47,865 nt of DNA, from assembly GCA_027490915.1 (NCBI GenBank), contig JAIXXG010000066.1, forward strand, positions 1 through 47,865. The letters are read 5' to 3'. The notes beneath the pieces were generated by a model, which made no database searches, was not told where the DNA came from, and saw only the letters and a program-made list of their open reading frames with translations. Within the stretch, counting starts at the first letter, position 1, and the number at the start of each line of letters is the position of its first letter. The position numbers and the translations under genes were made by a program. The stretch is from Microbacteriaceae bacterium (GTDB lineage: Bacteria > Actinomycetota > Actinomycetes > Actinomycetales > Microbacteriaceae). Shown in pieces: positions 1 to 47,865 of this stretch.

Positions 1-1
1 C

Positions 2-664
2 GGCCTCACGGCCTACTCGCTGGCGCTCGCGGGGGCGACGATCATCTTCGCCCGGTCTCCTGTCGCCCTGCTCGTGCTCGCGGCCGTGCTCATCGCCGGC
101 CTCGCGCTCGTCGTGATCCGGCGGCAGCAGGTGATCGCGCGACGCGCGACCCAGTCGGTGCTGCTGATCTCGGCCGTCGTCTTCGGCGTGCTCGCCTGGT
201 TCTTCCGCGGCCCGCTCGTCGGGTTCGTGGATGCTGCCGCCGATGTCGCCGAGCGCACGAGCGTCTGGTCGGAGGTCGGCGACCTCGTCGCCCTGCGGCC
301 CGTGCTCGGCTGGGGGTGGGCGGGTGTCTGGCCCACCGAGGTCTACCCCTTCTCGAGCGTGCGCACCGCGAGCGGGGCCCAGCCCGACTCGGCCCTCAAC
401 GCCTACGCCGACGTGTGGCTGCAGCTGGGGCTCGCGGGCATCATCGTGCTGCTCGTCGCGCTCGGGCTCGCCTTCGTGCGGGCCTGGCTCGTGGCCTCCG
501 AGCGCCGCAGCACGGTCTACGTCTGGCCGGCGCTGACGCTCGTGCTGCTCGCGACGGTGAGCATGACCGAGAGCTACCTGCTGTTCGAGGGCGGCCTGCT
601 GCTGTTCGTCACCTCGGCGTTCGCCGCGGCCCGCTCGGGCTCGTGGCGCGGCCGCTTCGACTGA
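2..664 (+). CDS. O-antigen ligase/polymerase-like membrane protein (3' part, 5' end outside window)
   Basis: The reading frame is open from the first complete codon at base 2, so the gene starts upstream; 220 residues are visible. It is a polytopic membrane protein: hydrophobic segments lie near residues 15-35, 50-65, 140-155 and 170-200. Between them is an extracytoplasmic loop with LGWGWAGVWPTEVYPF and a later NAYADVWLQLGLAG stretch. The loop pattern, a Gly/Trp-rich region followed by an N-A-Y-x-D/H motif, is typical of the Wzy_C/O-antigen ligase (PF04932) family, which polymerises or transfers lipid-linked glycans at the outer face of the membrane. Position at the edge of a polysaccharide locus fits this. 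Polymerase versus ligase cannot be decided from a C-terminal fragment. Confidence 0.75.
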   Translation, partial: GLTAYSLALAGATIIFARSPVALLVLAAVLIAGLALVVIRRQQVIARRATQSVLLISAVVFGVLAWFFRGPLVGFVDAAADVAERTSVWSEVGDLVALRPVLGWGWAGVWPTEVYPFSSVRTASGAQPDSALNAYADVWLQLGLAGIIVLLVALGLAFVRAWLVASERRSTVYVWPALTLVLLATVSMTESYLLFEGGLLLFVTSAFAAARSGSWRGRFD

Positions 665-678
665 GCCGAAGCGGCCGC
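648..678. terminator. Bidirectional terminator hairpin between convergent genes
   Basis: Perfect 12-bp inverted repeat (648-659 with 667-678, GCGGCCGCTTCG and its complement) with a 7-base loop (660-666). The TGA stop of the upstream plus-strand gene (662-664) lies in the loop. It sits in the 19-bp gap between convergent genes. There is no U-tract, as is common in high-GC actinobacteria, so termination efficiency is unknown. Confidence 0.7.
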
Positions 679-683
679 ACCCG

Positions 684-3600
684 CTACGAGCAGGGCTGCA
701 GCTGCTCGACCCCGGCGGTGAGCACTCCGGCACCGCCGAACTTCACGAACCGCTGCACGCTGTGCCGCGCCATGCCGTCGAGCACCGCGCGCGGAACGCA
801 GGTCCCGGGCACGACATAGAGCGGCGATCCGGTGCTGCCGGCGAGCGCGGCACCGGCGAGCGCGTCGGGGAAGTCGAGGCCCGTCGCGAGGTAGACGGTG
901 GGCTCGACGCCGAAGCGCGCATTGTTGATGGCCACGGCGGTGAGGTAGCGATCGGCCCCGGCGAGGCGCCGCACGTCGTCGGTGCCGAGCAGGGCTCGCA
1001 GCCCGCTCTCGATGCCCGGCGAGACGACTCCGGTGCCTCCGGCGATGAACACCCGCTGCACATCGAGCTCGACAAGCAGCTCGCGGGTCGCGCTGTCGAG
1101 CGATCCGGCGGCGCCGTTCACCAGGATGACCGGGGCCCCGTCGGCACCGGCGGCAGCCGAGGCCGCGAGCGCGTCGGGGAAGTTGCGCCCGGTGGCGATG
1201 TACGCGATGCGTGCATCGCCGGGCGCGAACGCCGAGCGCGCGATCGCCCGCGAGGTGGCATACCGGTCGGCGCCCTCGTTGCGCACCACGTCGGCGCCGG
1301 ACAGCAGGTCGCGCACGGCCTGCTCGACCGCGGTCGACACGACAGCGGTGCCGCCGACGAGCACGACCCGAGCGGGGTCGAGCCGTTCGAGTTCGGCCGC
1401 GATCACCGGCGGGATGCTCGTGGGCTCGGTGATCAGCAGCGGGCCGCCGAGGCTCGCCGCCGCGGCCGCGGCCGAGAGCGCGTCGGGGAAGCCACGCCCG
1501 GTCGCCAGGTAGACGACCGGCACCCCCGGCGCGAACTCCGCGGAGATCGCCGCTGCGGTCGCATAGCGATCATCGCCCGCGAGACGCTCGGGTGTCGCGG
1601 TCGCGAGGTCGATGACCGGGCGGGTCGGCACCGAGGTGCGCGACTGCGTGAGGTAGCCCGCCTTCGAGCCGGTGACCCGCACGCTCAGCGTGCGCCCGAG
1701 GTCGTCCGCGACGGGCCGATACGTGAGGGCGGTTGCGCCCGGGATCGGCGCGCCGTCGCGCAGCCACTGCACCTGCAGCGCGACCGGGCCGGGGGCCCAC
1801 GTGCCGGTCGTCGCGGTGAGGGTTCCGCCGATGCGGGGGCCGCCCGCGATGGTGGGCGTCGGCGAGGCCGTGAGCCCCGGCACCGCGGGGCCCGCCGTGG
1901 TGGTCAGCGAGGTGCGCCCCCAGTAGGTGTTCTCGCCGCGCTCCGACATGCCGATGACGAAGAGCTCGTACTCGGTGCCGGGCTCGAGACCCGCGATGAG
2001 CTCATCGTGGGCGAACGGCGAGTCGGCGGGCGCGAACCCCGACTGCACGTAGGGCTCGCCGGCCCGGTCGACCGTGTAGACGTCCCACACCCAGTACTCG
2101 ATGCCCGCGCCGCGGGCCGGGATGCTCCACGACACCTCGGCGGAGGACCCGTCGGCGGAGTCGACGGTCACGACGGGCCGCACGCGGTAGTCGGGGCCGT
2201 CACCGACCTCGACGAGGGTGCGCACCGCGGGGCCGGAGCCGTCGGCGCCGAACGCCTGCGCAGAGATGAGCGCGTGACCGTCGAAGTCGTCCCACTCCTC
2301 GGCGAAGCGGTACTCCAGGTCGTCGAACGCCCCGAGGGTCGCGCCGTCGCCGTCGAAGCCGACGTTGACGGTCGCGACCACGCCGTAGGGCGTCGCTCCG
2401 TCGTCGGGCAGCCCGAAGGTGACACGCACGTCATCGGGGTCGCTCGCCGCGACCTCGATGGTCGCGGTTCCCGGAAGCTCGGGGTCGACGACAGGCTCGA
2501 CCTCGATGTCGAATCCGGTGCGCTGCTCGCCCGCCGCGAGGGTGAACGCCGAGCTGTCGGCGGGGTCGTAGGCGCTGTCGAACCACTCCGCCCGGTACTC
2601 GGGCTCGTACGAGCCGAGCCCTCCGGCCAGCAGCCGGTACTCGCCAGGACGCAGCGTGAAGAACCGGAACTCGCCCGCGTCGTCGGTGGTCGCGCGCTCC
2701 AGGTCGCGCAGCTCGCCCCCGGGCGCCAGCCAGACCTCCGCCGACGCGACGGGGTTGCCCTCGGTGTCGACGACGCGGCCCGACAGCTGAGCGGCCCGCG
2801 TGAGCGCGGCGGAGATTCCGCCGAGCTCGACACCGGTGGTGAGCGTGAGCGGCTCCGCGGTGAAGCGGTCGGGGGCGTCGTCGTAGAACTCCTCGAGGTA
2901 GACGCTGGAGACGTCGGTGTAGCTGACCAGCCAGTCATCGCCCGCGGCGAGTCCGCGGATCGTCCAGTTGCCCGCGCTGTCGGTCTGCGTGAAGCGGGTG
3001 AGGGCGAGCGTGTCGGAGGAGACGATCACCTGGATGCCTTCGATCGGGTCGCCGGACTCCTCGGCGGTGACCGTTCCCGAGATGATCGCGCCCGCCGGCA
3101 ACTGCACGGAGATGTCCGAGACCTCGCCGTCGAGCAGACCGTTGACGATGGTCGCTTCGCTCATCATGTCGACGCCGGGGTAGAACTGGGTGCGCAGGTT
3201 CTCGCTCGCGGGCGGGGTGAACTGCACGAAGTACGGAACCGGCGCGACGCCGGTCAGCGTGTAGGCGCCCGAGGCGTCGGTGACGGTCGACAGCGCCTCC
3301 GCGCCGATGTTGGGCGAGGCGTCGACGACGACACCCTCGAGCGGCTCTCCTGACGGACCGGTGACGACACCCGTGATGGTGCCGCCCGCGCTCAGCGAGA
3401 AGTCGAGATCGTCGAGCACCTGCCCCGCGGTCAGCACGATCGGGTCGGCCTCGTTCGAGTCGTACTGGTTGTTCCACCACTCGGACACGGCCCCGCTGAA
3501 CGCGGCACGCGCCGTGTACGACCCCGGCGGCAGGCCGCCGAACGAGTAGACGCCGTCGGCATCGGACTGCGCCGTGTACTGCATGCCGAACTCGTTGAAG

Positions 3601-4400
3601 AGCCAGATCTCGGCGCCCTCGACGCCGACTCCGGGGGTGGCGGCGAGCTCGACGGTTCCGCCGATGAAGACGGCCGCATCCAGAGCCGCATCGATGCCCG
3701 CGGTGTCTTGGGCCGCGCTCACGGTGAGCTGCTCGGCCCCGAAGCTCGTGCGCTGATCGTCGTAGTACTCGGACGCGTAGCCGGTGCCCGCGCCGTCGAA
3801 GTAGACGGTCCAGCTGTCACCGGGCTTGAGCCCGTCGAGCCGGTAGGTCCCGTCAGGCCCTGTCACGTCGGAGCCGACCCAGCCGGCGAACTCATCGAAG
3901 TACTCGCTGCTCACCTGGACGCCCTCGATCGGCTCTCCGGTGACCGAGTCGGTCACCGTGCCGCTGATCGAGCCTGCCCGCTGCAGCACCTGGTCGACAC
4001 CCGTCACCGTCTCACCGATGTCGACCGTCACCAGCGTCGCCTGATTCAGCGTGTTCGACTGCCCGAGATAGGTCGACAGGTGCGCGCCGCTGTCATCGAA
4101 GAAGCCGAAGGTGTACTGGCCCGGCGAGAGGGTGAAGGCCGTGTACACGCCGTTCTCGTCGGTGGTGACCGAGCCGACGCCCGCGTAGCCCCCTCCCTCG
4201 AAGACGTACAGCTCGACCCGCACGCCGGCGATCGGCTGATCGTCGAACGAGCTGATCACGGTGCCGCTGATCGAGATCGGAGCGTCGGCGCTCGCGGGCA
4301 GCGCCGTGCCGAGCACGCTGGCGGCCACGGCGACGACGCCCGCGGTGACACCGGCGATCAGGCGGGAGAGACGAGAGCGGAAAGCGGACGTGCGCGTCAT
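684..4400 (-). CDS. Secreted multidomain protein with carboxypeptidase-regulatory-like repeats and three CWB2 repeats
   Basis: 1238 residues from ATG at 4400, which has an AAAAGG Shine-Dalgarno a few bases upstream; a TTG at 4418 is in frame but less likely. Residues 1-38 are a signal peptide ending in a PASADA cleavage site. About six repeats of roughly 97 residues follow (about 40-635), each opening with a pattern like ISGTVTD-x-x-x-G-x-P-I-x-G-V and ending before a LxPG-Y strand; they resemble the carboxypeptidase D regulatory/SdrD B-like fold. Next come two fibronectin-III-like segments (about 645-830), one Ig-like domain (about 840-925) and three CWB2 (PF04122) repeats to the C-terminus, each with an RLAGxDRYATAxAI opening and a FPDALSAA core. 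CWB2 triplets hold proteins non-covalently on cell-wall polymers, so this is probably a surface-exposed stalk or adhesin-like protein. There is no catalytic motif. Confidence 0.85.
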   Translation of the reverse strand: MTRTSAFRSRLSRLIAGVTAGVVAVAASVLGTALPASADAPISISGTVISSFDDQPIAGVRVELYVFEGGGYAGVGSVTTDENGVYTAFTLSPGQYTFGFFDDSGAHLSTYLGQSNTLNQATLVTVDIGETVTGVDQVLQRAGSISGTVTDSVTGEPIEGVQVSSEYFDEFAGWVGSDVTGPDGTYRLDGLKPGDSWTVYFDGAGTGYASEYYDDQRTSFGAEQLTVSAAQDTAGIDAALDAAVFIGGTVELAATPGVGVEGAEIWLFNEFGMQYTAQSDADGVYSFGGLPPGSYTARAAFSGAVSEWWNNQYDSNEADPIVLTAGQVLDDLDFSLSAGGTITGVVTGPSGEPLEGVVVDASPNIGAEALSTVTDASGAYTLTGVAPVPYFVQFTPPASENLRTQFYPGVDMMSEATIVNGLLDGEVSDISVQLPAGAIISGTVTAEESGDPIEGIQVIVSSDTLALTRFTQTDSAGNWTIRGLAAGDDWLVSYTDVSSVYLEEFYDDAPDRFTAEPLTLTTGVELGGISAALTRAAQLSGRVVDTEGNPVASAEVWLAPGGELRDLERATTDDAGEFRFFTLRPGEYRLLAGGLGSYEPEYRAEWFDSAYDPADSSAFTLAAGEQRTGFDIEVEPVVDPELPGTATIEVAASDPDDVRVTFGLPDDGATPYGVVATVNVGFDGDGATLGAFDDLEYRFAEEWDDFDGHALISAQAFGADGSGPAVRTLVEVGDGPDYRVRPVVTVDSADGSSAEVSWSIPARGAGIEYWVWDVYTVDRAGEPYVQSGFAPADSPFAHDELIAGLEPGTEYELFVIGMSERGENTYWGRTSLTTTAGPAVPGLTASPTPTIAGGPRIGGTLTATTGTWAPGPVALQVQWLRDGAPIPGATALTYRPVADDLGRTLSVRVTGSKAGYLTQSRTSVPTRPVIDLATATPERLAGDDRYATAAAISAEFAPGVPVVYLATGRGFPDALSAAAAAASLGGPLLITEPTSIPPVIAAELERLDPARVVLVGGTAVVSTAVEQAVRDLLSGADVVRNEGADRYATSRAIARSAFAPGDARIAYIATGRNFPDALAASAAAGADGAPVILVNGAAGSLDSATRELLVELDVQRVFIAGGTGVVSPGIESGLRALLGTDDVRRLAGADRYLTAVAINNARFGVEPTVYLATGLDFPDALAGAALAGSTGSPLYVVPGTCVPRAVLDGMARHSVQRFVKFGGAGVLTAGVEQLQPCS

Positions 4401-4453
4401 GACAACCTTTTCGGGCAAGGAAGGCGAGCGCGAGAAATCATCGCGTCAGGCTC

Positions 4454-4484
4454 ACGATAACCCGACACCTGCTCAGCAGGTCAA
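4454..4484 (-). promoter_or_regulatory. Candidate promoter of the CWB2 repeat protein at 684-4400
   Basis: On the minus strand TTGACC (4479-4484) is followed after 18 bases by TTATCG or after 19 by TATCGT (4454-4460), an actinobacterial -35/-10 arrangement. The predicted leader is about 45 bases. The 87-bp gap between galE and this gene holds nothing else apart from the palindrome described separately. Confidence 0.5.
4467..4481. promoter_or_regulatory. 15-bp palindrome between -35 and -10 (possible operator)
   Basis: ACCTGCT-C-AGCAGGT is a perfect 7+1+7 inverted repeat lying in the spacer of the predicted promoter and overlapping the -35 edge. A repressor bound here would block the promoter. 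It could instead be a short galE terminator hairpin (6-bp stem, 3-base loop). No regulator in the window is clearly linked to it. Confidence 0.4.
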
Positions 4485-4487
4485 GGG

Positions 4488-5447
4488 CTATTTCTGGCGG
4501 GCGTCGAGCACCGAGTCGAGGATGTCGTCGAGCCCGTGGCGCGCGCGCCAGCCGAGCTCGCGCGCGATGCGGCTGACGTCGGCGACCACCGCGGCCGGGT
4601 CGCCGGGCCGGCGGGGGCGGGTGACGGCGGCGGGAGCATCCGGAACACGGCGACGGATGCCCTCGACCACCTCGCGCACGCTCGCCCCGACGCCCGTGCC
4701 GACGTTGTAGACGCGGTGCGGCTCGGGCTGCCCGGGCAGCGCGTCGAGCGCGGCCAGGTGCGCGTCGGCGAGGTCGCGCACGTGCACGAAGTCGCGCACG
4801 CACGTGCCGTCGGCCGTCGCGTAATCGTCGCCGAAGACCTCGGGCGCCCGCCCCGCGTCGATCGCCTCGAGCACCATCGGCACGAGGTTGAGCACGGCCG
4901 TGTCGGCGAGGTCGGGCCAGCCGGCACCGGCCACGTTGAAGTAGCGCAGGCTCGTCACCCGCAGCCCCTGCGCACGCGCGACGTCGGCCGCGAGCCACTC
5001 GCCCGCGAGCTTCGACTCGCCGTAGGGGTTCACGGGCACGGTCGGCGCGTCCTCCGTCACCACGCCCGAGGCGTCGCCGTAGACGGCCGCCGAGCTCGAG
5101 AACACCAGATCGCGCACGCCGGTCTCGACCATCGCCTCGAGCACCGCCGTGAGGCTCGCGCCGTTCTGCTGGTGGTACCAGAGCGGACGAGCGACCGATT
5201 CGCCGACCTGCTTGCGCGCGGCGAGATGGATGACCGCACCGACCCGCTCGGCCCGCATCAGCGCGGCGAGCGCACCCGCGGCGCCGGGCTCGGCGAGGTC
5301 GAGCTCGTGGGCGGGCATCCCGTCGATGCGGTGCCGCAGGCCGAAGACGAAGTCGTCGACGATGACCGGCTCATCGCCGCGCTGCGCGAGCAGCCGGCAG
5401 ACGTGCGCCCCGATGTAGCCGGAACCCCCGGTGACGAGAACGCGCAC
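4488..5447 (-). CDS. galE: UDP-glucose 4-epimerase
   Basis: 319 residues, the usual length for GalE, a cytosolic short-chain dehydrogenase/reductase that interconverts UDP-glucose and UDP-galactose (or the GlcNAc/GalNAc pair). The NAD-binding GGSGYIGAH motif is at residues 7-15, the SSSAAVYG motif with the catalytic Ser near 117-124, and the YxxxK pair is Tyr142/Lys146 in NPYGESK. The start is GTG at 5447. A TAGACT -10 hexamer ends six bases upstream with no Shine-Dalgarno, implying a leaderless message. Upstream lies the repeat-bounded cassette; copy A of its repeat abuts the -10. It supplies a hexose donor for the surrounding glycan locus. Confidence 0.93.
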   Translation of the reverse strand: MRVLVTGGSGYIGAHVCRLLAQRGDEPVIVDDFVFGLRHRIDGMPAHELDLAEPGAAGALAALMRAERVGAVIHLAARKQVGESVARPLWYHQQNGASLTAVLEAMVETGVRDLVFSSSAAVYGDASGVVTEDAPTVPVNPYGESKLAGEWLAADVARAQGLRVTSLRYFNVAGAGWPDLADTAVLNLVPMVLEAIDAGRAPEVFGDDYATADGTCVRDFVHVRDLADAHLAALDALPGQPEPHRVYNVGTGVGASVREVVEGIRRRVPDAPAAVTRPRRPGDPAAVVADVSRIARELGWRARHGLDDILDSVLDARQK

Positions 5448-5453
5448 CCGGCC

Positions 5454-5459
5454 AGTCTA
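5454..5459 (-). promoter_or_regulatory. galE -10 box (leaderless promoter)
   Basis: TAGACT on the minus strand, six bases before the GTG start of galE. Its TAG corresponds to the stop codon of hicB as duplicated in repeat copy A, so the cassette insertion point touches the galE promoter core. No good -35 is visible. Confidence 0.55.
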
Positions 5460-5499
5460 GGCGGGCACCGAGAACGCGTAGGCGACGTCGAGCGCCGTC
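5457..5499. repeat. 43-bp direct repeat, copy A (left boundary of cassette)
   Basis: Matches 7080-7122 at 42 of 43 positions; the single difference is G at 5487 versus A at 7110. The sequence equals the last 14 codons of hicB including its TAG, without the rest of that gene. The similarity stops abruptly on both sides. The mismatch is synonymous in the hicB frame (GAC versus GAT). Confidence 0.9.
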
Positions 5500-6469
5500 A
5501 TAGCGGTAGTTGAGCGAACCTGGTCTCGCACGTTGGGCACGTGGGCAGAGCACTGTGATCGTGACTCGGCACGAAGTAGACGCCGCACATCGAACGCACC
5601 GCCTGCCCGTGGACGGTGGCCGCCGTGAGGTTGCGCCGATGCGTGTAGTGAGCGTGCCCGTTCTCGATCGACGAGAGCAGCTCGCCCCGCTCGTTTGCGG
5701 AGCGCAACTCAGTGAGCCGTGTGACGATTCTGCCCGGCTCCTCGATAGTCGAGAAGGTGTCTCCATAGCGATCCCACGCCGTCTCAGGAGGGTTGATCGC
5801 GATGAGCAATCGCGTCGTCGCAGCCCACGCCAGGTCTGACCCGCGGTGCTTCGGCGCGTACTCGAATTCAACGACGATCTCGTCGAAGGGATAGTCGTCG
5901 GCAGGCTGCCGTGCCACGGTAATCGCCACCGTGGCGACGTCTTCTTCCCCAGCGATTGGGTGCGGCACCGCGATTCTCACGTCGCCGCCGACTGCCACAT
6001 CGCCGAGCGCCCGTTCGACAGCGCGTTGGAGCTCGAGTTCCCAGTCCGCCAGCACAGCAGCAGCGCGCTCTCGCCGCTTCTGCAGCTGGTCAACCTGGTT
6101 TGGCAACCAGTCGTCGATGGCACCCGTTGCGTCCAGCCGCTTCGCAACCTCGTAGAAGTCGTCTTTGTCTTTGTGGCCTCCCTTGGCGAGGCCGGCACCA
6201 ACCAACCAGCACGAACCGTCAGCCGGGTCGATCCACACGGCTCCCCGCCACTGGCCGACCTTCACTTCAAGAAACGTGTGTCGCTGGACGCTTTTGATTC
6301 GCCCCTCGTGTGTGTCGTCGGAGGGCTCGTCAGAAAACGACTCAGCCGCCTTGCGGATGATGGGGTGATCGATGTCGGCGAGGGGAGAGAGATCGTCGAG
6401 ATCGGCCCAACGAGTCGGCAACAACTCGGCCAGAAGCCGTACTGTCGGTCGCGCTCGTCGGGTATTCAC
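5498..6469 (-). CDS. Hypothetical protein with HigB/Gp49-like segment and DUF3039-like Cys-rich tail
   Basis: 323 residues from GTG at 6469, chosen because a CACAAT hexamer ends six bases upstream; the frame is open to a TTG at 6541 (347 residues). Residues about 65-115 contain FLEVKVGQWRGAVWIDP and a WLVGAG segment, reminiscent of HigB/Gp49-type toxins that act on host translation. The last 50 residues hold His-Tyr, then MCGVYFVP and CPTCE, resembling DUF3039, a small probable zinc-binding domain common in actinobacteria. The middle is charged and of unknown function. It lies downstream of a HTH protein in the repeat-bounded cassette, an order that suggests antitoxin-toxin, but the toxin role is a guess. 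Its TGA overlaps the first bases of repeat copy A. Confidence 0.6.
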   Translation of the reverse strand: MNTRRARPTVRLLAELLPTRWADLDDLSPLADIDHPIIRKAAESFSDEPSDDTHEGRIKSVQRHTFLEVKVGQWRGAVWIDPADGSCWLVGAGLAKGGHKDKDDFYEVAKRLDATGAIDDWLPNQVDQLQKRRERAAAVLADWELELQRAVERALGDVAVGGDVRIAVPHPIAGEEDVATVAITVARQPADDYPFDEIVVEFEYAPKHRGSDLAWAATTRLLIAINPPETAWDRYGDTFSTIEEPGRIVTRLTELRSANERGELLSSIENGHAHYTHRRNLTAATVHGQAVRSMCGVYFVPSHDHSALPTCPTCETRFAQLPL

Positions 6470-6643
6470 CCGCTTATTGTGCCGACAGTTGAGGACTATT
6501 CCGGCGTACGACTCTGCCGCGTCGTCAGCCGACAGGCACAACGGTCAGAGGAGACCGGCAACCTCATCGATCGCGCCGAGGCGCGTGGTGCGCTGCTGAG
6601 AGAAACGCTCGCCGAGTTCGCGGCGATCGCGACGTCGGTTCTC

Positions 6644-6940
6644 TTAGAAGGCGGCAAGTGCAGCAAAGGGGATACGGCGATCGCGACCGACGGTGACGTG
6701 GTCAATCTCGTCACGGTCGAGCAACTTGTAGAGGTGGGTTCGGCTCATCCCCAGCAACTTGGCGGCCTCGTTGGGAGTCAGGAACGTGTTGGGCCCGATC
6801 TCGACTATGTCTGAACCCGTGCGAATCGCACGCACGAGCTCGTCAATCACTTCTGAAAGTTCAGGAGAAATGCCCGCCGCAGCATCAACCAGGCGGTCTA
6901 GCTGTTCAACGGGCACGCCTGCAAGATTGAGAGTTTTCAT
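6644..6940 (-). CDS. Excisionase/MerR-type helix-turn-helix protein (possible antitoxin or autoregulator)
   Basis: 98 residues from ATG at 6940; the purine-rich GGGG about ten bases upstream could serve as ribosome site. An earlier in-frame extension to 7030 is Cys/His-rich and unlikely. Residues about 50-98 form an HTH_17 domain: FLTPNEAAKLLGMSRTHLYK followed by a GRDRRIPFAAL wing, the pattern of excisionases and of DNA-binding antitoxins. The first 45 residues are helical and could mediate dimerisation or toxin binding. The gene leads the cassette and probably autoregulates through the imperfect palindrome at 6974-6996. There is a gap of at least 100 bp before the downstream gene, so the two may have separate starts of transcription. 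Confidence 0.7.
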   Translation of the reverse strand: MKTLNLAGVPVEQLDRLVDAAAGISPELSEVIDELVRAIRTGSDIVEIGPNTFLTPNEAAKLLGMSRTHLYKLLDRDEIDHVTVGRDRRIPFAALAAF

Positions 6941-6973
6941 TGTCTGGCCCCATTCCCCCTTGGCATGCGAATG

Positions 6974-6996
6974 GTCACACATGGCACAAGTGTCAC
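6974..6996. promoter_or_regulatory. Imperfect palindrome upstream of the HTH gene (possible operator)
   Basis: GTCACAC (6974-6980) and GTGTCAC (6990-6996) form an inverted repeat with 6 of 7 matches across a 9-base spacer, 34 bp before the HTH gene start. Spacing and position suit an autoregulatory site. This short stretch is among the most AT-rich of the window. Confidence 0.35.
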
Positions 6997-7079
6997 AAAT
7001 GAAAGTACAGTGAGCGGATGCCGGTGTCAATCCGAGTGCTATTCACGCGCAAAGCCGCGACTGTGGACGAGACGCCCCG

Positions 7080-7122
7080 CTAGGCGGGCACCGAGAACGC
7101 GTAGGCGACATCGAGCGCCGTC
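7080..7122. repeat. 43-bp direct repeat, copy B (right boundary of cassette, within hicB)
   Basis: This copy is the native-looking 3' end of hicB, in frame with the rest of the gene and including its TAG stop (7080-7082). It pairs with copy A at 5457-5499 with one mismatch. Confidence 0.9.
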
Positions 7123-7280
7123 GGATCGACCAGGTCGTCGAGCACGAGGGCGATGACCTCACGCACTGCGGTGTCGAAGGCCTCGAAGGTCTCGGCGAAG
7201 GTGTGGGCACCGGGCAGGTCGCGCACGGTGGCGAGCCACTGCGCCCCCTCCTGCTCGACGTCGACGATCCACGTCGTCAT
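7080..7280 (-). CDS. hicB: HicB-family antitoxin (orphan)
   Basis: 66 residues from ATG at 7280, chosen because it overlaps the hicA remnant stop as ATGA (7277-7280); an upstream in-frame start at 7289 is less likely. The sequence WIVDVEQEGAQWLATVRDLP followed by AHTFAETFEAFDTAVREVIAL has the HicB partial-RNase-H-fold pattern (strand, strand, D-L-P, then an amphipathic helix). HicB normally neutralises the HicA mRNA interferase encoded just upstream; here HicA is reduced to its last 30 codons, so the antitoxin has no local partner. No separate DNA-binding domain is present. Its 3' 43 bp is duplicated at the other side of the adjacent cassette. Confidence 0.8.
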   Translation of the reverse strand: MTTWIVDVEQEGAQWLATVRDLPGAHTFAETFEAFDTAVREVIALVLDDLVDPTALDVAYAFSVPA

Positions 7281-7373
7281 CGCAACCACCTCTCTCCGAG
7301 CTCGGGCGCACTGTCTCTCTCGATGGCCCGCAGCGTTCCGATCGGCACGTCGCCGCCATGGTACGTCAGCTGG
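7277..7373 (-). pseudogene. hicA: hicA toxin remnant (C-terminal ~30 codons)
   Basis: Read on the minus strand from 7369, the frame gives LTYHGGDVPIGTLRAIERDS and ten further residues, then TGA at 7277-7279. YHGGDVPIGTLRAIERD matches the conserved C-terminal end of HicA toxins (normally V-P-x-H-x-x-x-x-I-x-x-G-T-L-R-x-I). The N-terminal half, including the catalytic-His strand, is missing; the homology stops at the 3' end of the CWB2 protease gene, whose TAG is at 7374-7376. The remnant keeps the ATGA overlap with hicB. It is too short to be active. Confidence 0.75.
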
Positions 7374-9971
7374 CTAGCACGTCTTCAGGTCGCGAGCGTT
7401 GTTGCTGACGATGGCGGTGCCGCCGAACACGGTGATGACTGAGGGGCTCACGTCGAAGATGTGGTCGACGATGCCCGAACTGACACACGCGGTCTGGGTT
7501 ATGTAGAGCGGCGCTCCGACGGTTCCGGCCAGCACGCCACCGGCAAGGGCATCCGGAAAGTTGTATCCGTACGTCAGCAGGGCCTCGGGTGCATCGGGGC
7601 CAGCTGACGGGTAGGCCAGTTGATTGATCAGCAACGAGGTGGCGAACCGGTCGGGTCCGCCCGCACGGGTCACGTTGCTCGACCCGCCGACGAGCCCTGC
7701 CAACGCTGACTGGATGCCCGAGCTCACAACTCCCGTTCCTCCGGCGATGTACACCCGACTCGCGTCGAGGGTGGTGCCGATGAACGTCGAGGTGTCCGCA
7801 TCGAGGCCGCTGGCGGCGCCGTTGACGAGCAGAATCGGAACACCGGCGGCCGCTGCAGCGGCCCCCGCCGAAAGAGCGTCGGGGTAGTTGCTGCCTGTCG
7901 CGACCCACAGCTCGGTGCCCGGGTCTACAAGGTTCTGGTCGAGCAGGCGTTCCGCGATCCTGCGTGACGTCTCGTAGCGGGATGCACCCCCGAGCCGTAC
8001 GACCGACTCGGTCATGCCGCTCTCCGTGAAGGCCTGCAGAGCCGTCTGCACCCCGGGCGACACCGCTCCGGTTCCGCCGACGATCACGATGGTGGTGGGG
8101 TTCAGACGGTCGAGTTCGGCAGCGACGTCGGTGTCGATCGAGACGCCGTTGGTGAGCAGTAGAGGCCCGCCTTCGAGTGTGGCCGCCGGGCCGGCGCTCA
8201 GCGCGTCGGGGAAGTTGCCGCCGTTGGCGATGTACACCACCGGAACCTCGCCGGGAGAGCAGGTGCTCGCCGACGGGTAGTTCGCCCCGCACCCGAAGGT
8301 GTACTGAGAGATCTCGATCGCAGTCTGGTAGCGATTCGACCCGAAGAGCCTCACGGCATCGGCGCGCAGAAACTCACCGGTCGAGGGGGTGGCCTGCGTC
8401 TGCGAGCCCCAGCTCGCGGTGGCCGAGTATGTGTGGGTGCCCGTCAAACCCGAGATGTCCATCCCCCAAGCGCCATTCGCGGACACTGTGACGCTCTGGG
8501 GTGTTCCGCCGTCGATCGACGCTTCGACCGAGTGTCGAGAGCTACCGCCGATCACCTGAGCAGGAAGCGACGTCGTCGAGAGCGGGATACGCGGGTTCGC
8601 GTTCGTGAGCTGGGAGTCGAACCCGATCAGCGGCTCCCAGTCGGGGAAAACCTTCGCGACCTGCTCGAAGGCGGGGTTGATCGAGTAAAGCGTGGAGAAA
8701 ACACCTACGTTGCCGCTGACAGCGCAGGTTCCCAACCCTGCGTTGGATGCTGCGGAAACGATTCCTACCGCACGCGTTCCCACGACAGCTGCGCCGCCGC
8801 TATCTCCCGATCGGACGCAGATGTTCGCCACAATGCTCCCGACGCAATAGTCGCCGGGCGCCGGAAGTGAGCAGGAGCCGGGCCCGCCGCCGATGTATGC
8901 GATTCGATCGGCACCACCTTCGTCCACAGTGACCGTGAGCGGATTGTCGACGGGTATCGGGCCGCAGGTCCAGCCGGAAGTGGAACCCGATTTGCAGATC
9001 GTTGCACCGTCAAGAGCAGGGCCTGCGTCACGAATGACGAGTGGGGCCGACGAAAGCGGGGCGCCCGATGAACTCCCGCCCCAGGTGACGACCTCGGGCT
9101 TCGGGGTCCATCCCAAACCAGACACCGGTGTCATCCCGAGGTCATAGAACGTCTGGACCGGGATCGTCTCGGCCTCGTCTTCGAAGTAGCCGGGGTTCGG
9201 ATAGTTGTGGGTGATGTGGAGGCCAGCGTTGCCTATAGGGCCGATTGACGGCCCGACACCTCCGCCCGAGATCGTCGGTCGGCTGATGTTCTGCGCGGTG
9301 CGTGCCGAGCCAGTGTCGCCCCTACAGTGACCAGCCGACATGATCTGGGTCTGCTCGGTGACCACATTGAACCCGACGAAGCCGATCGAGCAACGATAGG
9401 TATTGACGATGAACTCCGGCGCGCTTGGGTAGTCCGGGTTTCCAAACAAGGGGTTAGGCACCGTCTTCGGGAAGTAGTACGGCATGCCGCCGCGCAGGTC
9501 GGCTGCGGGCTCTAGCCCCTCGATCAGGCTCAAGCGGTCGGCCGCCGGGCCGATCTCGGCGCGGGCTCCGACGCTCTCGACCACGGCCGCCTCGGCCGCG
9601 GTGCCGACGGTGACAACGAGCTCGAGACCGTCGAGCCGCGCGGCGCGCACGTCGATGTGGTCGCGCAGGGCATCCACCACCTCGACGCCGACGGCGCTCG
9701 CCTCGGCCTGAGCCAGCCACTCCGCGCCCGACAGGCCCGCGTCGCGCGCGAGCGCCTGCTCGAGCTGCGGCGGCAGGGTCTCGGCCTCGGCCGCGAAGTC
9801 GGCGACGCGCACGTCGACCATCGGCACGAGCGGATCGCGCGGCTCGACCGGGCGGGCGCTCGCGCGCGCATCCGGAACCGCCGGCGACGCGGATGCTGCC
9901 GTCACCGGCCCCGCCAGCAGGGCCGCGAGCGCGATCAGCGCGACGGCGGAGGCGGGGCGGGTGGTGCGCAT
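7374..9971 (-). CDS. Secreted trypsin-like serine protease with three CWB2 wall-binding repeats
   Basis: 865 residues from ATG at 9971, preceded by an AAGGAGA ribosome site. Residues 1-28 are a signal peptide. Residues about 30-162 look like a streptogrisin/alpha-lytic-type prosegment. The S1 protease domain follows: MSAGHC gives catalytic His215, Asp277 in TFYDLGM is a likely second member, and SGDSGGAAV gives nucleophile Ser391; paired cysteines fit a secreted enzyme. A linker/Ig-like segment (about 455-525) leads to three CWB2 repeats ending in a terminal Cys. It probably acts as a wall-anchored endopeptidase. It is 17 bp downstream of the lysozyme-like CWB2 gene, so likely co-transcribed. 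GC drops from 83% (9541-9600) to 53% (9361-9420) at the prosegment/protease boundary, hinting at a chimeric gene. Confidence 0.88.
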   Translation of the reverse strand: MRTTRPASAVALIALAALLAGPVTAASASPAVPDARASARPVEPRDPLVPMVDVRVADFAAEAETLPPQLEQALARDAGLSGAEWLAQAEASAVGVEVVDALRDHIDVRAARLDGLELVVTVGTAAEAAVVESVGARAEIGPAADRLSLIEGLEPAADLRGGMPYYFPKTVPNPLFGNPDYPSAPEFIVNTYRCSIGFVGFNVVTEQTQIMSAGHCRGDTGSARTAQNISRPTISGGGVGPSIGPIGNAGLHITHNYPNPGYFEDEAETIPVQTFYDLGMTPVSGLGWTPKPEVVTWGGSSSGAPLSSAPLVIRDAGPALDGATICKSGSTSGWTCGPIPVDNPLTVTVDEGGADRIAYIGGGPGSCSLPAPGDYCVGSIVANICVRSGDSGGAAVVGTRAVGIVSAASNAGLGTCAVSGNVGVFSTLYSINPAFEQVAKVFPDWEPLIGFDSQLTNANPRIPLSTTSLPAQVIGGSSRHSVEASIDGGTPQSVTVSANGAWGMDISGLTGTHTYSATASWGSQTQATPSTGEFLRADAVRLFGSNRYQTAIEISQYTFGCGANYPSASTCSPGEVPVVYIANGGNFPDALSAGPAATLEGGPLLLTNGVSIDTDVAAELDRLNPTTIVIVGGTGAVSPGVQTALQAFTESGMTESVVRLGGASRYETSRRIAERLLDQNLVDPGTELWVATGSNYPDALSAGAAAAAAGVPILLVNGAASGLDADTSTFIGTTLDASRVYIAGGTGVVSSGIQSALAGLVGGSSNVTRAGGPDRFATSLLINQLAYPSAGPDAPEALLTYGYNFPDALAGGVLAGTVGAPLYITQTACVSSGIVDHIFDVSPSVITVFGGTAIVSNNARDLKTC

Positions 9972-9988
9972 GAGCGTCTCCTTCGACG

Positions 9989-11818
9989 TCAGCCGCAGGT
10001 CAAGAACTCGGTGACGGTCGAGCGCAGAACGCCCGAGCCGCCCGCGAACGCCACGCGGCTGACGCCGGTGTCGACGAGGTGCTGCAGAGAGGGGGTGTAG
10101 GTGCACACGCCGTTCGACAGGTGCAGCGGCGCATCGAGCGCCCCGGCTGCCGCGGCCGAGGCGAGTGCGTCAGGGAAGTCGCGGCCGCTCGCGATGAAGC
10201 CGAGCTCGGCCGTCGGGAAGGCGAAGTCGTTGATCGCCGCCGCGGTCGCGTAGCGGTCTGCCCCGCCGAGGCGAACGACCTCGATGACGCCCGGGATGCC
10301 CGCGGCCGACGTCGCGACGCCCGCGCTCACGACGCCCGTGCCGCCCGCGATGATGACGCGGGTCGCCCCGAGCGTCTCGATCAGGGCCGCCGTGGACGGC
10401 GGAACCGCCGTCGCGCCCGGGGGCACGAGCAGCACCGGCGAGCCGAGCGAGCCGGCCGCAGCGCTCGCGGCGAGGGCGTCGGCGAACCCGGCGCCGGTCG
10501 CGACGAAGACCGTGGTCGCCCCCTCGGGGAAGGCACCGGTGGCGATGGCCTCGGCCGTCGCGTAGCGGTTCGCCCCCGCGTAGCGCGAGATCTCCGCCCC
10601 CGGCACGAGGGCCTGCAGGCGGGCGCGCACGGTCTCGCTGACGACACCCGTGCCGCCGACGATGCGGATGGTGGTCGGGTTGAGGCGCTGCAGCTCGGTC
10701 GCCGTCGCTGTCGGAACCGTGCTCGTGCTCACGAGCAGCAGCGGCGCCCCGGCGATCGCCGCCGCGGGAGCAGCCGCGAGACCGTCGGCGAAGTTCGTGC
10801 CGACCGCGATGTAGACGGTGGATGCTCCGCTCGGGTACGTCTCGCTCGAGATGCGCGCCGCCGTCGCCCAGCGGTCGCTGCCCGCGAGCCGCTCGGTCTC
10901 GACCCCGCTCGGCACCAGGGTGGTGGGGCTGCCGAACCAGTCGGTGTAGAGCCGCCAGAAGTTGCGGTTGCCGTAGCTCGAGCACGAATCCCCGAGCCCG
11001 TACAGGTTGTTGAGCGCGGCCGCGTTCGGCGTGTACGGCGTGTAGTTGTACAGGCCGGCCGTGGCCTGGTTGACGATCGTGACGCGCTTCGTGCCGCACG
11101 CGGTGTTGGGGTGGTACTGGATGTTCTCGACGCCGACCTGGAAGTTGTAGCTCGACGGGCTCAGGCGGTAGCGCTGGAACTGCGCGGCCGCCCGGTACAG
11201 CTGCTGGCTGATGCCGGCGACCGCGGGATCGCACGGAGCCGTGTCGGGGCATCCGTAGCCGAGGGCGTAGTTGACGGCCCGCTCGGTCGGCGCGGTGCTC
11301 GTGACGAGCCCCTGCTCTTTCTGCAGGGTGACGAGCAGCACCTTGGCGCTCACGCCGCAGGCGATCTGCACCTTGTAGATGATGCGCGAGATCAGCTCGT
11401 TCGTGCCGCCCGTGTAGGCGTCGCAGCGCGGGGTGGCGGCCCAGTCGACGCTGTCCTGCCGCAGGATGTCGAGGCAGCGCGTGTTCTGGCAGGTGCCGCT
11501 CTTGCTCTCGAGGAAGGCCTGGATCTCGGCCTCGCTCATCGCCGTGCGGTTGAAGAAGGCGTAGTCGCTGATGAGGTAGCCGGGGTTGAAGTTGGCGGCG
11601 ACCGCGGCCTCCTCGACACCCAGGCCGCTGGAGACACGGGCGGGGTCGAGCGTCTGGTCGACCTGCACGGTTTCGCGCGGGTTCGAGGTGGGTTCGGGCG
11701 CGGGGGCCTCCTGCGCTGCGGCCGGACCGGCCACGCCGAGCCCGATGACGACGACGAGCGCGGCGATGGCAGCGCTCGCGCGCTGCACCCATCGAGCCGT
11801 GTCGGTGCTGTCAGTCAT
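9989..11818 (-). CDS. Secreted lysozyme-like domain protein with three CWB2 repeats
   Basis: 609 residues from ATG at 11818; a GGGGGG run about ten bases upstream favours it over ATG at 11836. The signal peptide ends near AAAQEA (about residue 36). Residues about 70-290 form a domain common in secreted actinobacterial proteins: NFNPGYLISDYAFFN, then AEIQAFLESK, then LLVTLQKEQGLVTS, then SSYGNRNFWRLYTDWFGS. The KEQGL glutamate in a helix recalls the catalytic Glu of lysozyme/transglycosylase folds, so peptidoglycan cleavage is plausible but unproven. Three CWB2 repeats (about 300-609) follow, beginning ERLAGSDRWATAARI. It heads a two-gene unit with the protease gene downstream. Confidence 0.83.
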   Translation of the reverse strand: MTDSTDTARWVQRASAAIAALVVVIGLGVAGPAAAQEAPAPEPTSNPRETVQVDQTLDPARVSSGLGVEEAAVAANFNPGYLISDYAFFNRTAMSEAEIQAFLESKSGTCQNTRCLDILRQDSVDWAATPRCDAYTGGTNELISRIIYKVQIACGVSAKVLLVTLQKEQGLVTSTAPTERAVNYALGYGCPDTAPCDPAVAGISQQLYRAAAQFQRYRLSPSSYNFQVGVENIQYHPNTACGTKRVTIVNQATAGLYNYTPYTPNAAALNNLYGLGDSCSSYGNRNFWRLYTDWFGSPTTLVPSGVETERLAGSDRWATAARISSETYPSGASTVYIAVGTNFADGLAAAPAAAIAGAPLLLVSTSTVPTATATELQRLNPTTIRIVGGTGVVSETVRARLQALVPGAEISRYAGANRYATAEAIATGAFPEGATTVFVATGAGFADALAASAAAGSLGSPVLLVPPGATAVPPSTAALIETLGATRVIIAGGTGVVSAGVATSAAGIPGVIEVVRLGGADRYATAAAINDFAFPTAELGFIASGRDFPDALASAAAAGALDAPLHLSNGVCTYTPSLQHLVDTGVSRVAFAGGSGVLRSTVTEFLTCG

Positions 11819-11873
11819 GATGTCGAAACCCCCCATGGGCGCACGCGTGCGCGCACGCCCTCATTTCAGCGTA

Positions 11874-11896
11874 ACCCTCAACCACCGCCTGAGGGT
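11874..11896 (-). terminator. Hairpin downstream of the glycosyltransferase operon
   Basis: ACCCTCA (11874-11880) and TGAGGGT (11890-11896) form a 7-bp stem with a 9-base loop, about 70 bp after the stop of the gene at 11966-13138 and before the CWB2 gene. The same 147-bp gap holds a 14-bp GC palindrome (11839-11852) of unknown role. Confidence 0.5.
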
Positions 11897-11965
11897 GTTT
11901 CGGCATGCCCGGCCTATTCGGATTGCGACCGTGGGCCGCGACGGATCGCCGGAGCGCTCAGGGCC

Positions 11966-13138
11966 TCAGGCGCGGCCGAGAAACTCGGCGAGCGCCGCCG
12001 CGCTCAGGCGGCCGTCGTGCACGGCGGCCGCGAACGCGGGCCCCTGGGCCGCGAGCGCGCGGTAGTGATCGGGCCGCGCGACGATGTCGCGCAGCACGCC
12101 CTCGAGGGTGGCCGGGGTGGCCGACACGATGGGGATCTCGAGGCCCGAGGCATCCCGCACCGCCTGGCGCACCTGCTCGTGCAGGTGCACGACGACGAGG
12201 CGCCCGGCGGCGAGCGCCTCGACCGCCGCGACGCTGTAGGTGCCCGTGCGGAACTGCTCGAGCACGATGTCGCTCGCTGCGATGAGGGCGGGCATCTCGG
12301 CGAACGGCACGCCCTGCACCTGCCGGTAGTCGACGAGCCCCTCGTCGTGCAGCGCGCGCATGGTCGGCTCGATGAGCGGCGTGCCCTTCACGTACGCGCT
12401 CGAGGGCACGTGCACGACGCGCGGCACCGGGCCCGCGAGCACGGGCGCGTCGGTGGCCCACCGCTGCTGCTCGACGATGATCGGCAGCAGGGTCGACGGG
12501 CTCCAGTCGAGCAGCAGCTCGGGCGTGCTCACGAAGAGCGGAGCATCCGTGGCCCGCAGCAGCGCGCGGTGCAGAGCGGTCTGGCGGCGGTACTCGGGCT
12601 CGCGATCCCACTGCCCGTCGGCGAAGGGCGACCACTCGTCGATCGCCCGGTGGCGGTCGGGGTCGCGCAGGTCGCTGCCGTGGCTGATGAGCCCCACCTG
12701 GATGCCCCGCTCGCGCAGCGCCGCCACCTCGGCGATCGGGTCGTCGTCGAAGAGCGGCCCGAACAGCGGCCGCGCCGCCTCGAGCAGCACGTGCGTGTAG
12801 TGGCGCGCCACGGCCTCGAACTCGCGCCGCTGCCAGCGCCGCGAGAAGCGGTAGACGTTGACGGGCACGACGGTGTCGGCCGGGAAGATCGGCATGCCCG
12901 GCGCGCGGAACTGGCTGGCGTGCGCCGCCACCCCCGGCAGACGCTCGGCGGCGCGGGCCCAGGCGTGGCCCTGGCCGGCGAAGTTGACGGGCCCGATGTA
13001 GAGGCGCACCTCGGCGTCGAGCCGCGGCGCCGGCGGCGGGATCTCGGCCGTCGTGTAGCGGTAGCGCGGCGCCCGCAGCCGCCCGCCGATCGCATCGGGC
13101 AGGGCGTCGACGAGCCGTTGGGGCAGGGTGCGGGTCAT
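11966..13138 (-). CDS. Glycosyltransferase, paralogous family copy 1
   Basis: 390 residues from ATG at 13138, which overlaps the upstream stop as ATGA. It shares an architecture with 13135-14340 and 20234-21571: a V-N-x-A-G-Q-G-x-A-W-A-R-A segment near residue 45, a GLISHGSDLRDP motif near 150, a FVSTPELLLD segment near 210, a V-P-S-S-A-x-V-K-G-T donor-side motif near 255, and a terminal A-x-V-H-D-G-R-L-S segment. The two-Rossmann pattern and C-terminal AAVEALAAGRLVV helix fit a GT-B (GT4-like) retaining transferase, cytosolic, acting on a membrane-linked acceptor. Donor and acceptor are unknown. It is the last gene of a three-gene overlapping operon that starts at 15479. Confidence 0.8.
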   Translation of the reverse strand: MTRTLPQRLVDALPDAIGGRLRAPRYRYTTAEIPPPAPRLDAEVRLYIGPVNFAGQGHAWARAAERLPGVAAHASQFRAPGMPIFPADTVVPVNVYRFSRRWQRREFEAVARHYTHVLLEAARPLFGPLFDDDPIAEVAALRERGIQVGLISHGSDLRDPDRHRAIDEWSPFADGQWDREPEYRRQTALHRALLRATDAPLFVSTPELLLDWSPSTLLPIIVEQQRWATDAPVLAGPVPRVVHVPSSAYVKGTPLIEPTMRALHDEGLVDYRQVQGVPFAEMPALIAASDIVLEQFRTGTYSVAAVEALAAGRLVVVHLHEQVRQAVRDASGLEIPIVSATPATLEGVLRDIVARPDHYRALAAQGPAFAAAVHDGRLSAAALAEFLGRA

Positions 13139-14340
13139 CGGTGCTCCTCCAGCCAGGGGGCGAGCTGCCGCGCGGAGAGCGCGCCATCGTGCACTGCCGC
13201 GACGAACGCCGGGCCGGTGGCCGCCGTCGCGAGGGCGGCGCTCGGGTCGGCGAGCAGCCCGCGCAGCACCGCCTCGAGCTCGTCGGCCTCGGCCTGCACG
13301 ATCGGCACCGCGAGGCCGGTGTCGGCCTGCACGCGGTCGCGCACGACGGCAGCCACGTGCGACACCACGATGCGCCCCGCCGCCATCGCCTCGCACGCGG
13401 CCACGCCGTACGACCCGATACGGAACTGGTCGAGCACGATGTCGGCGGCACCGTAGGCGGCGGGCATCTGCGCGCTGCTCACGCCCTCGATGCGGCGGTA
13501 CTCGATGAGCCCCTCGGCCTCGAGCGCGCGCAGCGTGCCGTCAATGAGGTCGGTGCCCTTGACGATCGCGGTGCTGGGGGCGTGCGCGACGATCGGGCGC
13601 CCGCCGTGGGCGAGCGGCGCGGCGTCGGTGCGCCAGCGCTCGGGCTCGACGACGACGGGCAGCCACACGGCCTCGGGAACGTCGAGCAGCAGGTCGGGCG
13701 TCGAGACGAAGAGCGGGCATCCGGCCGCCTCGATGAGGGCGCGCGCACGATCTGCGCGCACCTGCAGCGCAGGCGTGAGCGCCCACAGGCCGTCGGCATA
13801 GGGCGAGTGGCGCTCGCGGGCGCGGTGGGCGGCCGGGTCGCGCACGTCGCTGCCGTGCCAGGCGAGGGCCACCCGGATGCCCGCCGCGCGCAGCGCCTCG
13901 ATCTCACCCCGCACGCCGCGCCCGAAAGCGTCGCCGAACAGGGGCTTGGCCGACTCGAGCAGCACGTGCGTGGCGTCGGCGAGCACCGCCTGCCGCTGCG
14001 CCCGCTGCCACGCGCGCGACCAGCGGTAGTCGCCCAGCGGAACGAGCTGGTCGGTCGCGAACCCGAAGTCGCGCACGCTGCGCACGGCCATCGCTCGCGC
14101 TCCCACGCCGGGCAGCCGCTCGGCCGCCCGCGCCCAGGCGTAGCCCTGCCCCGCGGAGTTCACGGGGGCGACGAGCAGGCGCACCGCCGTGTCGGGCAGC
14201 TGCACGGCCGGCGGCGGGGCGCTCGGGTCGAAGCGCTGCCCGGCCGGGACGACGCGGGCGAGCAGGCGCGGCGGCACGGCGCGCGCGAGGGCACCGGCGG
14301 CGCGCTGCCCGGCGGCCCGCAGCCGCGCGACCGCGCTCAC
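13135..14340 (-). CDS. Glycosyltransferase, paralogous family copy 2
   Basis: 401 residues from GTG at 14340, overlapping the upstream stop as GTGA. Same family as its neighbours at 11966 and 20234, with VAPVNSAGQGYAWARAAERL, VALAWHGSDVRDP, FVSTPDLLLD, HAPSTAIVKGTD and the closing AAVHDGALSARQL. The conserved blocks line up end to end, so 11966 and 13135 look like a tandem duplication followed by divergence. GT-B fold, sugar specificity unknown. Tight overlap with both neighbours implies translational coupling. Confidence 0.8.
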   Translation of the reverse strand: MSAVARLRAAGQRAAGALARAVPPRLLARVVPAGQRFDPSAPPPAVQLPDTAVRLLVAPVNSAGQGYAWARAAERLPGVGARAMAVRSVRDFGFATDQLVPLGDYRWSRAWQRAQRQAVLADATHVLLESAKPLFGDAFGRGVRGEIEALRAAGIRVALAWHGSDVRDPAAHRARERHSPYADGLWALTPALQVRADRARALIEAAGCPLFVSTPDLLLDVPEAVWLPVVVEPERWRTDAAPLAHGGRPIVAHAPSTAIVKGTDLIDGTLRALEAEGLIEYRRIEGVSSAQMPAAYGAADIVLDQFRIGSYGVAACEAMAAGRIVVSHVAAVVRDRVQADTGLAVPIVQAEADELEAVLRGLLADPSAALATAATGPAFVAAVHDGALSARQLAPWLEEHR

Positions 14341-15479
14341 GCGCGGCCCGCCAGCAGCGGGGCGACGAGCTCGCGGATCACCGCGGCGTCGGTCTCGAAG
14401 CTCAGCTCGCGCGCCGCCGCGGCGCTGGCCGACTTGAACGTGCGCACCGCATCCGGCGTCAGCGAACCGAGGGCGCGCACGACGTCGTCGACCGCGAAGC
14501 CGTCGGCGACCACGCCCAGACCGTGCTGCTCAACGAGCCGCTGCATCTCGATGGTCGGCCCGACGACGATGCCGAGGCGGGCCTGCACGAAATCGAAGAA
14601 CTTGTTGGGCAGCGTCAGGCGCGCGTTGGTGTGCGTGGGCGGGATCACGAAGACGCCGACGTCGTAGCCGTTGAGCGTCGCGGGCAGGGCGGCCGGCGCG
14701 ACCGGCGCGCGGAACCGGATGCGCTCGCACCCGGCTGCGCGCTGCTCGAGGCTGCGCTGGTAGGCGCCGCCGTCGCCGCCCGGCACGAGGAAGAGGTCGA
14801 GCGTGACGCGGTCGTCGAGCGCGCGCACCGCGTCGATCATCGTCTCGAGGCTGCGGCCGTGCACCGCCGCGCCGCTGTGCACCAGGCGCACCGCGTCGTC
14901 GGCCACCGGCGTCGGCTCGAGCGGCTGCCACGGGTTCGAGTTGCGCACCACCGCCGGGCGCATCCCGAAGTCGCGCTCGTAGAGCTCGGCGATCGACTGG
15001 CACACCGTGCTGGTCGCCGCACTGAGCGGCAGGTACCGCGCGCACAGGTGGCGCATGAGCGGCGCCACGAGCAGCCGCCAGCTCAGCACGTGCGTGCGCT
15101 CTTCGGGCGCCCACTCGTGCAGGTCGGCCCAGACGGGCGCGCCGCCCGCGACGGCGTGGGCGAGCGCGAGCACCCGAGCGTCGTTCGCCACGACCAGATC
15201 GAAGCGCTGCCCGCGCAGGGCATCCAGCGCGAATCTGATCGCCGGCGCCGCGAGCTCGGCTCGGCGCCACTGCCGCAGCGCCAGCGTCGCCACGCCGCCG
15301 ACGGTCTGCGGCAGCGAGGGCAACTCGCGCGGCACGGCGATGTGCTCGGTCGCCCCCTCGGGATGCCCGCCGTAGCCGACCGTCGTCACCGAGCCCAGCT
15401 GCGCGAGCACGCCCACCTGCCGCAGCACCCGCGCGTCGCGCTCGATCGGCGACAGCGAGATGCACAGGATGCGGGGCAC
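14337..15479 (-). CDS. Glycosyltransferase (GT4-type)
   Basis: 380 residues from GTG at 15479, which follows a TAGGAT -10 box by six bases. The N-terminal Rossmann half begins ILCISLSPIERDARVLRQV; a WADLHEW acceptor-side segment lies near residue 140 and the donor half has VRLVHSGAAVHGRSLETMI. The phrase LPNKFFDFVQARLGIVVGP near 300 is typical of GT4 enzymes that build surface glycans. It leads a three-gene overlapping operon with the paralogous pair downstream, and is divergent from the gene at 15620. Confidence 0.8.
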   Translation of the reverse strand: MPRILCISLSPIERDARVLRQVGVLAQLGSVTTVGYGGHPEGATEHIAVPRELPSLPQTVGGVATLALRQWRRAELAAPAIRFALDALRGQRFDLVVANDARVLALAHAVAGGAPVWADLHEWAPEERTHVLSWRLLVAPLMRHLCARYLPLSAATSTVCQSIAELYERDFGMRPAVVRNSNPWQPLEPTPVADDAVRLVHSGAAVHGRSLETMIDAVRALDDRVTLDLFLVPGGDGGAYQRSLEQRAAGCERIRFRAPVAPAALPATLNGYDVGVFVIPPTHTNARLTLPNKFFDFVQARLGIVVGPTIEMQRLVEQHGLGVVADGFAVDDVVRALGSLTPDAVRTFKSASAAAARELSFETDAAVIRELVAPLLAGRA

Positions 15480-15485
15480 CCGTGC

Positions 15486-15491
15486 ATCCTA
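15486..15491 (-). promoter_or_regulatory. -10 box for the operon starting at 15479 (leaderless)
   Basis: TAGGAT on the minus strand, six bases before the GTG start and without a Shine-Dalgarno. The remainder of the 140-bp divergent gap up to 15619 is a C/G-rich stretch with no other clear signal except the GAAGGAGA ribosome site of the plus-strand gene. Confidence 0.6.
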
Positions 15492-15619
15492 CGGCCGGGG
15501 CCGCCCGTGGGAGACTGGACGGCGGCCCGGCTCACCCCGCGCCGCCTGCCTCGTTGCCCGCCCGTCCCGAGCCGCCCGCCCGCCTCGCCGCCCGCCCGCC
15601 CGCCGAAGGAGACCCCGTC

Positions 15620-16933
15620 GTGGCCGACACCGTCCCCCACCTGCTGTACGTCGCGTGGGGCTACCCGCCGGGCCGCGGCGGCGGCGTGTATCGGGCTCTC
15701 GCGACGCCCAACGCCTTCGCGCGCGCCGGCTGGCGCGTGACCGTGCTGACGGTCGAGCGCGAGACCTTCCTGCACACGACGGGCGGCGACCTCGAGCTCG
15801 AGGCCGCGATCGACGAGCGCATCCGGATCGTGCGCGTGCCGTTCGACGTGCCCGCCTACCAGGTCGATCTCGGCCGCTGGTCGCGCTGGCGCGCCCGCTT
15901 TCCTGAGCTGTGGAACGTGTGGAAGATCTGGCGCGACCGCGGCGCGTTCCCCGAGAAGGTCTACGGGCCGTGGCGGCCGGTCATCGAGCAGGAGGCGCTG
16001 CGCATCCACGCCGAGAACCCGGTCGACCTGACGATCGCGACGGCCAACCCGCACGTCGACTTCGCGGCGGCGTTCGCGCTGCACGAGGCCGCGCGAGTGC
16101 CCTACGTCATGGACTACCGCGACGCCTGGCAGCTCGACGTGTTCAGCGGTCGCCGTCTGAGCGCGCCGGGCAGCGCCGTCGACCGCTGGGAGCACCGGCT
16201 CATCGAGAGCGCGGCCGAGGTCTGGTTCGTCAACGAGCCGATCCGCGCATGGCACCAGGTGGTCTACCCCGCTCAGGCCGAGCGCATGCACGTCGTCGCG
16301 AACGGCTTCGACGCCGAGCTGGCCGGCTTCGCCGACGCGGTGCGCCCGGGCCGGGATGCGGGGCTCACGCTCGGCTACATCGGAACGATGAGCGCGCAGG
16401 TGCCGTTGCCGAACCTGCTCGACGGGTGGCGCCTCGCGCGCGAGCGCGACCCGCTGGTCGCCGCGTCGACGCTCGAGTTCTGGGGGCACCTCGGCCACGC
16501 CGGCGCCCCGAACCCGCGGTGGGTCGCCCTGTTCGAGGAGCGCGCCGGCGACGGCGTCAGCTACCGCGGGCCGGTGTCGAAGACCCAGCTCGCCCCCGTC
16601 TACGGCAGTTTCGACGCGCTCGTGCTCATGCTCGGCACGGGCACCTACGTGACGAGCGGCAAGGTCTACGAGTACTGCGCGACGGGGCTGCCGGTGATCT
16701 CGGTGCACGATCCGGGCAACGCCGCCACCGACGTTCTGCGCGAGCACCCGGCGTGGGCCGCCACGACCGACCTCAGCCCGGCCGCGATCGCCGACGCCCT
16801 CATCGCGGGCGCCGCGCTCTCGCGCGCCCAGACCCCGTCGTCGCGCGGCGCGGTGCAGGCATGGGCGCACCGCTACGAGCGGCAGCAGCAGCTCGAGCCG
16901 CGCATGGCCGCCCTGAAGGAGCTCGTGTCATGA
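15620..16933 (+). CDS. Glycosyltransferase (GT4-type)
   Basis: 437 residues from GTG at 15620, fixed by GAAGGAGA at 15605-15612; an in-frame ATG at 15482 would add an implausible Pro/Ala-rich head. LLYVAWGYPPGRGGGVYRAL opens the first Rossmann domain; VPYVMDYRDAWQLDVFSGRR near residue 155 is the D-x-R-D-x-W motif found in GT4 enzymes of polysaccharide loci; the donor half contains LTLGYIGTMSAQVPLPNLLD, and SGKVYEYCATGLPVISV is the nucleotide-side helix. It overlaps the small downstream gene as ATGA and starts a unit leading into the epimerase gene. Confidence 0.82.
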   Translation: MADTVPHLLYVAWGYPPGRGGGVYRALATPNAFARAGWRVTVLTVERETFLHTTGGDLELEAAIDERIRIVRVPFDVPAYQVDLGRWSRWRARFPELWNVWKIWRDRGAFPEKVYGPWRPVIEQEALRIHAENPVDLTIATANPHVDFAAAFALHEAARVPYVMDYRDAWQLDVFSGRRLSAPGSAVDRWEHRLIESAAEVWFVNEPIRAWHQVVYPAQAERMHVVANGFDAELAGFADAVRPGRDAGLTLGYIGTMSAQVPLPNLLDGWRLARERDPLVAASTLEFWGHLGHAGAPNPRWVALFEERAGDGVSYRGPVSKTQLAPVYGSFDALVLMLGTGTYVTSGKVYEYCATGLPVISVHDPGNAATDVLREHPAWAATTDLSPAAIADALIAGAALSRAQTPSSRGAVQAWAHRYERQQQLEPRMAALKELVS

Positions 16934-17361
16934 CCCGCTTCGTCTTCCTCAGCACCCATCGCGGCGTCGCCGGGCAGCTCGCGACCGCCGACCCGCAGGG
17001 CAGCCAGCACCTCACGCTCGTCGTGGGCGACGGCCTCGGCGACAGCGCCGAGGGGGCCGTGCGCATCATCGACGTGGGTGCCGTGGGCGGCCCGCGCGAG
17101 GGCTCGCTCTGGCAGCGGTCGGCGGCGCTGCGCACGCTCGTTCGTCTCTCGCCCGCCGACGGCGGCGCGCGCATGGCACGCCGGGTGCGCGCGAGCGCCG
17201 ACGCGCAGGCAGCCCTGCGCGCGGCCGACGTCGTCGTCGCGTGCGACCGCGACAGCGTCTACGCCGCGTGGCGCGCCACCACCGGGGCGCGGTCGGCCGC
17301 CCTCGGGCTCTCGGGCATCTCGGGCGGCCTCGCGGCCGTGCGACGCGCGGTCGCCGGGTAG
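16930..17361 (+). CDS. Small hypothetical protein, glycosyltransferase-associated
   Basis: 143 residues from ATG at 16930, overlapping the preceding stop as ATGA. Family not recognised. It opens with a Rossmann-like strand (TRFVFLSTHRG) and contains AADVVVACDRDSVYAAWRAT near residue 100, a phrase that resembles the end of the N-terminal half of some GT-B transferases. It may be a degenerate half-glycosyltransferase or a partner of the upstream enzyme. No signal peptide or membrane segment. GC-rich codon use like its neighbours. Confidence 0.6.
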   Translation: MTRFVFLSTHRGVAGQLATADPQGSQHLTLVVGDGLGDSAEGAVRIIDVGAVGGPREGSLWQRSAALRTLVRLSPADGGARMARRVRASADAQAALRAADVVVACDRDSVYAAWRATTGARSAALGLSGISGGLAAVRRAVAG

Positions 17362-17364
17362 CGT
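17359..17364 (+). promoter_or_regulatory. -10 box for the 2-epimerase gene (leaderless)
   Basis: TAGCGT, seven bases before the ATG at 17372; its TAG doubles as the stop codon of the preceding gene. No Shine-Dalgarno precedes the start. Confidence 0.5.
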
Positions 17365-17371
17365 GACACGC

Positions 17372-18421
17372 ATGCGCATTCTCAGCGTGGTCGGGGCCCG
17401 ACCGCAGTTCGTCAAGCTCGCTCCCGTCAGCCGGGCGCTCCAGGAGGTCGCCGAGCACGTCGTCGTGCACACCGGGCAGCACTACGACGACCTGATGAGC
17501 GACGTGTTCTTCCGCGACCTCGGCATTCCGCATCCGGATGTCAACCTCGCGATCGGCTCGGGTGCCCACGGTGCGCAGACGGGCGCGATGCTCGCGGCTC
17601 TCGAGCCCGTCTTCGAGCAGTACCGGCCCGACTGGGTGCTCGTGTACGGCGACACCAACTCGACCCTCGCCGCGGCCGTCGCCGCCGTGAAGCTGCACCT
17701 GCCGCTCGCGCACCTCGAGGCGGGCCTGCGGTCGTTCAACCGCGCGATGCCCGAGGAGCACAACCGGGTGCTCACCGACCACGCCGCCGACCTCTGCCTG
17801 GCGCCCACCGCCGTGGCCATGCAGCACCTCGCCGAGGAGGGGCTCGCCGCCCGCAGCGTGCTCGTCGGCGATGTCATGACCGACGTGCTCTACAGCGTGC
17901 GCGACCGCGTGCTCGCCGCGCCGCCAGCCCTGCCGTGGAGCGACGGCGAGTCGGTCGTCGCGACGATCCACCGCGCCGAGAACACCGACGACCCCGAGCG
18001 ACTGGCCGCGGTCATCGACGCCCTGGCCGCGGTCGACCGGCCCGTGCGCCTGCTCGCGCACCCCCGCCTGCGGGCCGCGGCCGAGCGGGCGGGCATCGTG
18101 CTCGAGCGCGGCGCGATCACCGTGCACGACCCGCTGCCGTACCCCGAGCTGATCGCCGCCGTGCTGCAGGGCTCGGGCGTGCTCACCGACTCGGGCGGCC
18201 TGCAGAAGGAGGCGTACCTGCTGCGCCGCCTGTGCACCACCGTGCGCCCCGAGACCGAGTGGGTCGAGACGGTCGAATCGGGCTGGAACACGCTCGTCGG
18301 CACCCGGCTCGACGAGCTCGCGGCCGAGGTGGCCCGCCCGCTGCCGGCCGAGCCGACCGACCACCCCTACGGCGACGGGCACGCGGCCGAGCGGGTCGCG
18401 GCCGAACTGACCGGCCGCTGA
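17372..18421 (+). CDS. wbpI: UDP-GlcNAc-type 2-epimerase, WbpI-like (possible UDP-GlcNAc3NAcA 2-epimerase)
   Basis: 349 residues of the non-hydrolysing UDP-GlcNAc 2-epimerase family (GT-B-like fold, cytosolic). VVGARPQFVK at residues 6-15, Asp94 in YGDTNST, Glu116 in HLEAGLRSFNR and His200 in ATIHRAENTDD correspond to the known catalytic Asp/Glu/His set of WecB. The stretch LMSDVFFRDLGIPHPDVNL and the ending ETEWVETVESGWNTLVG are closer to WbpI/WlbD than to plain WecB as I know them. WbpI converts UDP-GlcNAc3NAcA to the ManNAc3NAcA form, the last step of the pathway whose other enzymes are at 23991-29207. A WecB role (UDP-ManNAc) cannot be excluded. Confidence 0.85.
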   Translation: MRILSVVGARPQFVKLAPVSRALQEVAEHVVVHTGQHYDDLMSDVFFRDLGIPHPDVNLAIGSGAHGAQTGAMLAALEPVFEQYRPDWVLVYGDTNSTLAAAVAAVKLHLPLAHLEAGLRSFNRAMPEEHNRVLTDHAADLCLAPTAVAMQHLAEEGLAARSVLVGDVMTDVLYSVRDRVLAAPPALPWSDGESVVATIHRAENTDDPERLAAVIDALAAVDRPVRLLAHPRLRAAAERAGIVLERGAITVHDPLPYPELIAAVLQGSGVLTDSGGLQKEAYLLRRLCTTVRPETEWVETVESGWNTLVGTRLDELAAEVARPLPAEPTDHPYGDGHAAERVAAELTGR

Positions 18422-18443
18422 GCGCCGCCGAACTGACCGCGCG

Positions 18444-20222
18444 CTAGTCCAGACCCGCGAGCGCGGCCTGGGTGGCGAACTCGGGCACCGCGCGCCGCAC
18501 GGCGTCGAACGAGCCCTGCGCGACGAGCCGGCCATCGGCGAGGAAGACGATGAGGTCGTTGTCGCGGATCGTCGCCAGGCGGTGGGCCACCGAGATGACG
18601 GTCATCTCGCCCTGCAGCGAGCGGATCGCCTGCACGACGTCGCTCTCGGTCTTCGTGTCGAGGGCGCTCGTGGCCTCGTCGAGCACGAGCACGATCGGGT
18701 CGTTGTAGAGGGCGCGGGCGATGCCGAGGCGCTGCCGCTGGCCGCCCGACAGGGCCATGCCGCGGTCGCCGACGCGCGCGTGCACCCCGCCCTCGCGCTT
18801 CTGCACGACCTCCCACAGCTGGGCGCGGCGCAGCGCGCGCTCGACGCGCTCGAGGTCGAGCTCGCCCGACCAGGTGAGAGCCACGTTCTGGGCGACCGTG
18901 CCGTCGAATAGCGCGACATCCTGCGGCACGTAGCCGACCCGCGAGCGCCACGCCGCCATCACGTCGTCGAGGTTCTGCTCGTCGAGCATGATGCGGCCCT
19001 CGGTGGGCGACAGCAGGCCGAGCAGCATGTCGACGAGCGTGGTCTTGCCCGACCCCGACGAGCCGACGATGCCCACCGACGTGCCGAGCGCGATCTCGAG
19101 GTCGACCCCGCTGATGGCGGGCGACTCGCTGCTCGGGTAGGTGAACGCGGCACCTTCGATGCGCAGCGTGCGCGGCTCGCCCGCGATCGGGTCGTGGCCG
19201 ATCACCTCGGCCCGCTCGATGTAGACGCGCGACTGCGCGATGTCCTCGAGCACCGCCTGCACGTGCGCCGAGTTCGCCTGGGTGGTCGTGAGGATCGACT
19301 GCAGGCTCGTCAGCGACGGCACCAGCCGGAATCCGGCGACGCCGAACAAGGCGACGGATGCGAGGGCCCCCGCCGGGCCGCCCGTCAGGTAGGCCACGCC
19401 GCCCACGAGCAGGAAGCCGCCGATGAGCCCCGCATCCAGCACGAACCGCGGCACGGCCGAGATGAAGTGGATGTTCGCGCGCGCCCGCGTCGAGTGGATG
19501 CGGTTGGCGTGCACGACGCCGGCGACCTCGCCGGCCTTGTCGCGCAGCGTGATCTCTTTGAGCGCCGAGACCATGTCGGTCATCAGGCTGGCGACCTTGA
19601 ACGAGTAGTCGCGGTTGACGCGGCCGGCCTGCACCGCGCGCTTCGAGATGACGCGGGCCTGCAGCGCGGCGAGCCCGCCGAGGTAGACGATCGTGACGAG
19701 CGCCGTGATCGGCTCGGCGATGATGATGACGACCACCACGGCGACGCTCGTCACGAGGAGGGTCGGCAGGGTCAGCACCGGCAGCAGGAAGCCGCCGATC
19801 GTGTTGCCGATGCCGACGTCGGCGAGTCGCACGAGCTGTGCCGTGTTCTTGCTGAGCCGGTCGGTCCACGGTGCGCGGATGTAGGCGTCGAACAGCCGGT
19901 CGCCGATCTCGAGCTCGAAGGCCGCGAACCGCCGCGTCGCGTGCCACTGCAGCACGAGGCTGAGGGCCGCCTTCACGATGACGACGAGCGAGATCACGAG
20001 CAGGAACCACACGTACGAGTCGGGGCCGATGCTGCCGATGAGCGGCAGCTCGATGTCGGAGCCGGTCACCATCGAGCCGAGCGAGACCGCCAGCAGGGCG
20101 ATCGCCACGACGTCGACGGCGGCGAGCAGCGAGGTGGCGATCGAGTAGCCGACGATGAACCGGCGCGCGCGGGCGGGCAGCAGCGGCACCAGGCGGCGCA
20201 GGGTTCGCACGATCATCAGCAC
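18444..20222 (-). CDS. Fused ABC exporter, PglK/MsbA-type (lipid-linked glycan flippase candidate)
   Basis: 592 residues: an N-terminal six-helix permease half (about 1-330) and a C-terminal ATPase. Walker A GSSGSGKTT, Q-loop VGYVPQDVALF, signature LSGGQRQRLGIARAL, Walker B VLVLDEATSALD and switch His in VAHRL are all intact. It works as a homodimer in the membrane. In a glycan locus such half-size exporters (PglK/WlaB type) flip lipid-linked oligosaccharides, though lipid or peptide export is possible. Start GTG at 20222 follows a TAGGCT -10 box by eight bases; ATG at 20216 is an alternative. It lies 11 bp after a glycosyltransferase gene of the same strand and is convergent with the epimerase gene. 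Confidence 0.87.
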   Translation of the reverse strand: MLMIVRTLRRLVPLLPARARRFIVGYSIATSLLAAVDVVAIALLAVSLGSMVTGSDIELPLIGSIGPDSYVWFLLVISLVVIVKAALSLVLQWHATRRFAAFELEIGDRLFDAYIRAPWTDRLSKNTAQLVRLADVGIGNTIGGFLLPVLTLPTLLVTSVAVVVVIIIAEPITALVTIVYLGGLAALQARVISKRAVQAGRVNRDYSFKVASLMTDMVSALKEITLRDKAGEVAGVVHANRIHSTRARANIHFISAVPRFVLDAGLIGGFLLVGGVAYLTGGPAGALASVALFGVAGFRLVPSLTSLQSILTTTQANSAHVQAVLEDIAQSRVYIERAEVIGHDPIAGEPRTLRIEGAAFTYPSSESPAISGVDLEIALGTSVGIVGSSGSGKTTLVDMLLGLLSPTEGRIMLDEQNLDDVMAAWRSRVGYVPQDVALFDGTVAQNVALTWSGELDLERVERALRRAQLWEVVQKREGGVHARVGDRGMALSGGQRQRLGIARALYNDPIVLVLDEATSALDTKTESDVVQAIRSLQGEMTVISVAHRLATIRDNDLIVFLADGRLVAQGSFDAVRRAVPEFATQAALAGLD

Positions 20223-20230
20223 GGTGATCG

Positions 20231-20236
20231 AGCCTA
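20231..20236 (-). promoter_or_regulatory. -10 box for the fused ABC exporter gene
   Basis: TAGGCT on the minus strand, eight bases before the GTG at 20222. Its TAG is the stop codon of the upstream glycosyltransferase gene. Confidence 0.45.
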
Positions 20237-21571
20237 CTGCCGCGAGCCGGGCGTGGCCGGGCCCCGCGGGGTCGCCGACCGGCCGAGGGCGGCGGGGCTG
20301 TCGAGGGCGGCCAGGATGCGGGCGGCCGACAGCCGCCCGTCATGCAGCGCGCGCACGAACGCCGGCCCGCGCTCGGCGGTCGCGCGCGCAGCGGTCGGAT
20401 CAAGCAGCACCCCGCGCAGCACCCCCTCGAGCGTGCCCGGCTCAGCCTGCACGATCGGCACCTCGAGCCCGTGGTCGCGCGCGATGGCCGCGCGGTACTC
20501 GGGCAGCACATTCGACACGACGACCCGGCCCGCGGCGAGCGCCTCGCACGCGGCCACGCCGTACCCGCCCATGCGCAGCGAGTCGACCATGATGTCGGCC
20601 CGGCGGTAGGCGTCGGCGACGACATCGTGCGTCACCTGCTCGAGGCGCTCGTAGCGCACGAGCCCCTCGGCGGCGAGCCGTGCGAGCACCGCGTCGATGA
20701 TGTCGCTGCCCTTGATGGCCGCCTGGCTCGGGGCGTGCACGACGAGCGGCGGCTCGGCGTGCGGCGGCTCGGCGTCGGGCCGCGCGGCCGCGACCAGCGG
20801 CGGGCGCTCGACCGCCCACGCCGCGACGTCGACGACCACCGGCAGCCACGTCGCCTCGGGCAGGTCGATGAGCACGCCGTGGGTCGTGCCGAGCACGGGC
20901 GCACCCGTCGCGCGGATGACGCGGCGGCGCTCGCGCGCTCGGCGCTGCACGGCGGGCACCAGGGCGGCGAGCTCGGGCAGACGGTACGGCGAGTGCTCGA
21001 GCCGCGCCGCGTGCGCCGCGACATCGCGCACATCGCTGCCGTGGCAGACGATCACCACCCGGATGCCGCGCCGCTGCAGCGCTCGCACCTCGCGCTGCAG
21101 GCTCTGGCCGAAGGCCGGCCCGAACAGCGGCAGCCCCGATTCGATGACGACGTCGGTCGCCGAGAAGCCGCGCACACGCGCGTGCTCGCGCTGCCAGTCG
21201 CGAGAGGCGCGGGCAAGCGCGGGCGGCACGGCGATATCGACGGGGAAGGCGAACGGGCCCGCGGCCGTCGACTGCAGGCTGCGGGCCACCAGCTCGGGCC
21301 GCGCGGCCTGCCCGCCGGGATGCGCGGCCTGCCCGCCGGGATGCGCGGCCTCGAGGGCGCGCGCCCAGGCGTGCGCCTGCCCCGCGGTGTTCACCGGGCC
21401 GAGCAGCACCCGCCGGGCGGCGGGCGGCAGCGGCTCCGGCCGCGGCCGCGAAGCGGGGAGGTCGCGGTAGCGCGCGGGCTGCAGCAGGCGGCCCGCGGCA
21501 TCCGGAAGCAGGCTGAGCGCACCGCCGACGGCGTGCACCCAGCGCAGGGGCAGCACAGAGTCGGGGCGCAT
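20234..21571 (-). CDS. Glycosyltransferase, paralogous family copy 3
   Basis: 445 residues from ATG at 21571. It is the third member of the family at 11966 and 13135: LGPVNTAGQAHAWARALEAA near residue 60, VVIVCHGSDVRDV near 180, VVHAPSQAAIKGSDIIDAVL near 275, YGVAACEALAAGRVVVSNV near 335 and FVRALHDGRLSAARIL near the end. It is longer than the others through an in-frame 21-bp tandem repeat at 21301-21350 (AHPGGQA units) and a Pro/Ala insertion near residue 265. GT-B fold, unknown substrates. Start evidence is modest, as no strong ribosome site is seen. Confidence 0.8.
   Translation of the reverse strand: MRPDSVLPLRWVHAVGGALSLLPDAAGRLLQPARYRDLPASRPRPEPLPPAARRVLLGPVNTAGQAHAWARALEAAHPGGQAAHPGGQAARPELVARSLQSTAAGPFAFPVDIAVPPALARASRDWQREHARVRGFSATDVVIESGLPLFGPAFGQSLQREVRALQRRGIRVVIVCHGSDVRDVAAHAARLEHSPYRLPELAALVPAVQRRARERRRVIRATGAPVLGTTHGVLIDLPEATWLPVVVDVAAWAVERPPLVAAARPDAEPPHAEPPLVVHAPSQAAIKGSDIIDAVLARLAAEGLVRYERLEQVTHDVVADAYRRADIMVDSLRMGGYGVAACEALAAGRVVVSNVLPEYRAAIARDHGLEVPIVQAEPGTLEGVLRGVLLDPTAARATAERGPAFVRALHDGRLSAARILAALDSPAALGRSATPRGPATPGSRQ
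21301..21350. repeat. In-frame 21-bp tandem repeat (2.4 copies)
   Basis: Two identical 21-bp units (21301-21321, 21322-21342) plus 8 bp of a third, encoding repeated AHPGGQA inside the glycosyltransferase gene. Copies are identical, suggesting recent slippage; the paralogues lack the extra units. Confidence 0.85.
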
Positions 21572-21660
21572 CAGGTGATCCGCGGGTGAGGGGTCACTCG
21601 GTCGACGCTACCCGGGCCCGGCGGCGGGCGCATCCGGCACGGGCTCGACTGGTACCGTCG

Positions 21661-22827
21661 ATGTTCGTGTCCGCGCCTGCCCGCCCCCCGCTCGCCGAGC
21701 CCCGGCTCGAGTCGCTGACCGGGCTGCGCTGGTGGGCGGCGTTCGGCGTGTTCTTCTACCACATGGCGAACCTCGCGCCCCTGCCGATCGTCGAGCTGCT
21801 CGACCTCGGCAACTACGGGGTCATGTTCTTCTTCGTGCTCTCGGGCTTCGTGCTCACGTGGTCGGCGCGACCCGGCACCACGGTCGGCACCTTCTACTGG
21901 CGCCGCTTCGCCCGCATCTATCCCGCCCACTTCGTGGCGCTGCTGCTGGCGATCCCGGTGTTCTACAGCGTCGACCCCGACCCCGAGCAGTGGTGGGTCA
22001 AGCCGCTCGACGTCGGCGTGCTGCTGCTGTCGGTGCTGCTCATCCAGGGCTGGTGGTCGAACCCCGTCATCCTGTTCTCGGGCAACCCCGCCGCCTGGAC
22101 CCTCACGGTCGAAGCCTTCTTCTACGCCTTGCACCCCTGGCTGCAGCGGGTGCTCGCGGTGCTGCGCTCACGCGGCGCGCTCATCATCGCGATCGTGCTC
22201 ATCGCGCTGTCGTTCGGGTGGCGGATGCTCGAGCTCGCCTCCCCCGCCGTGGCGAGCCTGCCCATCCCCGTGCCGGTCACCCGGCTCGCCGAGTTCGCGA
22301 TCGGCATGTGCCTCGCCCACGCCATGCGGGCCGGATGGCGCCTCGCGCTGCGCCCCTGGATCGTGCTCACCGGCGGAGCGGCCCTCGCGATCGTGCTCAC
22401 CTACGACAGCGGCACGGCCTGGCTCGGGCCCGTGCGCGAGTTCGTGCGCGCCACCCAGACCGAGTGGATCCTCGTGTTCTGCACCCTGCTCATCGCCACC
22501 GTCGCCACGCGCGACGCGCTCGGCGGCCGCAGCTGGCTGCGCCAGGGCTGGATGGTGAAGCTCGGCGAGGCCTCGTACGCGTTCTACCTCGTGCACGCCA
22601 CCGTCATCTACTTCGTGCTGAGCTTCGTGGGCAAGCAGTCGCTCGGCTGGGGCGGCCTCGTCTGGTACCCGCCGCTCTTCCTCGCCGCCCTCGCCCTCGC
22701 CTTCGCCCTGCACCTCGGGGTCGAGAAGCCGCTCGAGCGGCGCATGCGGCGGTGGTGGGACGCCCGCCTCGAGCGCAAGCGCGCCGCGGCTGCCGCCGCC
22801 GCCACCGAAGCCGCGCCGAGCTCCTAG
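21661..22827 (+). CDS. Acyltransferase 3 family membrane protein (O-acetylase-like)
   Basis: 388 residues from ATG at 21661; a TACCGT box at 21653-21658 would instead fit a leaderless GTG at 21667. About ten hydrophobic segments. ESLTGLRWWAAFGVFFYH opens the family, with the conserved Arg (LR) and the His in FFYHMA; FFFVLSGFVLTW and FYWRRFARIYPAHF are the next conserved blocks. These mark acyltransferase 3 (PF01757), which moves acyl groups, often acetyl, onto surface carbohydrates using a cytosolic donor. The last 30 residues are basic and Ala-rich. Its stop lies 18 bp from the stop of a convergent glycosyltransferase gene. It probably decorates the polymer made here. Confidence 0.85.
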   Translation: MFVSAPARPPLAEPRLESLTGLRWWAAFGVFFYHMANLAPLPIVELLDLGNYGVMFFFVLSGFVLTWSARPGTTVGTFYWRRFARIYPAHFVALLLAIPVFYSVDPDPEQWWVKPLDVGVLLLSVLLIQGWWSNPVILFSGNPAAWTLTVEAFFYALHPWLQRVLAVLRSRGALIIAIVLIALSFGWRMLELASPAVASLPIPVPVTRLAEFAIGMCLAHAMRAGWRLALRPWIVLTGGAALAIVLTYDSGTAWLGPVREFVRATQTEWILVFCTLLIATVATRDALGGRSWLRQGWMVKLGEASYAFYLVHATVIYFVLSFVGKQSLGWGGLVWYPPLFLAALALAFALHLGVEKPLERRMRRWWDARLERKRAAAAAAATEAAPSS

Positions 22828-22845
22828 CCCTCGCGACGGGAACGG

Positions 22846-23988
22846 CTAGCGGCGGGCGACCGCCGCGACAGCGGCCGCCGCGCGGCCCGCGACCGCGGCG
22901 AGGTCGACGTGGGCCCGCGCCCACTCCGCCTGCGCGTGCCGCTCGGCGACCGTGGCGGGCGCCGACAGCACGGTGCGCAGGGCGTCGGCCACCGGCACGG
23001 GGTCGTGCGGGGCAGCGTGGCCGAGGGGGGCATCCTGCGCGAAGGCGGCCCCCGGGCCGTCGCCCGAGAACAGCAGCGGCGCTCCCGCGGCCGCCGCGGC
23101 GTAGAGCTTGGTCGGGAAGGCGAACTGGTAGCCGCCGTCAGGCTTCACACTCGCGAGGGCGACCGCAGCGCCGCGCAGCCAGCGCGCGACGACCTCGGGC
23201 GCGGCCGTCGGCAGGAAGGTCACGCGGCCCGGAGCAACCTGGTCGACCCGGCGGCGCAGGGCCTCGAGCTCGACGCCGCCGCCCATGAACACCAGCCGCG
23301 CCTCGGGGACGTGGGCGAGCGCCTCGACGAACACCCCGGCCCCGTGCACCTCGGATGCGGTGCCCGCGTACAGCGCATACCCCGGCTCGGCCTCCGCCGT
23401 CGGGCCGTCGGGCGCGAACACGCTCGTGTCGATGCCGTTGCCCACCTCGACGATGCGGGCCGCGGGCACGCCCAGCTCGCGCAGCCGGGCCGTGACGCTC
23501 GGCGACACGCTCAGCACGGCGGCCGCGCGGCGCCACACCGTGCGCTCCATCCAGCGCACCACCCGCACGACAGGGGCCGGGCTGCCGGCGCTCGCGGCCG
23601 CGTCGGCCAGCACGTCTGCCGCGTAGTAGACGACGGGCGTGCGCCGCAGCCCCGCGGCCGCGACCGCGGCGAGACCCGTGGTCGGCGGCGGCTCGACGAC
23701 GATCGCTGCCGAGCGGCGGGCGGTCAGCAGGCGGAAGAACAGCGGGATGTCGAAGCTCAGGTAGGGCACGTAGCCGCGCACCGCCCCGGTGCGGTCGCGC
23801 AGCACGGGGGCGCGGCGGACCGAGAGGCGGGCATCCGGTGCCGCTTCGACCATGCCGCGCGGCAGCCGGGAGGTGAGCACCGTCACGTCGTGACCCGCGT
23901 CGGCGAGCGCCGCCGCCAGCGCCGCGAGCCGGAACGAGGCCGCCGCCGGCTCGGGCGCGAAGATGCGGCTCGCGATCGTGACGCGCAT
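22846..23988 (-). CDS. Glycosyltransferase (GT4-type), last gene of the Wbp-like operon
   Basis: 380 residues from ATG at 23988. RIFAPEPAAASFRLAALAAA is the N-terminal loop typical of WbuB/WcaI-like GT4 enzymes. VEPPPTTGLAAVAAAGLRR and VVYYAADVLADAAASAG form the acceptor half; RIVEVGNGIDTSVFAPDG marks the interdomain link; FAFPTKLYAAAAAGAPLLF is the donor-binding helix with a PTKLYE-like motif. Two bases after the oxidoreductase gene, so co-transcribed with the Wbp-like genes upstream. A role in transferring the sugar they make is a reasonable inference. Confidence 0.82.
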   Translation of the reverse strand: MRVTIASRIFAPEPAAASFRLAALAAALADAGHDVTVLTSRLPRGMVEAAPDARLSVRRAPVLRDRTGAVRGYVPYLSFDIPLFFRLLTARRSAAIVVEPPPTTGLAAVAAAGLRRTPVVYYAADVLADAAASAGSPAPVVRVVRWMERTVWRRAAAVLSVSPSVTARLRELGVPAARIVEVGNGIDTSVFAPDGPTAEAEPGYALYAGTASEVHGAGVFVEALAHVPEARLVFMGGGVELEALRRRVDQVAPGRVTFLPTAAPEVVARWLRGAAVALASVKPDGGYQFAFPTKLYAAAAAGAPLLFSGDGPGAAFAQDAPLGHAAPHDPVPVADALRTVLSAPATVAERHAQAEWARAHVDLAAVAGRAAAAVAAVARR

Positions 23989-23990
23989 CG

Positions 23991-24977
23991 TCAGAAGCTG
24001 ACCGACTCGCCCGTCCGTGCCGACTGCAGCAGGCCCTCGACGACCTCGAGCGTGCGCAGGCCCTGACGCATGGTCACCACGTCGGTGTCGCGGCCGAGCA
24101 CCGCGTCGCGGAAGGCCTCGTGCTCGACCCGCAGCGGCTCGCGCTTCGGGAAGGCGTAGCGCACGACGTCGCCCTCGCTCACGCCGCGGAACGCGGTCAC
24201 CGACTCCCACTCGAGCGGGATCGTGCCGTTGGCGTAGAACGTGAGGTCGCCCGTCGCGGTGTCGGCGACGAGCGCGCCGGCCTCGCCTGTGGCGACCGTG
24301 ATGCGCTCCTTCATCGGGCTCAGCCAGTTGACAATGTGGTTGACGATCACGCCGTTCGCGAGGCGGCCCGAGGCGATGATCATGTCCTCGTGCTCGCGGC
24401 CCGACTTCAGGGCGGTCTGCGCGAAGACCGTGCGGTAGTCGCTCTGCACCACCCACGCGGTCAGGTCGATGTCGTGGCTCGCCAGGTCTTTCGCCACGCC
24501 GACGTCGGCGATGCGCGCCGGGAACGGGCCCTGGCGGCGCGTGATCACCTGGTAGATCTCGCCGAGGTCGCCCGCGGCGATGCGCCGGCGCATCTCCTGC
24601 AGGGCCGGATTGAAGCGCTCGATGTGGCCGACCGCGCCGACGAGACCCGCCGACTCGAAGGCGTCGACCATGCGCTGACCGGCCTCGAGGGTGTCGGCGA
24701 TCGGCTTCTCGACGAGCGTGTGCACGCCGGCGGCAGCGAGCTGCAGCGCCGCATCCTCGTGGAAGCGGGTGGGAACCGCGACGACCGCGATGTCGACGCC
24801 GACCGCGATGAGAGACTCGAGGTCGGGCAAGATCGGCAGGCTGCCCGCCACGCCGTGCGGGTCGCCGCCCGGGTCGGCGATCGCGACCAGCTCGACGCCG
24901 TCGAGCTCGCGCAGCACGCGCGCGTGGTGCCGGCCCATCATGCCGACGCCGATGAGACCGGCGCGCAGCGCGGTCAT
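23991..24977 (-). CDS. wbpB: Gfo/Idh/MocA-family oxidoreductase, WbpB/WlbA-like (UDP-GlcNAcA 3-dehydrogenase candidate)
   Basis: 328 residues from ATG at 24977, overlapping the previous stop by one base (TGATG). The dinucleotide motif GLIGVGMMGRHHARVL is at residues 7-22 and the conserved EKPIAD at 90-95 supplies the active-site Lys91; a KDLASHDIDL segment near residue 175 carries the acid/base His region. Length and order (oxidoreductase, aminotransferase, acetyltransferase) match WbpB/WlbA, which oxidises C3 of UDP-GlcNAc-uronate before transamination. Other Gfo/Idh enzymes look similar, so the assignment rests mainly on context. Confidence 0.83.
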   Translation of the reverse strand: MTALRAGLIGVGMMGRHHARVLRELDGVELVAIADPGGDPHGVAGSLPILPDLESLIAVGVDIAVVAVPTRFHEDAALQLAAAGVHTLVEKPIADTLEAGQRMVDAFESAGLVGAVGHIERFNPALQEMRRRIAAGDLGEIYQVITRRQGPFPARIADVGVAKDLASHDIDLTAWVVQSDYRTVFAQTALKSGREHEDMIIASGRLANGVIVNHIVNWLSPMKERITVATGEAGALVADTATGDLTFYANGTIPLEWESVTAFRGVSEGDVVRYAFPKREPLRVEHEAFRDAVLGRDTDVVTMRQGLRTLEVVEGLLQSARTGESVSF

Positions 24978-26077
24978 CAGGCGCCCGCCCGCGCGACCGC
25001 GTTGACGGCCGCGATGATGCGGTCGAGGTCGCGGCGGTTCAGCGAGGGATGCACGGGCAGCGACACGACCTCGCGCGCGGCCTTCTCGGTCTCGGGCAGG
25101 TCGAGCCCGGGCGCGAAGGGGGCGAGCGAGGGCAGGCGGTGGTTCGGGATCGGGTAGTAGACGCCCGAGCCCACGCCGTGCTCCTCGCGCAGGGCCTTGA
25201 CGAAGCCGTCGCGGTCGTCGGCGACGCGCACCGTGTACTGGTGGAAGACGTGCACGGCGCCCGGGGCCGTCAGCGGGGTGGGCACCGCCGTGATGCCCGC
25301 GCTGAGGTACGCGGCGTTCTTCTGCCGCGCCGCCGTCCAGCCATCGACCTTGGTCAGCTGCACACGGCCGATCGCGGCGTGGATGTCGGTCATGCGCGCG
25401 TTGAAGCCGATGACCTCGTTGTGGTACTGCACCTCTTGCCCCTGGTTGCGCAGCAGCTTCACCGCACGCACGAGCTCGGGGGTGTCGCAGGCGACCATGC
25501 CGCCCTCGCCGGAGGTCATGTTCTTCGTCGGGTACAGGCTGAACATCGCGAAGCGGCCCCAGGTGCCGACCGGGCGGCCGTTGAGCGAGGCGCCGTGGGC
25601 CTGCGCCGCGTCTTCGTAGATCTCGAGGCCGTGCTTCTGCGCGATCGCCTCGAGCTCGACCATGCGCGCCGGGTGCCCGTAGAGGTGCACGGGCATGATC
25701 ACCTTGGTCTTCTTCGTGATCGCCTTCTCGACGGCCGCGGGGTCGAGGCCGTAGGTCTCGGGCTCGATGTCGACGAACACCGGGGTCGCGCCGGTCAACG
25801 CCACCGAGTTGCCCGTCGCCGCGAAGGTGAACGAGGGAACGATGACCTCGTCGCCCGGTCCGACGCCCGCCGCGAGCTGCCCGAGGTGCTGGCCGGCCGT
25901 GCCGCTGTTGACGGCGACGCACGCGCGGCCCTGCACGAAGTGGTCGCCGAACTCCTGCTCGAACGCGGCCACCTGCGGGCCCTGCGCCACCATGCCCGAG
26001 CGCAGCACGCGGTCGACCGCCTTGCGCTCGGCACGACCGAACAGCGGCTTCGCCGCGGGGATCAGGGGCTTGGCCAT
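24977..26077 (-). CDS. wbpE: DegT/DnrJ/EryC1 aminotransferase, WbpE/WlbC-like
   Basis: 366 residues from ATG at 26077, with a GAGGAGAG ribosome site inside the end of the upstream gene and immediate TAG-ATG adjacency. PLP-binding Lys185 is in SLYPTKNMTSGEGG; Asp156 in YEDAAQAHGA pairs with the pyridine nitrogen; VNSGTAGQHL near residue 57 is the phosphate-binding turn. The family transaminates keto-sugar nucleotides. WbpE adds the 3-amino group to UDP-3-keto-GlcNAcA using glutamate. The flanking WbpB- and WbpD-like genes support that substrate. Confidence 0.88.
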   Translation of the reverse strand: MAKPLIPAAKPLFGRAERKAVDRVLRSGMVAQGPQVAAFEQEFGDHFVQGRACVAVNSGTAGQHLGQLAAGVGPGDEVIVPSFTFAATGNSVALTGATPVFVDIEPETYGLDPAAVEKAITKKTKVIMPVHLYGHPARMVELEAIAQKHGLEIYEDAAQAHGASLNGRPVGTWGRFAMFSLYPTKNMTSGEGGMVACDTPELVRAVKLLRNQGQEVQYHNEVIGFNARMTDIHAAIGRVQLTKVDGWTAARQKNAAYLSAGITAVPTPLTAPGAVHVFHQYTVRVADDRDGFVKALREEHGVGSGVYYPIPNHRLPSLAPFAPGLDLPETEKAAREVVSLPVHPSLNRRDLDRIIAAVNAVARAGA

Positions 26078-26680
26078 CTAGCTCTCCTCACTCAGGGCGC
26101 CGTCGCGCTCGATGTAGCGCGCACCGGTCTGCGGGCAGACCCAGGCGCCGTCCTGCTCGACGAGCCGCACGCCCGCCTTCCCCACCCACCCGAGGCGGCG
26201 TGCGGGCACACCAGCCATCAGGGCGAAGGCGGGAACATCCTTGGTCACGACGCTGCCCGCCGCGATGGTGGCCCAGCGGCCGATCTCGACCGGAGCGACG
26301 CACACCGCGCGCGCACCGATCGCGGCCCCCTCGCGGATCGTCACGCCGACCGGCTGCCAGTCGTGCGCCGACTTCGGCGTGCCGTCGGGGTTGACCGCGC
26401 GCGGGTAGGTGTCGTTCGTCAGCACCACCGCGGGGCCGATGAAGACGCCCGCCTCGAGGTGGGCCGGCTCGTAGACGAGGGCGTAGTTCTGCACCTTGCA
26501 GTTGTCGCCGAGCTGCACGCCCGTGCCGATATAGGCGCCCCGCCCGACGATGCAGTTGCGGCCCAGAACGGCGTCTTCGCGCACCTGCGCGAGATGCCAG
26601 ATCGACGAGCCCGCGCCGATACGGGCGGAGGGGGCGACGTCGGCGGAATCGACGATGCGGACGTCGGCAGAATCGGTCAC
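26078..26680 (-). CDS. wbpD: Left-handed beta-helix N-acetyltransferase, WbpD/WlbB-like
   Basis: 200 residues from GTG at 26680. Hexapeptide repeats run from about residue 15 to 150 (SARIGAGSSIWHLAQVREDA, then CIVGRGAYIGTGVQLGDNCK), giving a trimeric parallel beta-helix. The NYALVYEPAHLEAGVFIGP and LTNDTYPRA segments are characteristic of WbpD/WlbB, which acetylate the 3-amino group with acetyl-CoA. A C-terminal tail with ACVCPQTG-like Cys spacing follows. First gene of the four-gene minus-strand unit; the 77-bp divergent gap to 26758 lacks a clear -35/-10 for this strand. Confidence 0.85.
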   Translation of the reverse strand: MTDSADVRIVDSADVAPSARIGAGSSIWHLAQVREDAVLGRNCIVGRGAYIGTGVQLGDNCKVQNYALVYEPAHLEAGVFIGPAVVLTNDTYPRAVNPDGTPKSAHDWQPVGVTIREGAAIGARAVCVAPVEIGRWATIAAGSVVTKDVPAFALMAGVPARRLGWVGKAGVRLVEQDGAWVCPQTGARYIERDGALSEES

Positions 26681-26757
26681 GAAGGCGCGCTTTCGACGAG
26701 GGGGGATGCGCGGGCACGCGCCGCTCCAGGGTACCCGGTTCTGACACAATGGGCGGC

Positions 26758-27477
26758 ATGGCCGACGCCCCACCGACCCCTGCCGCGCCGGCCGCGACCC
26801 CCGCCGTGGGCACCGACGGCGTCTGGGTCGTCATTCCGCTGTACAACGAGGCCACCGTCATCGGCGGCGTGGTCGCCGAGCTGCTCGCGAGCTTCCGCCA
26901 CGTGGTGTGCGTCGACGACGGGTCGACCGACGACTCGGCCGCCGCCGCCGAGTCCGCGGGCGCCCGGGTCATCCGCCACCCCCACAACCTCGGGCAGGGC
27001 GCCGCTCTGCAGACGGGCATCAGCTACGCCCGCGCGCAGGCCGGCTGCGCCTACGTGGTCACCTTCGACGCCGACGGGCAGCACCGGGTGGTCGACGCGC
27101 TCGCCATGATCGAGCTCGCCCGCACGGAGGACGCCGCCATCGTCTTCGGCTCGCGCTTCCTCGACGACCGCACGAAGCCGGGCCTCGCCAAGAAGATCGT
27201 GCTCAAGACCGCGGTGGCCGTCACCAACCTCTCCACCGGCCTGACGCTGACGGATGCGCACAACGGCCTGCGCGTGCTGCGCGTCGACGCCGCCCGCGCC
27301 GTCAACCTCAAGCAAGACCGCATGGCGCACGCCTCGGAGATCGTCGTGCAGCTGGGCCGCTCAGGGCTGCCCTGGCGCGAGTTCCCGGTCGAGGTGCTCT
27401 ACACCGACTACTCGAAGGCCAAGGGGCAGTCGCTGCTCAACTCGATCAACATCCTCGTCGACCTCATCATCAACTAG
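26758..27477 (+). CDS. GT2 glycosyltransferase (dolichyl-/polyprenyl-phosphate sugar synthase-like)
   Basis: 239 residues from ATG at 26758; a CACAAT hexamer at 26745-26750 could drive a near-leaderless message, and ATG at 26749 is an alternative. VWVVIPLYNEATVIGGVVAE, then CVDDGSTDDSA with the Asp pair, and TFDADGQH (the DxD-like motif) mark a GT-A fold GT2 enzyme. The short C-terminus without membrane helices and the partner DUF2304 gene 12 bp downstream match a recurrent actinobacterial pair in which the small membrane protein probably anchors the transferase. The sugar is likely passed to polyprenyl phosphate or to the glycan. Confidence 0.85.
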   Translation: MADAPPTPAAPAATPAVGTDGVWVVIPLYNEATVIGGVVAELLASFRHVVCVDDGSTDDSAAAAESAGARVIRHPHNLGQGAALQTGISYARAQAGCAYVVTFDADGQHRVVDALAMIELARTEDAAIVFGSRFLDDRTKPGLAKKIVLKTAVAVTNLSTGLTLTDAHNGLRVLRVDAARAVNLKQDRMAHASEIVVQLGRSGLPWREFPVEVLYTDYSKAKGQSLLNSINILVDLIIN

Positions 27478-27489
27478 CGGAGGTCTGCC

Positions 27490-27867
27490 ATGTGGTTCCA
27501 GATCATCCTCATCGTCGCCCTCGTCGGCATCGGCATCTACCTGGTGCGCTCGACGCCGAGCCCGCGGCACCTGGCGATCCGTCGCCTGCTCGTGCTGCTC
27601 GCCCTGCTCGGCGGTGTCGTCGTCGTGGTCTGGCCAGGGCTGCTGAGCGCCCTCGCGCAGCTCGTCGGCATCGGGCGCGGCGCCGACCTGCTGTTCTACC
27701 TCGCGATCGTCGCCGGGCTGCTCTACGTGGTGAACGAGTACAAGCGCTCGGTGCAGCTGCAGCGCGCCAACACCCAGCTCGCGCGCGAGATCGCGCTGAC
27801 CGAGGCGCGGCTCACCGACCGCATCGCCGAGCTGGAAGCGCGGCTCGGCGAGCGCGAGCATCCCTGA
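27490..27867 (+). CDS. DUF2304 small membrane protein
   Basis: 125 residues from ATG at 27490 with GGAGG at 27479-27483. Three hydrophobic segments (about 3-20, 32-52, 63-80) are followed by a charged coiled-coil tail (ANTQLAREIALTEARLTDRI). This is the DUF2304 layout. The family is usually encoded next to a GT2 transferase, as here, and is thought to work with it at the membrane; biochemical function is not established. Confidence 0.85.
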   Translation: MWFQIILIVALVGIGIYLVRSTPSPRHLAIRRLLVLLALLGGVVVVVWPGLLSALAQLVGIGRGADLLFYLAIVAGLLYVVNEYKRSVQLQRANTQLAREIALTEARLTDRIAELEARLGEREHP

Positions 27868-27899
27868 CCCGCCGCCCGAACCGGGGTGCGCGCGACCGG

Positions 27900-27905
27900 T
27901 AGTCT
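27900..27905 (+). promoter_or_regulatory. -10 box for the UDP-sugar dehydrogenase gene (leaderless)
   Basis: TAGTCT, six bases before GTG at 27912, with CGAACC 17 bases upstream (27877-27882) as a weak -35. No Shine-Dalgarno. The gene could thus be transcribed apart from the GT2/DUF2304 pair. Confidence 0.55.
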
Positions 27906-27911
27906 TGCCCG

Positions 27912-29207
27912 GTGAAGATCGCCGTCATCGCCCTCGGAAAGATCGGCCTGCCGCTGGCCGTGCAGTTCGCCTCGAAGGGGCACGAGGTCGTCGGAGTCGA
28001 CGTCAACCCCGACACCGTCGCCCTCATCAACGCCGGAACCGAGCCGTTTCCGGGCGAGGCGCACCTGGCTGAGAAGCTCGCCGAGCTCGTGCCGGCCGGC
28101 GCGCTGCGCGCGACCACCGACTACGCGGATGCGGTGCCCGGCGCCGACGCGGTCGTGCTCGTCGTGCCGCTCTTCGTCGACGACGAGGCCCGCCCCGACT
28201 TCGGCTGGATGGACGCCGCGACGCGCTCGCTCGCCGCGAACCTCACCCCCGGCACGCTCGTCGCCTACGAGACGACCCTGCCGGTGGGCACCACCCGCAC
28301 GCGCTGGAAGCCCATGCTCGAAGAGGGCTCGGGGCTCACCGAGGGCACCGACTTCCACCTCGTCTTCTCGCCCGAGCGCGTGCTGACCGGCCGCGTGTTC
28401 GCCGACCTGCGCAAGTACCCGAAGCTCGTCGGCGGGCTCTCCCCCGCCGGTGCCGCCGCGGCCGTCGCGTTCTACGAGGCCGTGCTCGACTTCGACGACC
28501 GCCCCGACCTGCCCCGCGGCAACGGGGTGTGGGATCTCGGCAGCGCCGAGGCCGCCGAGATGGCGAAGCTCGCCGAGACCACCTACCGCGACGTCAACAT
28601 CGGGCTCGCCAACCAGTTCGCGCAGTACGCCGCGACGGCCGGCATCGACATCTACCAGGTGATCGAGGCCAGCAACTCGCAGCCCTACAGCCACATCCAC
28701 CAGCCGGGCATCGCCGTCGGCGGCCACTGCATCCCCGTCTACCCGCGGCTCTACCTCTGGAACGACCCGGCCGCCACCGTCGTGCGCGCCGCCCGTGAGG
28801 CGAACGCCGGGATGCCCGACTACACGATCGGCCTGCTCGAGGGCGTGCACGGCGACCTCGCCGGGCAGCGCGTGGTCGTGCTCGGTGCCGCCTACCGCGG
28901 CGGGGTGAAAGAGACGGCGTTCAGCGGCGTCTTCGGTGCCGTCGCCGCCCTGCAGGCGCGCGGGGCCGAGGTGCTCGTGCACGACCCGCTCTACACCGAC
29001 GACGAGTTCGCGCGCTACGGCTGGACGCCCTACCACCTGGGGCAGCCCGTCGACGCCGCCGTCGTGCAGGCCGACCACGCGGAGTACCGCGCGCTCGGCC
29101 CGGCCGACCTGCCGGGCATCCGCACGTTCGTCGACGGCCGGCGCGTGTCGAGCGCCGAGCAGTGGCCCGGCGTCACCTACCGCGTGATCGGCATCCCGGG
29201 GGTCTGA
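27912..29207 (+). CDS. wbpA: UDP-N-acetylhexosamine 6-dehydrogenase, WbpA/WecC-like
   Basis: 431 residues from GTG at 27912. The UDP-glucose/GDP-mannose dehydrogenase family is clear: IALGKIGLPLAVQFA nucleotide loop at residues 6-20 (the first Gly of GxGxxG is Ala7), conserved Lys219 in AEMAKLAETTYRDVNI, and the nucleophile Cys273 in GGHCIPVYP. It oxidises C6 of a UDP-HexNAc to the uronic acid with two NAD. With the WbpB/E/D/I-like enzymes nearby, UDP-GlcNAc to UDP-GlcNAcA is the likely reaction; a WecC role (UDP-ManNAcA) is the alternative. Its last 31 bp overlap a convergent gene. Confidence 0.87.
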   Translation: MKIAVIALGKIGLPLAVQFASKGHEVVGVDVNPDTVALINAGTEPFPGEAHLAEKLAELVPAGALRATTDYADAVPGADAVVLVVPLFVDDEARPDFGWMDAATRSLAANLTPGTLVAYETTLPVGTTRTRWKPMLEEGSGLTEGTDFHLVFSPERVLTGRVFADLRKYPKLVGGLSPAGAAAAVAFYEAVLDFDDRPDLPRGNGVWDLGSAEAAEMAKLAETTYRDVNIGLANQFAQYAATAGIDIYQVIEASNSQPYSHIHQPGIAVGGHCIPVYPRLYLWNDPAATVVRAAREANAGMPDYTIGLLEGVHGDLAGQRVVVLGAAYRGGVKETAFSGVFGAVAALQARGAEVLVHDPLYTDDEFARYGWTPYHLGQPVDAAVVQADHAEYRALGPADLPGIRTFVDGRRVSSAEQWPGVTYRVIGIPGV

Positions 29208-30736
29208 GCCCTCGGGCGGCCGAGCTCGCGCACGACGATCCACACGAGCAGCGCGTAGGCGAGCGAGCCGAGCAGCCAGACGGCCGTCGGGCCCACCGGC
29301 CCAGCCCACCACCACTCGGCGCCGGCGTCGAGGTTCACGCCCGAGGCGTCGATTCCCGTCACGTAGCGGCGGATGTTCAGGTGCAGCGCCACGAAGTGCG
29401 CACCCGCGAGGGCCGCGACCAGGGCGAACCGCTGCGCCCGAGTGAAGGTCAGCTCGCGGGGGGTGCGGGTGAGGGCGAGCATCCCGCCCAGCATGATGAT
29501 GAGCGGCAGGATGTAGCGCGGCTGCACCTGCTCGCCCACGACGTCGCCGCCCGCCTGCAGCACGTAGACCGGCAGGGCGATGAGCACGAGCACGAGCGCG
29601 GCGAGCACGATCGCCTTGCGGCCCCAGAGCCGACCGATTCCCGCGAAGCCGACCACGACGAACGCGGCGACCGCGGCCGCCGAGACGATCGCGGGCATCG
29701 AGGTGTCGAGCCAGCCGAGGGCCCAGTCGCCGAGCGCGCCCGTCCAGAGGAACGGCACGTTGAGCAGGTTGTAGGCGAAGAGGCCGAAGCCGGTGAGGGC
29801 CGCCTCGGGGTCGGTCGCGCCGCCGGCGGCGCCGCCCGTGAGCGACCCGGGCGCACCCGTGCCGCCGCCGAACCCGCCGAGGCCGCTCTGCGACTGCCGC
29901 GCCGAGAGGAAGAAGACCAGAGCGACGATGCCCATCACCACCGGCAGCACGGCATCGGGCAGCCAGGGGCGCCAGGCCCCGCCGCGCGAGGGCACGGTGA
30001 GCACGAGCACCAGGGCCATGCCGAAGCCGGCATACAGCGCGGCATCGCCGCGCGACCCGGCCGCCATGAGCACCGTCACGACGAACAGCGCTCCGAGGGC
30101 GAGCTTGCGGCGGCGGTCGGTCACCCACGGCGTCTGGAACCACCCCAGCAGGGCCAGCCAGCTCGTCGCGACCCCGATCATCGCCCAGGCGCTCGGGTTG
30201 TTCGTGCCGAGCAGGAACACCCCGAGCGGCACCGTCGTGATGAGCCAGCCCCAGGCGAGGGGGCCGCGCAGCACCTCGGGGAGCAGCATCCACAGCGCGA
30301 CGAGCAGCCCCGTGAACAGCACGACCGTGAGCAGGCGCATGGCGAGCGCCGCGAGCTGGATGTCATCGCCCGTCAGCGCTCCCATCACCGCGTAGAACAC
30401 CGGCGGATACGCCCCGATAAAGTTGCCGCGCTCGCTGACCACGAGCTCGTCGACCGACCACGACCAGTCGTCGCCCTGGCACGCCGCGCTGCGGGTCGCG
30501 TCGTAGGCGAAGCAGTCGATGTCGTCGAGCGCCGCGGGCACCTCGCGCTCGCGCGGCGACTCGGTGGACAGGCAGGTGCGGTCGGCGGTCGGGCCGGCGC
30601 ACCACGAGCTGACCAGGTGGAAGTCGTCGTCGGGGCCCGCACCGATCGGCGAGGCGAAGCTCCAGGCGGTCAGGGTGAGGAACGCCAGCACCGGCGCCCA
30701 GGCGATGAGCGGGATGCGGCGCAGGCGGGCGATCAC
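29177..30736 (-). CDS. DUF2142 polytopic membrane protein
   Basis: 519 residues from GTG at 30736, with GGAGG seven bases upstream, overlapping the upstream ABC gene as GTGA. About eleven hydrophobic segments. The first extracytoplasmic loop holds SPIGAGPDDDFHLVSSWCAG and NFIGAYPPVFYAVMG, the DUF2142 signature (an acidic loop after helix 1, as in GT-C type enzymes). That topology suggests a polyprenyl-phosphate-sugar-dependent transferase acting outside the membrane, but no member function is assumed. A Gly-rich loop lies near residue 295. Its 3' end overlaps the dehydrogenase gene. Confidence 0.78.
   Translation of the reverse strand: MIARLRRIPLIAWAPVLAFLTLTAWSFASPIGAGPDDDFHLVSSWCAGPTADRTCLSTESPREREVPAALDDIDCFAYDATRSAACQGDDWSWSVDELVVSERGNFIGAYPPVFYAVMGALTGDDIQLAALAMRLLTVVLFTGLLVALWMLLPEVLRGPLAWGWLITTVPLGVFLLGTNNPSAWAMIGVATSWLALLGWFQTPWVTDRRRKLALGALFVVTVLMAAGSRGDAALYAGFGMALVLVLTVPSRGGAWRPWLPDAVLPVVMGIVALVFFLSARQSQSGLGGFGGGTGAPGSLTGGAAGGATDPEAALTGFGLFAYNLLNVPFLWTGALGDWALGWLDTSMPAIVSAAAVAAFVVVGFAGIGRLWGRKAIVLAALVLVLIALPVYVLQAGGDVVGEQVQPRYILPLIIMLGGMLALTRTPRELTFTRAQRFALVAALAGAHFVALHLNIRRYVTGIDASGVNLDAGAEWWWAGPVGPTAVWLLGSLAYALLVWIVVRELGRPRAQTPGMPITR
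29195..29216. terminator. Hairpin spanning the stop of the dehydrogenase gene
   Basis: CCCGGGGG (29195-29202) pairs with CCCTCGGG (29209-29216), an 8-bp stem with one G-U pair and a 6-base loop that contains the TGA (29205-29207). It falls just beyond the overlap of two convergent genes. Confidence 0.55.
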
Positions 30737-32604
30737 GCGGGGTCCTCCGTGGTCGTGGGAGTCGTGGGCGTCTCGGGCTCCGTGGGCGTCTCGGGCTCGT
30801 CGTCGAACGACATGAGCTTCACGTACTCGGCCACCATCGGCACGGTGCGGCGCACCGTCGCGAAGTCGCCCTCGGCGACGAGCCTGCCGCCCTCGACGAC
30901 GGCGACCGTGTCCGCCCGCTGCACGGTGCTGAGGCGGTGGGCGATGACGATGATCGTGAGCTCGCCGCTCAGGGCGCGCAGGGTCTGGCTGACGATGGCC
31001 TCGGTGGCGGCATCCAGGCCGCTCGTCGCCTCGTCGAGAACGAGCAGCCGGGGGGCCACGTAGAGCGCGCGCGCCAGGCCGATGCGCTGCACCTGCCCGC
31101 CGCTGAACGCGTCGGACTGCTTGCCGACCGGCGTGTCGATGCCGTCGGGCAGGCCGTCGATGAGCTCGAGCAGCTGGGCCTGGGCGAGCACCGCGCGCAC
31201 GCGGTCGCGGTCGATCTCGGCGGGCGGGATGCCCAGGGCCACGTTCTCGGCCACCGTGCCGCCGACGAGCCCCGGCTTCTGGGGCACGTACGACACGAGC
31301 CCGGGCGCTGCGGCGCGCAGGGTGCGGGGCTCGAGGCCGCCGATGGCGATCGATCCGGTGTCGGGTGCGCCGAGGCCGAGGATGAGCTCGACGAGCGTGG
31401 TCTTGCCGGCGCCGGAGGGCCCGATGATCGCGGCGAAGCTTCCGGGCGGGATGCTCAGGCTGACGTCGTCGAGCACGGGCGCCGCGGCCCCCGGGTAGGT
31501 GTAGCCGACCTGCCGCACCTCGACGCCGAGCGGGGCGTCGGCGCTCGGCACCGCAGCGCCGGCGGGCAGCGCGGGCGGGGGCGCGGTGGGGGCGCTCTGC
31601 AGCTCGCGCAGCAGTTCGCGGGCGGTCTGCGACTGCTCGGTGTTGACCTTGAGCGCGGCCACCGCCGTCTGCAGCGGCAGGATCGCCCCCATGATGCGCA
31701 CGGCCCCGGCGAGGAAGACGCCGAGCGTGGCGAGACCGCTCGCGAGCTGCCCGGTGAGCAGCTGCTGGCCGACGAACACGACGACGCCGAGGATCAGCGC
31801 GGTCTCGACGACGTAGCGCGGCATGCCGCCGAGGAAGGCGAGCGTGGCGCCCGAGCGGGCGGCGCGCTGGCGCGAGCGGTGGATGCGGTCGAGGAACATG
31901 CCGCTGCGCCCGAGCACGGTGAGCTCGCGGAAGGTGTCGAGCGTGTCGCCGAGCGCCCCGAGGGTGAGCTTGGTGCCCTCGGCGGCGTCCTCTCCCGCAC
32001 GCTTGAGAACGCGCGCGATGCCCGCCTGCATGCCGACGACGATGAGGGCGAAGTAGCCGAGCGCGAAGACCGCGACGACGGGGTCGACGACGAAGAACGC
32101 GATCGCGACGATCAGCAGCAGGAACCCCTCGACGACGATGCCCGCGACGTTGTTGAGCAGGCCCGTGAAGGTCCACTTGATCGACTCGGTGAGCGCGAAC
32201 TGCAGCTCGTTGCGCGAGAACCGCCGCACGTGCGCGAGCGAGCCCGTCAGCAGGTGGGCGGCGAGCGCGTCGGCATTGCGCGACTCGATGCGCGCGATGA
32301 ACGCCGTCAGCGCGCGCGACAGCCCGATGGCGATGCCGGCCTTGACGACGAACACGCCGAGCACGAAGAGCACGAGCAGCAGCAGCCCCTGCCCATCGAG
32401 CTCGGGAAGCTCGACGCCGAACACCACGGTGCCGCCCTGGCCGTCGGCGAACTGGGTCGCGCCGAGAGCGGCGACGACGCCGACGAGCAGGATGCCGAAC
32501 ACGTCGAGGAAGCCGACGATCGCCCGGGCGGCCACGAGCCCCCAGTAGCTCAGACGCTCGCTCGGGGTCAGCAGGGCGAGGGCGTCACGGGCGGCAGAGA
32601 GCAC
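30733..32604 (-). CDS. Fused ABC exporter, second PglK/MsbA-type
   Basis: 623 residues from GTG at 32604, six bases after a TACGCT box. The permease half (about 1-325) is followed by an ATPase with Walker A GPSGAGKTT, signature FSGGQVQRIGLARAL, Walker B RLLVLDEATSGLD and His in IAHRL. The signature has F in place of the usual L. The C-terminal tail repeats Pro/Glu/Thr (PETPTEPETP). Only moderately similar to the exporter at 18444, so not a recent duplicate. Likely a lipid-linked glycan flippase; the overlapping DUF2142 gene suggests it works with a membrane-embedded transferase. Confidence 0.85.
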   Translation of the reverse strand: MLSAARDALALLTPSERLSYWGLVAARAIVGFLDVFGILLVGVVAALGATQFADGQGGTVVFGVELPELDGQGLLLLVLFVLGVFVVKAGIAIGLSRALTAFIARIESRNADALAAHLLTGSLAHVRRFSRNELQFALTESIKWTFTGLLNNVAGIVVEGFLLLIVAIAFFVVDPVVAVFALGYFALIVVGMQAGIARVLKRAGEDAAEGTKLTLGALGDTLDTFRELTVLGRSGMFLDRIHRSRQRAARSGATLAFLGGMPRYVVETALILGVVVFVGQQLLTGQLASGLATLGVFLAGAVRIMGAILPLQTAVAALKVNTEQSQTARELLRELQSAPTAPPPALPAGAAVPSADAPLGVEVRQVGYTYPGAAAPVLDDVSLSIPPGSFAAIIGPSGAGKTTLVELILGLGAPDTGSIAIGGLEPRTLRAAAPGLVSYVPQKPGLVGGTVAENVALGIPPAEIDRDRVRAVLAQAQLLELIDGLPDGIDTPVGKQSDAFSGGQVQRIGLARALYVAPRLLVLDEATSGLDAATEAIVSQTLRALSGELTIIVIAHRLSTVQRADTVAVVEGGRLVAEGDFATVRRTVPMVAEYVKLMSFDDEPETPTEPETPTTPTTTEDPA

Positions 32605-32610
32605 CGGTTC

Positions 32611-32616
32611 AGCGTA
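32611..32616 (-). promoter_or_regulatory. -10 box for the ABC exporter/DUF2142 unit (leaderless)
   Basis: TACGCT on the minus strand, six bases before the GTG at 32604; the 36-bp gap to the preceding gene has no ribosome site. Confidence 0.5.
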
Positions 32617-32640
32617 CCGGGGCGCTCCCGCTCACGGGAT

Positions 32641-33996
32641 TCAGCGGCCGAGGCGGCGGCGCACCCGCGACGTCACGCCGCCGAGGCCCTCGGCCCGGAA
32701 GTGGTGCCACGTCATGCGCAGCGTGTGCCCCGCGCCGGCGGTGCGGCGGGCGCGCGCGCCCACGCCCATCGCGTCGCGGCCCGGCGTCGCGTCGGCGGCG
32801 CGGCGCGGACGGGCGACCGCCTCGAGCACGGGCTGCAGCACGACCTCCCACACGAATCGCTCGCGCACGCGGGCCACGTTCGCGCGCCAGCCCGCGACCT
32901 CGGGCGAGTCGGCGAGAACGCGCACGAGGGCGTCGGCGAGAGCATCCGTGTCGTTCGCCGGCACCACGATGCCGAGCCCCTCGGCCGCGACGAGCTCGGC
33001 GAAGCCGTCGCCCTCGGTGACCACCATCGGCAGGCCCGCCCACAGGTAGTCGAGAATGCGCGTGCGGAACGAGAACGTCGTCTCGACGTGCACGTGGTGC
33101 GTGCTGACGCCCGCGTCGGCCTCGACGAGGTACGCCCCGCGCCGGTCGTAGGGCACCCACGTGTCGTTGAAGACGACCTCGCGCCCCTCGAGGCCGAGCG
33201 ACGTCGCGAGGTCGAACGCCTCGCGCACGATGCCCATCTCGTCGACGCCCGGGTGCCGGGTGCCGAGGAAGAACAGCCGGATGCGCGGTTCGCGCTCGCG
33301 CGCGCTCGCCACCGCGCGAATCAGCGTCAGCGGGTCGAACCAGCTGTAGACCCCGCCGCCCCAGATGAGCACGCGCGACGCGGCGTCGATGCCGGGCACG
33401 ACGCCGCGCATCCCGGCGCCCGCGTCGGCCGCAGGAGGCGAGGCCTCGAGGCCGAAGGGCACGACGGCGAGCAGCCCCCGCAGGTCGGGGTCGGCGGCAT
33501 AGGTGGCGGGGTTGAGCCTGCCGAGGCCCGCGAGCTGGCCGAGGTACAGCAGCCGCTGCCGCTCGCTCGCGCACAGCACGAGGTCGGCCCGCCGCAGCTG
33601 GTCGTTGAGGGCGTCGCGCGCGGTGGCGACGCGCAGGCTCCACGTCGCCGGCGGCAGCTCGCGCCCCTGCTCGAGCATCTCGAGGTGCATCGGGTCGTAG
33701 GCGTCGGCGATGAGCATGCGGTCGGTGCGGGCGATCGTTCGGAACTGGGTGTTCGCGTAGCCCTGGAACAGCACGACCTCGGCCCAGCGCTCGTGCGCGC
33801 GGATGCCGCGCTCGTCGCCCGCCGCGACGTGCAGCATCGGGAACGGCGGGGCGGGATGCTCCGCGCGCGTCGTCGACACCAGGCGCACCTCGTGCCCCGC
33901 GGCCTGCAGCGTGAGCCCCGTGTTGTACGCGCGGATGGCGGGCCCGGCCATCGCCGCGGCGAGCGGGTCGCCCGTGATGATGAGCACGCGGGTCAT
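32641..33996 (-). CDS. Glycosyltransferase (GT4-type)
   Basis: 451 residues from ATG at 33996 with a GGAGGAGA ribosome site, overlapping the upstream stop as ATGA. Features: ITGDPLAAAMAGPAIRAYN loop at the N-terminus, VLFQGYANTQFRT near residue 75, an interdomain VVPFGLEASPP, then RVLIWGGGVYSWFDPLTLIR and an LFFLGTRHPG segment, and FSFRTRILDYLWAGLPMVVT as the donor-side helix. This is the GT4 subgroup often beside rhamnan and teichoic-like loci. The last 70 residues are Arg-rich. Downstream partner of the GT2 gene at 33993. Confidence 0.8.
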   Translation of the reverse strand: MTRVLIITGDPLAAAMAGPAIRAYNTGLTLQAAGHEVRLVSTTRAEHPAPPFPMLHVAAGDERGIRAHERWAEVVLFQGYANTQFRTIARTDRMLIADAYDPMHLEMLEQGRELPPATWSLRVATARDALNDQLRRADLVLCASERQRLLYLGQLAGLGRLNPATYAADPDLRGLLAVVPFGLEASPPAADAGAGMRGVVPGIDAASRVLIWGGGVYSWFDPLTLIRAVASAREREPRIRLFFLGTRHPGVDEMGIVREAFDLATSLGLEGREVVFNDTWVPYDRRGAYLVEADAGVSTHHVHVETTFSFRTRILDYLWAGLPMVVTEGDGFAELVAAEGLGIVVPANDTDALADALVRVLADSPEVAGWRANVARVRERFVWEVVLQPVLEAVARPRRAADATPGRDAMGVGARARRTAGAGHTLRMTWHHFRAEGLGGVTSRVRRRLGR

Positions 33997-34997
33997 CGGG
34001 TCTCCTCCCCTGCCGGGGTCGCGAGGTCGCGCAGCACATCCATGGCGCCCCGACTGTACCGGCCGTACCGGCCGCTGACCGCCCCCGCCACGACGGCGGG
34101 CACGCGCGCGATCCGCAGGCGCGGCAGTCGCGCGCGCCGGGCTTCGTGGTCGGCCTTCGCATCGAGCTGCGTCTGCGCGTCGGCGGCGACCCCGAGCGCG
34201 CGACCCCGCTCGGCCAGCAGCGCGGCGCGGCGCGCGAGTCGAGCGGCGCGCCCGGCGCGCGGCTCGCGCAGTCGGGCGAGCTTGTCGGCGAGCGTCGGGC
34301 GGCGCGCGCCGATCTGGTTGGCGCCGTGCTGCCGGTAGTCGATGAGCGCCTCGGGCACGAGCCGCACGCGTCCGGTCGCGGCCGCAACGGCCGCCAGCCA
34401 CTCGTCGTGCACCCACTCCCCCGGAATCGGCAGGGCGGCCTCGAGCAGCGAGCGGCGCAGCATGACGGTGGCGCCCGTCACCAGGTTGCGCCGCAGCAGC
34501 ACCGGCAGCGCGTCGCCCGCAACGAGGCCGGCCCGCTCGCCCGGCGTCGCCTCGAGGGCGTCGAGCAGGGTGAGCCCCAGCGGCTGGCCGTCGCCGTCGA
34601 CCAGGCGGGCATCGGAGTGCGCGAGCAGCAGGCCGGGGTCGGCGTCGAAGGCCGCGGCGAGGGCGGCCAGCTTGCCGGGCATCCACTCGTCATCCTGATC
34701 GGAGAGCGCGATCAGGTCGCCCTCGCAGGCGGCGAGCGTCGCGGCGAAGTTGGCGGTGACCCCCAGCGCGGGGCTGCGGCGGATGATGCGCAGCGTCGTC
34801 GGCAGAGCCGGGTCGGCCGCGCGGGCGTCGGCGTGCACGCGCTCGATGACGGCGAGGGTGTCGTCGCTCGAATCGTCGTCGCCCACCACCAGCTCGAGGG
34901 GTGCGGGGCGCTGGTTCAGGATGCTCGCCACCTGCCGCGCCACGTACGCGCCGCCGTTGCGCGTGCCGAGGGCCACCGAGATGCGCGCGTCTGCCAC
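33993..34997 (-). CDS. GT2 family glycosyltransferase
   Basis: 334 residues from GTG at 34997, which follows a TAGGCT box by six bases. ISVALGTRNGGAYVARQVAS, then VVGDDDSSDDTLAVI, and LIALSDQDDEWMPGKLA (the DxD region) mark a GT-A GT2 transferase of the WaaE/RfbF-like type; VHDEWLAAVAAATGRV is a typical catalytic-base segment. The C-terminal third is basic and helical without membrane segments. It heads a two-gene unit with the GT4 gene. Confidence 0.83.
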   Translation of the reverse strand: MADARISVALGTRNGGAYVARQVASILNQRPAPLELVVGDDDSSDDTLAVIERVHADARAADPALPTTLRIIRRSPALGVTANFAATLAACEGDLIALSDQDDEWMPGKLAALAAAFDADPGLLLAHSDARLVDGDGQPLGLTLLDALEATPGERAGLVAGDALPVLLRRNLVTGATVMLRRSLLEAALPIPGEWVHDEWLAAVAAATGRVRLVPEALIDYRQHGANQIGARRPTLADKLARLREPRAGRAARLARRAALLAERGRALGVAADAQTQLDAKADHEARRARLPRLRIARVPAVVAGAVSGRYGRYSRGAMDVLRDLATPAGEETR

Positions 34998-35003
34998 CGC
35001 TCC

Positions 35004-35035
35004 AGCCTAGGGCGGCCGACGCGCGCGGCTAGGAT
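35004..35035. promoter_or_regulatory. Divergent -10 boxes for the genes at 34997 and 35046
   Basis: Minus-strand TAGGCT (35004-35009) stands six bases before GTG 34997; plus-strand TAGGAT (35030-35035) stands ten bases before ATG 35046. Both lie in a 48-bp divergent gap, so the two promoters must overlap in their upstream parts. Confidence 0.55.
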
Positions 35036-35045
35036 CGAACCCATC

Positions 35046-35963
35046 ATGAGCGGGGGCGACGAGCGGCACGGCGAGGCTGCGCCGAGCACGACGAGCGGGG
35101 CGCAGAGCACCGCGGCCGAGGTCGCGGTCGTCACCGTCGCCTACCGCTCGAACGCGGTGCTGCCGGGGTTTCTCGGGTCGATCGCGGGCGCGAGCGCGCA
35201 TCCCGTGGCCACCGTGGTTGTCGACAACCGGCCCGACGACGAGTCGCAGGCGGCGGCCCTCGCCGCCGAGCACGGCGCCGCCTACGTCGCGCTGCCGGCC
35301 AACCCCGGGTACGGCGGCGCCATCAACGCGGGGGTCGCGACCCTGGGCCCCGCAGTGCGCTGGGTGCTCATCAGCAACCCCGACGTCGTGCTCGACCCGG
35401 GGCTCATCGACGCGCTCGTCGCCGCCGCCGAGAGCGACCCGACGATCGGCGCGGTCGGGCCCGCGGTGCGCAACCCCGACGGCACCGTCTACCCCTCGGC
35501 CCGCCGCGTGCCGTCGCTGCGCACCGGCATCGGCCATGCCCTCTTCGTGAACCTCTGGCACGACAACCCGTGGACCCGCCGCTACCGGCAGGACTCGGCG
35601 GAGGCCGTCACCGAGCGGGATGCCGGCTGGCTGTCGGGCGCGTGCCTGCTCGTGCGGCGCGACGTCTTCGCCCAGCTCGGCGGGTTCGACGAGGGCTACT
35701 TCATGTACTTCGAGGACGTCGATCTGGGGTACCGCATCGGTCGCGCCGGGTACCGCAACCGCTATGTGCCGGCGGTGGGCGTCACGCACATCGGCGCCCA
35801 CACGGCCTCGCGCGAGTCGGCCGAGATGATCCGCGCGCACCACGCCTCGGCGCGGCGGTTCATCGCCCGCAAGTACACCGGCTGGCACCTGTGGCCGGTG
35901 CGGGCCGTGCTGTCGGTCGGGCTCGCGGCGCGCTCGGCGCTGCTGCGCCGCCGCGCCGGCTGA
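35046..35963 (+). CDS. GT2 glycosyltransferase, WbbL/rhamnosyltransferase-like
   Basis: 305 residues from ATG at 35046. EVAVVTVAYRSNAVLPGFLG, then VVVDNRPDDES, NPGYGGAINAGVA and LISNPDVVLDPGLIDAL are the standard WbbL-type blocks; WLSGACLLVRRDVFAQLGGF with GYFMYFEDVDLGYRI supplies the catalytic and acceptor side. In actinobacteria WbbL transfers rhamnose from dTDP-rhamnose onto the polyprenyl-linked primer of wall polysaccharides. The rfb genes that make that donor are close by. Ends convergent with Wzt. Confidence 0.85.
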   Translation: MSGGDERHGEAAPSTTSGAQSTAAEVAVVTVAYRSNAVLPGFLGSIAGASAHPVATVVVDNRPDDESQAAALAAEHGAAYVALPANPGYGGAINAGVATLGPAVRWVLISNPDVVLDPGLIDALVAAAESDPTIGAVGPAVRNPDGTVYPSARRVPSLRTGIGHALFVNLWHDNPWTRRYRQDSAEAVTERDAGWLSGACLLVRRDVFAQLGGFDEGYFMYFEDVDLGYRIGRAGYRNRYVPAVGVTHIGAHTASRESAEMIRAHHASARRFIARKYTGWHLWPVRAVLSVGLAARSALLRRRAG

Positions 35964-35993
35964 ATCGCGCCGCGCGAGCTGAACCGCGCCACC

Positions 35994-36009
35994 CGGGCGG
36001 CGCCGCCCG
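35994..36009. terminator. 16-bp GC palindrome in convergent gap
   Basis: CGGGCGGCGCCGCCCG, perfectly self-complementary, lies between the WbbL-like stop (35963) and the wzt stop (36022). As RNA it would fold with a few unpaired central bases. No U-tract. Confidence 0.4.
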
Positions 36010-36021
36010 CGCCGCGCCGCC

Positions 36022-36759
36022 CTACTCGGGCTCGGTCGCGAGCGCCGTCTCGTAGGCGGCGACCACGTCGGCCGTCGGCCCGAGCTGCCGCAGCCGGCCG
36101 CCGTCGAGCCACGCCACCCGCTGGCACAGCTCACGGACCTCGTCGAGCGAGTGCGACACCAGCACGACCGTGCGACCCTGGCCGGTGAACTCGAGGAACT
36201 TCTTCCGCGACTTCTCGCGGAAGGCGCCGTCGCCGACGGCGAGGATCTCGTCGACGATGAGGATGTCGGGCTCGGTGTGCACCGCGACCGAGAAGCCGAG
36301 GCGCACGTACATGCCCGAGGAGTAGTTCTTCACCGGCTGGTCGATGAACTGCTCGACCCCCGAGAAGTCGACGATCTCGTCGAACCGGGCCGCGATCTGC
36401 TTGCGGCTGAGCCCGAGGATGGCCCCGTTGAGGAAGATGTTCTCGCGCCCGCTCAGCTCGGGGTGGAACCCCGACCCCACCTCGAGCATCGACGAGACGC
36501 GGCCGTCGAGAACGACGCGGCCCTCATCGGGGCTGTAGATGCGGGCGAGCGTCTTGAGCAGCGTCGACTTGCCCGAGCCGTTGCGACCGATGAGCCCCAA
36601 GGTCTCGCCGTGCTCGACCCGGAACGAGACGTCGCGCACCGCCCAGAACTCGTCGGCGATGATGCGCCGCCCGCGCATGACGGCCGACTTGAGCGTCTGA
36701 TTGCGCTCGTGGAAGAGGCGGAAGCGCTTCGACACCCCGTCGACGACGATGGCGCTCAC
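36022..36759 (-). CDS. wzt: ABC transporter ATPase, polysaccharide export (Wzt-type, short form)
   Basis: 245 residues from GTG at 36759, overlapping wzm as GTGA. Walker A GRNGSGKSTLLK, Q-loop region FHPELSGRENIFLNG, signature YSSGMYVRLGFS, Walker B ILIVDEILAVGD and switch His SHSLDEV identify the Wzt/TagH family that powers export of finished polysaccharide. The protein stops right after the ATPase, so the C-terminal glycan-recognition domain of long Wzt proteins is absent; export would not be gated by terminal capping. Last gene of the rfbC-rfbA-wzm-wzt operon. Confidence 0.9.
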   Translation of the reverse strand: MSAIVVDGVSKRFRLFHERNQTLKSAVMRGRRIIADEFWAVRDVSFRVEHGETLGLIGRNGSGKSTLLKTLARIYSPDEGRVVLDGRVSSMLEVGSGFHPELSGRENIFLNGAILGLSRKQIAARFDEIVDFSGVEQFIDQPVKNYSSGMYVRLGFSVAVHTEPDILIVDEILAVGDGAFREKSRKKFLEFTGQGRTVVLVSHSLDEVRELCQRVAWLDGGRLRQLGPTADVVAAYETALATEPE

Positions 36760-37580
36760 AGCAGCTCGGCCAATCGCCGGTCGGCGCGCGCGAAGACGAG
36801 GTAGCCGAGCAGGAACACGATCGACGCGCTCGCGATCGCGGCGAGCGCCGTGGCCGCGTCGGGCAGGCGGTTGTCGTACAGCAGGGCGCGGAAGAGCTCG
36901 ATCACGGGCAGCACGGGGTTCAGCTGGTAGAGCACGAGCGCCCACTCGCCGATACCCCGCAGCGCCTGCTCCACGAGCTGAACGGGGTAGATGATCGGGG
37001 TGAGGAGCATCCACATCGGCAGCAGCACGGCGACGAAGTGCTCGGTGTCGCGGAAGAACACGTTGAGCACCGAGAGCATCAGGGCGAGGCCGCTCGCGAG
37101 CATCGCGAGCACCACGACGGCGAGCGCCACGAGCGGCAGCCACGGCAGGGGGAATCCGCCGAACGCCCACAGCGCGGCGCTGAGCACCAGCAGCTCGACC
37201 CCGAATGTGATGGCCGTGCTGACCGCCACCGCGAGCACTAAGTGGATGCGCGGGAAGTACACCTTGGTGATGAGCGGGGCATTGGCGGTGAGGGTCGAGA
37301 CGCCGCCCGTGACGACGCGGGTCAGGTACAGCCACGGCAGCAGCCCGCACATCAGCCACAGGGCGTAGACGTCGAGCCCGCTCGGGTCGCCCACGGGCGG
37401 CCGAGTGCGGAAGATCACCGCGAACACCACCGTGTAGACGAGCATCGTGGCGAGCGGGTTGATGATCGACCACAGCTGCCCGAGAACCGTGCGGCGGTAC
37501 TGCCCGCGCACCTCGCGCATGACGAGCATGGCGAGCAGCTCGCGCGTGGCGAGCAGCTCGCGCGCGTAGCCGGCGGTCAT
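36756..37580 (-). CDS. wzm: ABC transporter permease, polysaccharide export (Wzm-type)
   Basis: 274 residues from ATG at 37580, overlapping rfbA as ATGA. Six hydrophobic segments of the ABC-2 permease family; [20 protein letters not shown] is the typical amphipathic N-terminal interface and [16 protein letters not shown] the conserved loop before helix 5. It forms the channel for Wzt. A short duplicated ELLA-x-R run near residue 8 (37538-37566) looks like a small tandem duplication. Confidence 0.9.
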
Positions 37581-38449
37581 CGCCGTTCGGTGGCGAGCAG
37601 CCGCTGCAGGTAGAGCCCGTAGCCGCTCTTGGCGAGCGGGGCGGCGAGGGCGGCGAGCTGGGCGTCGTCGATCCAGCCGGCGCGCCAGGCGACCTCCTCG
37701 ATGCAGCCGATCTTGTAGCCCTGGCGGTCTTCGATGACCCGCACGTACTCGCTCGCCTGCATCATCGACTCGAAGGTTCCGGTGTCGAGCCACGCCGTGC
37801 CGCGATCGAGCACGTGCACCTGCAGCCGGCCCTCGCGCAGGTAGTGCTCGTTGACGCTCGAGATCTCGAGCTCGCCGCGCGCGCTCGGTGTGATCGCCTT
37901 CGCGACCTCGACGACCGAGTTGTCGTAGAAGTACAGCCCCGGCACGGCGAAGCTGCTCTTCGGCTGCGCGGGCTTCTCCTCGATCGAGACGGCGCGGCCG
38001 TCGGCATCGAACTCGACGACGCCGTAGGCCTCCGGATTCGCCACCTGGTAGGCGAAGATCAGGCCGCCGTCGATGTCGGTGTACCGGCGCAGGGCCGAGC
38101 CCAGCCCCGAGCCGTGGAAGATGTTGTCGCCGAGCACGAGCGCGACGCTGTCGTCGCCGATGAACTGCTCACCGATGAGGAACGCCTGCGCGAGACCGTC
38201 GGGCGAAGGCTGCTGCGCGTAGGTCAGCGAGATGCCGAGCTCGCTGCCGTCGCCGAGCAGGGCCTCGAACTGCCCGGCGTACTCGGGGGTGGTGATGACG
38301 AGGATCTCGCGGATGTCGGCCATCATGAGGGTCGACAGCGGGTAGTAGACCATCGGCTTGTCGAAGATCGGCATGAGCTGCTTCGAGATGCCCTTGGTGA
38401 TCGGCCACAGGCGCGTGCCCGAGCCGCCGGCCAGGATGATGCCCTTCAT
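37577..38449 (-). CDS. rfbA: Glucose-1-phosphate thymidylyltransferase
   Basis: 290 residues, the usual RmlA length, from ATG at 38449. The nucleotide loop GGSGTRLWP is at residues 8-16 and Lys23 (KQLMP) is the phosphate-binding lysine; [10 protein letters not shown] and VPGLYFYDN are the other family blocks. It makes dTDP-glucose from dTTP and glucose-1-phosphate, the first step to dTDP-L-rhamnose. Overlaps both neighbours by ATGA, so coupled to rfbC and wzm. Confidence 0.95.
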
Positions 38450-39063
38450 CGCCCGCTCCAGCGCTCGTCGAGGCCGCGGGTGAACGCGAGCGACGCATCC
38501 CACGTCGGCAGCAGACCAGCAGCCGCGGCCTCGGTCAGCGTCGGAGCGGCCAGGTCTTTCGGCGAGAGCACGAGCTCGTCGCGCGGCAGCGGAAGAGCGA
38601 GCCCCACGGTCTCGTCGAGCGGCGTGATGCCGTGCTCGCGCTCGGCGTTGAAGACTTCGCTCACGAGGTAGGTCACGACGGTGTCGTCGGTGAGGGCGAC
38701 GAAGCAGTGGCCGAGGCCCTCGGCCACGTAGAGGGCCCGGCGGTCGACGGTGTCGAGCACGACCGAGTCCCACTGCCCGAAGGTCGGCGAGCCCACGCGG
38801 ATGTCGACGACGAAGTCGACCACCGCACCGTTGAGCACCGAGACGTACTTCGCCTGGCTCGGCGGCACATCCGCGAAATGGATGCCCCGCACGACGCCGC
38901 GCCGCGACACCGAGGCGTTGCCCTGGCGCAGGTCGAGGGGGTGCCCGACGGCCTCCGCGAGGGCGTCGAAGCGGTACCACTCCCAGAACGCGCCGCGGTC
39001 GTCGGGGAACTGCCGGGGGGTGACCTCGAACGCCCCGGGCACCGACAGTTCTCGGATCTGCAC
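38446..39063 (-). CDS. rfbC: dTDP-4-dehydrorhamnose 3,5-epimerase
   Basis: 205 residues from GTG at 39063. This start is preferred over GTG 39072, which lies within the TAGGGT -10 hexamer (39071-39076); 39063 follows that box by seven bases. Cupin-fold Rml[31 protein letters not shown] with catalytic His62 and Lys72, and [13 protein letters not shown] are conserved. Heads the rfbC-rfbA-wzm-wzt unit. Confidence 0.92.
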
Positions 39064-39070
39064 GGGTGCC

Positions 39071-39136
39071 ACCCTACCAACGGCGAATACGCGGGTTCAG
39101 GCGGATGCGGCGCCGACCCGCTGCCGTGCGTAGGGT
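39071..39136. promoter_or_regulatory. Divergent leaderless promoters for rfbC and the GT4 gene
   Basis: Minus strand: TAGGGT (39071-39076) with TGAACC 17 bases further upstream as -35. Plus strand: TAGGGT (39131-39136) six bases before GTG 39143. The 79-bp divergent gap contains nothing else. Confidence 0.6.
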
Positions 39137-39142
39137 GGTCGC

Positions 39143-42192
<3,050 letters not shown>

Positions 42193-42196
<4 letters not shown>

Positions 42197-43338
42197 GCAC
42201 CACCACCCTGCGGGTCATCCTCGACCAGGCGATCTCCCCCGTGCCCGGCGGCATCGGCCGCTACGCCGTCGAGCTGACGCGCGAGCTCATCGCGTGCGCA
42301 CCGCGCGGCTGCGACGTCGCCGGCATCGTTCCCGCCTCGCCGCCCGCCGAGTACGACCGGCTGCTCGAGGCGCTGCCCGGCCTCACCACGCTGCACAAGA
42401 GCGCTCTCGACCGGCGTCAGCTGGCCGCGGCCTGGCAGCACGGCTTCACCCGGCTGCCCGGCACGGGCATGGTGCACGCGCCCAGCCTCTTCGCGCCGCT
42501 CTCGCGCCACGACCGCGTCAACAACCCGGGCGACCAGATCGTCGTGACCATCCACGACACCGTGCCCTGGAGCCACCCCGAGACGCTCACCCCGCGCGGC
42601 GCCGCCTGGCACCGGGCGATGGCGAAGCGCGCCGAGCGCTACGCCGACGCGATCGTCGTGCCGACGCACGCCGTCGCCGAGCAGCTCGCGGCGATCCTCG
42701 ACCTCGGCGAGCGGGTGCGCGTCATCGGCGGCGCCCCGAGCAGCGACCTCGTTCCCGGCCCGGATGCGAGCGCACGCGCCGCCGCCCTCGACCTTCCCGA
42801 CCGCTACCTCGTGTGGGTCGGAACGATCGAGCCGCGCAAGGGCATCGCCGAGCTCATCACCGCCCTGAGCCTCCCGGCGGCCCCCGACCTCCCGCTCGTC
42901 ATCGTCGGTCGCCCCGGGTGGGGCGGCATCGACGTCGAGGCCCTCGCGCGCGAGGCCGGGCTCGACGAGGGGCGCGTGCGCCTCCTCGGCGGGCTCGACG
43001 ACGCCGACCTCGCCGCCGTGCTCGAGCGCGCGACCGTCGCGGTCGTGCCGAGCCTCGCCGAGGGCTTCGGGCTGCCCCTGCTCGAGGCGATGAGCCTCGG
43101 GGTGCCGGTCGTGCACTCCGACGATGCGGCCCTCGTCGAGGTGGCCGATGGCGCAGGGCTCGCCGTGGCGCTCGCACCGATCGACGGCTACCCGCAGCGG
43201 CTGGCCGAGGCGCTGCGCGGCGTGGTCGACGATCCAGCGCTCGCCGCCGAGCTCGCCGTGCGCGGTCGCGACCGCGCACGGGCGTACAGCTGGCGCGATT
43301 CGGCCGAGAAGACCTGGCAGCTGCACGCCGACCTCTAG
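42193..43338 (+). CDS. Glycosyltransferase (GT4, mannosyl/rhamnosyl type)
   Basis: 381 residues from ATG at 42193, overlapping rfbD as ATGA with a GGAGGGG run upstream. ILDQAISPVPGGIGRYAVEL, VHAPSLFAPL, VVTIHDTVPWSHPETL, YLVWVGTIEPRKGIAELITA and VVPSLAEGFGLPLLEAMSLG parallel the gene at 39143 block by block. The two are likely homologues with related but distinct linkages. Ends convergent with the LCP gene. Confidence 0.85.
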
Positions 43339-43342
43339 GCGG

Positions 43343-43361
43343 CCGAGCGTTACGGGCTCGG
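43343..43361. terminator. Hairpin at the GT4/LCP convergent junction
   Basis: CCGAGC (43343-43348) pairs with GCTCGG (43356-43361) around a 7-base loop that contains the TAA stop of the LCP gene (43350-43352 on the minus strand). The stem is short but sits exactly between two convergent genes. Confidence 0.4.
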
Positions 43362-44708
43362 GGTCGGGGTGGGCCGGGGCGCGACCGCCTCGGCGACGAG
43401 CTCGTGGATGAGCGCGATGTCGGGGAACTGGTTGTCGACGGCCGGGGGCGCGAGCTCGAGGCGCACGAGGTCGTGATCGCGCGACCGCACGGCGAGATCG
43501 CTCAGCACGCCGAGCATCGCCTGCGGAACGGTCGTGCGCACGAGGTCGCTCGAGGCCGCCGCGATCGCCTCGAAGCGCGTGAGCACGGTCGCCGGGTCGA
43601 GCTGCCGCAGCATCGCCTCCTGGATGTCGCGCTGGTGCCGCATACGGTCGAAGTCGGTGAGATTGCAGCGGCTGCGGGCGTACCAGAGCGCGAGCGTGCC
43701 GTTCAGCACCTGCTCGCCGGCCGGGATCTCGCCGACGATCGGCCCGCCGTTCACGCAGATGTCGACCGTCTCCTCCACCGTCACCCTCACGCCGCCGAGC
43801 GCGTCGACGAGCCGGGCGAACCCGGCCATGTCGATGAGCACGGCGTACTGCACCTCGATGCCGGTGACACCGCCCACGGCGTCTTTCATGGCCTCGATCG
43901 CGGGCGTGCTGCCCTCGCGCTCGGCATCGGGGTACAGCTCGGGGTGCTCCTCCGCCCACGGGTAGAGGTAGGCGAGCAGGCAGTCGTCGCCGCAGTCGAA
44001 GCCGTTCGGCCACGCCTCCCACAGCGGTGAGCCCTCGGTGAACGGCGCGCGGTACAGATTGCGCGGGATGCCCACCATCGTCACCGCGCCCGACCCCGCG
44101 TCGATGCTGACCAGCGTCATGCTGTCGGGCCGCAGACCGATGCGGTCGTCGCCGGCGTCGCCGCCGAGCAGCAGGATCGTGTAGCGCCCATCGATCGGCT
44201 CGTCGATGCCGCCCGCGGCGAAGACCGAGCCCAGGGCATCCCGCCCCGCGCCGGTCAGCAGGGCCGCATAGCCCGCCGTTCCCGTCGACAGCACGATGCT
44301 GAGCACCGCGAAGACGGCGATCGGCAGGCGGGCGTTCGCCGGCGCGCGCACCAGCCGCACGAGAACGAGGGTGTTGAGGGTCGTCACGAGCCACAGCACG
44401 GCGTAGAAGATCAGCCCGAGCTGGGCCACCCACAGCACGAACGGGTTCGTCGCGAGGGTGAGCGCGGCCGGGCGCCACAGCACGAGCAGCAGCACGGCGG
44501 CGGCGAGCACGGCCCACAGCACGAAGGTCGCACCGACGGCGAAGCGGCCCCAGCGGCGGCTGCCCGCCAGCAGCTGGGCGCTGCCCGGAATCAGCAGGTT
44601 GAGCCCGAGCAGCCACCAGGCCCGGCGGCGCATGACCGCGGGGTCGCGGGTGTCGGGGTGCCGCAGCGGCGAGGTGTGGCTCGCGAGAGGCGCCGGCAGC
44701 GCGCTCAC
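43350..44708 (-). CDS. LytR-CpsA-Psr (LCP) family glycopolymer ligase
   Basis: 452 residues from GTG at 44708, overlapping purE as GTGA. Four N-terminal hydrophobic segments (about 30-160), more than the usual single anchor, precede an extracytoplasmic LCP domain (about 175-400). Conserved polyprenyl-phosphate pocket residues are visible: [25 protein letters not shown] and [20 protein letters not shown] with the Arg cluster. LCP enzymes transfer finished polymers from lipid carrier to peptidoglycan. In this locus it is the obvious candidate to anchor the polysaccharide. The C-terminus is Pro/Thr-rich. Confidence 0.88.
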
Positions 44709-45208
44709 GAGCCCGGCAGCGACGCCTTCAGGGCGGCGTTCTTCTGCGCGACGGTGTGCTCGAGGTCGGCCGCGAAGTCGGCGAGCCGGGCGGCGACGGG
44801 CGCATCCGTCGACCCGATGATGCGCGCCGCGAGAAGGCCCGCGTTGCGCGCCCCCCCGATCGAGACGGTCGCGACGGGGATGCCGGCGGGCATCTGCACG
44901 ATGCTCAGCAGCGAATCGATGCCGTCGAGGTGCTTCAACGGCACGGGCACCCCGATGACGGGCAGGGTCGTGACGCTCGCGATCATGCCCGGCAGGTGGG
45001 CGGCCCCTCCGGCCCCCGCGATGATGGCCCGGATGCCCCGGCCGGCGGCCGCGCGCCCGTAGGCGATCATCGCGTCGGGCGTGCGGTGGGCGCTCAGCAC
45101 CTCGACCTCGGCGTCGATGCCGAACTCGGCGAGCGCCTCGGCCGCGGCCTGCATGACCGGCCAGTCGCTGTCGGAGCCCATGACGACGGCGACGAGGGGA
45201 TTGCTCAT
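44705..45208 (-). CDS. purE: N5-carboxyaminoimidazole ribonucleotide mutase
   Basis: 167 residues from ATG at 45208 with GGAGGG upstream. [10 protein letters not shown] near the start, SAHRTPD with the catalytic His near residue 40, and [12 protein letters not shown] are the family motifs. Converts N5-CAIR to CAIR in purine synthesis. 17 bp downstream of purK, so the usual purK-purE unit, with the LCP gene overlapping its 3' end. Confidence 0.95.
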
Positions 45209-45225
45209 GCCCTCCAGGGTAGGGC

Positions 45226-46326
45226 TCAGGCGTCGAAGTGGCTGGCCGCGGCGCGCGCCCGGTAGACGACGTCGTCGAGGTCGGCGCCGATCGCGGTCAC
45301 GTGGCCGGCCTTGCGGCCCGCGCGCGGCCCCTTGCCGTAGGCGTGCACCTTCGCGCTCGGCTGGTGGGCGAGCGCGGCGGCGATGCGGTCGTCGGGCAGG
45401 GCGCCGAAGACGTTGATCATCACGCCCCAGGGCGCGCGCGGCTCGGTGTCGCCGAGCGGCCAGTCGAGCACCGCACGCACGTGCTGCTCGAACTGGCTCG
45501 TCGTCGAGCCCTCGATCGTGACGTGGCCGCTGTTGTGCGGGCGCATCGCCAGCTCGTTGACGAGAATGCGGCCGTCAGCCGCGGCGAACAGCTCGACCGC
45601 GAGCACGCCCGTCACCCCGAGACCGTGCGCGATCGCGGTGGCGATCTCGGCCGCGGCGCGCTCCTGCGCGTCGGTCATCGACGGTGCCGGGGCGATGACC
45701 TCGGCGCACACCCCGCCGCGCTGCACCGTCTCGACGAGCGGCCACAGACGCGCATCGCCGCTCGGGCGGCGAGCGATCAGCTGCGCAAGCTCGCGGTCGA
45801 ACCGCACCAGCTCCTCCGCGAGCAGCGGCCCGTCGGCGAGCCAGTCGGCCACCTGCGCGGGGTCGTCGACGACGCGCACGCCCTTGCCGTCGTAGCCGCC
45901 GCGCGGCGTCTTCACGACGGCGCGGCCGCCGTGGTCAGCGAGGAATCCGCTCAGCTCATCGGCCGAGGCGACCCGCGCCCAGTCGGGCTGGGCCACGCCG
46001 AGCTGCGACAGGCGCTCGCGCATCAGCAACTTATCCTGTGCGTAGAGCAGGGCATCCGGCCCCGGGTGCACGGCGGCCCCGGCGGCGACGAGCGCGCGCA
46101 GCACCTCCTGCGGCACGTGCTCGTGGTCGAAGGTGACGACGTCGCAGCCGGCGGCGAACGCCAGCACCGTCGCGGTGTCGCGGTAGTCGCCCACCGCGGT
46201 CGCCGCGAGGCGGGCCGAGGAGTCGGGCGCCTCGGCGAGCACGCGCACCTCCACCCCGAGGGCGGTCGCCGGCCCGATCATCATCCGCGCCAGCTGGCCC
46301 CCACCGATGACGCCGACGACGGCCAT
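45226..46326 (-). CDS. purK: N5-carboxyaminoimidazole ribonucleotide synthetase
   Basis: 366 residues from ATG at 46326 with GAGGGAG upstream. [20 protein letters not shown] opens the biotin-carboxylase-like N domain; [14 protein letters not shown] and [14 protein letters not shown] form the ATP-grasp, and [17 protein letters not shown] is the substrate block near residue 255. ATP-dependent carboxylation of AIR. Confidence 0.95.
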
Positions 46327-46396
46327 GGATGCTCCCTCACTAGACTGCGGACGACTCCTGCCTATTCTGGCCGACCCCTGCCCCTGCCGAGGACCG

Positions 46397-46849
46397 ATGC
46401 GCACCCTGCTGCCCCAGCTCGCCCGATTCGGCACCGTCGGGCTCGTGGGGCTCGTGGTCGACATCGCGCTGTTCAACGTGCTGCGCCTGACCGTGCTGAC
46501 CCCCGAGGCGATCGCCGAGGGCCCGGTCATCGCCAAGGTCATATCGACCTCGGTGGCGATCACGATCAACTGGCTCGGCAGCCGGTACTGGACCTTCCGG
46601 CTCGAGCAGCGGCGCCCCGCCATGCGCGAGGCCGTCGAGTTCGCCGTCGTCAGCGTCGGCGGCATGCTCATCGCCGTCGGCTGCCTGGTGATCTCGCACT
46701 ACGTGCTCGGGTTCACGAGCGTGCTCGCCGACAACATCGCGACCAACGTGGTCGGCCTGCTGCTCGGCAGCGCCTTCCGCTTCGCGCTGTACCGCTCGTG
46801 GGTCTTCCACCCCGCCCGCGCGCCGCGGGGCGAGCAGGAGCCGGCCTAG
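46397..46849 (+). CDS. GtrA-family membrane protein
   Basis: 150 residues from ATG at 46397 with GAGGA upstream; a TATTCT -10 at 46363-46368 gives a short leader. Four hydrophobic segments and LARFGTVGLVGLVVDIALFN plus TINWLGSRYWTFRLEQRRP match GtrA (PF04138), small proteins that help move or flip polyprenyl-linked sugars. Divergent from purK; its stop overlaps the convergent PH-domain gene by 4 bp. Confidence 0.85.
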   Translation: MRTLLPQLARFGTVGLVGLVVDIALFNVLRLTVLTPEAIAEGPVIAKVISTSVAITINWLGSRYWTFRLEQRRPAMREAVEFAVVSVGGMLIAVGCLVISHYVLGFTSVLADNIATNVVGLLLGSAFRFALYRSWVFHPARAPRGEQEPA

Positions 46850-47382
46850 CGGCCCGAGCGGTCGCGGCGCGGAGCGTCGCCGGTGTCGCCGAGCGGCCGG
46901 CGCACCACCGGGATCGAGGTCGTCGCGTCGTCCATCACATCGCCGAGGGCGCGCTGCACGAGGTCGGCACGCGGAACATCGCGCAGCACGACCGGCCGGT
47001 CGAGCCCCGTGTTGAGCAGCACGTCACCGGAGCGGAACGCCCCCTGGAGGCCCGAGCGCCGCACCGTGACGTCGTGGCTGCGGCTCAGCAGCACCTCGCT
47101 GCGGGTGCGCACGAAGAGTCCGCGGCTGAGCACGACCCGTCGCGTCGTGACGACGTACTGCGTGCTCAGCCACCGCAGCAGGGGCAGCAGCCAGAGCAGC
47201 GCGCCGAGCAGCAGGCCGCCGAGCAGCGCGGCCAGCCGCATCCACAGCTCATCGAGCGAGACGGCGAAGTAGGTGGCCGCCCCGGCGAGCGCGACGAGCG
47301 CGATCGACGGCAGCACGAGCACGCGCGCGTGCGGGCGCAGCCGCGCGATGACGCGCTCCGGCTGCCGTCCCTCCTCGGTCAT
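46846..47382 (-). CDS. PH-domain (bPH2) membrane protein
   Basis: 178 residues from ATG at 47382. Two hydrophobic segments (about 22-44 and 50-70) are followed by a bacterial PH domain containing TQYVVTTRRVVLSRGLFVRT and VTVRRSGLQGAFRSGDVLL. The family is widespread next to birA and purK in actinobacteria; its role is unknown. It lies 3 bp from the birA stop, probably co-transcribed. Confidence 0.85.
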   Translation of the reverse strand: MTEEGRQPERVIARLRPHARVLVLPSIALVALAGAATYFAVSLDELWMRLAALLGGLLLGALLWLLPLLRWLSTQYVVTTRRVVLSRGLFVRTRSEVLLSRSHDVTVRRSGLQGAFRSGDVLLNTGLDRPVVLRDVPRADLVQRALGDVMDDATTSIPVVRRPLGDTGDAPRRDRSGR

Positions 47383-47385
47383 GCC

Positions 47386-47865
47386 CTATTCATATCGCAG
47401 ATGGGTCACGTCTCCGGCCGCCACGGCGACGGTCGCCGACACCGTGTCGGAGCCCATCGGCAGCACGAGCAGGCGCCCGTCGTCATCGAGGCCGGATGCG
47501 CTGCCGACGAGCACCGGCTGCCCCGGGCGGTCGACGCGCACCGCACGGCCGAGGGTGCCCAGCTCGGGCTCGACGAGGGCGCGCAACCGCGCCGACTCGG
47601 GCTCGGCCCGCCACTGCGCGACGAGCGGCCACAGCTGCCCCAGATAGGCGGCGAGCGCGCGGTCGACGGTCCCCTCGTCCGCGCCCAGACCCTGCAGCCG
47701 CAGCGACGTCGCGGTCGGCACCGGCAGCTCGTCGACCGTCGCGGTGAGGTTGAGCCCCGCTCCGACGACGACCCCGTGCGGGGTGAGCTCGGTGAGGATG
47801 CCGCTGAGCTTGCCCGGGGCGGAGCCGGTCTCGACGAGCACGTCGTTGGGCCACTTGAGGCGGGC
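47386..47865 (-). CDS. birA: Biotin-[acetyl-CoA-carboxylase] ligase (5' end outside window)
   Basis: 159 residues visible; the frame runs off the right edge. Read from the edge, LKWPNDVLVE is the BirA biotinyl-5'-AMP motif with the catalytic Lys, followed by KLSGILTELTPHGVVVGAGL (the KxGGIL-like and G-I-N-L core) and the C-terminal SH3-like domain. It activates biotin and attaches it to carboxyl carrier proteins. The N-terminal part, and so any HTH regulatory domain, is not in the window. Confidence 0.9.
   Translation of the reverse strand, partial: ARLKWPNDVLVETGSAPGKLSGILTELTPHGVVVGAGLNLTATVDELPVPTATSLRLQGLGADEGTVDRALAAYLGQLWPLVAQWRAEPESARLRALVEPELGTLGRAVRVDRPGQPVLVGSASGLDDDGRLLVLPMGSDTVSATVAVAAGDVTHLRYE

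Follow-up and report, generated by a model that had tools for sequence, protein, structure and literature searches.

In the window, the whole stretch of 47,865 nucleotides analysed here from a Microbacteriaceae bacterium (contig JAIXXG010000066.1), we very probably have a route to UDP-2,3-diacetamido-2,3-dideoxy-mannuronic acid (UDP-ManNAc3NAcA). Judging from the sequence, we are confident that five enzymes would convert UDP-GlcNAc into this nucleotide sugar, and that the surrounding glycosyltransferases and exporters would most likely assemble it into an acidic glycopolymer of the cell surface, a teichuronic-acid type known from Streptomyces griseus. By comparison we observed the presence of the enzymes, their families and clades, their specificity residues, their genetic linkage and their co-occurrence. 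The route is already known from Gram-negatives and Streptomyces walls; here, the two dehydrogenases differ from the textbook ones.

We infer the chemistry of each step and the order of the two oxidations as follows. The 6-dehydrogenase (27912) would oxidize C6. At C3, the predicted steps are oxidation (23991), transamination (24977), and N-acetylation (26078). The epimerase (17372) would then invert C2 as the last step.

Gene set and surroundings

The original prediction listed five WbpA/B/E/D/I-type enzymes, and all of them were found in the expected families (Table 1), with a strong actinobacterial codon bias in the five coding genes. It described them as scattered, which is overstated: D, E, and B form one operon, with D directly adjoining E and a one-base overlap between E and B; the start of A is 1.2 kb away from D and the end of I 5.6 kb away from B, and all five lie inside 11.8 kb. 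The D-E-B genes are contiguous in 73 of the 80 named loci, so their grouping is not due to chance. Each of the five enzymes had a single match in its own genome (thresholds from E 1e-20 to 1e-60).

Table 1. Predicted features of the window discussed in the text
Feature	Coordinates	Strand	Details
GalE-type 4-epimerase	4488..5447	-	TIGR01179 300.3 bits (cut-off 262.3)
WbpI/UtrH-type UDP-GlcNAc3NAcA 2-epimerase (I)	17372..18421	+	349 aa; non-hydrolysing 2-epimerase family
MsbA/PglK-like ABC exporter	18444..20222	-	PF00005; MsbA 236.8 and PglK 217.6 bits, both below cut-off
GT4-type glycosyltransferase, directly after the 3-dehydrogenase	22846..23988	-	PF13579/PF13439
UDP-sugar 3-dehydrogenase (B), WbpB role	23991..24977	-	328 aa; Gfo/Idh/MocA family
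WbpE-type PLP 3-aminotransferase (E)	24977..26077	-	366 aa; DegT; PF01041 387 bits
WbpD/WlbB-type N-acetyltransferase (D)	26078..26680	-	200 aa; hexapeptide repeat; first gene of the D-E-B operon
GT2, resembles polyprenyl-phospho-GalNAc synthase PpgS	26749..27477	+	NF058614 268.7 bits (cut-off 370)
DUF2304 small protein beside the GT2	27490..27867	+	PF10066 81.7 bits
UDP-HexNAc 6-dehydrogenase (A), Tyr-type subfamily	27912..29207	+	431 aa; TIGR03026 296.6 bits (cut-off 189.8)
TagH/Wzt-like ATPase and Wzm-like permease, ABC-2 polysaccharide exporter (two genes)	36022..37580	-	TagH model 208.4 bits (cut-off 320); galactan Wzm model 66.2 bits (cut-off 380)
LCP-family glycopolymer transferase	43350..44708	-	PF03816 76.6 bits; TIGR00350 73.5 bits (cut-off 62.3)

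For the aminotransferase, the PDB match to WbpE (3nyu) reached 238 bits. Higher scores were obtained with 2oga (266.5) and 7b0d (270); the latter carries the name glutamine--scyllo-inositol transaminase, and the YPTKN motif aligns with it. The best PDB match of the acetyltransferase was a lipopolysaccharide-biosynthesis acetyltransferase (3mqg/3mqh, 132.6 bits), and the next one scored 80.6 bits.

Several neighbouring genes recur around this pathway, with strong matches in the 80 named loci for the ABC exporter at 18444 (61 loci), the GT2 (48), the GT4-type glycosyltransferase (40), and the DUF2304 protein (25). The GalE-type epimerase is a possible source of UDP-Gal or UDP-GalNAc. The sugar would be incorporated into the polymer and the polymer attached to the wall, with the LCP-family protein as a candidate for its attachment to peptidoglycan. 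No RNA fold stood out in the 68-base gap separating D from the GT2 gene (z +1.57).

The epimerase and the two dehydrogenases

At the epimerase level, the five best distinct PDB sequences were Thermus UDP-GlcNAc3NAcA 2-epimerase and its variants (329.5–331.9 bits, the highest for 8sxv), followed by 4neq with 238.9 bits; E. coli WecB (1f6d) scored 135.3 bits. In the tree, the epimerase clade joined the WbpI references (99/96), apart from the WecB clade, and was a sister branch of these references, whose own grouping is weakly supported (71/50). We took the specificity residues of the UDP-GlcNAc3NAcA 2-epimerase from the available text of PMC10622841. Trp297, Tyr92, and Gln12 of the window enzyme are as in WbpI, where they correspond to Trp307, Tyr96, and Gln14 (Thermus numbering). 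The three residues were present in 49/49 epimerase orthologue rows including the window; these represent 47 different genes, since G113 and G108 were entered twice each. The same sites were Arg, Gln/His, and Glu in all eight actinobacterial WecB sequences and in E. coli WecB, and site 307 was Arg in 3/3 intermediate and 9/9 WecB sequences.

The original prediction also considered the catalytic residues intact, which does not fully hold: the 6-dehydrogenase presents Tyr for Asp and the epimerase Leu for Ala. For the epimerase, Leu16 occupies the position of Ala18 in the Thermus enzyme, a small residue noted for one enzyme in the available text of PMC10622841 and not known to be essential. Leu was found in all 49 orthologue rows, including four Streptomyces-type rows, and is therefore probably compatible with function. 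For the 6-dehydrogenase, Tyr277 is the fourth residue past the GGHC cysteine, within its GGHCIPVYP motif, whereas Asp occupies this site in WbpA, TviB, WecC, and three PDB relatives; in UDP-sugar dehydrogenases, this Asp has a catalytic role.

In pairwise comparison, the identity of the 6-dehydrogenase to WbpA (33%) and to WecC (32%) is about equal. In the tree, in which two long branches were flagged, its clade grouped with WbpA/TviB (97/93), with WecC and the UDP-glucose dehydrogenases outside. The only other full-length NDP-sugar dehydrogenase of this genome (contig 124) is UDP-glucose-dehydrogenase-like; it was rejected as a WbpA candidate, as it sits in the UDP-glucose dehydrogenase clade.

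The 3-dehydrogenase keeps the invariant EKP. The claim that it is like Pseudomonas WbpB was not borne out, as it gave no blastp match at E 1e-3 to two reference WbpB. Bordetella WlbA is likewise absent from the PDB list of a Pseudomonas-type WbpB, and likeness to Pseudomonas WbpB is not a requirement of the pathway. Against PDB, the best profile match was GnnA (7bvj, 110.7 bits), followed by Bordetella WlbA (3q2k, 88.9 bits); with the single sequence, the scores were 74.6 and 70.1 bits. Two other entries, 3oa2 and 3o9z, which we take to be WbpB of P. aeruginosa and its Thermus counterpart, were absent from the profile matches (E 1e-15) and from the structure-comparison matches listed, and we do not take this as proof. 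GnnA acts on UDP-GlcNAc according to the title of its entry and is 26% identical to the window enzyme, a predicted UDP-sugar 3-dehydrogenase, in the structural alignment; no paper on its structure was among the literature matches listed. In the fold comparison, GnnA (Z 35.0) and WlbA (Z 35.6) could not be told apart from each other or from other Gfo/Idh/MocA members, which reached up to Z 37.5. The NCBIfam model for UDP-GlcNAc 3-dehydrogenase (NF040723) scored 200.6 bits, below its cut-off of 450, and did not match the two reference WbpB at 1e-10.

Distribution and alternative pathways

Among 119 genomes of the same order, the distribution was nested: I in 37 genomes, A in 42, B and E in the identical 46, and D in 51. 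All the genomes with I had A, and all those with A had B (Fisher A-B 6e-28, uncorrected for relatedness). These counts exclude epimerase matches of ≤51% identity (25/62 genomes), aminotransferase matches of ≤45% (7/53), and acetyltransferase matches of ≤47% (2/53, plus a second match in G030). Across 394 genomes sampled from the class, excluding epimerase matches of ≤52% (82/131 genomes), A was found in 71 genomes, 70 of them with B, and I in 49, 48 of them with B; 36 of 138 genera contained the 3-dehydrogenase. All 3- and 6-dehydrogenase matches were retained, including those of G030 (partial), G192 (46% and 49%), and G308 (52%). One genome (G113) holds all five genes inside 6.3 kb, and the cultured relative Microcella alkalica likewise carries the five in a single locus.

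It is highly improbable that UDP-ManNAcA is made by the epimerase and the 6-dehydrogenase as a WecB/WecC pair unrelated to D-E-B. NCBIfam labels the epimerase as wecB (258.7 bits, cut-off 210.15), yet this model does not discriminate, because the epimerase from an operon annotated as wbp-type receives the same label (322.6 bits). An archaeal model for UDP-ManNAc dehydrogenase (cut-off 750) gave the 6-dehydrogenase 249.9 bits and a reference WbpA 230.4 bits; among PDB entries, the 6-dehydrogenase matched 4r16, a hypothetical UDP-ManNAcA dehydrogenase, best. Both trees and the WbpI-type specificity residues contradict a WecB/WecC pair, as does the near-constant company of A and B in the class. 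WecB/WecC also occur in this order, with 48–55% identity to the E. coli enzymes, and one genome (G100) has them side by side with the five-enzyme set. We therefore rejected this pair, and the original interpretation is supported: grouping with WecB/WecC was the sequence finding that would have spoken against it. It is also improbable, if a little less so, that the set makes only UDP-GlcNAc3NAcA, in gluco configuration, and that the epimerase serves something else. A without I occurred in 23 of the 71 class genomes, and S. antibioticus has a polymer with GlcNAc3NAcA according to the available text of PMC13274773. However, the window holds a WbpI-type epimerase with the diagnostic Trp, the sole PF02350 match of its genome.

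A different order of steps to the same UDP-ManNAc3NAcA is a real possibility, although we lean against it. The 3-dehydrogenase would act on UDP-GlcNAc as GnnA does, amination and acetylation would give UDP-GlcNAc3NAc, and the Tyr-type enzyme would then oxidize C6 before the final epimerization. The better scores with GnnA than with WlbA and the NF040723 match point to this order, and the nesting of I in A in B matches its sequence of steps. Moreover, in a 100% complete genome (G481) the D-E-B operon is intact and a search at E 1e-20 gave no NDP-sugar dehydrogenase, and G085 and G073 have D-E-B with UDP-glucose-dehydrogenase-like enzymes only. On the other side, the NF040723 score is under the cut-off, the Z values of GnnA and WlbA tie, and a Pseudomonas-like pathway is proposed for Streptomyces in the available text of PMC13274773. 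Besides, 6 of the 11 genomes with the 3-dehydrogenase and no A orthologue have a WbpA-type dehydrogenase (G032, G165, G166, G226, G415, and G438). In the remaining five, G308, like G073 and G085, has UDP-glucose-dehydrogenase-like enzymes only, and G030 (88% complete, partial gene), like G481, has no NDP-sugar dehydrogenase. More tentatively, we suggest a rewired actinobacterial route, with a GnnA-like C3 start on UDP-GlcNAc and late C6 oxidation of the diacetylated sugar by the Tyr-type clade. The neutral and acidic diamino sugars would then lie on a single modular ladder (D-E-B, then A, then I), with lineages adding or dropping steps to alter their wall polymer. With two non-canonical dehydrogenases, the order of the oxidations is directly testable.

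Comparison with known systems

The Streptomyces utr locus (UtrD/UtrB/UtrA/UtrJ/UtrH), as described in the available text of PMC13274773, has all five enzyme types in common with the window. According to the same text, S. griseus, with the 2-epimerase, has a wall polymer with ManNAc3NAcA solved by NMR, whereas S. antibioticus lacks the 2-epimerase. Presence or absence of the 2-epimerase would predict a manno or gluco wall polymer across the genomes studied here. We assigned eight large-genome loci to the utr type by locus anatomy matching that description; their orthologues are 58–72% identical to the window enzymes. A, B, and E were present in the eight loci, D in five, I in four, and ribosomal L21 and/or L27 in four. 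The window differs in its Microbacteriaceae host, in that no L21/L27 motif was found within it, and in that its glycosyltransferases had no strong match in these eight loci; the glycosyltransferases of the utr locus are UtrC/F/G.

Our literature search found no paper joining Microbacteriaceae with diacetamido. This anionic wall-sugar pathway was described in Streptomyces in 2025, as the receptor of antibacterial umbrella toxins; the window would extend its range to Microbacteriaceae and, going by the 3-dehydrogenase, to the 36 genera counted above.

The same five reactions are expected for the window as for the Pseudomonas/Thermus WbpA-B-E-D-I pathway in the available text of PMC10622841. The epimerase, acetyltransferase, and aminotransferase are homologous (38–47%) to those of an annotated Pseudomonas frederiksbergensis operon. 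The differences lie in the 3-dehydrogenase, without a blastp match, the sister-clade 6-dehydrogenase with its Tyr, the Leu of the epimerase, and the probable destination, the wall instead of LPS. That the sugar is a Gram-negative speciality is a view at odds with its reported presence in the walls of S. griseus (PMC13274773) and Cutibacterium acnes (PMC6598116, available text), the latter with a Gram-positive wall polysaccharide reported to contain ManNAc3NAcA, the sugar predicted here.

Layout of the five genes and their surroundings

At the gene level, the predicted complete route to UDP-ManNAc3NAcA proved right in substance, if ordinary in kind: five enzymes of the expected families are encoded, and gene calling by codon bias returned five clean genes where they had been placed. 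The acetyltransferase start was taken as 26680 (the longest ORF starts at 26773). D, E and B form a single operon-like run in which D abuts E and one base is common to E and B; GT2 and DUF2304 genes precede A. The whole set covers 11.8 kb, with 5.6 kb between the end of I and B, and the source genome, in which the window is contig 135, is 2.57 Mb. Immediately before the epimerase lies a 143-residue ORF (16930-17361, +), with a weak match in 1 of the 80 named loci and no Pfam match at 0.01.

Five-enzyme gene set and adjoining wall-binding proteins
Feature	Coordinates	Strand	Basis
D acetyltransferase	26078-26680		codon-bias call
E aminotransferase	24977-26077		codon-bias call
B 3-dehydrogenase	23991-24977		codon-bias call
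A 6-dehydrogenase	27912-29207	opposite to D-E-B	codon-bias call
I 2-epimerase	17372-18421		codon-bias call
Three large CWB2-repeat (cell-wall-binding) proteins, adjoining the polysaccharide locus	684-4400, 7374-9971, 9989-11788 (-)		

The neighbourhood holds glycosyltransferases, a TagH/Wzt-Wzm-like exporter, dTDP-rhamnose-type genes, GalE and an LCP glycopolymer transferase. An MsbA/PglK-like exporter lies beside the set and was found in 61 of 80 loci; elsewhere in the source genome there are three PF04464 (Glyphos_transf) matches, all on contig 31. The natural reading is a putative wall-linked acidic glycopolymer locus. Region 5448-7079 gave no good gene call (in a 347-residue ORF, a DUF3039 match is confined to the final 52 residues), and 7080-7280 (-) holds a 66-residue ORF of HicB-like antitoxin type, matched weakly (20.2 bits against a cut-off of 27), for which no partner gene was called.

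Assignment of the enzymes

One alternative was that the epimerase and the 6-dehydrogenase are a WecB/WecC pair; both trees favoured the Wbp side. When the epimerase was compared with the PDB by phmmer, each of the first five places went to the UDP-GlcNAc3NAcA 2-epimerase of Thermus thermophilus or a variant of it (329.5-331.9 bits), followed by 4neq (238.9 bits) and E. coli WecB 1f6d (135.3 bits). The window clade (100/99) joined the wbp-type references (99/96), with the WecB clade (100/100) apart; one long branch (MID_G048) was flagged and the reference epimerases were weakly held together (71/50). Three residues are described as setting the Thermus enzyme apart from UDP-GlcNAc epimerases: Trp307 where those have Arg, Tyr96 where they have His/Gln, and Ala18 where they have Leu/Met (PMC10622841). 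The Trp307, Tyr96 and Gln14 equivalents were kept in all 49 orthologue rows from actinobacteria, which represent 47 different genes, but position 18 was Leu in all 49, so these epimerases carry two of the three published specificity markers. Five wbp-type reference epimerases have Ala at 18. Positions 307/96/18 are Arg, Gln and Val/Met in eight WecB from actinobacteria and Arg, His and Met in E. coli WecB; three intermediate epimerases (40-51% identical to the window's) have Arg at 307.

For the 6-dehydrogenase, pairwise identity leaves the class undecided (33% with a WbpA, 32% with WecC and 39% with a dehydrogenase from Priestia), and it is the tree that decides. In this midpoint-rooted tree with two long branches flagged, the window's enzyme grouped with the Priestia protein and 10 orthologues from actinobacteria in one clade (100/99) that joined WbpA/TviB (97/93); WecC (99/96) and UDP-glucose dehydrogenases (100/100) fell outside. 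The motif GGHCIP[VI]YP was present in 41/41 6-dehydrogenases (window and loci L001-L113) and in 8/8 Streptomyces-type loci. Its Tyr is replaced by Asp in the reference WbpA, TviB and WecC and in three PDB relatives; the Priestia enzyme, too, has Tyr. On a Priestia megaterium plasmid (L149, 5409-11500), near spore-coat genes, a Tyr-type 6-dehydrogenase accompanies a DegT aminotransferase and a WbpI-type epimerase.

The 3-dehydrogenase was compared by blastp with the Gfo/Idh/MocA enzymes from two annotated operons, one of Pseudomonas frederiksbergensis and one of Sulfitobacter pontiacus, and matched neither at E 1e-3. The P. frederiksbergensis enzyme scores 573.9 bits with 3oa2, the PDB entry named WbpB; since Bordetella WlbA (3q2k) is also absent from its PDB match list, the pathway does not need a WbpB-like enzyme. 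The best PDB profile matches were 7bvj (110.7, titled UDP-GlcNAc 3-dehydrogenase GnnA) and WlbA 3q2k (88.9), and NF040723 (UDP-GlcNAc 3-dehydrogenase) gave 200.6 bits, below its cut-off of 450. The predicted structure (mean pLDDT 90.1) does not discriminate GnnA from WlbA type (Z 35.0 and 35.6, others to 37.5).

The acetyltransferase assignment is the clearest (3mqg 132.6 bits, next PDB match 80.6). The aminotransferase scored 238 bits with its homologue WbpE and higher with 7b0d and 2oga; its WbpE-type identity rests mainly on the operon.

Distribution and order of the oxidations

Among 119 genomes of the order, with identity limits applied to hits before counting, D occurred in 51, E in 46, B in 46, A in 42 and I in 37, each genome set lying inside the preceding one (D > E = B > A > I; B and E sets identical). 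Among 394 genomes of the class, B occurred in 77, A in 71 and I in 49, with two exceptions (G473, A and I without B; G415, I without A). These counts track relatedness, and the genomes are not independent events. D-E-B was contiguous in 73 of 80 named loci; within the locus DNA compared (both full 10 kb flanks in 65/80), A was present in 34, I in 31 and all five in 17. One genome (G113) has all five within 6.3 kb. The closest 3-dehydrogenases in named loci (71-91% identity, best 80 of 366) belong to Microbacterium, Salinibacterium, Microcella and similar; Microcella and Salinibacterium are Microbacteriaceae, Micrococcales. In L124 (G100, 4580-14698), the five genes A-B-E-D-I and, separately from them, wecC-wecB share a stretch of ~10 kb, a natural internal control.

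B was present without an A orthologue in 11 genomes. G481, 100% complete and of the window's family, has an intact D-E-B operon (L173, 6262-8929), and none of its 43 scored candidates for an NDP-sugar dehydrogenase reached E 1e-20. No such enzyme was found in G030 (88% complete, partial B), and only UDP-glucose-dehydrogenase-like enzymes occur in G085 (three), G073 (one) and G308, whose B is just 52% identical. In these genomes B presumably uses UDP-GlcNAc, provided that their D-E-B sets work. Against a simple reading, a WbpA-type enzyme with Asp, sharing 35-44% identity with reference WbpA, occurs in six A-less genomes (G032, G165, G166, G226, G415, G438), and G014 has both Tyr-type and Asp-type enzymes. 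These observations also suggest that A is replaceable by WbpA and hence performs the same kind of oxidation. Either order of C3 and C6 oxidation may apply.

Comparison with the Streptomyces utr locus

A homologous route has recently been tied to a Gram-positive wall polymer. The remaining interest lies in the two non-canonical dehydrogenases and the ladder-like gene distribution. Eight comparison loci (seven from one genus with 7-10 Mb genomes, one from another) have E adjoining B and A 1.6-14 kb away in 8/8, and D adjoins ribosomal L21 and/or L27, described as anchors of the Streptomyces utr locus (PMC13274773), in 4/8. They fit that locus in anatomy; from this and from genome size we infer that they are probably Streptomyces. 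I is not present in four of the eight, and their genomes gave no I match at E 1e-65. The utr locus is described as encoding UtrA aminotransferase, UtrB oxidase, UtrD dehydrogenase, UtrH 2-epimerase and UtrJ acetyltransferase; ManNAc3NAcA is reported for S. griseus, and GlcNAc3NAcA for S. antibioticus, where utrH is missing (PMC13274773).
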